In this document: positions 1 to 35,096 of the stretch, piece after piece
Position numbering within the stretch: position 1 is the first letter of the stretch
Layout of the letters: every line of letters begins with the position of its first letter
From: Candidatus Poribacteria bacterium
GTDB lineage: Bacteria; Poribacteria; WGA-4E; WGA-3G
Length of the DNA stretch: 35,096 nt
Reading direction: 5' to 3'
Assembly: GCA_022827885.1 (NCBI GenBank)
Contig: JAJEIP010000141.1
Coordinates: forward strand, 1-35,096
Translations under genes and position numbers: made by a program
The notes under the pieces: generated by a model
What the model was told of the DNA's origin: nothing
The model's input: the letters and a program-made list of their open reading frames with translations, nothing else
Databases searched by the model: none

Positions 1-164
1 GCGCGTTGTTCACCCCAACCGACATAGCCATCGTCTGTTGTGAGCTTGACGAAAACATGGTCACCTGCGGATCCTGGATCACCAACGAAACCGGTCCCGA
101 TATTGAAGATGTCTTTCATCCCGACAGCGGTGGGATAAACGTCTACATGGGCTATTTTGGACAT
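1..164 (-). CDS. Enolase-superfamily enzyme, N-terminal fragment (mandelate racemase/muconate lactonizing type)
   Basis: The gene runs off the left edge; only about 54 N-terminal residues are visible, starting at the ATG complementary to 162-164. The translation begins MSKIAHVDVYPTA and continues through GDHVFVKLTTDDGYVGWGE. The pattern 'V.V.TDDG..GWGE' is the hallmark of the N-terminal capping domain of the enolase superfamily, where a strand pair precedes the (beta/alpha)8 barrel. The catalytic barrel lies outside the window, so the substrate (sugar acid, amino-acid epimer or similar) cannot be inferred. It is transcribed divergently from the sugar kinase group at 327-2662. A sugar-acid dehydratase would fit those neighbours, but that is inference. 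Confidence 0.7.
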   Translation of the reverse strand, partial: MSKIAHVDVYPTAVGMKDIFNIGTGFVGDPGSAGDHVFVKLTTDDGYVGWGEQR

Positions 165-254
165 TTATGAATAGGTTACTCCGTTATTGGATTGTGTCTC
201 TGTATTTTAGCATACATCTAAGCAATTTATCAAACATATAGGGCAGATTTTCCG

Positions 255-283
255 TTGACACGTTCACGGCTATCCGCTATAGT
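255..283 (+). promoter_or_regulatory. Sigma70-type promoter for the small membrane protein / sugar kinase operon
   Basis: TTGACA at 255-260 and TATAGT at 278-283 are separated by exactly 17 bases, close to the sigma70 consensus. Transcription would start near 290. It lies 44 bases before the ATG at 327, which has its own Shine-Dalgarno sequence. This argues against the longer reading frame that would begin at the TTG of the -35 box itself. Confidence 0.7.
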
Positions 284-326
284 AATAGGAACACTGATCC
301 TCTATGTCGTTATAAGGAAGCTATGT

Positions 327-593
327 ATGCTATTCATTATTTTTGTAATTTTCACGCCTATCGTCGTTTGGTTGATCTTGCACCTCATGTCCCGACGGAA
401 AGCCAGCGAAGAAGCGACTGAACCGGGAGCATTGATGGAGCTCTGCGCGATCTGCCAAAACGAATTTACGATGACCGAATTGCTTGAAAAAGAGGTCGGT
501 GGATACGGCAGGGTCTACTGTTTCTGTGGGCAATGTATTGAAAATCTCTATAACGAATACCGGAACACAACAGACATCAAAACAGGAGAATGA
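327..593 (+). CDS. Small single-pass membrane protein with a cysteine cluster (hypothetical)
   Basis: An 88-residue protein of unknown function. The ATG at 327 is chosen because AAGGA at 314-318 lies 8 bases upstream, and a strong promoter (255-283) sits where a longer TTG-started version would begin. Residues 1-21 form one hydrophobic segment (MLFIIFVIF...LILHL) followed by basic SRRK, suggesting a membrane anchor with a cytoplasmic tail. The soluble part has CAIC, then about 27 residues later CFCGQC. Five cysteines in C-x2-C and C-x-C-x2-C spacing look like a treble-clef or zinc-ribbon metal site. The stop codon is 3 bases before the sugar kinase start, so the two are probably co-transcribed. 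No family was recognised. Confidence 0.65.
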   Translation: MLFIIFVIFTPIVVWLILHLMSRRKASEEATEPGALMELCAICQNEFTMTELLEKEVGGYGRVYCFCGQCIENLYNEYRNTTDIKTGE

Positions 594-596
594 ACT

Positions 597-1640
597 ATGT
601 ACGATTTAGTTACGTTTGGGGAGGCGATGATCCGACTCACCGCCCCGGAATATATGCGCCTTGAACAGGTATCATCGCTGTCAATTACAGCAGGCGGGGC
701 AGAGATGAATGTCGCTGTGAACGCCGCACAACTCGGATTGCAAACGGCATGGGTGTCACGACTTGTAGACAACTGGTCGGGTCGCTATATCCGCAACAAA
801 GGACGTGAACTCGGTGTGGATATGTCGAACATCATCTGGGTCGATTTCGACGGGGTCGGGTTGGAACGGAACGGATTTTATCATCTTGAAATGGGTGCGG
901 GGCCGCGGGCGAGCAGCGTCACTTATGATCGCGGCTATTCCGCAATTTCCAATGTGCAAGTCGGAGAGATTGATTGGGCATCTATTTTCAGTAACGCCCG
1001 TTGGTTCCACCTCAGTGGAATTACGCCTGCCTTGTCGGAATCGGCAGCAGCTGTCTCGGCAGAGGCACTCAAAGCCGCACGCGCGGCGGGGGTCAAAACG
1101 AGTTACGATCTGAACTTCCGTTCCAAATTGTGGAGCGCAGAGGAAGCACAAGCCGCGAATCAACCGATGATGGAGCATGTCTCTGTTCTCATCGGGAACG
1201 AGGAGGATTTCGAGAAATCGCTCGGTTTCGCCGCGGAAGGGGCGACTGAGTCGTATAGCAGCCTTGAACCCGATAGTTACAAGGCGGTGGCACAGCGCGT
1301 CAAGGACGCTTTCCCCAGCATTGAAATGATCGGCACGACGCTGCGTGACGCCAAAACCGGGTGGCTGAACGATTGGCGGACACTCCTGTTTGATGGTTCA
1401 GAATTCTACCTCTCACGTATCTATGAGGATCTCGAACTGGTAGACCGCGTCGGCGGAGGCGATAGTTTCTCATCGGGACTCGTCTATAGCCTGTTGAATG
1501 GGAAATCACCACAAGAAGCCGTTGATTTTGCCGGTGGATATTCCGCCTTGGCGCATACGTTCCCGGGGGACTTCAACTGGGCAACGGCAGAAGAAGCAGA
1601 AAAAGCGATGGAAGCAGGAGGCGTGCGTATCAACCGCTAA
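597..1640 (+). CDS. PfkB-family sugar kinase (2-dehydro-3-deoxygluconokinase-like)
   Basis: A 347-residue cytoplasmic carbohydrate kinase of the ribokinase/PfkB superfamily, which transfers phosphate from ATP to a sugar or sugar acid. The N-terminus 'DLVTFGEAMIRL' and the glycine-rich GGAEMNVAVNAAQLG near residues 33-47 are PfkB signature 1. DRVGGGDSFSSG near residues 283-294 is signature 2, with Asp289 as the expected catalytic base and the GGGD anion hole. The usual form is DTxGAGD, so Thr/Ala are Arg/Gly here. Overall layout and the 'GEAMIRLTAP' start resemble KDG kinases, but substrate specificity cannot be read from sequence. AGGAG just upstream overlaps the end of the preceding small gene. 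A D-2-hydroxyacid dehydrogenase-like gene follows after 11 bases, suggesting a sugar-acid operon. Confidence 0.85.
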   Translation: MYDLVTFGEAMIRLTAPEYMRLEQVSSLSITAGGAEMNVAVNAAQLGLQTAWVSRLVDNWSGRYIRNKGRELGVDMSNIIWVDFDGVGLERNGFYHLEMGAGPRASSVTYDRGYSAISNVQVGEIDWASIFSNARWFHLSGITPALSESAAAVSAEALKAARAAGVKTSYDLNFRSKLWSAEEAQAANQPMMEHVSVLIGNEEDFEKSLGFAAEGATESYSSLEPDSYKAVAQRVKDAFPSIEMIGTTLRDAKTGWLNDWRTLLFDGSEFYLSRIYEDLELVDRVGGGDSFSSGLVYSLLNGKSPQEAVDFAGGYSALAHTFPGDFNWATAEEAEKAMEAGGVRINR

Positions 1641-1651
1641 TTAGAAAAACT

Positions 1652-2662
1652 ATGGAAACCAAAATTCTTCTTTCTCCTATTTTTGAAAATGCTGAATTCG
1701 ATACTATGGAGCGTCATGCGGCGTTGATAGACTTAGCGCTACTCGGTGAGTTGAGTGCCCACCCACCGGAATTTACCGCGGAACACGCCGAGGGCGTCAT
1801 TGGTGTGATCGCAGGGGGCGTGCCTTTTCATGAAAGTTTCTATCAAGCCGCGGAATCGCTCCGAATCATTGCCCGTTGGGGTGTGGGATATGAAACTGTT
1901 AACGTTGATTTGGCGACCGAGTATGGGGTCATTGTCACGATTGCTCCTGAACACATGGTGACCGTCGCTGAATATGCGATTGCACAGTGGTTCGCGACGA
2001 TGAAGCGGGTTTATACGCTAAACAATGCCTCCCATAACGGGGATTTCGGGCTTATCAAAACCCATGAGGTGATGGGGTCTACGCTCGGTTTGTACGGCTT
2101 CGGTCGGATCGGTCAAGAGGTTGCGCGTCGTGCGCGTCCGCTTTTGGGTGAGCGGGGGAGGCTTTTGGTTTACGATATCCGTCCGGATATCGCTGAAATT
2201 GCCGCGCAATATGGGGCGGAGGCTGTTGATACGCCGCTGGCACTCTTCCAAGAGAGCGATACGGTATCCCTACATCTATCGGGTGCGGACACTGTTGTCG
2301 GTTATGAGGAACTTTGTGCCATGAAACCGCATGCGTCTCTCATCAACCCCTCGCGTGGGAACCTCGTTGACGATGCAGCCGCGAACCGAGCCATCAACGA
2401 AAACCGACTCTGGTATTATGTCGTGGACGATCCGGTTAACGGACCACGAGCCATTCACAAAGACCACCCGCGCATCATCTGTACGAATCACAACGCCGGT
2501 ATGACTGTTGAATCCGGTATTCGGTTGGATCTTCGGACGATTGGGCAGGTGATAGATGCGATCGAGGGACGCGCACCCGCATACATGCTGAATCCGGAAG
2601 TCTTGGAGCATCCAAGGGTTAAGGCGTTTTGCAAGGACACTTCGCAACCCCTGAGACTGTAA
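1652..2662 (+). CDS. D-isomer 2-hydroxyacid dehydrogenase-like protein (phosphoglycerate dehydrogenase type), catalytic Glu replaced
   Basis: A 336-residue NAD(P)-dependent D-2-hydroxyacid dehydrogenase fold. The substrate domain contains 'IARWGVGYETVNVDLATEYGV', typical of PGDH-type proteins. The Rossmann motif GFGRIG lies at residues 149-154. The substrate-binding Arg is Arg235 (PSRG) and the catalytic His is His280 (TNHNAG). Ungapped alignment from Arg235 to E. coli SerA places Gly264 (in DPVNGP) where the family has the Glu of the EP motif that raises the His pKa. The cofactor site therefore looks intact while the acid-base dyad is incomplete. The start has no clear Shine-Dalgarno, and translation is probably coupled to the kinase 11 bases upstream. 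The gene meets the convergent methyltransferase gene with 2 bases between stop codons. Confidence 0.8.
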   Translation: METKILLSPIFENAEFDTMERHAALIDLALLGELSAHPPEFTAEHAEGVIGVIAGGVPFHESFYQAAESLRIIARWGVGYETVNVDLATEYGVIVTIAPEHMVTVAEYAIAQWFATMKRVYTLNNASHNGDFGLIKTHEVMGSTLGLYGFGRIGQEVARRARPLLGERGRLLVYDIRPDIAEIAAQYGAEAVDTPLALFQESDTVSLHLSGADTVVGYEELCAMKPHASLINPSRGNLVDDAAANRAINENRLWYYVVDDPVNGPRAIHKDHPRIICTNHNAGMTVESGIRLDLRTIGQVIDAIEGRAPAYMLNPEVLEHPRVKAFCKDTSQPLRL

Positions 2663-2664
2663 CT

Positions 2665-3777
2665 TTAGTGCTTTTGAAGTAAGAAAAGGAATTCGCGGTT
2701 CGACGCTTCTGCGGCGTTTACCCACTCGTGTGTCCATCGCATACCCGCCATGACATTCTTTTTGTAGTCGAGTTCGAGGACGGCGAGGAGTTTTCCGTTG
2801 TCTTGCATGACTTCGTTGAGTTGTTGGGCAGTCGCGCGACCCCCGGAACTGTAAGAGAGCAGAAGCCAACGGGCGGGCGTTTCTTGGATTAACTTCGCAA
2901 GGGCCTGGACAGCGATGAAGTGTCCGTCAGCGTTGCGCCGGAATTCCTCAAATATCGAAGCGGCGAGGGGATCTGATGTATCCTTTCGCCGTTTTGCTTT
3001 GCCGAAAAGGGTGGGTTTGTCGAAAAGGACAACGCTTTTCCAGAGGTGGTAGTAGGCGGCATACCTGACACGGGACGGTGGCATCTTTTCGTTGTTTGAA
3101 CCGTAAGGCGGATCGAAATAGGCGAGGTCAACGGAGACACGCGGAACGAGTTCAAAGATGTCGGTTTGATGGACCTGGTGCTCTCCTTCCGATCTGAAAA
3201 CGTCAGGCACTTCCAGCATTAATGCCTTATAGGCGCGGGGTGCCCACGCCTTGAGATACGCCGAGAAATGACCGAGCGTGCTGTCAACACGGTCGAGCGC
3301 GAGCATCAGACTTGTGAGCGCGACCGCTTTTTCGATAGGATCGAGTTTAAGGGTTTCGATTTCCTGTCGAATCGCATCTAACTTACGGGTATTCTGAAGC
3401 TGCCACGGTTTTTTGAGTCCATCTGCCTGAATAGCGCAGCCACCGTTGGCGTGTCCGCCATAGTGTTCCGTGAACCAACCGTCCATAGGTACCACTCCGT
3501 TGAGATGGTCGATAAGCGGTTGATACGCCGCTTTCGGTTTTGCATTGAGCAGATAGCAGGTGCCCAAGACTTTTGACCACGGGGCAACGTCATTGCAGAT
3601 GACGGTATAGTCGAGTTTCGCAAGTGCCTGTGAGACTCGGGTTGTGCCTGCGAATCCATCCAGAATTGTCTTAGCGTCGACCTTTTTGACGAGTTCAAGG
3701 ATATGTGGGATGAGTTTCCGCTTAGAGCCGATGTATTTGATACCTTCTGTCGGAGGGGTACGGTCTGTGTTTCTCAA
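2665..3777 (-). CDS. D12-class N6-adenine DNA methyltransferase
   Basis: A 370-residue DNA adenine methyltransferase related to Dam/D12 enzymes; it would transfer methyl from S-adenosylmethionine to adenine N6. The order of motifs is the D12 one: 'IKYIGSKRKLIPHI' near residues 13-26 (motif X, AdoMet pocket), 'ILDGFAGTTRVSQAL' near 38-52 (motif I) and catalytic DPPYGSN at 222-228 (motif IV). The best available start is TTG at 3777; no ATG or Shine-Dalgarno sequence precedes motif X, and an in-frame stop lies about 10 codons further upstream. No classical restriction enzyme is adjacent, so it may be an orphan methylase. The neighbour upstream on the same strand, 53 bases away, is a Uma2-type PD-(D/E)xK protein. 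Confidence 0.85.
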   Translation of the reverse strand: MRNTDRTPPTEGIKYIGSKRKLIPHILELVKKVDAKTILDGFAGTTRVSQALAKLDYTVICNDVAPWSKVLGTCYLLNAKPKAAYQPLIDHLNGVVPMDGWFTEHYGGHANGGCAIQADGLKKPWQLQNTRKLDAIRQEIETLKLDPIEKAVALTSLMLALDRVDSTLGHFSAYLKAWAPRAYKALMLEVPDVFRSEGEHQVHQTDIFELVPRVSVDLAYFDPPYGSNNEKMPPSRVRYAAYYHLWKSVVLFDKPTLFGKAKRRKDTSDPLAASIFEEFRRNADGHFIAVQALAKLIQETPARWLLLSYSSGGRATAQQLNEVMQDNGKLLAVLELDYKKNVMAGMRWTHEWVNAAEASNREFLFLLQKH

Positions 3778-3797
3778 AAGCAGTATGGTTTGTAGTA

Positions 3798-3813
3798 GCG
3801 CAATTCATTGCGC
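3798..3813. repeat. Short palindrome upstream of the methyltransferase gene
   Basis: GCGCAATTCATTGCGC has 7-base arms (GCGCAAT/ATTGCGC) around a 2-base centre. It lies in the 53-base gap between the Uma2 gene and the methyltransferase start, so it could be an operator or part of a dispersed palindromic repeat. Nothing else in the sequence decides between these. Confidence 0.4.
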
Positions 3814-3830
3814 ATTGTGTAAGTCCTAAT

Positions 3831-4400
3831 CTATTCAAAAAGTTGCGTGACGGGACACGTAAACCCTTCCACGACATCCTCGCCTGTCAACGTGTCTTGA
3901 CTCGTAAGCACGGTGAAATCTGTTTCAGACCGATAGACCATCACCGTCTTCGCGACGGGCTCAATCACCCAGACAAGGCGTGTCCCTGCTTTCAAATAGG
4001 CTAATGCTTTTTCCGTAACATCATAGTGTTTATCTGTCGGCGAGACAACTTCAACTGCGAGGTCCGGTGGAATAGGCGATCCCTTCTCTCTATCTTCCGG
4101 TAACCGATCCGTCGAAACGAACGCAACATCCGGCTTCACCAATCTATCACCCAAATCAAAAGTAGTTTCGGCAGTATACAAACGTCCTAACTGATTTTCA
4201 CGAACATGCAAGCCTAAAGGTAAGATAATATTAACACTGATCTCACCATGTATCATGGACGGGGGGGACATAGGCACCAATTCTCCTCTTACATATTCAT
4301 ACCCTTCGAAATCGTTTTCAAGAAATTCGTCCAACGTCATTTCGGTTTTATGCGCAGGTATCTCTTGAACAGATTCAGGGTTCCTTTGCGAACTCAGCAT
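3831..4400 (-). CDS. Uma2-family (DUF820) PD-(D/E)xK nuclease-like protein
   Basis: A 189-residue protein. The ATG at 4400 is preceded by GAGGAGG about 6 bases upstream, much better than the frame's more upstream start. It has the Uma2 pattern: 'GYEYVRGELVPMSPPSMIHG' in the N-terminal half, 'VKPDVAFVS' with Asp91, 'DLAVEVVSP' with Glu117, Lys131 in a helix, then 'AGTRLVWVIEP'. These supply the Asp, Glu-x-Val and Lys of a PD-(D/E)xK nuclease core. The family is abundant in cyanobacteria and some other phyla and usually has no known substrate. It lies upstream of and in line with the D12 methyltransferase, and 56 bases downstream of a MacB-type permease gene. Confidence 0.8.
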   Translation of the reverse strand: MLSSQRNPESVQEIPAHKTEMTLDEFLENDFEGYEYVRGELVPMSPPSMIHGEISVNIILPLGLHVRENQLGRLYTAETTFDLGDRLVKPDVAFVSTDRLPEDREKGSPIPPDLAVEVVSPTDKHYDVTEKALAYLKAGTRLVWVIEPVAKTVMVYRSETDFTVLTSQDTLTGEDVVEGFTCPVTQLFE

Positions 4401-4456
4401 TGCTTTCCTCCTCTCAAGGCGAATATTAAGTATCGCTGCTACAGTCATTCCACGAC

Positions 4457-5695
4457 TTATGTATGGCGAATCGCATCAATAGGTGTCATTTTTGCGGCTT
4501 GGCTGGCGGGATAATAACCGAAGAAGATACCGATTGCTGTCCCCGCAGCAACGGAAATTAGCACCGCTTCCGGCGTAATCACAGAGGGCCAGGTAAGTCC
4601 TCCAAAAAACTGACCCACCGCCCATGCGAAGCCTTTCCCCACCACAGCCCCAAAAGCGATACCGAGCAGACTCCCGATCAGACACAACAGCACAGATTCA
4701 GTGAGGAACTGCAAACGGATGTCAAGACTTTTCGCACCGACCGCCTTCCGCAACCCTATTTCTGGGATCCGTTCTGTCACCGAAACGAGCATAATATTCA
4801 GGATACCGATACCGGCGACAATCAAGGCAACGGATGCAATGACGACGAGCACCATCTCCATAATAAAGATAATCCTTTTGCCGCCTTCTATCCCCTTTTT
4901 CGCGTTCCAGGTCCGGAAAAACGTATCGTCGTCCCCGTGATTGCGCATGATAACGGTTTTCACTTCTTTCAGTGCCTGCTCCACTAAATCAATACTCTTG
5001 GCACGCGCCATGATAGCACCGACCCGATTACGTCCCCCAAAACGGGTTTGTGCAGTGGTAATCGGAATGAAAATCATATTGTCATCGCTTCTGCCCTTTT
5101 CTAATCCATCACCGCGGCTCTCCATAATGCCAATGACGGTAAAGCGTCTGTTGTTAATACCGACCTCCTCGCCAATCGGGTTCTGTCCTTTAAATTGTTC
5201 TTTCCAAACCTTTGCCCCGATGACACACACCTTATTCCAGAAATCCATATCGGTATCGGCAATGAACCTGCCGTATTCCGTCTGCCACCGTCGGACGGCT
5301 TGATACTCATTCGTTGTCGCGCGGAGGTAGGTTTGTTGGTGCTTTCCTTCGACTTCAAAGTCTATGGGATGACTTCTCTCCACAGTGGCAACTTCAACGG
5401 AGGGACATTCCGCCAGAATGTCGTGCAGATCTCGCATTTCCAGATAATGCGGACTGTTGTTGCGCTGCCAACGGTTGTTCTTCTCGATATACCCAGGGCG
5501 GTAAACGCCGAACATACTGGGTCCACCGATATTTTCAATTTGTGCCATCATCAGTTTTTCGGCACCCGCGCCGAAAGACATCATCGCGATGACACCCGCA
5601 ATACCGATCGTAATCCCTAAAAGCGTGAGGATCGTGCGGAGTTTACTCCCGCGAAGCACTGAAAATGCCGAGATGAGATTCTCTAATATTTGCAT
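4457..5695 (-). CDS. MacB/FtsX-type ABC transporter permease, copy 2
   Basis: A 412-residue inner-membrane permease. Residues 1-50 hold a cytoplasmic N-terminus and the first transmembrane helix (LRTILTLLGITIGIAGVIAMM). A long periplasmic MacB-core domain follows, to about residue 275. Three transmembrane helices close the protein, with the FtsX signature 'GILNIMLVSVTERIPEIGLRKAVGAK' and a C-terminal 'GYYPASQAAKMTPIDAIRHT'. Such proteins form dimers that couple ATP hydrolysis by a separate LolD/MacB-type ATPase to export or lipoprotein extraction; no ATPase gene is in this window. It is nearly identical over long stretches to the gene 11 bases upstream, so the pair is a recent tandem duplication and may form a heterodimer. 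Confidence 0.9.
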   Translation of the reverse strand: MQILENLISAFSVLRGSKLRTILTLLGITIGIAGVIAMMSFGAGAEKLMMAQIENIGGPSMFGVYRPGYIEKNNRWQRNNSPHYLEMRDLHDILAECPSVEVATVERSHPIDFEVEGKHQQTYLRATTNEYQAVRRWQTEYGRFIADTDMDFWNKVCVIGAKVWKEQFKGQNPIGEEVGINNRRFTVIGIMESRGDGLEKGRSDDNMIFIPITTAQTRFGGRNRVGAIMARAKSIDLVEQALKEVKTVIMRNHGDDDTFFRTWNAKKGIEGGKRIIFIMEMVLVVIASVALIVAGIGILNIMLVSVTERIPEIGLRKAVGAKSLDIRLQFLTESVLLCLIGSLLGIAFGAVVGKGFAWAVGQFFGGLTWPSVITPEAVLISVAAGTAIGIFFGYYPASQAAKMTPIDAIRHT

Positions 5696-5706
5696 GTTTA
5701 TCTTCT

Positions 5707-6957
5707 CTATGTATGGCGGATGGCGTCAATGGGAGCCATTTTAGCGGCTTGGCTGGCAGGATAATAACCGAAGAAGATGCCTACCGCCGCACCGGCACCC
5801 ACGGAGATGAGAACGGCTTCTGGGGTCAGGACGGAGGGCCACGCCATTTCTTGTAAAAACTTACCGACTATCCATGAAAAACCTTTTCCCACGATAGCAC
5901 CGAACGCGATACCGAGCAGACTCCCGATCAGACACAACAACACAGATTCCGTGAGAAACTGTAAACGGATGTCAAAACTTTTTGCGCCAACGGCTTTCCG
6001 CAACCCGATCTCTGGGATCCGTTCCGTCACCGAGACGAGCATGATGTTCAGGATGCCGATACCGGCGACAATCAGGGATACGGAAGCGATAACGACAAGC
6101 ACCGTCTCTATGATAAAAATCATCCTTTTCGCATGTGCGATACCCTTTTTCGCCGACCACGTTCGGAAGAAAGTATCATCACCACCATGATTACGCATGA
6201 TGATGGTCTTTACCTCTTTGAGTGCCTGTTCTACGAGGAGTGGACTCTTGGCACGCACCATGATATGCCCAACGTGATCGTGTCCCCAAAACCGTTTCTG
6301 TGCGGTTGTAATGGGAATGAAGAGCATGTTGTCATCGCTTTTTCCGCGTTCCAATCCATCGCCTCGACTCTCCATGATCCCGATGACAGTGAAACGTTTT
6401 TTGTTCCCATGACTGTCGACGATAACTTCTTTGCCAATTGGGTCCTGTCCTTTGAACTGCTCTTTCCAGATTTTAGCGCCGATAACGCAAACCTTTGTCC
6501 AAGTGTCCATATCGGTATCAGCGAGGAATCTGCCGTATTCTGTCTGCCATTCGCGAACGGCTTGGTATTCATTCGTCGTGGCGCGAAGATATGTTTGTTG
6601 AAATTTTCCATCAACGCCGAGACTGATGTAGTAACTCCCCTCAACAGTCGCAACCTCAACAGACGGACATTCTGTCAAGACATCCTGGAGGTCTTGCATC
6701 TCTAAATGGTGCGGGCTGTTGTTGCGTTGCCAACGTCCGTTTTTTCGGACATACCCGGGACGATAAACGCCAAACATATTGGGACCACCGATCTGGTTAA
6801 CCTCCGCCATGAGGAGTTTCTCGGCACCCGCACCAAAGGACATCATCGCGATGACACCCGCTATGCCGATCGTTATGCCTAAGAGGGTAAGGATCGTGCG
6901 GAGTTTACTTCTGCGAAGCACTGAAAATGCTGAGATAAGATTTTCGAGGATGTTCAT
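5707..6957 (-). CDS. MacB/FtsX-type ABC transporter permease, copy 1
   Basis: A 416-residue paralogue of the downstream gene with the same architecture: an N-terminal helix around residues 20-45, a periplasmic MacB-core domain, three C-terminal helices carrying 'NIMLVSVTERIPEIGLRKAVGAK', and the terminal 'AKMAPIDAIRHT'. It differs mainly in the periplasmic domain, including a four-residue insertion (VDSHGNKK in place of NNRR), as expected if the two copies diverge in substrate contacts. The ATG at 6957 has no convincing Shine-Dalgarno sequence. A possible promoter lies at 7103-7132, giving a leader of roughly 140 bases. The cognate ATP-binding subunit must be encoded elsewhere. Confidence 0.9.
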   Translation of the reverse strand: MNILENLISAFSVLRRSKLRTILTLLGITIGIAGVIAMMSFGAGAEKLLMAEVNQIGGPNMFGVYRPGYVRKNGRWQRNNSPHHLEMQDLQDVLTECPSVEVATVEGSYYISLGVDGKFQQTYLRATTNEYQAVREWQTEYGRFLADTDMDTWTKVCVIGAKIWKEQFKGQDPIGKEVIVDSHGNKKRFTVIGIMESRGDGLERGKSDDNMLFIPITTAQKRFWGHDHVGHIMVRAKSPLLVEQALKEVKTIIMRNHGGDDTFFRTWSAKKGIAHAKRMIFIIETVLVVIASVSLIVAGIGILNIMLVSVTERIPEIGLRKAVGAKSFDIRLQFLTESVLLCLIGSLLGIAFGAIVGKGFSWIVGKFLQEMAWPSVLTPEAVLISVGAGAAVGIFFGYYPASQAAKMAPIDAIRHT

Positions 6958-7351
6958 TTTTATTTTACTGAGTGTAGTGTTTGTTCAGGACTTAAGGATA
7001 GATGGGCAAAACTTTTGATTGCATCAATTCCCAAGATATGCTAAATTTTTTAATATAAAAACTGGCAGAGACCTCGCGAACCTATACTGTTCTTTGATGT
7101 TAAGTATATCACAAAACGTTTAGAGGTTGCAAATCACTTTTTTAAGTATGGACCTCTGACCCGCTTTCCATGCGTAAAGCAAAGACAACTTATGCCCTTT
7201 AAGGAAACCTAATTTCATTGCGAGCGGGTTCTTGCTCAATTCCAGTTGGGTTAGAAACATGGAAAGGGATTTGAAAGCACCGAAAACCACCGCATAACGG
7301 AGTGGAGCGGTGTCCAGAGACCCATAGTTAAAAAATTAGGAGCGAATAGTT
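6958..7351. other. Divergent intergenic region between permease and glycoside-hydrolase-like genes
   Basis: These 394 bases contain no credible gene. They hold a candidate minus-strand promoter at 7103-7132, an A+T-rich stretch around 7035-7060, and the Shine-Dalgarno AGGAG at 7338-7342 for the gene at 7352. No convincing plus-strand promoter was found. Confidence 0.6.
7103..7132 (-). promoter_or_regulatory. Candidate extended -10 promoter for the permease pair
   Basis: Read on the minus strand, TTGCAA (7127-7132) is followed after 18 bases by TATACT (7103-7108). The bases before the -10 read TTTTGTGA, giving an extended -10 (TGA-TATACT). The same TTGTGATA block occurs in the candidate promoters at 29734 and 29876. 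Confidence 0.4.
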
Positions 7352-9178
7352 GTGCAGACGGTCCCTTTTGACGCAGGAAGCATACTATCGTGGAGCGAGT
7401 CGCAAGAGGCAACGGTGCATCGAGCAGAATTAACCCAGTTGGTGCGAAATGGGGAACGCGCATGGGTTTCACTGCCAGCTGCGCTGTTGGAAACGCGGTA
7501 CCAACTGAACGCTGTGGAGCAATCCTTCAGTGAAGTGGAAAGCGCGACAGCGATTCAGGCGAAACTTCATCAGGCGCATGTCCAGAATAGCACTGAATTT
7601 GCGCAGCATCACCTAATCGCGCAACCGCAAGCGGATGCACCCTGCTATAATATCAGCGAGTATGTCCAGCGATGCATAGCCGGTGATCTCCCGGTCGCGG
7701 AACGGCTCCGCGGACGGACGGTCATACATCTTTACCAAACGGCAGCCGCAACGGAAGACCTTCTCAACAGCAGCGGGGTTTCGGGGTTCGTGAAACGCTT
7801 GCTGGTCAATTATATAAAGACTTATGGCAAAAAGCACCTTATCGGTTTCACTTGTGAACTGCCGAAGTTTTTGTCCTTAGTCAGCGTTCTGGGAACCGGT
7901 ATGACCTCGATCCCGTGGAGTCCTACACTTTTAGAAACGGCTGAGGAGACGCTGGCAACGTATCTGCCCTTGGTTTTCTACGAAACATATAACTCTGCGG
8001 CGGTCAGGAACACATTTTGGAACGAATTGACGACGAGATTCGCAACCTGCTTTCTTAAAGGGGTGCGCGATTTCTGCCATCAGGAAAGACTACAGTTTGC
8101 TTTAAGTCTCCCCGCAAGTGCAAGGGCATTGGAGTTTGAGTTAGGGGCGCTGCTATCAGAGGTGGACTGCTCTATCCTAAACGCCACCGAAATAGATACA
8201 CCGAAGCGATTCGTTATTGCGAAATGGGTTTGTAGCGATACACAGCACGCCGGTATTTCACGGAAGGCATCCCAGAAAACGGACGGACGGACTGTGCTTG
8301 AAGACGCGAGTCTCGGTTTTAATCTGTGGATAAATAAAGATCAGACGACAGGCCCTGAATCCGTTACGCTAACGCAAAAATTGTCACGAGGTTATCCAAA
8401 GAGACCGCTCCTTATGGTCGCACCGACACAGAGTCTCTGGACGAAACCTGATGAGAAGCAGTGGAATGGGTTGACGAAAGCGTGGGGATGGTTGTGTCAG
8501 AGCGTATGGGAATTGGGTTACGATTTCAGGATTGTCTCGGAGCAGGAACTGGGTTCAGCAGAAATTGTGAGGACTGGCAGCACAGGAAAAGGGGGCAATC
8601 GGCGGGGTGGATTGAGTTTCCTGAAAGACCCAGCAGATAGCAAGCCGATTTATAACGTTATTCTGCTCCCGAGTTGTATTTCGCTGCAAGAAGAGACGGT
8701 TAAACGTCTGAGCGCATTCACAAAAGCGAAGGGGAGATTGATAGCAGATGAACCGATTCCGTATTTGCTAAATGGTCGAATCGGGCTCGAACCGTATCCA
8801 CTCGAACACCTTATCTACGGACGGCGGACGACGATTCTACGGGGTCCGCAAAACGAGAAACTCGAGAAACTCGAAAAAAGTCTCCGAAAATGGGTGAAGT
8901 GTCCCCTATCGGTATACCTGAAACCCGGCAATGAAGAGACGCATCTCGTTCAGGTACACCACCGGGCAACGGAAGGATTTGAGACATTTTATCTCTTCTA
9001 CAGAGGTGCTGAACCCATTGACGCTTTGATAGAGATACACCGTCAGGTATCCTATATTAAAGAATGGGATTTGTTTAAGGGAACGGAAGAGACTGTTGAT
9101 TTTTGGCACGCGAATGGAAGGACATACCTCAATAGCACGTTTACAGTTAAACAGGGACGGCTTTTTGTTGTATCTTAA
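7352..9178 (+). CDS. Divergent glycoside-hydrolase-like protein with a GATase-like domain
   Basis: A 608-residue protein with a GTG start, chosen because AGGAG lies 9 bases upstream and an in-frame stop occurs just before it. No signal peptide is evident. The region 'LIGFTCELP...TSIPWSP' near residues 163-190, followed by a helix rich in aromatics and 'FWNELTTRFATCFLKGVRDFCHQERL', resembles the catalytic part of large alpha-L-rhamnosidase/beta-galactosidase-like (beta/alpha)8 enzymes (TDEP...PWT). Only Glu169 is kept here, where the family usually has DE. Later, 'RPLLMVAPTQSLW' to 'YNVILLPSCISLQEETVKRLSAFTKAKGRLI' matches the class I glutamine-amidotransferase-like domain found in such enzymes. 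Family placement is by pattern only. It may be a divergent or inactive glycosidase. Confidence 0.5.
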   Translation: MQTVPFDAGSILSWSESQEATVHRAELTQLVRNGERAWVSLPAALLETRYQLNAVEQSFSEVESATAIQAKLHQAHVQNSTEFAQHHLIAQPQADAPCYNISEYVQRCIAGDLPVAERLRGRTVIHLYQTAAATEDLLNSSGVSGFVKRLLVNYIKTYGKKHLIGFTCELPKFLSLVSVLGTGMTSIPWSPTLLETAEETLATYLPLVFYETYNSAAVRNTFWNELTTRFATCFLKGVRDFCHQERLQFALSLPASARALEFELGALLSEVDCSILNATEIDTPKRFVIAKWVCSDTQHAGISRKASQKTDGRTVLEDASLGFNLWINKDQTTGPESVTLTQKLSRGYPKRPLLMVAPTQSLWTKPDEKQWNGLTKAWGWLCQSVWELGYDFRIVSEQELGSAEIVRTGSTGKGGNRRGGLSFLKDPADSKPIYNVILLPSCISLQEETVKRLSAFTKAKGRLIADEPIPYLLNGRIGLEPYPLEHLIYGRRTTILRGPQNEKLEKLEKSLRKWVKCPLSVYLKPGNEETHLVQVHHRATEGFETFYLFYRGAEPIDALIEIHRQVSYIKEWDLFKGTEETVDFWHANGRTYLNSTFTVKQGRLFVVS

Positions 9179-9218
9179 CCGTTTTCGCGCATCGGTTTTG
9201 CCTGCGTGTTTTTGCTTG

Positions 9219-9248
9219 GGTATTTCTGCGTATTGTTGTAGGTTACCA
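9219..9248 (+). repeat. Dispersed 30-bp intergenic repeat, copy A
   Basis: Thirty bases starting GGTATTTCTGCGTATTG match the reverse complement of 14889-14918 at 26 of 30 positions, and all four differences are transitions. It lies in the short gap before the thiamine-diphosphate enzyme gene, where it could form part of the 5' leader. Confidence 0.6.
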
Positions 9249-9276
9249 TTTAACTTTATGAACCAAAGGAGTTATT

Positions 9277-10836
9277 ATGACCGGTGGAGACCTTTTTGTC
9301 GAATGTTTGAAAGAACAGGGTATGAGTGTTATTTTCGGTTTGCCAGGCAACCATTTAGACACTGTTTATGAATCCTTATACAACAATCAGGACAGCATCG
9401 CTCACTATGTCACACGACACGAAGGTGGTGCTGCATTTATGGCGGATGGTTACGCTCGCGCAACAGGCGATGTTGGTGTCTGTATGACTGTCCCGGGTCC
9501 TGGTTCAAATAACGCCTCTATCGGTATCGGTGAAGCGAATACAGCGTCTTCACCGGTGCTTTGGATTACTGGACAGAACCCGTCCTATTTAGCACAACGG
9601 GATCCGAAGAAGAGTTTCCATGGATTGGATCAAAAAGCTGCCTTCAGCACGATGACAAAACACCTCGAAATTGTGCATCGGGTAGACCAGATTCCGGGTG
9701 CCATTAATCGGAGTTTCAGTGCGCTCCGTTCCGGTAGACCTGGACCTGTGCTGATTGAGTTGGCGAAAGATGCTTTGGATGCCGAAGCCGATTTTCCAAT
9801 CCCGCCATGGAACAACGGGATTCAGACGACCGCAAGTCCGCAAGATGTAGATGCGGCACTATCGTTGTTGAGTACTTCAGAACGTCCATTGATTGTTGCG
9901 GGCGGGGGTATTAATCATACACGTGCGACCGCAGAAATCCTTGAGTTCGCAGAACTGCTGGACGCGCCCATCGTGATGACAGGCTTTGGGAAAGGTTCAG
10001 TGCCTGAAGATTCGCCCTATTCGATCGGTGTTTTCCGAGATGGTGTTTCCCAAGTAGCGATGGAAGCCGCTGACCTCATCGTTGCTGTCGGTACTCGGTT
10101 TAACTACCGGGATACCGGCAACTGGAGCCTCAAGATTCCACAACCCTTGTTGCATATCGAAGCCGATCCAGAAGAAATTCACAAAGAATATCCCGCGACT
10201 GTCGGCATCGGTGCGAATCCGAAATTGGTTTTGCGTCAGTTAAACGCCGCACTACGCGACGAAAAACCGAAAGGCGGTTGGGGTGAAGGGCTACGCGAAT
10301 TACGGAGACGCTGGACAGCAATCGAACGTCCTCGGATTCTCCAGGAGATGCGAGACGTGATGCCCCGTGACGCAATCTTGTCGGTTGACGTTAATATTAC
10401 GGGGTATGGCGCGCTGCCACATTTCCCGTGTTATTATCCAGGGAGTTACATCTTCTCCGGCGTATCCGTCGCAATGGGAATCGGATTGACAGGTGCTATC
10501 GGGGCACAGGTTGCCTATCCAGAGCGGAAAGTCGTCGCATTGAGCGGAGACGGTGGATTCTTAATGACGTGCCCAGACCTCGCAACCGCGGTGCTGTATA
10601 ATCTACCGGTTGTCACACTTGTGATGAACGATGACCAGTATACCTCGATTGAACGCGGGCAGCTCCGCCGCTTCGGTAAACGGATCGGTGTTGAACTTAA
10701 CAACCCGGACTTCGTGCAGTTCGCAGAATCGTTCGGTGCGGTGGGGTTACGCGTTGAAGATCCAAATGATTTTAAGCCGACGTTTGAAAAGGCACTCGCT
10801 TTGGATAAACCGGTGCTCCTTGAAGTCGTCAAATAG
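9277..10836 (+). CDS. Thiamine-diphosphate-dependent enzyme of the acetolactate synthase type
   Basis: A 519-residue ThDP enzyme. The N-terminal PYR domain contains Glu49 in 'TRHEGGAAFMADGYARATG', the residue that activates the cofactor. The central domain (about 190-330) has 'RPLIVAGGGINHTRATAEI' and 'VMTGFGKGSVPEDSP', typical of acetolactate synthase-like proteins. The C-terminal PP domain binds diphosphate and magnesium through GDG (424-426) and Asn451 in 'VMNDDQYTSIERGQLRRFG'. It would decarboxylate a 2-oxo acid and ligate or release the aldehyde; whether it makes acetolactate or acts on oxalyl, benzoylformate or sulfopyruvate-type substrates cannot be told. At 519 residues it is shorter than typical IlvB, and no IlvN-like regulatory subunit is adjacent. 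AAGGAG lies 5 bases before the ATG. Confidence 0.85.
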   Translation: MTGGDLFVECLKEQGMSVIFGLPGNHLDTVYESLYNNQDSIAHYVTRHEGGAAFMADGYARATGDVGVCMTVPGPGSNNASIGIGEANTASSPVLWITGQNPSYLAQRDPKKSFHGLDQKAAFSTMTKHLEIVHRVDQIPGAINRSFSALRSGRPGPVLIELAKDALDAEADFPIPPWNNGIQTTASPQDVDAALSLLSTSERPLIVAGGGINHTRATAEILEFAELLDAPIVMTGFGKGSVPEDSPYSIGVFRDGVSQVAMEAADLIVAVGTRFNYRDTGNWSLKIPQPLLHIEADPEEIHKEYPATVGIGANPKLVLRQLNAALRDEKPKGGWGEGLRELRRRWTAIERPRILQEMRDVMPRDAILSVDVNITGYGALPHFPCYYPGSYIFSGVSVAMGIGLTGAIGAQVAYPERKVVALSGDGGFLMTCPDLATAVLYNLPVVTLVMNDDQYTSIERGQLRRFGKRIGVELNNPDFVQFAESFGAVGLRVEDPNDFKPTFEKALALDKPVLLEVVK

Positions 10837-10844
10837 TTGGTGGT

Positions 10845-10863
10845 GGGCGGGAAAACCCCGCCC
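10845..10863. repeat. GC-rich hairpin repeat ending in CCCCTACG
   Basis: GGGCGGG (10845-10851), loop AAAAC, CCCGCCC (10857-10863): a perfect 7-bp stem 9 bases after the stop codon of the ThDP enzyme. No T-tract follows, so it is not a standard terminator. The flank CCCCTACG at 10861-10868 recurs in reverse orientation at 14858-14865 beside a similar hairpin, so it is probably a dispersed element. Confidence 0.55.
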
Positions 10864-10972
10864 CTACGCGTTCGACATCTGTCGGACAGCAGACGTGACC
10901 GAAATACCACTGGTGGCGCAAACAACATCGGACAATGGAATAAAAAATACATAAATAATAAAGGAGTTTAAT

Positions 10973-12175
10973 ATGCCAAAAAAGATCGGTGTTCTGACGG
11001 GTGGCGGCGATACAAGTGCTCTTAACGCCACCCTTAAAGGCATTGCGTTAAAAGCCGAAGAACTCGGTTTTGAACTCGTCGGATTTATGGAGGGTTGGCG
11101 TGGTGTTTTGAAGGGTGGACGCTACTTTACGCTAACGCCTGATCTGATTAACGAAAACCGAGGCGGGACGCTTTTAAAGAGCTCACGCACAAACCTGATT
11201 AAAGATAATAAATTAGATGAAGCCGTCAGTAATCTGAAAAAACTGGACATTAGCGGATTGATTCCGATCGGTGGTGACGATACCTTGACGGTCGGGACCG
11301 CTCTATCCGACCAATTCACGACTACTTTCGTCACGAAAACCATTGATAACGATGTGGGTATCAATCCACCCGAAGGGGATGCCGTCGATTACTCTAAGAT
11401 GGTGAACTATTTCTGTCCCGGCTTCCCTTCATCTGCGAACAGCGTCATCAATTACGTCCAAGATCTGCGGACAACAACCTACTCCCACGATCGTGTGATT
11501 GTTGTTGAAGCGATGGGGAGAGATGCGGGGTGGTTGACCTTATCCGCCGCTTATGGACTCGCGGATCTTATCGTTGTTCCAGAAGTACCGTATCAACCGG
11601 ATAGATTGGCGGAAGCAATTCGTGAAAAACACGCAGCACAAGGGAACGTCATCGTCGTTGTATCTGAGGGGATCCGAAATGATGATGGGGAACTGATGAT
11701 TACTTCACAGGCGGAACTCGATGCTTTTGGGCATACGAAACCGGGGGGGTGTTCAGAAATTATCGTTGAGACGATGAAGAAACTCCTTCCCGAGATTTCG
11801 AGTTCTGCGTTCCGGGCGTTGATACTCGGTTATCTCCAACGGTGCGGTAGCCCGATACCATTGGACAGAGATATCGCTATGAAGGCAGGTGCTATGGCAG
11901 TGCAAGCACTTTCAGACGGGATGTTCAACGGTGTTGCGACGATTACTCGAACGGATGCCGGCATTGAACCGACCCTGTTGCCGTTAGATCAAGTGCTGAA
12001 GCGGGATGCATCGGGGCATGTGATTCGGAGAAGTCTGGATCTGCGGTTCTACGACGCGGAACGGTACCAGATATCTCCAGCGGGGGTAGGATATTTCCGC
12101 CCGTTTTTCGGGGACTTGCCACACTCAGAATTGTCATTGGATGATCGCCTGATTGAGATCGGGGAAATTGCATAA
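10973..12175 (+). CDS. 6-phosphofructokinase family, probably pyrophosphate-dependent
   Basis: A 400-residue phosphofructokinase-family enzyme that phosphorylates fructose 6-phosphate at C1. The N-terminus has 'IGVLTGGGDTSALNA' (phosphate loop, usually GGDxxGxN). The second motif is GGDDT at residues 100-104, with Asp103 where ATP-dependent enzymes have Gly. The catalytic motif is KTIDND at 122-127, with Lys122 where ATP enzymes have Gly. Asp and Lys at these two places are the classical marks of pyrophosphate-dependent PFK, in which Asp blocks ATP binding and Lys contacts PPi. Asp125 is the expected base. 'EAMGRDAGWLTL' is the usual substrate loop. AAGGAG lies 6 bases before the ATG, and a strong terminator follows at 12199-12230. 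Confidence 0.88.
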   Translation: MPKKIGVLTGGGDTSALNATLKGIALKAEELGFELVGFMEGWRGVLKGGRYFTLTPDLINENRGGTLLKSSRTNLIKDNKLDEAVSNLKKLDISGLIPIGGDDTLTVGTALSDQFTTTFVTKTIDNDVGINPPEGDAVDYSKMVNYFCPGFPSSANSVINYVQDLRTTTYSHDRVIVVEAMGRDAGWLTLSAAYGLADLIVVPEVPYQPDRLAEAIREKHAAQGNVIVVVSEGIRNDDGELMITSQAELDAFGHTKPGGCSEIIVETMKKLLPEISSSAFRALILGYLQRCGSPIPLDRDIAMKAGAMAVQALSDGMFNGVATITRTDAGIEPTLLPLDQVLKRDASGHVIRRSLDLRFYDAERYQISPAGVGYFRPFFGDLPHSELSLDDRLIEIGEIA

Positions 12176-12198
12176 GAATCAGAATTTTCAGTAAATGC

Positions 12199-12230
12199 AG
12201 GCGCGGTTTAAACCGCGCCTTTAATTTTTT
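12199..12230 (+). terminator. Rho-independent terminator after the phosphofructokinase gene
   Basis: Bases 12199-12220 form a perfect 22-bp palindrome (arms AGGCGCGGTTT/AAACCGCGCCT), followed by TTAATTTTTT. It lies 23 bases beyond the plus-strand stop and 23 bases beyond the end of the convergent binding-protein gene. The T-rich tail serves only the plus strand, but the hairpin may also act on minus-strand transcripts. Confidence 0.8.
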
Positions 12231-12243
12231 AATCCATTGACCG

Positions 12244-13416
12244 CTACGGGCCAATCACTTTACGCAGTTCTACCTGTCCGCCGCGAACCGTGTTAATCAC
12301 AACGCTTTTAACGGGATGCCGGTCGGCATTGTAATGAGATATGAACGTCGCCCCTTGGAAGTCGGTGATGCTTGACAACGCGTCGCGAACCACAGATGGG
12401 GTGAGGGTCTGTGCCGTTTCAATTGCGGATGCTAACAGGGACATGGCATCGTAGCCTGAGGCTGCCGCGCTATCTGGAGGCGTTGTAAACAGTGCTGTAT
12501 AAGCCTGGACGAAGTGTTCCGCACTCGGGAGTTCTGGACTAAAATCCGCTGTAAAGTAAGCCCCTTCCAATGGCGCGTTGTCAGTTAAGATGTTGAAAAG
12601 TTTTTCAGACTCATCCCAGCTCCCGGGCCCAAGGAAAGTCGCTTCAATGCCGATTTCTCTCGCTTGTGCCATTGCTAAGTGAATATCTGGAATAACGCCA
12701 ACAATATACAGCACATCGGGGGCTGCGGCTTTAATGTTTGTGAGTTGCGTATCAAAGGTTTTATCGCCAATTCCATAGACTTCGCTGGCAACGATTTCCC
12801 CGCCGAGTTTCTGAAAATTTTCTTCAAATGCTTGCGTCAGGCTCTCTGTGTAGGCACTCTCCGTTTGACGGAGGATCGCGGCAGTCGCCGCACTGAGTTC
12901 AGATGGATCGATTGCGAATTGTGCTATGATCGCGCCGTGGGCTGATGTCGGAGGGATCACAAGAAAGACAAAATCGCCCGCAGCGGTCACATGATCACCC
13001 GCGGAGCCGGGAATGATGGGACGCTGAAGGTGTTGAACGACGGGGCCAACCTGTATGGAATTGTTAGAGAATATGGGACCGAGAATCGCAACAACGTCCT
13101 TCTGCTCAATAAGTGTTTTTGCGATGCGGACGCTTTCTTCGGCATCCGGGACTGCACGTGCGCCTTGGTTGTCCATGACGATAAATTCAATTTGCTTTCC
13201 GAGAACGCCACCGCCCGTATTGATTTGGGTTCGCGCGAGTTCTGCACCTTGAGCGAAACCCGTGTAATATCCTGATGGCTGGATTACACCGATTTTAATA
13301 GCGGAGGTAGCGTCTGGAGTGGCGATGTCGATAGAAATTATCTGCTGCGTTCGTTCACATCCGGTAAAGGACGTGACTAAAATTGCGATTAAGACTATAA
13401 AAGTTTTGATTTTCAT
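12244..13416 (-). CDS. ABC transporter substrate-binding lipoprotein (branched-chain amino acid / LivJ type)
   Basis: A 390-residue type I periplasmic binding protein. The signal peptide 'MKIKTFIVLIAILVTSFTGC' ends in a lipobox with Cys20, so the mature protein is a lipoprotein. 'IKIGVIQPSGYYTGFAQGAELA' and 'GKQIEFIVMDNQGARAVPDAEESVRIAKTLIEQKDVVAILGPIFSN' are the classical start of Peripla_BP_6 proteins, followed by 'HGAIIAQFAI' and 'ASGYDAMSLLASAIETA' in the second lobe. Such proteins deliver amino acids, amides or urea to Liv-type permeases, none of which is encoded here, so it may be an orphan receptor or serve a transporter elsewhere. AAGGA lies 7 bases before the start. The gene follows the 2H phosphoesterase by 14 bases and may be co-transcribed. 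Confidence 0.9.
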   Translation of the reverse strand: MKIKTFIVLIAILVTSFTGCERTQQIISIDIATPDATSAIKIGVIQPSGYYTGFAQGAELARTQINTGGGVLGKQIEFIVMDNQGARAVPDAEESVRIAKTLIEQKDVVAILGPIFSNNSIQVGPVVQHLQRPIIPGSAGDHVTAAGDFVFLVIPPTSAHGAIIAQFAIDPSELSAATAAILRQTESAYTESLTQAFEENFQKLGGEIVASEVYGIGDKTFDTQLTNIKAAAPDVLYIVGVIPDIHLAMAQAREIGIEATFLGPGSWDESEKLFNILTDNAPLEGAYFTADFSPELPSAEHFVQAYTALFTTPPDSAAASGYDAMSLLASAIETAQTLTPSVVRDALSSITDFQGATFISHYNADRHPVKSVVINTVRGGQVELRKVIGP

Positions 13417-13430
13417 GATTGGTTCCTTGG

Positions 13431-13964
13431 TTAGAAGAAGAACTGTTCAGCAACTACAAACCGATCATCTGTTTCGGCGGAGCGATAGATGAGACTTATC
13501 GCTTCCATTTCACACTGGAGCGGTTGCCATTCGGTTTGGAGCCGCTCCTGTGCGGTGCGAAGGGATCGGTGAGAAAATTGTCCAACCGAGAGGTGTGGAT
13601 GGAAACCGCCAGCAAATCGCGTCGTGTCGTCATAGTCGGGAAGGTGACGCATGAGTATGCTGTGTAATTGCGCCGTTTCGTCTTCGGGTTCTGGGACGAG
13701 GAAAATGGTGCACGATTTACGGTGTCGAAAGGCATCAAAGCGAGCGAACTTAACAGAAAAGGGTGAAATCTGTTGTGCGGCTTTTACGAGCGCAGGGATA
13801 ACCGACTCGAAATCGTGACGTTCCGCAAACGGATAGAGCAGCGTTATGTGTGGCATCCATCGTTCAAAGTTTCGGTCGTGGATTCTGCGGATGGCTTGGA
13901 TAGGGGGCTGCACCGATTCCGGCGGAATGAGGACAACGGCTGTGGTATGAGTTTTGTTGGACAT
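13431..13964 (-). CDS. 2H phosphoesterase (2'-5' RNA ligase / cyclic phosphodiesterase family)
   Basis: A 177-residue protein with the two defining motifs of the 2H superfamily: His39-Ile-Thr41 in 'MPHITLLYPF' and His124-Leu-Ser126 in 'FHPHLSVGQF'. Each sits on a strand of a bilobal fold and the two histidines act on 2',3'-cyclic or 2'-5' phosphodiester bonds. Length and the 'HITLLYPF' motif fit the LigT/YjcG-like branch. Substrate is uncertain: RNA end processing is common for the family, but some members act on ADP-ribose cyclic phosphates. The ATG at 13964 lacks a clear Shine-Dalgarno sequence and lies 62 bases after the SDR gene on the same strand. Confidence 0.85.
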   Translation of the reverse strand: MSNKTHTTAVVLIPPESVQPPIQAIRRIHDRNFERWMPHITLLYPFAERHDFESVIPALVKAAQQISPFSVKFARFDAFRHRKSCTIFLVPEPEDETAQLHSILMRHLPDYDDTTRFAGGFHPHLSVGQFSHRSLRTAQERLQTEWQPLQCEMEAISLIYRSAETDDRFVVAEQFFF

Positions 13965-14026
13965 TTTTATAACTATGGATCCCGAAGTGCACTCCTATTG
14001 CAAGCCTCTATAGGAATAATTAAAAA

Positions 14027-14827
14027 TTAACCACCGACGGACATTCCCCAGCGTCCACCGTCTACATGTATCGTTTGTCCTGTGATGTAAGAGGCATCGT
14101 CGCTTAGGAGGAAAACGATGGAAGATGCAATTTCTTCCGGTCCACAGCGGCGTTTCATGATACAAGAATTGATCGGCGTCTCCTCCAATTCCTTCTTACG
14201 TGCGGCAGGATCCGGTGCCCTCCCGAAGTGCATCTCTGTAACAACCCAACCAGGGGCGACGGCGTTAACGCGAATACCGTAGTCGACGAATTCATACGCC
14301 ATTGTCTTCGTCAGAGAGACCAACGCGGATTTTATCGCATCGTAGACCCATCCCCCGGGTCTGCCAAGATAACCGCCCTCTGATGAGAGATTGACGATCG
14401 CCGCCCTTTCCTGTTTCAAAAGCGGTAACAGGTGCTGCGTGATGACGACCCAACCGCGAAGACCGATTGCGGTTTCGGGCTCCCAGTTTGGAATCCATCC
14501 ACCATCTTCAATTTTTCCACCTCTCGCGATAGCGGCGTTATTGACGAGGATATGAAGTGCGGAAAACTTTTCTGCGACTTCCTGCGCCGCAGCTTGAACA
14601 CTTTTATCATCGGCGAGATCGACCTCTACAAAAAGCGCCTTCCCACCTGCGTCTTGGATTTCAGAGACAGCCTGATTTGCCATATCGACGTTTTTATCGG
14701 CGATAATGACATGCGCGCCTTCAGCGGCAAGACGGTTCGCCGTTGCCCTGCCGATGCCGGAGGCCCCGCCAGTTATCAGAGCGACTTTATCTGTAAAACG
14801 GATTGTTCCCCATGGATTTGTTTGCAT
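14027..14827 (-). CDS. Short-chain dehydrogenase/reductase (SDR family)
   Basis: A 266-residue classical SDR oxidoreductase. The cofactor motif TGGASGIG is at residues 19-26, with Asp44 in 'VIIADKN' after strand beta-2 favouring NAD(H). NNAA follows near residue 96. The catalytic triad is the Ser of 'IVNLSSEGG' with Tyr162 and Lys166 (YDAIK). The C-terminus 'ASYITGQTIHVDGG' is typical. An unusual segment, 'IEDGGWIPNWEPETAIGLRGW', replaces the common 'D.V...NL.G' helix. Substrate is unknown. AAGGA lies 11 bases before the ATG. A second SDR gene lies 210 bases upstream on the same strand, the two separated by repeat elements. Confidence 0.9.
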   Translation of the reverse strand: MQTNPWGTIRFTDKVALITGGASGIGRATANRLAAEGAHVIIADKNVDMANQAVSEIQDAGGKALFVEVDLADDKSVQAAAQEVAEKFSALHILVNNAAIARGGKIEDGGWIPNWEPETAIGLRGWVVITQHLLPLLKQERAAIVNLSSEGGYLGRPGGWVYDAIKSALVSLTKTMAYEFVDYGIRVNAVAPGWVVTEMHFGRAPDPAARKKELEETPINSCIMKRRCGPEEIASSIVFLLSDDASYITGQTIHVDGGRWGMSVGG

Positions 14828-14857
14828 AATGTTGTGAGTCCTTAGTGGTTAGAAGAA

Positions 14858-14886
14858 CGTAGGGGTAAGTCTTGTGCCTACCCGCA
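14858..14886. repeat. Hairpin repeat ending in CCCCTACG, second copy (reverse orientation)
   Basis: On the plus strand CGTAGGGG (14858-14865) begins an imperfect hairpin in which GGGTA pairs with TACCC (14879-14883). Read on the minus strand it ends CTTACCCCTACGTTC, matching the CCGCCCCTACGCGTTC flank of the hairpin at 10845-10871. The arms differ in sequence but pair with each other, as expected for a dispersed palindromic element under structural constraint. Confidence 0.4.
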
Positions 14887-14888
14887 AT

Positions 14889-14918
14889 TAGTAGCCTGCA
14901 ACAATACGTAGAAATACC
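14889..14918 (-). repeat. Dispersed 30-bp intergenic repeat, copy B
   Basis: The reverse complement of this stretch begins GGTATTTCTACGTATTG and matches 9219-9248 at 26 of 30 bases. It abuts the inverted repeat at 14919-14946, and both lie in the gap between the two SDR genes. Confidence 0.6.
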
Positions 14919-14946
14919 GGATTTAGTCTGCGGAGAGACTAAATCC
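14919..14946. repeat. Perfect 10-bp inverted repeat between the SDR genes
   Basis: GGATTTAGTC (14919-14928), 8-base loop TGCGGAGA, GACTAAATCC (14937-14946). No T-tract follows on either strand. It directly joins dispersed repeat copy B, so the two may be one mobile or palindromic unit. Copy A at 9219 lacks this hairpin. Confidence 0.65.
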
Positions 14947-15037
14947 ATTCCTTGTATTACATTGCCAAAACACGCAGGTGGCTCGTCAGAAAGACACTTC
15001 AAAGATGAAACCCGCGTCATTCTTCCGCAAGGTAAAA

Positions 15038-15811
15038 TTAAGAACCTGCGACGAATCCACCATCAACGAGCAGAGAAGCACCGGTGACCCATTCCGCATC
15101 GTCGGAGGCGAGAAACACCGCGGCGCGCCCGATGTCTCTCGGTAGACCGAACCGTGGCAAGGCGGTTTTCTCTAACGCTTCTTCAACCTGTTCCGGAGTG
15201 AGGTAATCCTGAATCGCCGTCTCGATGTAGCCGGGACAGATGGCGTTGACGGTTATGCCGAATTGCCCGATTTCCAAGGCGGTATCTCGAACCATATTGA
15301 CGACAGCGGCTTTCGCAGGGGCATACGCGGGTCCCGCACCACCTCCATACGCGTGAACGGAGGCGATCTGGATAATCCTTCCAAATTTCGATTGTTTCAG
15401 GTGTGGAATAGCGAGCTTTGTCGTAACAAAGACACCGCGGAGGTTAACGCCAACGACCCTGTCCCAATCCGCGATTGAAAGTTCCTGCGCGCCACCGGGG
15501 ATATGGATACCGGCATTATTGACGAGGACATCAAGCCCACCGAAATGTTCAACGGTTCGCTGAATAACAGGTGCGATCTGCGCTTCGTCGGCGACATCGG
15601 CGTGGAGGAATAATCCGTCTGCGCCGAGTTTTTCGATCTCTGAGACGGTCGGGGTTGTGGTCTCGGTTTCGTGGTATTTGCCACGGAGTGGGGTTTCCTG
15701 TCTATCGACGACAGCAACCCGCGCACCCTCGCGGGCGAATTCGAGTGCGATGCCGCGTCCAATACCTGAACTCCCACCGGTTACAATGCAGATGCGATCC
15801 TTAAGTAGCAT
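15038..15811 (-). CDS. Short-chain dehydrogenase/reductase (SDR family)
   Basis: A 257-residue classical SDR. The cofactor motif TGGSSGIG is at residues 11-18, with Asp36 in 'VAVVDRQ' pointing to NAD(H). NNAG occurs in 'DVLVNNAGIHIPGG', and the catalytic residues are the Ser of 'IIQIASVHAYGG', Tyr163 and Lys167 (YAPAK). The C-terminal 'WVTGASLLVDGGF' closes the fold. Between residues 36 and 60 it carries a longer loop than usual (about 'RQETPLRGKYHETETTTP'). The pattern suits a 3-oxoacyl reductase/glucose dehydrogenase-like enzyme, but the substrate is not readable. A candidate promoter lies at 15885-15914. Confidence 0.9.
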   Translation of the reverse strand: MLLKDRICIVTGGSSGIGRGIALEFAREGARVAVVDRQETPLRGKYHETETTTPTVSEIEKLGADGLFLHADVADEAQIAPVIQRTVEHFGGLDVLVNNAGIHIPGGAQELSIADWDRVVGVNLRGVFVTTKLAIPHLKQSKFGRIIQIASVHAYGGGAGPAYAPAKAAVVNMVRDTALEIGQFGITVNAICPGYIETAIQDYLTPEQVEEALEKTALPRFGLPRDIGRAAVFLASDDAEWVTGASLLVDGGFVAGS

Positions 15812-15884
15812 TCCGGACTCTCTCTTCCAAAATAACGGAACATCATTAGGTCACAAAAACTCGCTGGTGTCTTTTCCTTTTGAT

Positions 15885-15914
15885 ATTATACCCCATCTTC
15901 CAAAATCTTTACAA
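15885..15914 (-). promoter_or_regulatory. Candidate promoter for the SDR gene at 15811
   Basis: On the minus strand TTGTAA (15909-15914) is followed after 18 bases by a perfect TATAAT (15885-15890). The start of transcription would be about 65-70 bases before the ATG. Confidence 0.5.
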
Positions 15915-15980
15915 TATTTTCAGCGATGTGTTCCTCTAATCAATGCGCCTTAGCATTTAAGATTTCTAAATTCTCATTAA

Positions 15981-16009
15981 TTGGTACGGTTGGAAACCGC
16001 ATCTACCAA
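15981..16009. repeat. Imperfect hairpin downstream of the LptD gene
   Basis: TTGGTA-CGGTT (15981-15991), loop GGA, AACCG (15995-15999), 4-base bulge CATC, TACCAA (16004-16009). It lies about 100 bases beyond the lptD-like stop in a 296-base gap that otherwise holds only the SDR promoter. No T-tract follows on the minus strand, so a terminator role is unproven. Confidence 0.45.
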
Positions 16010-16107
16010 CTGAAGTACTCTTAACTGACAAGGCGATTGGAAAAAATACCGCTTGTAGCTTGAGGCAAAACAAAGTTAAAGACCTCGCCAGTGGGGGTAA
16101 AGTCAAA

Positions 16108-19100
16108 TTAGAAGTAAGATCTGCCCAGCGAGCTTCCGGATCCGAATGCGTTGTAAGGTGCGCCTGCAGGTAAAGTATGGAGTCCCCACGTTTCGGTCGT
16201 TGCGTCATAACCCACACCCATCGAAACCGCAGGCTCCTGAATCAGATTGACTTGGAACGTGAAGTCCTGACGGACGTTGTTATAGGGCGAGTCTTCGCGC
16301 TTAATGCCGACACGGTTCCAAGAGATGCGGAGGTTCCAATCGTGGAGATTACGCGTCATACTAATGCGTTGTGAATAGAATTGTCCCTCAATCGGGTAAT
16401 AGATAAGGCTTACATCAAATTCGAGGTCTTGGCTAACCCGGTAGCGTCCAGTGGCAGTAATCGATCGAGAGGCGCGTCTGGAGGTATGCCGTTTACTAAA
16501 AGAGTTACCGATACTGACGTTCCAAGCCGGACGGGTGTATCGGATATTCGTCCGGAACCCGACCATCTTAAACTGTTTCCCATCGTCGGGATGCGGGTTC
16601 GGATCGTGTGTGAATCGGACGGTCATATTTAGGTTCCGACTCGGAAGCGGGACGAATGTGAAATCGCTCTCAATGGGTTCATATTTCCGTCTATATAAAG
16701 GATCGAACTCCGTGAAATCGGCGGTGAGTCGGGTATCAAAATAGAAGATACGGTGCGCCGACTGGCTCCGTCGGGTCTTGATTTCAAAGTTTGTATTGAA
16801 GTTATAGGTGAGCCTTTTCCGTTCATAGAAATAGGTGCTGGGACCGAAAGGATAGAGGTTCTCATCTTCATCAACAGCAGGTTGATAATTGAATCGGAGT
16901 GAGGATTGGATCTCATGTCTCAACTTTCGGAGGCCAGGAATATAATCGACGTTGAAGACACGGAAAAGCGTGTTTGTGGCGGATCCATTGAAACTATAAA
17001 CACCCTTTACAATGTTCCGATTCTTCTGTTGGTCTTGGTCATGCCATATCATATTTGTATTGACATCAAGGCTCATTTGGAGTTCTCGCAAGGGCGTAAT
17101 CAGGAGCGTTGACTGCTTACGGACATCGAATCCGAGGTCCAGCGTCTGTAGATATACATCTCTCTCATCACCCTCTTTCCCCTTATAGACCTCTCTAAAG
17201 AAGTTCCCGAGTTCAACATCTAAGTCGAAACTTGTGCTTTCAAGGGTTGGAACGGTGAAAAGTGAAAGAATCGGTGTTTCCGTTTTGAACTTTTCAGCGA
17301 CGCTTTCCATCCGGTCATTGAGGCGTCCGAGAAGCGGTAGGGCACTCACACGCATCCGCGAGAAATTCACAGTAAATTGTGGCAGTTTCTGTAGCGAAGT
17401 TGTGCCTTCACCCGTGAAATCATGAACGTGTCGAACTTCGAGCCTACCGGTAATATCCCCGATGGTTTCCCGTGAAAACGTGAGGTTACCATTCTCGTCG
17501 CGATCGTTGTCAGACACGGTAGACAAACCCGTTCCATAGGTGAGTATTCCGAAAGTGTTAAGCCTGGACTCTCCGGGGAGCTTCAGTTCTTCCTTGAAAT
17601 TACGGGCTTGCAACTCCGTTCTACCAGTGAAATTGATCGGACGTCTGCCTTCTGCCCGGCTATCCCATGGCGTATAAAAGGATTGCGTATGTCCCCATCG
17701 CATAATCCACCGTCTACCGATGCGTGTTGCGTTCTGCCGTTCGTAGGAGTACCGGTCTGCGCCGTAGAAATAAATATCGCCTCGGTAGGTTCTCTTTTTG
17801 TCGACTTTGATGAGTCGGAAGGACTTTTTGGTTTGAATAGGACGGCTGCTGTATTCACCCGCGTATAGCCTTTGGGCATCTGAGGCGACAGCACTCGGAT
17901 CCTCCCATCTTCCACGAAAACCGTGTTTCCGATAGACTTTCAGTTCATCCTCCTCTTCTTCGGCAGCTTCTTCGGTAGCAGCCTCTTCAGACGATGTGTC
18001 GTCCTCGGACGGCTCGGAAGTCGTTTCGTCTTCTACTTCACGCTCTGATTCGTCCTGTTCTACGGTTTCGTCTTCATCAGTATCGTCTATCTCGGTCTGC
18101 TCTACGGTTTCATCTTCATCGGTGTCCGGGATATCGCCATCAGCCTCCTGCCTTCGGTTTTCAGTCTCACTTTCTGTACTGGGGCTGCTTTCTATTTCGG
18201 ACGGACTGCTGACTTCTGACTGTTGATCACTGACCGCTGCTTCTGTTGTGTCTTCGGATCCATCCGTCTCTTCTATATCTTGTGAGTCGCTATCTCCTTC
18301 AATTTCTTCCGGTTTAGGGTTCATCACGTCTTCGTAGAAAGTATCCCACTCCGCCTCAAACTGTTCAGCGAGTGCCTCGAAGGTCGGGGTCTCCTCTTTT
18401 TCGATCAATTGGAAAATATAAAGACCTTCAGGCATGGTGATAGGTCTCCGTTCAATAACATCTCCTGGATTCTCTAATCGCCTCACTGCGGAGCGCCACG
18501 AGGATTCCATCTCGTTTAAGAGCAAGCCATTACCTTCATTCGGTTCGGATAAGGTCGGTTCGGCGAGGGCTGCGAATTGCTCAGGAACATGTATCAGTTG
18601 TTCAAACGGCTCGCCTTCGTGGGCACGTTTGAGCATGTCATCTGCCAATTCGCGCAGGACGGATTCCGTCTCTTCACTGGCGGTAATAGCAATATCAATG
18701 CGGCGGAGTTTAATTTCACGTTCGCCATAGACATCAAGGACCCGTTCTGCTTTAAGGATGTGGAAGGCAGATTCAGTTTGGACGATAGGACTAATTTCTC
18801 CCTCTTGTAGTGCGAACAGGGCTTCCTCTAAAATTGGATCGAGTTTGGGTTCGCCCTCCTCGTCAATTTCGCCAGGGACGAGGAATCCCATGTCGCCGCC
18901 ATCGTAACGGGTGTCGAAATGGTCAGAATTGTTCTGTGCGATTTGTGCGAAGTCAGCCCCTTCTTCTTGAAGCTGCCCAAGCACTTCTTCTGCCTTGTCG
19001 CTTGCACGCTTGACATCCTCTTCAGTGATTTTATATTCTATAAAAATCTGACGCAGCCAATAACGGTCGTATTCACCATCAAGCCGGTCCTGCAATTCAT

Positions 19101-20022
19101 CTGCTTTTTCTTTTAATTTCGTGCGTTGGTTCGGTGTTACATCGGGTGGAATCGGGATATAGATTTCTTGAAACTGTGTATCATTGAATCGGTATTTGCC
19201 TTCGAACCCGAATCCTTGTCCTCGCTTTGAGCTCCTATCGTAGAGCAATGCTCCATCGTAACGGCGTTTCCGGGCCACAGGTAAAATGATGCTGATGTTC
19301 GGACCTTGATAACTATCCGTTCCAATTTTTACGATAATCTTTGCGATCTTACCTTTTCGTATGTCCCGCCGAATGACAGGAAAATAGAAGAGGGGAAACC
19401 CACCGATACGTAAAACGATATTTTTCGCGATCATCTCCTCATCTTTTTGAACAATCACTTCGGACACACTGAAATAGTAGTGCGGATATTTCAATGAGCA
19501 GGTTGTGAGGGAGGCACCGCGAATATAGGAGCGATTTTCCTGTATTTTAAAGATTTCACTGCCCCCGAAGTACCACGGGTCGCTGAAAGTAAACCCGTTT
19601 CGGGCAATTCCTTTCTTGTTGTCAAGGTTAAAGATGAGTTCATCGGAGTAAGTTTCTTCGTCCCCAATCTTTAGGTGGACGTTCCCGGAAGCTCGCATCA
19701 GGTTGTCGTCGAAATCCGCCCAGATATGGTCTGCTCGGAGAATGACATCCTCAAATTTGATTAGCGCATTCCCGTGAATTTGGACGAAATTATCAACCAT
19801 AACCATATCGTCGCCATCGCCGATGATCATGCCTTCTCCAGGGACATCTGTTTCCGGGTTCAAGCGTTCCGAGCCGGATCCCTCTTCCTGGGTCTCATCT
19901 GTAGATTCTTCAGACGCGGGAGGTTCAACGGGTTGTGCCTCTTGGGCAATAATGGATTGTATTGGGAAACCAAGGAGACAGGCAATGACGAGTAGTATAT
20001 GGAGAGCAGTCCAGGAGGCCAT
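16108..20022 (-). CDS. lptD: LptD-like LPS-assembly outer membrane protein with an internal SurA-like double parvulin module
   Basis: A 1304-residue protein, against about 780 in E. coli LptD. In order: a signal peptide (residues 1-26); an acidic stretch; an OstA/LptD N-terminal domain (about 70-270) with 'VQIHGNALIKFEDVILRADHI' and 'LTTCSLKYPHYYFSVSEV'; a canonical parvulin domain (about 320-430) with 'YDGGDMGFLVPGEI' around 374-385; a second, degenerate parvulin-like segment (about 430-560) ending in the SurA-like helix 'FEAEWDTFYEDV'; a highly acidic linker (about 568-694); and a C-terminal beta-barrel ending in a terminal Phe (GRSYF), the usual outer-membrane barrel signal. LptD inserts LPS into the outer leaflet together with LptE. 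The start lies 3 bases after the surA stop, so translation is probably coupled. The inserted parvulin module is the unusual feature. A frame artefact is unlikely because one uninterrupted frame spans it all. Confidence 0.88.
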   Translation of the reverse strand: MASWTALHILLVIACLLGFPIQSIIAQEAQPVEPPASEESTDETQEEGSGSERLNPETDVPGEGMIIGDGDDMVMVDNFVQIHGNALIKFEDVILRADHIWADFDDNLMRASGNVHLKIGDEETYSDELIFNLDNKKGIARNGFTFSDPWYFGGSEIFKIQENRSYIRGASLTTCSLKYPHYYFSVSEVIVQKDEEMIAKNIVLRIGGFPLFYFPVIRRDIRKGKIAKIIVKIGTDSYQGPNISIILPVARKRRYDGALLYDRSSKRGQGFGFEGKYRFNDTQFQEIYIPIPPDVTPNQRTKLKEKADELQDRLDGEYDRYWLRQIFIEYKITEEDVKRASDKAEEVLGQLQEEGADFAQIAQNNSDHFDTRYDGGDMGFLVPGEIDEEGEPKLDPILEEALFALQEGEISPIVQTESAFHILKAERVLDVYGEREIKLRRIDIAITASEETESVLRELADDMLKRAHEGEPFEQLIHVPEQFAALAEPTLSEPNEGNGLLLNEMESSWRSAVRRLENPGDVIERRPITMPEGLYIFQLIEKEETPTFEALAEQFEAEWDTFYEDVMNPKPEEIEGDSDSQDIEETDGSEDTTEAAVSDQQSEVSSPSEIESSPSTESETENRRQEADGDIPDTDEDETVEQTEIDDTDEDETVEQDESEREVEDETTSEPSEDDTSSEEAATEEAAEEEEDELKVYRKHGFRGRWEDPSAVASDAQRLYAGEYSSRPIQTKKSFRLIKVDKKRTYRGDIYFYGADRYSYERQNATRIGRRWIMRWGHTQSFYTPWDSRAEGRRPINFTGRTELQARNFKEELKLPGESRLNTFGILTYGTGLSTVSDNDRDENGNLTFSRETIGDITGRLEVRHVHDFTGEGTTSLQKLPQFTVNFSRMRVSALPLLGRLNDRMESVAEKFKTETPILSLFTVPTLESTSFDLDVELGNFFREVYKGKEGDERDVYLQTLDLGFDVRKQSTLLITPLRELQMSLDVNTNMIWHDQDQQKNRNIVKGVYSFNGSATNTLFRVFNVDYIPGLRKLRHEIQSSLRFNYQPAVDEDENLYPFGPSTYFYERKRLTYNFNTNFEIKTRRSQSAHRIFYFDTRLTADFTEFDPLYRRKYEPIESDFTFVPLPSRNLNMTVRFTHDPNPHPDDGKQFKMVGFRTNIRYTRPAWNVSIGNSFSKRHTSRRASRSITATGRYRVSQDLEFDVSLIYYPIEGQFYSQRISMTRNLHDWNLRISWNRVGIKREDSPYNNVRQDFTFQVNLIQEPAVSMGVGYDATTETWGLHTLPAGAPYNAFGSGSSLGRSYF
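18055..18126 (-). repeat. Two 30-bp direct repeats inside the acidic linker of the LptD-like gene
   Basis: Copies at 18055-18084 and 18097-18126 (period 42 bases, 14 residues) encode DTDEDETVEQ twice. They differ at only a few positions, mostly third-codon sites. The linker has probably grown by slippage or duplication. Confidence 0.7.
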
Positions 20023-20025
20023 AAA

Positions 20026-21333
20026 TTAAAAATCTTTCAGTTCAATTTTAATGTAAGCGTTTTCAAGGAGTTTGTTGGTGTATGCGTCCCACTCCTCTTG
20101 GAATCGCTGCTGGCGGAGTATCGAAGTAATCTGTTGTTTCTCTACTTCACTGAGACTTGGACTATTCCGTTCGTCAACTTTAAAAATATGGAGACCGGAT
20201 TCGGTTTCATGGGGCTGACTGTAAGTGTCGGGTTCGAGAGCTTCAATGATTGTCCGAGTTTTCGGATTCAGTTCAGTTAACGAGCGGATCCCGAGATCCC
20301 CGCCGTTATCTCGCGTCTCGGTGTCATCGGAATGTGCTGCTGCGAGAGCATTAAAATCTTCGCCGTTTTCCAGTTTTTTGAAGACTTCAACAATGCGCTC
20401 GCGCGCTTCCTGCATAGCCGCTGCACTCGGTGTGAGGGGAACAATAAGATACCGAAATGCGAGCATCTTATCGGTCTTCATTTCGACAGTGAAAACGTAG
20501 AGTCCCTCGTTTCCTTCAACTGGCTCGCTGAATTGACCAGCCTCCAAGTTTGTGAGTACATCCTGGAATATCTTTGGAAACCTTTTGAGCTCCTCTGTGG
20601 TAGCTTCTATGAGAACTCCTGCCTGTGAACTTGGGTTCTCTTGAGAGGTGTAGCGTTGTGCCAGCTCCTCAAACGTCGCGCTCCCTGTTGTGATTTCACT
20701 CAGGACATTTTTTACAACTTCAGCTGCGGCATCCCGATCGGCTTGATTCGGGGCAAAGGCGACAAAAATGTGTCGTAAGTGCACTTTATCTGTTTTAGTC
20801 GGGAGTTGGTCCCGATTTTCCTCAAAGAATTCTTGAATCTCGCGCTCGCGTACTTGCAATCGAGGGACAATTCTTCCCATCACCAGTTTCTCTGCTTTGA
20901 GATTTCGTTCCGACTGCTCTCGAAACGCTACGAGTGTCATACCCTCTCTGTTTAATTGCTTTTTAAATTCTTCGTCCGTTTCAATTTTATATCTCTTCTT
21001 AAAGTCTTGGATGTACTGCTCAATTTCTACATCGCTGACGGTAACTTTCAGCGTTAATGCGGCTTCCAAAAGCAGCATCTGTCTGATGAGTCGGTCCAGT
21101 AATTCGGGTCTTTGTCGCTCTGCCTCGTTGAGTGCTTCCCGTTCGCTGAAACGATAAACCTGTTGGAGTTCCATGGCACGCTGATTCACCAAGACATCGA
21201 GTTCCCGCTTGGTCACGACATCGTCGTTGACGTAAGCGATGATTTTGTCAAAGGTGCGAGCCGCACTACTCCGCGCACTACTGCTAATGAGTAGTAGGAT
21301 AAGCATAAGATAGGCAGTTATTCTACAAACCAT
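20026..21333 (-). CDS. surA: SurA-like periplasmic peptidyl-prolyl isomerase/chaperone
   Basis: A 435-residue protein, close to E. coli SurA (428). The ATG at 21333 is chosen because GGAGG lies 8 bases upstream and a signal peptide (about residues 1-24, 'LMLILLLISSSARSSA') then starts at once; a longer frame exists upstream but reads through a hairpin. The mature start 'IIAYVNDDVVTKRELDVLVNQRA' is typical of the SurA N-terminal chaperone domain. Two parvulin domains follow. The first ('LRHIFVAFAP...SSQAGVLIE') has a weakened GG-LG motif, and the second ('HSDDTETRDNGGDLGIRSL') is canonical. The C-terminal helix is 'QQRFQEEWDAYTNKLLENAYIKI'. SurA escorts outer-membrane barrels, LptD above all, through the periplasm. 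It is directly upstream of the lptD-like gene, the same partnership as in E. coli. Confidence 0.9.
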   Translation of the reverse strand: MVCRITAYLMLILLLISSSARSSAARTFDKIIAYVNDDVVTKRELDVLVNQRAMELQQVYRFSEREALNEAERQRPELLDRLIRQMLLLEAALTLKVTVSDVEIEQYIQDFKKRYKIETDEEFKKQLNREGMTLVAFREQSERNLKAEKLVMGRIVPRLQVREREIQEFFEENRDQLPTKTDKVHLRHIFVAFAPNQADRDAAAEVVKNVLSEITTGSATFEELAQRYTSQENPSSQAGVLIEATTEELKRFPKIFQDVLTNLEAGQFSEPVEGNEGLYVFTVEMKTDKMLAFRYLIVPLTPSAAAMQEARERIVEVFKKLENGEDFNALAAAHSDDTETRDNGGDLGIRSLTELNPKTRTIIEALEPDTYSQPHETESGLHIFKVDERNSPSLSEVEKQQITSILRQQRFQEEWDAYTNKLLENAYIKIELKDF

Positions 21334-21377
21334 TATGGATGCCTCCATTATCGGTTTTCGGTTCGGAGAGTGGATTT

Positions 21378-21416
21378 GGTTGGAAGGTTGGGGCACCCGT
21401 CCTTCCAACCTTCCAT
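21378..21416. repeat. Pair of mutually exclusive hairpins upstream of surA
   Basis: GGTTGGAAGG (21378-21387) can pair with CCTTCCAACC (21401-21410). Alternatively TGGAAGGTTGG (21381-21391) can pair with CCAACCTTCCA (21406-21416). The two stems overlap and cannot form together. They lie in the 90-base gap between the upstream parvulin-like gene and surA, in the leader of surA. No T-tract follows on the minus strand. Confidence 0.6.
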
Positions 21417-21423
21417 CCGAGGG

Positions 21424-22449
21424 TTATTCTTCAGGTTCTGCCTCTGCTGGAGCTTCTTCGGATTGTTCTTCCTCCGATGCCGCCTCGGCTTCTTCAGATT
21501 CTCCCTCCGGAATGCGATCTATATACGTTTTGACTTCGGCGCGTTCTCGGAGTTCGGCAACCCAGCTGTCCATGAGTTCCTGTCGTTTCTCACGTTCCGC
21601 TTTTCGGATAACACTCTTACGAACGTCTTCCTCCTCAAACGGTTTTTGGTATTCATCGCGGGCTTCGTCTTTTCGGAAGATCATGTAGTATTTCTCTCCC
21701 TGAACGTCGACTTCAATGACACCCTCGTGCATCTGACCGATCTCCGCAGCAAACGCCGCATCCAAGAAAGGCTCAGTTCCCGAAGGGAAGGCATTCCGAC
21801 TAATATAGTCGGTGTCACCCGGCGTAGAAGGATTCGCACCGGGACCGACGAGTTCGCCGCGGTCGGAGAGTTCCTGAGCGACTTCAAGGATGTCTTTGCC
21901 TCCCGTGATTTGGGCGTAAACTTCATCAGCCCGCTCTTTATTCATGAGCGTGACACAGGAAAGTCTGACCTGCGCAGGACGCACATACTCTGCTTTGTTC
22001 GCTTCGTAGTGCTGAATGTAGTCGTCTTCAGTCAAAACGAGTTTGTCGTCGATCTCTTGCGCTGTGATTTTCTTAACCATCAACTCATGAAGATAATCCT
22101 GAACCTTTTTGAGTATCTCTGGGTCTTCGTTGAGTTTTTCGTCTCGGGCGAGACTGAGAATGAGACGACTCTCCGCCATAAGGAGCATATAGGTTTCCAG
22201 CCCCTCTTTATCCTGATATTGACGCTGCTTGTATTCGGGGAGCTCACTAATTTCCAGCATCATCTCTTCAAGCGTGATGCGCTGTTTACCATTCCAGTCA
22301 AATTCAGCGATGACGGTTCCATCAGCACCGATCGCTTTATCGCCGCAGCTATAAAAGATAGGGTGCGTAACAAGGATCCCGATTAAAAGTAAAGGGACAA
22401 TTCGCGACGAAAAAATTCTGCCCATGAAGCGGGCAACTCCTGTGAGCAT
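21424..22449 (-). CDS. Parvulin-like (PpiC/SurA) envelope protein, probable lipoprotein
   Basis: A 341-residue protein. AAGGAG lies 8 bases before the ATG. A hydrophobic segment at residues 16-34 ends in FYSC, a possible lipobox with Cys35. The architecture is that of a SurA-type chaperone: a long helical N-terminal half ('LPEYKQRQYQDKEGLETYMLLMAESRLILSLARDEKLNEDPE'), then a PPIC-like domain ('VRLSCVTLMNKERADEVYAQITGGKDILEVAQELSDRGEL') in which the usual GGDLG motif is replaced by 'PGDTDYIS'. The C-terminus is an acidic, Glu-rich tail (about residues 314-341). It is clearly paralogous to the gene upstream (22517-23485). It may hold folding clients without isomerase activity. Confidence 0.8.
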   Translation of the reverse strand: MLTGVARFMGRIFSSRIVPLLLIGILVTHPIFYSCGDKAIGADGTVIAEFDWNGKQRITLEEMMLEISELPEYKQRQYQDKEGLETYMLLMAESRLILSLARDEKLNEDPEILKKVQDYLHELMVKKITAQEIDDKLVLTEDDYIQHYEANKAEYVRPAQVRLSCVTLMNKERADEVYAQITGGKDILEVAQELSDRGELVGPGANPSTPGDTDYISRNAFPSGTEPFLDAAFAAEIGQMHEGVIEVDVQGEKYYMIFRKDEARDEYQKPFEEEDVRKSVIRKAEREKRQELMDSWVAELRERAEVKTYIDRIPEGESEEAEAASEEEQSEEAPAEAEPEE

Positions 22450-22470
22450 TTATCTGACTCCTTTTCTCAA

Positions 22471-22488
22471 CCCAGCACTTTGGCTGGG
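22471..22488. repeat. Small hairpin between the two parvulin-like genes
   Basis: CCCAGC (22471-22476), loop ACTTTG, GCTGGG (22483-22488), in the 67-base gap between the genes. It could modulate transcript stability between them; no T-tract is present. Confidence 0.4.
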
Positions 22489-22516
22489 GACGTTGCTTCC
22501 ACAAAATGGGAAAAGA

Positions 22517-23485
22517 CTACTGATCTGATTCCTCGGTTTCCGCTTCTTCGGGTTTCGGCGGCTCCGGAATATTTTCAGCATAGGTTTTTAACTTACCTTT
22601 TTCCGTAATTTCGGAGACCCATTCATTGATGCGGGCGCGTTTCTTTTCACGCTCAACGGTTCTTCGGACATCGTCTTTGACCTCATCGAATTCCTGCTGA
22701 CGGTCCGGGTGATGCTCTTCTTTACGGAAGATGAGATAGAAGGTTTCATCGTTGACATCTACCTCAAAAAGGGTATCCGTCATTTCGCCGATCTCTTGCG
22801 CAAAGACTGCGTCAATGAATTCCGCCCAACGCGGTGATGCGGATTTGGTAAACATGTAGGTGTTCCCTGGGTCATCTTGATTGGTGCCAGGTCCGTTGGC
22901 GAGTTTACCCGCTTCGCCGAGTTCTTTTGCCATCTCAATGATATCTTTGCCTGCTTTGATGGCATCAAGGGTCTCATTGCCAAAATCTTCATCGTCAACC
23001 GTAATGCAGGTTGCGCGAACTTTGGCTTCCTCAATGTAATCGCTCAAATTCGCTTGATACTTCGCCATGAGATCCTCATCGGAAATGACGATCTTCGCAT
23101 CCACTTCAGCCTCAGTCAATTTTTCAACCATCAGTTGATGGGTGTAATCCTCAAGCTTTTTGACGTGTTCATCAAGCGTATCGAATCCGTCGTCGGCAGC
23201 GCGAAGAATCTGGAGACGTTCATCTATCAATTCCTCAAGATACTCGGCTTTGTCTTCCCGAGTCTCGTAGTTCTGTTGACGATAAACGGGCAATTCTGCG
23301 ATGGCAGCGTTCAAATCCGCCAATGAGATTTGATACGGCTCGCCATTCCATTTGTACTCTGCCAAAATTATCTTGCTTTCGTCCATAGCTGCCATGGGTT
23401 GTTCATGATCATCGGATTGAACAAATTTCCATGTCAATAGACAGGTCAGAGTAACAATTACAAAGATAGCAATCGTTTTTCTCAT
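22517..23485 (-). CDS. Parvulin-like (PpiC/SurA) periplasmic protein, paralogue
   Basis: A 322-residue protein with an N-terminal signal or anchor (residues 1-20, 'MRKTIAIFVIVTLTCLLTWKF'; a Cys at position 15 is not in a good lipobox). The helical chaperone part ('LPVYRQQNYETREDKAEYLEELIDERLQIL') and the PPIC-like part ('VRATCITVDDEDFGNETLDAIKAGKDIIEMAKELGEAGKL') run parallel to the downstream gene along most of the length, marking a tandem duplication. The parvulin GGDLG motif is replaced by 'PGNTYMFT'. The tail is acidic (EEAETEESDQ). A copy of the recurrent leader motif lies 13 bases before the ATG, and AAGGA within it can act as ribosome binding site. Confidence 0.8.
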   Translation of the reverse strand: MRKTIAIFVIVTLTCLLTWKFVQSDDHEQPMAAMDESKIILAEYKWNGEPYQISLADLNAAIAELPVYRQQNYETREDKAEYLEELIDERLQILRAADDGFDTLDEHVKKLEDYTHQLMVEKLTEAEVDAKIVISDEDLMAKYQANLSDYIEEAKVRATCITVDDEDFGNETLDAIKAGKDIIEMAKELGEAGKLANGPGTNQDDPGNTYMFTKSASPRWAEFIDAVFAQEIGEMTDTLFEVDVNDETFYLIFRKEEHHPDRQQEFDEVKDDVRRTVEREKKRARINEWVSEITEKGKLKTYAENIPEPPKPEEAETEESDQ

Positions 23486-23497
23486 ATTTTAAATGTT

Positions 23498-23515
23498 CCT
23501 TGCGGTTCGGTCAGG
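23498..23515 (-). promoter_or_regulatory. Recurrent leader motif, copy 1
   Basis: CCTTGCGGTTCGGTCAGG as read on the plus strand, flanked toward the start codon by A+T-rich sequence. On the minus strand it ends in AAGGA 11-12 bases before the ATG at 23485. It is one of five related copies in this window (see 27175, 28018, 28138, 33923). Confidence 0.55.
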
Positions 23516-23633
23516 TCGGTTTGGGAAGTGAAGGGTTTCCATTCCCTATATCCAGCCTGCCCGTTGGTTAGGCTTACGCACTTTGGATAACGCACGTAGC
23601 ATATCTTCTTTAGTTGACCTTCCGTTCTTACGA

Positions 23634-26600
23634 TTACGCAACAAACACCCTAAGCGTTTGTTGCAATTCGGTCAATATATTCGCACCAGTCACTCCCGGC
23701 ATGCGGATCTTAAGTTGTGCCGGCGGCTGTAACTGGAGGTTCTTATTTTGGTGAACTATTTCAACGAATTTCTTCACATTAATTCGTGGCTTCCTTTCAT
23801 CAAAGGTAACCTTCACTTGTTCTTTTCCAGCAACAATGGCTGTAATACCGAGATGTTGGCTGAGTTGTTTGATGTCGGCGACCTCCAGCAACATCTCAGC
23901 AGGTTCAGGGATCGCACCGTATCGGTCCTTCAACTCCTCACGGAGCTCATTAAGTGCCTCTCGATCTTTCAATCCAGCAATTTTCTTATAGATAGAGACC
24001 TTTTGACGGCTATCCGGGACGTAGTCATCCGGCAAATAAGCTTCAACGGGTAGGTTGATACGCGTTTCCACGGTTTCCTCAACCTTTTCACCCTTGAGTG
24101 CCATCACGGCTTCCTCAAGGAGCCTACAATACAGTTCATAACCCACGGTGACGATATGTCCATGCTGTTCCGCACCGAGGATATTTCCGGTCCCGCGAAT
24201 CTCTAAATCTCGGAGGGCTATTTTGAAACCTGAGCCGAGATCTGTAAATTCTTCGATAACGCGCAGCCGCTTTTGTGCCCCCTCTGTGATGGCTCGGTCT
24301 TGTGGATAGAAGAGATACCCGTAAGCTTGCGTGGTCGCACGTCCTACGCGTCCTCGTAACTGATAGAGTTGTGCCAAACCGAGGGCATCCGCCCGGTTAA
24401 TGAGGATCGTGTTAACGTTCGGGATATCCAGTCCCGACTCAATAATCATTGTGCAAACAAGAACGTCATGTTTATGCCGCACAAATTCCAGCATAATGGT
24501 TTCTAATTCACGTTCAGGCATCTGTCCATGCGCGACGGCAATACGGGCATCCGGGACCAGTTCTTGAATAATTAAAGCGATGCTCTGGATGTCCTGAACG
24601 CGGTTGTGGACAAAAAACACTTGCCCGCCGCGTCCTAATTCTATTGTGATGGCTTCCCGAATCACGTCGCTGTCATAAGGCATGACATACGTTTGGATCG
24701 GTAATCGATCGGCTGGTGGTGTGTTAATGACACTAAAGTCTCGGATACCGACAAGCGACATGTGGAGGGTGCGTGGGATCGGCGTGGCGGTCAGTGTAAG
24801 GACATCAACGGTTTCTTTGAATTGTTTTATTTTCTCTTTATGCTTAACGCCGAAACGATGTTCTTCGTCAACTATTAAGAGTCCGAGGTTGTCGAAGGCG
24901 ACTGTCTTTGAAAGTAGGCTGTGGGTCCCGATAACAACATCAACTGCACCGGTCGCCAATCCTTCTTTAACCTGTTTTATCTCCTTCGGTGTGCGGAACC
25001 GGTTTAACATTTCGATGTTGATCGGGAAGGGTTGAAAACGTCTTTCAAAAGTGTCGTAGTGTTGGAGGGCGAGAATGGTCGTAGGGACAAGAATTGCCAC
25101 CTGTTTCTCGGACATGACGGCTTTGAAAGTGGCACGCAGTGCTATCTCAGTTTTTCCATATCCGACATCTCCACAGACAAGCCTATCCATCGGACGTTCA
25201 TCTTCCATATCTGCCTTGACGTCTTCAATGGCTTGGAGCTGATCGTCAGTCTCCTGATACGGAAAAAGTGCTTCAAATTCAGTTTGCCAAGGCACTTCAG
25301 CCGGAAAACTGAAGCCTTTGCGTGCTTGACGAAGGGCGTACAACTTGAGAAGTTCCCCCGCCATCTGTTCGATTGATGCTTTTACACGTCCCTTTCGGCG
25401 ACCCCACGCAGCCCCGCCGAGACGATCCACACGCGGTTTATGGGAATTGTCTTTGCTACCGACATATTTCTGGACGAGATCGACTTGATAGGTCGGCACA
25501 TAAAGGATGTCATCCGAGCTGTATCTGAGCATCAGAAAATCTTGGGACTTTCCGTCAATCGCCAATCGACGGATCCCATCATAGACAGCGATGCCGTGCG
25601 AGACGTGGACGACATAATCCCCAACCTTGAGATCGATGAGGCTGAGAATCGGTGTTCCGTCTGTAGAAGGGCGCGGTCGAATCGGACGGCGGTGTTGACG
25701 ACTGCCAAAGAGTTCATCTTCGGAAATAACCACGAGATTCAGGGATTCATTGAGGAACCCCTCACTAATTGTCCCGACACTCGTTTGAATAGTTGGCGGA
25801 AATAATTCGCGTTCTGCTAAAATTTCAGATACGCGCTTTGACTGTTGCGGTGTTTCACAGAAAACATGGATCTGGCTCCCTTGCTCCGTCCAAGTTTTCA
25901 TCTGATTGATAATCGTTTGATAGTTGCCAGCGGGGAGTGCCAACGGCTGCATCTCGAAATGCAAGGGGGGCATCTGAGTGTCCATAACCTCACGCGGTGG
26001 TGCTAAGGACGATGAAATAACCGAATGCTTTTCAAATTCAGCAGTGAGTGTTTCAAAGGAGGCAAGAAGTTGATCCGGGGGGACCATGAGATTGGATGCC
26101 TCCAACTTCTTTTCATACAACGCCTGCATCTGTTCATGCATCTGTGAGGCTTCGCGCTTCTGCCACTGCGGTTCAATGCGGCAGACAATTGTATCGTTCG
26201 GCAAATAATCGGGAAGTAACTCGGTCTCTGGAACGAGCATCGGCAAAAAGCCCTCTATGCCGTCCATGTAGGCGGGAACGCCGATTCCCGACGCTCCCTG
26301 AAGTTGATATTGAGAAGATGCCGCTTCTGTTAGAGAGTGTGTTATTTCCCGAACCGTGTTTATCAATTCGGGCGTTGCGTGTTCTTGGATGAGTGCCTCC
26401 GCTTGGGTTTGCCAATGGTCGACGGATACGTCGGCTGAAAGAACTTCCCGTAACGGTGTAAGCGTGACTGATGTGACCGGCTCCGTTGAACGTTGCGATA
26501 TCGGATCGAAAGCACGGATGGTATCGACTTCATCCCCAAAGAACTCGACCCGTATGGGGGTATCGGTGGTCAATGGATAGACATCTAAAATGTCGCCTCT

Positions 26601-27161
26601 ACGCGCAAATTCACCTTTGACTTCTACCAGTTCAACGTTTTGGTAGCCCCCTCGGATCAGCATCGCCGCAACATCGTCTGGATCTATTTCATCTCCGAGG
26701 TTGAGGACGCAACATGCCTCGGCAAATCGATGGCGCTGCGGGAGTCTGTAAAGCATCGCTTGACTTGATGTTACAATGATACTGCGTTCTTGATAGAGTA
26801 AGTGTTCCAGACATCGGATTCTGTCCGCGACGGTTTCTTTGGGCGGCGCGATGCCATCAAAAATTTTTCGGTGCCAGCTTGGAAACAGATGTATCTTGGA
26901 CCGCGCCTCGAGCATCGTTGTTGTTTCTGAAGCAGGATATGCCGTATATGCCCAGATTTCTTCTAAAACTTGCTCGGCTTCACGTTGTGAAGGAAGGATG
27001 ATCAGAAAGGATTTTTTAGGAAAATCGTCGATGAGGGTTGCCAAAAGATACGCCGTTGAGGCGTTTGCCAATCCTCTGAGCCATGGGAGTTTCTGGTTTC
27101 CATCTTTAAGATGTGCCACCAGCGTTCGATAATTTTCCGTTTTGCGTAGAAGCTCTATCAC
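23634..27161 (-). CDS. mfd: Transcription-repair coupling factor Mfd
   Basis: A 1175-residue protein, about the length of E. coli Mfd (1148). Mfd displaces RNA polymerase stalled at DNA damage and recruits UvrA. The N-terminal UvrB-like part contains 'WLRGLANASTAYLLATLIDD', 'SWHRKIFDG' and 'FARRGDILDVYPL'. The RNA-polymerase-interacting domain starts with 'LKVGDYVVHVSHGIAVYDGIRRL' (about residue 515). The RecG-like motor has Walker A GYGKT at 667-671, DEEH at 765-768, 'TLTATPIPRTLHMSL' and 'QLRGRVGR'. The C-terminal TRCF domain follows ('VEAYLPDDYVPD'). The start is GTG at 27161, with AGGT of a leader-motif copy upstream. No frameshift was seen. It sits between envelope genes. Confidence 0.95.
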   Translation of the reverse strand: MIELLRKTENYRTLVAHLKDGNQKLPWLRGLANASTAYLLATLIDDFPKKSFLIILPSQREAEQVLEEIWAYTAYPASETTTMLEARSKIHLFPSWHRKIFDGIAPPKETVADRIRCLEHLLYQERSIIVTSSQAMLYRLPQRHRFAEACCVLNLGDEIDPDDVAAMLIRGGYQNVELVEVKGEFARRGDILDVYPLTTDTPIRVEFFGDEVDTIRAFDPISQRSTEPVTSVTLTPLREVLSADVSVDHWQTQAEALIQEHATPELINTVREITHSLTEAASSQYQLQGASGIGVPAYMDGIEGFLPMLVPETELLPDYLPNDTIVCRIEPQWQKREASQMHEQMQALYEKKLEASNLMVPPDQLLASFETLTAEFEKHSVISSSLAPPREVMDTQMPPLHFEMQPLALPAGNYQTIINQMKTWTEQGSQIHVFCETPQQSKRVSEILAERELFPPTIQTSVGTISEGFLNESLNLVVISEDELFGSRQHRRPIRPRPSTDGTPILSLIDLKVGDYVVHVSHGIAVYDGIRRLAIDGKSQDFLMLRYSSDDILYVPTYQVDLVQKYVGSKDNSHKPRVDRLGGAAWGRRKGRVKASIEQMAGELLKLYALRQARKGFSFPAEVPWQTEFEALFPYQETDDQLQAIEDVKADMEDERPMDRLVCGDVGYGKTEIALRATFKAVMSEKQVAILVPTTILALQHYDTFERRFQPFPINIEMLNRFRTPKEIKQVKEGLATGAVDVVIGTHSLLSKTVAFDNLGLLIVDEEHRFGVKHKEKIKQFKETVDVLTLTATPIPRTLHMSLVGIRDFSVINTPPADRLPIQTYVMPYDSDVIREAITIELGRGGQVFFVHNRVQDIQSIALIIQELVPDARIAVAHGQMPERELETIMLEFVRHKHDVLVCTMIIESGLDIPNVNTILINRADALGLAQLYQLRGRVGRATTQAYGYLFYPQDRAITEGAQKRLRVIEEFTDLGSGFKIALRDLEIRGTGNILGAEQHGHIVTVGYELYCRLLEEAVMALKGEKVEETVETRINLPVEAYLPDDYVPDSRQKVSIYKKIAGLKDREALNELREELKDRYGAIPEPAEMLLEVADIKQLSQHLGITAIVAGKEQVKVTFDERKPRINVKKFVEIVHQNKNLQLQPPAQLKIRMPGVTGANILTELQQTLRVFVA

Positions 27162-27174
27162 TGTTTTTAATTGT

Positions 27175-27193
27175 ACCTATCGGTTCGGTGAGG
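27175..27193 (-). promoter_or_regulatory. Recurrent leader motif, copy 2
   Basis: ACCTATCGGTTCGGTGAGG, 13 bases before the GTG start of mfd, again with A+T-rich sequence (TTTTTAATTGT) between motif and start. It differs from the core by two or three bases. Confidence 0.5.
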
Positions 27194-27234
27194 TGAGTTA
27201 AGATATTTTCGTTAACCGCATCGTTAAAAAATCT

Positions 27235-28173
27235 TCAGTCCGAGGACTTCGTAAATTCGACATCGGTTAAGGTAATTTTCACCGTCAACTGTCCTATTTT
27301 GCTCTCCGCTTTGACAGGTAACCGACGCGCATCGTCCGTGAGCCAGAAACGATCGCCTGCTGAGGTTTGCAAGACGAGCGTTTTGACCCTGCCCAACGCC
27401 TTACTTTTTACTGTCTCCCTACGCTCAAGAGTGAGCGTAACCTTCTGGACTTTCCCCTTGGCGATGATTGGGAAAAAATACGTTTTACCGAGTTCAAATT
27501 CTTTAGAACGCAGAAAGTAGAGCGTTGACAGTTCATCTTGTGTGCCAACGGGTATTTCTATCACCTTTGTCTCGCGCCTTTCAGGCGATTTCGGTTTCGG
27601 GCGTGAGAGTTTTTCATATTCTGCAGCTTCCTCTCGAAAATCAATTGTGACGGTGGCCCGGTATTTTTGATCTTGCAGGCGATTCCGAAAACGGACCGGT
27701 GAGAGGGTCACCGGGTTTAAATACGTTTCCTCTTGTCTTTGGAAACTATAAACTCTGAAAAGTGAACGAGTTTTCATTTTAGACTGGATGTAATAAACGT
27801 CCTCTCCCTTCATTGATGTTTTTTCGACAATCCAGTCTGTCCGTCGGGCAGCAGGTATTTTTTTCCAACTAATATCATACGTTAATTTTTCTCCAACCTT
27901 CAGCGGATTCGGGGCGATGTCGGGGCTTTCAACAAGTGAACGGGAGGCACCATTTACAGCAAGCGTCCCTACGAGCAAAATGATGAAGATGCAGTGCTTG
28001 GCATATTTTTTAATTTTATCTTGCGGTTCGGTGAGGGTGTTGATGACTTTTAAGCGCCGCTCCGTATGCCCGCTCTCCATTACATTACGAGTTACGCGCT
28101 TTGGTCCAGTTTTTTCATCAAACCTTTTTCTAATGCCACCTTGCGGTTCGGTGAAGCGAGTTTTTGATTTCAT
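27235..28173 (-). CDS. DUF3108 domain-containing envelope protein
   Basis: The open frame encodes 312 residues. The recognisable part begins near residue 90 with 'PLKVGEKLTYDISWKKIPAA' and continues through 'YYIQSKMKTRSLFRVYSFQRQEETYLNPVTLSPVRF' to 'DRFWLTDDARRLPVKAESKIG', the DUF3108 pattern of a secreted beta-rich protein of unknown function. A hydrophobic segment 'CIFIILLVGTLAVNGASRS' before it is a signal peptide. The start is doubtful: the first about 55 residues translate two copies of the non-coding leader motif and include the ATGs at 28173 and 28080, neither with a good Shine-Dalgarno. The real N-terminus may be nearer the signal peptide. It lies 73 bases upstream of mfd on the same strand. 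Confidence 0.75.
   Translation of the reverse strand: MKSKTRFTEPQGGIRKRFDEKTGPKRVTRNVMESGHTERRLKVINTLTEPQDKIKKYAKHCIFIILLVGTLAVNGASRSLVESPDIAPNPLKVGEKLTYDISWKKIPAARRTDWIVEKTSMKGEDVYYIQSKMKTRSLFRVYSFQRQEETYLNPVTLSPVRFRNRLQDQKYRATVTIDFREEAAEYEKLSRPKPKSPERRETKVIEIPVGTQDELSTLYFLRSKEFELGKTYFFPIIAKGKVQKVTLTLERRETVKSKALGRVKTLVLQTSAGDRFWLTDDARRLPVKAESKIGQLTVKITLTDVEFTKSSD
28018..28036 (-). promoter_or_regulatory. Recurrent leader motif, copy 3
   Basis: ATCTTGCGGTTCGGTGAGG with TTTTTTAATTTT on the start-codon side. It lies inside the longest frame of the DUF3108 gene, just before its hydrophobic signal segment, where a leader would be expected if the true start is further downstream. Confidence 0.5.
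28138..28156 (-). promoter_or_regulatory. Recurrent leader motif, copy 4
   Basis: ACCTTGCGGTTCGGTGAAG, within the first codons of the longest DUF3108 frame. It is the second copy within 140 bases, suggesting a local duplication of the leader element. Confidence 0.5.
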
Positions 28174-28192
28174 GTTCCGTTCCGTATAGGTG

Positions 28193-28837
28193 TTAGAACC
28201 TATGTGTGAAGATTAGAGAACTGCTCCCATTATGCCTTTGTTGCACTTGGACTGAAAATCTTCGGTTATTATAGGCTTCGGCTGTCTTCGGGGCATCAAA
28301 AATATTCCATACGTGGATGCCAATGCCTGTTGCGAGAAGGATGCCACTGAGGAATGCGTGGTTCTTCATACGGGTGCGTCCCTGTTCGTAAGTTAAGAAT
28401 TCACCCGTTCGGATGTCTTGAAATCCTGTTTCAAATACACCTTGATCGTTGTAATGCAGGGCGCGTGCGATGTTATAGCCAGCAAGGGCAAAGGTCCCTA
28501 ACTCAGCTGTCAGGAAAAACGTGGCTTTTGTGTAATTGCCAGCATAAGCTTGTCCCAGTCCGGGCATAAAAGTTGACAACCGTGATGCTTTTTTCGGATC
28601 AAGTGCTGGATAGTAGCGTTCTGCGTGTTCCCGAAACAGTGGATACTCCGATTCAGGTTCCGGAGTCCTCAAATAGTTTCGGAAAAGGGATTGCGTTTTA
28701 CGGTTTTTAGCGTCGGAATTTTCATCAACGGACGTGGTGTCAGCGTTTACTGATACAGAACCGGAGATGAAAAGTAGCAAAAACACAAGAAGGATATATA
28801 AAGGTGCTACTTTTGCCGCTCCAACTTTTTTTAACAT
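28193..28837 (-). CDS. DUF5683-like membrane/outer-envelope protein
   Basis: A 214-residue protein. The ATG at 28837 is preferred over the GTG nine bases earlier because AAGGAG lies 8 bases before it. A signal peptide covers about residues 8-33 ('VAPLYILLVFLLLFISGSVSVNA'). The middle has 'STFMPGLGQAYAGNYTKATFFLTAELGTFALAGY': the PGLGQ-x-Y turn followed by hydrophobic helices is the hallmark of DUF5683-like proteins. A further hydrophobic segment, 'AFLSGILLATGIGIHVWNIFDA', follows. The chain ends in Phe (THRF). Function is unknown. It sits 12 bases downstream of an FN3 lipoprotein and 19 bases upstream of the DUF3108 frame, which suggests a joint role in the envelope. Confidence 0.65.
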   Translation of the reverse strand: MLKKVGAAKVAPLYILLVFLLLFISGSVSVNADTTSVDENSDAKNRKTQSLFRNYLRTPEPESEYPLFREHAERYYPALDPKKASRLSTFMPGLGQAYAGNYTKATFFLTAELGTFALAGYNIARALHYNDQGVFETGFQDIRTGEFLTYEQGRTRMKNHAFLSGILLATGIGIHVWNIFDAPKTAEAYNNRRFSVQVQQRHNGSSSLIFTHRF

Positions 28838-28849
28838 GAAATGCACTCC

Positions 28850-29653
28850 TTATTGAAGCACTTTAAGAGATGGTGCCAATTGGACGTTTTCTGGTTCGGT
28901 TTGGTATGCCCAATCAAAGATGACAGCATCGTCGGAAAGTTTGCGAACTTGAATCTTGGCGAAGTTCCCATCAGGTGTATTGATGGCATAGACATGCCCC
29001 TCAATGAGTTCAACAAATAGCGTTGTGTACCCAAATTCCGGAACAACATCAACGCCATCGAAGTATTCATGATACCCCAAATCTTGCATGAACGTATCGT
29101 TGTCGGAATAGAGATAACGGACGTTTACTTCAGGATCAAGGCCGAAATAGACATCGGTCGCCGGGGTGTCCCACGGAATGCTCCCCTTCTCCGGTTGTGA
29201 AAAATCGAATCCACTTCTTTCGGGGAAAAGGGTGTAATCGTCAAGGACGACGTTCTGCCCTTCTGGTCGCGGCGTATCCCAAGCATCTTCGGGACTCAAC
29301 TTGCTCTCGTTCCCATCAATGTCATAAGCGGAAACTGCGTAGTAGTAAGTCTCCCCATTTCTCACTGTCGCATCTGTATAACGCGTGGTATTTTCCGATA
29401 CTTCTACTAAAGCATTAAAATCTGTGTCGTTGCGTCCACGCCACACGGTATAGCCTGCCAAGTCATATTCGCCATTCGGATACCATTCGATGGTAACCTG
29501 TTCATCGCCTGTTATGGTTCTGACGCCGCGAGGCGTAGCGGGGGGTTCATCATCTGTATTGTTGGGGCTGGTATCAACGTAGCATCCACTGATATTACCA
29601 AGGAACATAACGAAGAATAGCGTTATGAGTATTCCGTTAATTTTGACTAACAT
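28850..29653 (-). CDS. Fibronectin type III-domain lipoprotein
   Basis: A 267-residue lipoprotein: signal peptide with lipobox 'GNISGC' (Cys24), then a Pro/Thr/Asp-rich linker. A fibronectin type III domain spans about residues 40-130: 'PATPRGVRTITGDEQVTIEW', 'DLAGYTVWRG', 'TRYTDATVRNGETYYYAVSAYDIDGNES'. The C-terminal half contains 'FVELIEGHVYAINTPDGNFAKIQVRKLSDDAVIFDWAYQTE', which has the flavour of HmuY-like beta-rich ligand-binding domains, a weak resemblance only. It is the first gene of the eight-gene minus-strand run. GGAGG lies 10 bases before the ATG, and a promoter candidate is at 29734-29762. Confidence 0.75.
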   Translation of the reverse strand: MLVKINGILITLFFVMFLGNISGCYVDTSPNNTDDEPPATPRGVRTITGDEQVTIEWYPNGEYDLAGYTVWRGRNDTDFNALVEVSENTTRYTDATVRNGETYYYAVSAYDIDGNESKLSPEDAWDTPRPEGQNVVLDDYTLFPERSGFDFSQPEKGSIPWDTPATDVYFGLDPEVNVRYLYSDNDTFMQDLGYHEYFDGVDVVPEFGYTTLFVELIEGHVYAINTPDGNFAKIQVRKLSDDAVIFDWAYQTEPENVQLAPSLKVLQ

Positions 29654-29733
29654 GTTCTATTTCCTCCAGAGTTTGAATTGCATTGAACTCTGTAACGGCT
29701 ATTCTCCAAAATACGTTGACAGGCTCTTATAAA

Positions 29734-29762
29734 ATATTATCACAAAAGACGTGGGAATGCAA
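29734..29762 (-). promoter_or_regulatory. Candidate promoter for the envelope gene run
   Basis: On the minus strand TTGCAT (29757-29762) and TAATAT (29734-29739) are 17 bases apart. The block TTTTGTGA before the -10 gives an extended -10. It lies about 80 bases upstream of the FN3 lipoprotein start and is the best promoter seen for the whole run to 16108. Confidence 0.5.
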
Positions 29763-29875
29763 ATCAAAATTGACTGGCTTTGGGTGATTGTTCGTTGTCA
29801 GTATCGTCCGAATCGCGGATTGACGCGGATTAGAGGACTTCTGTCTAAATCAGGATTTGAGGATTTGTAAGATTA

Positions 29876-29904
29876 TTGACATTCCACTCCGATTGTGATA
29901 TGAT
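29876..29904 (+). promoter_or_regulatory. Sigma70-type promoter for the SixA gene
   Basis: Consensus TTGACA (29876-29881) and TATGAT (29899-29904), 17 bases apart, with TGA just before the -10 (extended -10). The start point would be about 29911, leaving a leader of about 30 bases that includes AAGGA at 29930-29934. Confidence 0.75.
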
Positions 29905-29940
29905 AAAGGGGAAATTTAGCCTCAACATAAAGGATGGAAA

Positions 29941-30438
29941 ATGAAAACACTTTTGATTCTGAGACACGCTAAATCCAGTTGGAATTATCCAGAACTCTCT
30001 GACTATGATCGACCTCTCAATAAGCGGGGTAAACGTGACGCACCGCGTATGGGAAAATTTCTGCGTGAACAAAAATTAACACCCGACAGGATCCTCACTT
30101 CATCCGCAAAAAGGGCAAGGAGAACCGCGAGTAAAGTCGCAAAAGCGTGCGGTTATGAGGGGAAAGTCAAAAAATTAGATACATTTTATGATGCCGTCGT
30201 CGGGGTTTACTTCGAGACCTTACAAGCATTGCCGAAAAAATACGAGCGTGTCATGGTCGTGGGACACAATCCGACAATGGAACAACTCGTAGGCTATTTG
30301 ACTGGACAGATCCGCCGGATGCCAACCGCAGCACTTGCCCATATTGAACTCCCGATCCAACATTGGGAAGAATTGGACTTGAATACAGGAGGAACCTTAG
30401 TCAACTTATGGACTCCCAAAACGCTTTTCACCGATTGA
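29941..30438 (+). CDS. sixA: SixA-like phosphohistidine phosphatase
   Basis: A 165-residue histidine phosphatase. 'LLILRHAKSSW' at the N-terminus carries the nucleophile His9 in the RHA-K-S-W form typical of SixA rather than of phosphoglycerate mutases. 'ILTSSAKRARRTASKVA' supplies the conserved Arg, and His109 in 'VVGHNPTMEQL' is the second catalytic histidine. SixA removes phosphate from histidine of phosphotransfer proteins (HPt domains or the nitrogen PTS protein NPr), tuning signalling. The extended C-terminus ('ALAHIELPIQHWEEL') is normal. AAGGA lies 6 bases before the ATG. The last 31 bases overlap the next gene. Confidence 0.88.
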   Translation: MKTLLILRHAKSSWNYPELSDYDRPLNKRGKRDAPRMGKFLREQKLTPDRILTSSAKRARRTASKVAKACGYEGKVKKLDTFYDAVVGVYFETLQALPKKYERVMVVGHNPTMEQLVGYLTGQIRRMPTAALAHIELPIQHWEELDLNTGGTLVNLWTPKTLFTD

Positions 30439-31802
30439 GCCAATGGTTATCAGTGACACTGCTTCTCCTGTTTGCAGGCTTTGGCACGCTCTGCAGACCC
30501 TCCTCGGCTGAAATTCCGGTTTCGACAGCGAAAGACGGGCAATTCCTCCCATGGGTCGTGGACGATGGTGAGGGGGGTGTTATTGTTATGTGGGAGGATT
30601 ACCGAACCGGTAAGGATTGGGACGTCTACGCCCAGCGTATGGATAGCAGTGGCACACCGCGTTGGGAAGAAAATGGGACCGCTATCTGTACGGCGGATCG
30701 GAATCAACGTCGCTTACGAATGATTCGGCACGAACAGCACGCCATCGTTGTTTGGAACGATAGGCGCGACAGGAGTAATTGGGATATCTATGCGCAAGCC
30801 GTGAATCTTGAGGGGGATGTGCTTTGGCAAACAGATGGTATACCCATCTGCGTGAACAGTGCGGATCAATCCACACAAGCGATTTTGGGTGATGGTGAAG
30901 GCGGGGCTATCTGCGTTTGGGAAGATGAACGTCGAAGCTCCGAATTTCAAGATTTGTACATCCAACGGATTAATACGAAGGGCGAAACGCTATGGGAACC
31001 TAACGGAATCCCCGTTTTTCCATCGGAATCCCTCCAGAGCGATCCGATTCTGCTTGCAGACGGGACGGGAGGTTTCTATATTGTTTGGTGGGATGTCATC
31101 GGGTATGACGCTTGGCACATCATGGCATATCGACTGAGTTTAGACGCGGAACCGTTATGGGACGCGCCGCGTCTCATTTCACCAGCAGAAGGGATGCAGG
31201 GCGAACCACGGGTGATTGCTGATGGGGCAGGTGGATTCATCGTCTTGTGGCAGATTTACGAGAATTTCATCAACGATCAGCTTTACGCCCAACGGATTGC
31301 ACCCGATGGTCGCAAATTGTGGACGGACACAGGGGTTCCTATTTGCACTGCGTCCGGTATCCAGAAACACGCCTCGGTTGTGAACGACGGAAAAGGTGGT
31401 TTCATCGTCGTCTGGAGAGATGAACGCGATGTCTATTCCGATTTATATATGCAGCGCATCCGTGCCGATGGCACCCTCGTTTGGGAGAAGGATGGTATCC
31501 CATTTTGCACAGCCGGTGGACATCAAGACAAGCCCTTCGTCGTGCGAACTGCGGAAAACCGTTTTTCTGTGGTGTGGTTGGACTATCGAGAGGATTTCGG
31601 AGAGGAGAGTAGCGATGCCATATACCGCCAGCAAATTGATTTAGAGGGCAAACCCTTATCGGACAGAAACGGGATCGCTATTTCTACAAGTGAGGGGAAA
31701 CATTATCCGCCGTTTGTGGTAACCGTTGGCGCGGGGAAATGGTTTGTCGTCTGGAGCAACACCCAGAAAGACAATGGCGATATCTATCTTGAACGGTTTT
31801 AG
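30408..31802 (+). CDS. Secreted beta-propeller-like repeat protein
   Basis: A 464-residue exported protein. The ATG at 30408 gives a signal peptide directly ('LSVTLLLLFAGFGTLCRPSSA'); an earlier in-frame start would put 15 residues before it. AGGAGG lies 15 bases upstream, so coupling to sixA (31-base overlap) probably helps. The rest is built of repeats of about 50-55 residues, each with 'DG-GG-(I/F)-IVVW-DxR', '(D/N)-DLYAQRI', 'DG---W---GIPIC'. Seven full repeats plus a half repeat at the C-terminus can be counted, as expected for a propeller closed by strand exchange. Function and ligand are unknown. Its stop overlaps the stop of the convergent ATPase gene by 3 bases. Confidence 0.75.
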   Translation: MDSQNAFHRLSQWLSVTLLLLFAGFGTLCRPSSAEIPVSTAKDGQFLPWVVDDGEGGVIVMWEDYRTGKDWDVYAQRMDSSGTPRWEENGTAICTADRNQRRLRMIRHEQHAIVVWNDRRDRSNWDIYAQAVNLEGDVLWQTDGIPICVNSADQSTQAILGDGEGGAICVWEDERRSSEFQDLYIQRINTKGETLWEPNGIPVFPSESLQSDPILLADGTGGFYIVWWDVIGYDAWHIMAYRLSLDAEPLWDAPRLISPAEGMQGEPRVIADGAGGFIVLWQIYENFINDQLYAQRIAPDGRKLWTDTGVPICTASGIQKHASVVNDGKGGFIVVWRDERDVYSDLYMQRIRADGTLVWEKDGIPFCTAGGHQDKPFVVRTAENRFSVVWLDYREDFGEESSDAIYRQQIDLEGKPLSDRNGIAISTSEGKHYPPFVVTVGAGKWFVVWSNTQKDNGDIYLERF

Positions 31803-33697
31803 GCGGATTCTCTGGTCATCTCAATGAGATGCGCGCCTTCGAGACCGGAACGGACATCTTCGTCGTAACTCGTCACGACGACCTGATGTTCTTCAGCGAG
31901 CTGACGGATAAAATCCACCATCAACGCTTTTCGTTCTTCATCTAAATGGAGGGTCGGGTCATCGAAGACAAAAAAGCCGGGATTGCCTAATACCTTGGCA
32001 AGGGCAACCTTGAAACAGAGGTAGAGGAACATCTTCTCACTGCCGCTGAGCAACATCAAACTCCGATCAACACCGTCTATCGTGAGTGAAGGGAGTAAAT
32101 GTTGGCGTTGTAGGTCAACGCGGGTGTGTCCCCCACTCCCGCGAGAAGTAGACCCCCTCTCGCGAGAACTTGAGAAAAGTTGCATCTTTTCAAGCCAGTG
32201 ATGCAATTCCTCTTCAGCGGGTTTGAGGATCTGACGTTGGAGGGTTTCAATGGTTTTGTCAACGCCTGCACAGGCGAGTTCTAAACTCAGGAGCGTCTTT
32301 TCAATTTTAGAGGCATCTCTGTTAACTCGCTGGAGCGCACCCAGCCGATCTAAACGGACAGCCTCTTGCTGCTTGAGGCTGTCCAAACGTTTCCGCTCCT
32401 GATCAATTTGGGCTTTCAACTTCGGTTTGTCTAATCCTGCGACGGATTCAGAAGACAACGCCTCCTCTTTCTGGATTCCCCTTTCTGCTAACCGAGAAGA
32501 CAACGTGCTGAGTTCACTCTGAATTTCCTTAAGTTCGCCGGTGTGTTGTTCAAACCGTGATAAACGTCCCCGCAAGGTTTGCAGTCGTTGTTCAAGCGCA
32601 CGGCGACTCTCCAAATTCTCGGTTTCTGTCTCCAATGATTGTTTATGGGTCTCCAATTCGGTGCACCGGTGCGATTTTTCGGTTTCCTTTTCATCAATAA
32701 TCTGCTGCACAACTTCACGCTCGACCTGCTGGTAACAGGTCGGGCAGTGCTGTTCATCGCTTGCAATCAGGGTTCGGAGGGTGTTACAGACGTTCGTCAA
32801 TGCCGCAATCTGCGATTCAAGGCTCCCAATCTGTTGTATAAGTGCCTCCCGTTTTTTTTCTAATCCAGCGGCACCGTGAATACTATCTTCGATTTTCGTT
32901 ATCATTTCTCGCAACGAATCAATACCTTTGAATCCGAGCAACGCCTCGTGTTGCTCGTGTGTAAGCACGTCCAGACGTTTTTGTAAACGCTCCTGTTGTT
33001 GTAGCCATTCTGCGATGAGCGCGGTATCCCCCGTTTCGGCGCCGTAGGCGGCTTCTAAGCCTTTCAATTTCCCTTCAATGCGTTCGATTTTGGCTTGATC
33101 CACATTTTGGGCATTAAACCGTAAACTATTTTGATGTGCGCGAATTCTGCCTTGCTCACGTTTCGCGATGCGACGTGTGTCAATGAACCGTTCCCGGACT
33201 TCAATGAGCCTATCGATACCGAGGAGTGTATGGAGAATATCGCGTCGACTCGTGGATTGTCGGGCGAGGAACTCAAAAATCTCGCCTTCGCGGAGGAAGG
33301 TGGTAAGGGCAAGCTGCTCGTGCATGATGCCAAATCGCTCTTGTAACAATGTTTCTGTCACCCGCACACGATTCTCATCGAAGACGATCTGCCACGCCCC
33401 GTTTTTTTCTGAACGGAGTTGGATGCGTTTCCCGGTCGCTCGGTAGAGTTGATAACGTTCACCCGCTGCGCTGAATTGCAGACCCGCCGTGCCGCTATAG
33501 GCTTTCGCATTTTTTATCGCCGAGGTATCCACGCGTGGAACGATCGGTTTTCCGGTTAATGTAAAAAAGATGGCATTGACAAGCGTGCTTTTCCCACTGA
33601 AGTTGGGACCGAAAATAAGATTGATGCCGTCGTGCAACTCAAAATCGCGTTGTTCAAAACAGCCGAAAGTCTTAAGACGGATCCGCTCTAACTGCAT
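31799..33697 (-). CDS. Rad50/SbcC-like ABC-class ATPase with short coiled coils and a zinc hook
   Basis: A 632-residue protein; the start MQLERIRLKTFGCF at 33697 is used because the N-terminal ATPase strand begins there and the stop of the small upstream gene lies 1 base before it. Walker A GPNFSGKST is at residues 30-38. Long coiled-coil helices run from about 175 to 310 and from about 330 to 500. Between them CPTC (Cys318 and Cys321) sits at the exact midpoint, as in the Rad50 zinc hook. The ABC signature LLSGSEK is near 549-555 and Walker B 'FFVFDDPTLHLDEE' has Asp579-Asp580. It would join or scan DNA ends. At 632 residues it is about half a typical SbcC, and no Mre11/SbcD nuclease is adjacent. 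Confidence 0.85.
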   Translation of the reverse strand: MQLERIRLKTFGCFEQRDFELHDGINLIFGPNFSGKSTLVNAIFFTLTGKPIVPRVDTSAIKNAKAYSGTAGLQFSAAGERYQLYRATGKRIQLRSEKNGAWQIVFDENRVRVTETLLQERFGIMHEQLALTTFLREGEIFEFLARQSTSRRDILHTLLGIDRLIEVRERFIDTRRIAKREQGRIRAHQNSLRFNAQNVDQAKIERIEGKLKGLEAAYGAETGDTALIAEWLQQQERLQKRLDVLTHEQHEALLGFKGIDSLREMITKIEDSIHGAAGLEKKREALIQQIGSLESQIAALTNVCNTLRTLIASDEQHCPTCYQQVEREVVQQIIDEKETEKSHRCTELETHKQSLETETENLESRRALEQRLQTLRGRLSRFEQHTGELKEIQSELSTLSSRLAERGIQKEEALSSESVAGLDKPKLKAQIDQERKRLDSLKQQEAVRLDRLGALQRVNRDASKIEKTLLSLELACAGVDKTIETLQRQILKPAEEELHHWLEKMQLFSSSRERGSTSRGSGGHTRVDLQRQHLLPSLTIDGVDRSLMLLSGSEKMFLYLCFKVALAKVLGNPGFFVFDDPTLHLDEERKALMVDFIRQLAEEHQVVVTSYDEDVRSGLEGAHLIEMTRESA

Positions 33698-33698
33698 A

Positions 33699-33905
33699 TC
33701 AGTCGTCTCTCTTTTGGTGGATAAGATCGTAGAGCATTTGTGCGCGCACCTTTTCACGTCCATTGGTCAACGTCAGTTCAAATGCGCGCACAATCGCTTC
33801 AAGTTCAGCGAGACCGAGGCCTCTATACTTCTCTTCCCGCTGAATCAATGCCTCAATTTCTTTTCTGTAGATATGTTGCGTTTCGTTTTCAAGTGAGATG
33901 TCCAT
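33699..33905 (-). CDS. Small helical protein upstream of the Rad50-like gene (hypothetical)
   Basis: A 68-residue protein, acidic-basic and predicted helical by its heptad-like pattern ('YRKEIEALIQREEKYRGLGLAELEAIVRAFELTLTNGREKVRAQMLYDLIHQKRDD'). The stop is followed after 1 base by the ATG of the Rad50-like gene (TGA-T-ATG), which indicates translational coupling and suggests a subunit or regulator of that ATPase. No family was recognised. The ATG lies 17 bases after a short copy of the leader motif. Confidence 0.6.
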   Translation of the reverse strand: MDISLENETQHIYRKEIEALIQREEKYRGLGLAELEAIVRAFELTLTNGREKVRAQMLYDLIHQKRDD

Positions 33906-33922
33906 TTTTAATTTTTAATTAT

Positions 33923-33933
33923 ACCTTGCGGTT
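33923..33933 (-). promoter_or_regulatory. Recurrent leader motif, copy 5 (short)
   Basis: ACCTTGCGGTT with TTTTTAATTTTTAATTAT on the start-codon side, directly before the small helical gene at 33905. Only the first half of the core is conserved; the CGGTGAGG half is missing. Confidence 0.45.
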
Positions 33934-34029
33934 ACATGCCGTGCGTCTGGGCTTTGCCGTGTGTTTCTTAGATCCGCACGCCATTCCATTACGTGCTAAC
34001 GTTTTCAGTATCTTGAACCTCAGTTATTT

Positions 34030-35096
34030 TCAGATTTTCGCTTTAATCTGCATCAAGCGTTCGGTGGCTTCGGCGAGGATGTCGTCTGCCATACTAAACA
34101 TGAACCGAAATTTCGTCTTTCCGAGGTGTGGACGGCTGTAGAAGCTCGAGCCCGGCACACCGCCGACTCCAATTTCTTTCACCAACCAATGGGCAAAGGC
34201 TGTATCGTCAGGAAACCCAAAATCCGTGATGTCGGTCATGATGTAATACGCACCTTCCGGCTCGTGACAACGGAATCCGGCTTTCGTGAGGTTCTCAACG
34301 AGATATTTACGGTTCTTGTCATATTTCCCAATCAAGGCTGCATGGTAACTCGGCGGCAAATTCAGGGCAACAACGCCAGCACGCTGAAGCGGATGCGGTG
34401 CCCCGACGGTCAGGAAGTCGTGCATCTTACGGATGGCATCGGTCAAAATCTCCGGGGCGGTGACGTAACCTAATCGCCATCCTGTCATGGAATACGCCTT
34501 ACTCAATCCTGAGACGGTAATCGTCCGATCCCGCATTTGCGGCAGTGAACCGATACTGAGATGAGGCTTCTCATCATAGATCATATGCTCGTATATTTCA
34601 TCGGTGATAGCGAGGCAGTCGTATTCACAACAAAGGTCGGCGATCTCTTGAAGTTCAGATTGGGTGAAAACCTTGCCGAGAGGGTTATTCGGGGTATTTA
34701 TGACAATCGCTTTTGTGTTGGCAGAGAAGGCGTCTCGGAGTTCAGTTGGGTCGTAGGTAAAACGGATAGTCCCGTCAGATACGGGGGTCTCTTGTAATGC
34801 CACATAGACGGGGTTCGCACCAGAGATGATGGTATCCGGTCCGTAGTTCTCATAAAAGGGTTCAAAGATGATAATTTCGTCATCGGGATTGATGATTGCG
34901 AGGAGTGAGGAGAGCATGCCTTCGGTTGAACCGCAGGTGACGGTCACGTTTCTGTCCGGATCCGTGGGGATGCAGTTAAACGTCGTCATTTTATGAGCGA
35001 TCGCTTCACGGAACGCGGGGGCTCCCCACGTGATACTGTATTGATTATAGCCTTCTTGGATTGCTTCAATTGCGGCAGCTTTGACTTCAGGAGGAG
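34030..35096 (-). CDS. Class I/II pyridoxal-phosphate aminotransferase, 5' end outside window
   Basis: About 354 residues are visible; the reading frame continues beyond the right edge, so the N-terminal part is missing. The first visible residues read 'EAIQEGYNQYSITWGAPAFREAIAHKM', the substrate-entry region of aspartate-type fold I aminotransferases. The PLP-binding motifs are 'VTCGSTEGM', 'NTPNNPLG', 'ITDEIYEHMIYD' and 'TVSGLSKAYSMTGWRLGY', with the Schiff-base Lys encoded at 34498-34500. The Arg that binds the substrate carboxylate is in 'FRFMFS' near the end. It resembles kynurenine/aspartate-type aminotransferases; the amino donor and acceptor are not decidable. A 124-base gap separates it from the small helical gene. 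Confidence 0.9.
   Translation of the reverse strand, partial: PPEVKAAAIEAIQEGYNQYSITWGAPAFREAIAHKMTTFNCIPTDPDRNVTVTCGSTEGMLSSLLAIINPDDEIIIFEPFYENYGPDTIISGANPVYVALQETPVSDGTIRFTYDPTELRDAFSANTKAIVINTPNNPLGKVFTQSELQEIADLCCEYDCLAITDEIYEHMIYDEKPHLSIGSLPQMRDRTITVSGLSKAYSMTGWRLGYVTAPEILTDAIRKMHDFLTVGAPHPLQRAGVVALNLPPSYHAALIGKYDKNRKYLVENLTKAGFRCHEPEGAYYIMTDITDFGFPDDTAFAHWLVKEIGVGGVPGSSFYSRPHLGKTKFRFMFSMADDILAEATERLMQIKAKI

Follow-up and report, generated by a model that had tools for sequence, protein, structure and literature searches.

Identification of a parvulin-bearing LptD

LptD, the outer-membrane pore through which lipopolysaccharide is exported, is indispensable to most bacteria that make LPS and is a drug target. 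In the 35,096-nucleotide stretch of DNA analyzed here (the window), whose host is Candidatus Poribacteria, a sponge-associated bacterial phylum, the LptD gene encodes a barrel protein with parvulin folds built into its chain. In E. coli, the folding of LptD is strictly dependent on the chaperone SurA (PMC9820271). What, then, is a parvulin module doing within LptD itself?

The gene (positions 16108 to 20022; minus strand, as for all features below) is a single open frame of 1304 aa. The original prediction had described a continuous 1304-codon frame, with no strand given, that combined an OstA/LptD N-terminal domain with an LptD-like barrel ending in Phe, and this description was borne out by hhalign and Foldseek. 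An insert-free profile matched the LptD profile, of which E. coli LptD was the lead sequence, over its full length (hhalign; E, 3e-39). The best Foldseek matches were LptD structures, both for the window chain (9rqi; E, 1e-8) and for a homologue (4q35; E, 7e-22), and the models also matched SurA and parvulin structures. The window LptD, whose chain does end in Phe, additionally matched PF19838 (24.5 bits; cutoff, 22.5).

An OstA-type beta-jellyroll N-domain (aa 61 to 229; 19336 to 19842) was delimited by hhalign to E. coli LptD and by the AF2 model of homologue L108. It is followed by barrel strands 1 to 4 (aa 230 to 280; 19183 to 19335; AF2), which align with E. coli strands 1 to 4, and, past the insert, by the 22 strands 5 to 26 (aa 746 to 1262; 16237 to 17787; AF2 and hhalign). 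The resulting 26-stranded barrel (4 plus 22 strands) was counted by DSSP in two AF2 models (the window chain and a deep homologue), whose pTM of only 0.57 to 0.59 is too low to fix how the module is oriented against the barrel and jellyroll. The jellyroll, the 26-stranded barrel, and the full-length profile match are shared with LptD (OstA/Imp) of E. coli and other diderms. The same genome encodes LpxC, LptF, and LptG, i.e., those of an LPS-making host with Lpt inner-membrane partners.

Position of the module in the barrel

The module had been predicted to lie between the N-domain and the barrel. AF2 and hhalign instead placed it within the barrel, in T2, the periplasmic turn that joins strand 4 to strand 5. 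The junction of KYRFN and YRGDIYFYG aligns with E. coli LptD EFRYLSQAGAGLMELDYL, aa 275 to 292 (hhalign). Judged by published landmarks, this aligned site is T2: T237 to N239 lie in L1 and K346/T351 in L4 (PMC4493717), Tyr-331 lies in beta7 (PMC8423444), and the periplasmic turns are designated T1 to T12 (PMC4353691). Moreover, because the number of strands after the insert is even, the insert lies on the same side as the C terminus, i.e., the periplasmic side. We had considered an extracellular placement, after strand 3, since published work assigns the gate prolines to "strands 1 and 2"; E. coli gene numbering (P231 in GFLIP is in strand 1) and strand parity ruled this out.

Three nested parvulin folds

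The insert consists of three nested parvulin folds (A, B, and C), the A-B tandem lying between helices 1 and 2 of C. The outer parvulin, C, is discontinuous. Its N-terminal part (aa 281 to 318; 19069 to 19182) comprises strand 1, which prolongs barrel strand 4 (AF2 strand 268 to 290, unbroken), and helix 1; the last strand of its C-terminal part (aa 545 to 745; 17788 to 18390) enters barrel strand 5 (AF2 strand 734 to 758, unbroken). Parvulin A (aa 319 to 432; 18727 to 19068) is SurA P1-like according to PF00639, AF2, and the tree; its PF00639 match spans aa 326 to 426 (78.3 bits; cutoff, 21.7; E, 9e-22). The parvulin predicted to be canonical was thus present, although not fully canonical, its first active-site His being Gln. 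Parvulin B (aa 433 to 544; 18391 to 18726) is SurA P2-like and degenerate according to AF2, the tree, and its counterpart in L108, which scored 81 to 87 bits against PF00639; it corresponds to the second, degenerate segment of the original prediction. Parvulin B is strongly eroded in the order to which the window belongs.

A double-parvulin reading was discarded in favor of three units. In the LptDs of both L108 and L110, three stretches matched PF00639, the third corresponding to parvulin C, and splicing the two parts of C in L108 raised its score from 40.4 to 51.4 bits. The segment taken for a SurA-type C-terminal helix at the end of the module (aa 548 to 567) is helix 2 of parvulin C. The long acidic linker does exist and is predicted to be disordered (aa 573 to 692; 17947 to 18306; pLDDT, <50 by AF2), but it interrupts parvulin C. 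Its length among homologues ranged from 6 to 175 aa, and the long acidic version occurs in one order.

A profile search found no SurA_N core in the window LptD; the insert itself is not a SurA. It differs from SurA also in that A-B lies within a third parvulin rather than between SurA N- and C-terminal regions. PrsA, PpiD, and PpiC parvulins share the fold (3gpk; TM-score, 0.77; Foldseek), but these are stand-alone or membrane-anchored chaperones and do not reside in the turn of a beta-barrel. We regard it as virtually certain that LptD turn T2 holds three nested parvulins, of which A and B are relatives of those of SurA.

Distribution and conservation of the module

Each of the 66 poribacterial LptDs that were aligned carried the insert, and the parvulin fold expected at residues 320 to 560 was found there in the AF2 models. 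Given that several of these LptDs come from single-contig chromosomes, misassembly is excluded. A sample of 890 genomes covering four further phyla (285, 289, 297, and 19) yielded no such insert, the collection-wide scan having seen just those LptDs that matched two peptide patterns, so that rare cases elsewhere are possible. The LptDs of L124 to L127 are ordinary at the T2 site. In the open-licence PMC literature, we found no description of a poribacterial LptD or of an LptD with a PpiC-type domain architecture.

The dN/dS values were 0 to 0.23 for the module domains and 0.17 to 0.57 for the linker; the module domains are under purifying selection, and parvulin C is the most constrained unit. 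The heavy erosion of domain B in one order might be taken to indicate that the insertion has decayed, serves no function, and is tolerated where it lies in the periplasmic turn. Given purifying selection on the module beside a far faster evolving linker, and its presence in every aligned LptD, such a decayed insertion, or an artefact of assembly, is hardly credible.

Active-site residues

Across the 66 LptDs, the first active-site His of parvulin A was replaced by Gln, Arg, or Glu and was never His, while Asp 377, Phe 403, and His 421 were retained in most sequences. Parvulins B and C lacked all of the active-site residues examined (reference set, His/Asp(Cys)/Phe/His). Since the module has lost most of its catalytic residues, isomerase activity of the module, as originally proposed, is unlikely. 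The PF00639 score of A, far above the cutoff, and its mostly retained Asp, Phe, and second His would speak for a fusion of LptD with an active peptidyl-prolyl isomerase; with the first His missing throughout and B and C stripped, and with PPIase activity dispensable even for SurA (PMC9820271), we consider such an enzyme very improbable.

Parvulin C, the most constrained domain, has neither catalytic nor known client-binding features, which also fits a static structural role.

Relationship to the adjacent SurA

Directly upstream of lptD, across a 3-bp gap, lies surA (20026 to 21408), which encodes a SurA_N core and two parvulins, P1 (20473 to 20778) and P2 (20164 to 20457), relatives of LptD domains A and B, respectively, in the tree. 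Two PpiD/SurA-like periplasmic proteins are encoded beyond surA (21424 to 22449, Rotamase_2, 37.2 bits; 22517 to 23485, Rotamase_2, 32 bits). The position of surA just upstream of lptD recurred in 60 of 67 loci. In the tree, LptD A and B clustered with poribacterial SurA P1 and P2 (support, 91/96), and B grouped with P2 (89/84), the tree support falling just short of the "starred" threshold. The grouping of A with P1 was resolved only in part: both of the deepest A domains lay beside the P1 of L108. The LptD and SurA pairs are thus homologous, are both in tandem, and are encoded side by side; the LptD pair has lost its active sites and is covalently built into the client.

In five genomes of one family (f5), the SurA core is joined directly to the C-helix, with no P1-P2, beside a module-bearing LptD. 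A PF00639 search of these five genomes found no other SurA with two parvulins, and LptD holds the sole P1-P2-type pair found. This loss of exactly P1-P2 suggests that parts of the helper moved into the client; together with the grouping of A-B with P1-P2, it supports the earlier proposal that the client comes with a SurA-like module of its own. Most Poribacteria retain an intact SurA, and the module is therefore not simply a SurA replacement. The family f5 protein is a natural occurrence of the core-only architecture of the E. coli N-Ct construct (Behrens et al. 2001, as described in PMC9820271), with the difference that a relative of the P1-P2 pair it lacks is present within the adjoining LptD.

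One joint reading is that SurA P1-P2 was copied early in the phylum from the adjacent gene into an LptD turn already bearing a parvulin, that LptD would then chaperone its own N-terminal strands in cis, and that the trans copy was later lost in one family, the chaperone function having moved from helper to client. We advance this history tentatively, the odds leaning somewhat against it.

Proposed role of the module

We infer that the three-parvulin module, with its SurA-related A-B tandem, is a noncatalytic, covalently attached chaperone and scaffold on LptD; as a whole, this is our best explanation (probability, roughly 0.5). The module would hold the late-folding N-terminal half of LptD while BAM assembles the barrel; in E. 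coli, that half remains unstructured on BAM at the stage when BamA is engaged by the C-terminal strands. The module would thereby do in cis the work that the parvulin domains of SurA do in trans, which would explain how family f5 can keep a SurA without P1-P2. In vivo, SurA functions even when its parvulin domains are missing, and PPIase activity is dispensable, while P1 and P2 aid client binding and delivery (PMC9820271, PMC11401910). The module might also form a bridge to LptA, as originally suggested. That it guides barrel folding is plausible; for an assembly-chaperone mechanism in cis taken on its own, our confidence falls just short of even.

The descent of A-B from a general chaperone also bears on a reading in trans, in which the module would be an outer-membrane-anchored P1-P2 unit and LptD a docking station that passes other outer membrane proteins, or core-only SurA, to BAM. 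Family f5 has lost P1-P2 from SurA, yet its other outer membrane proteins need assembly, and the long, flexible acidic linker of one order could give reach. However, the loss of active-site residues has gone further in A and B than in SurA P2, in which Asp and His2 are retained; welding domains into the LptD barrel would be a costly route to a general chaperone; and the isolated SurA core is already functional in E. coli (PMC9820271). We consider a docking role in trans doubtful, at a level somewhat below that of a permanent place in the translocon.

Such a permanent part of the mature LPS translocon might clamp the jellyroll to the barrel, substitute for disulfides, or plug or steer in place of LptE. 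Mature poribacterial LptDs contained 0 or 1 Cys in 63 of 66 sequences, so that, unlike in E. coli, the interdomain disulfides cannot form, and a PF04390 (LptE) search of the genome gave no match at an E value of ≤10. In addition, parvulin C, the most constrained unit, forms unbroken strands with barrel strands 4 and 5 near the beta1-beta26 seam. Module-free LptDs (Omnitrophota and others; L124 and L125), however, can also lack the paired Cys of the beta24-25 turn, the fast divergence of the LptE family makes a Pfam miss weak evidence, and the present data reveal no contacts of the module with the jellyroll or lumen. A translocon role is unlikely, if a serious contender. Enterobacterial-type Cys pairs are not universal in LptD, and their absence does not disqualify a protein as one.

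The SurA core of E. coli works alone, and the module-bearing LptD together with the P1-P2-less SurA of family f5 constitutes a natural experiment on what the SurA parvulin domains do. Other diderm LptDs have neither the three parvulins that occupy the poribacterial T2 nor the acidic linker present there in one order. The poribacterial case shows that more than one folded domain can be accommodated in a single periplasmic turn of a large barrel and be joined directly to the barrel strands, a point of importance for models of barrel folding by BAM and for barrel engineering. Turn T5 also differs from that of E. coli and other diderms: it bears a helix (aa 896 to 911; 17290 to 17337; AF2) or, in the deepest class, a further parvulin.

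Identity of the protein and position of the insert

The lptD gene (16108-20022, minus strand; 1,304 aa in a single frame) belongs to a Candidatus Poribacteria MAG, and its product is 96% identical to the closest named record. The minus-strand order is mfd, two genes for PpiD/SurA-like periplasmic proteins, surA (a SurA_N core plus two parvulins), and lptD, the last two separated by 3 bp. Pfam detected a parvulin at aa 326-426 (parvulin A; 78.3 bits) and gave a weak LptD_2 match. Identity was settled by profile-profile comparison, in which the insert-free poribacterial sequence aligned at near full length with an E. coli LptD-led profile (E, 3e-39) and matched an Omnitrophota LptD-led profile (E, 2e-40); judged from these profiles, the protein is LptD. 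Foldseek ranked LptD first, followed by SurA-like PPIases, SurA, and single parvulins.

In the insert-free alignment, KYRFN/YRGDIYFYG lies opposite E. coli LptD EFRYLSQAGAGLMELDYL (residues 275-292). According to published landmarks, T237-N239 belong to extracellular loop L1, K346/T351 to L4 (PMC4493717), and Tyr-331 to strand 7 (PMC8423444); the periplasmic turns are named T1-T12 (PMC4353691). Using these landmarks to count the strands of E. coli LptD ourselves, we assign the insertion site to turn T2, between barrel strands 4 and 5. AlphaFold2 models of window chain aa 222-1304 (pLDDT 75; pTM 0.57) and of L108, a deep-branching homologue that lacks the acidic linker (pLDDT 79; pTM 0.59), both had 4 barrel strands ahead of the insert and 22 behind it. 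This even number puts the insert on the same side as the C terminus, i.e., the periplasm. The module thus lies within the barrel and not, as originally predicted, between the N-domain and the barrel. In L124-L127, the closest LptDs from outside Poribacteria, the turn at this site is short.

Architecture of the module

The module consists of three parvulin folds. PF00639 matched three stretches in L108 (overall E, 6e-55) and likewise in a second homologue, L110. Parvulins A (aa ~319-432) and B (aa ~433-544) are whole domains nested within parvulin C, which is split into strand 1 and helix 1 ahead of A (aa ~281-318) and a remainder beyond B (aa ~545-745). In L108, this second part of parvulin C scored 40.4 bits by itself and 51.4 bits with both parts spliced. 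According to DSSP of the window model, barrel strand 4 and C strand 1 form a single unbroken strand (268-290), as do the last C strand and barrel strand 5 (734-758). The double parvulin of the original prediction is present as A and B, with C as a third unit that it had missed. In the taxonomic order to which the window belongs, parvulin C is interrupted by a disordered acidic linker (aa 573-692; 17947-18306), which ranges from 6 to 175 aa across homologues and is lacking in deeper families; the region around it contains 57 Asp/Glu in 130 aa.

We consider it about 95% probable that this protein is a genuine LptD in which a turn of the barrel incorporates SurA-domain homologues. The searched literature yielded no description of such an LptD.

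Distribution and constraint

Every one of the 66 poribacterial LptDs in the alignment has the insert, and 84 of 85 poribacterial genomes matched the window protein. Several insert-bearing LptDs came from single-contig chromosomes, which rules out an assembly artefact. Samples drawn from four other phyla (285, 289, 297, and 19 genomes) contained no fused LptD-parvulin match, a negative result for which the groups sampled offered no positive control. Relative to close relatives, dN/dS was 0 to 0.23 for module domains, 0.02 to 0.07 for the barrel, and 0.17 to 0.57 for the linker. The two parts of parvulin C rank with the most tightly constrained segments.

In G060 and G061, the two MAGs of the deepest poribacterial class, turn T5 of LptD holds another parvulin and a strand-helix fragment of one more (L123, ORF 6797-10591, plus strand, aa ~735-885; L141, ORF 1-2334, plus strand, aa ~240-385). 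T5 holds a helix alone in the remaining Poribacteria (window aa 896-911). Repeated gain or loss of parvulins in LptD turns is suggested.

Relationship to SurA and possible function

In a parvulin-domain tree, LptD A and B grouped with P1 and P2, the parvulin domains of poribacterial SurA (support, 91/96), apart from the SurA of other phyla, the genome's PpiD-like protein, LptD C, and the T5 domains. B grouped with P2 (89/84) and A mostly with P1. With 104 columns, the tree is indicative, not conclusive, of this kinship.

At 60 of 67 loci, lptD was found to be immediately preceded by a two-parvulin surA. The remainder include one poribacterial family, f5, in five genomes of which (G050, G054, G056, G057, and G058) the adjacent SurA is a core joined straight to the C-terminal helix, without P1 and P2. 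PF00639 revealed no other two-parvulin SurA in these genomes, of which G056 is 79% and G058 64% complete; its matches were LptD, PpiD-like proteins, a few single-hit proteins, and a fused upstream periplasmic protein. At f5 loci L118, L120, and L121, this fused gene (706-739 aa) upstream of surA corresponds to the window's two PpiD/SurA-like genes (21424-22449 and 22517-23485).

We hypothesize that the module acts in cis. Its place at strands 4/5 is within the late-folding N-terminal half of LptD, which in E. coli remains unfolded on BAM after the C-terminal strands have engaged BamA. There, parvulin C would fix the strand 4/5 hairpin, and A-B would take the role of SurA P1-P2 in holding neighbouring strands. 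This mechanism is in keeping with the absence of P1-P2 from f5 SurA, since SurA reduced to its core still functions in E. coli (Behrens et al. 2001, as cited in PMC9820271 and PMC11401910). A chaperone station acting in trans on other outer-membrane proteins is a serious rival. So is a permanent structural clamp or plug in the translocon, favoured by the finding that the E. coli disulfides cannot form in poribacterial LptD and, weakly, by the failure to find LptE.

An isomerase role, also proposed originally, appears unlikely from the loss of active-site residues. The first active-site His of parvulin A was absent from all 66 sequences (Gln, 58; Arg, 5; Glu, 3), with Asp, Phe, and the second His mostly retained, and parvulins B and C lacked the examined residues in nearly all sequences. 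SurA itself works without isomerase activity (PMC9820271).

Other observations

Genome G020 carries two module-bearing lptD copies (on C35 and C130; identity with the window protein, 73% and 74%), which may reflect mixed strains (bin contamination, 9%) or a true duplication. The window also encodes a secreted repeat protein (30363-31802, plus strand) that has recurring GGxIVVWxDxR-like motifs and resembles a beta-propeller or surface protein.
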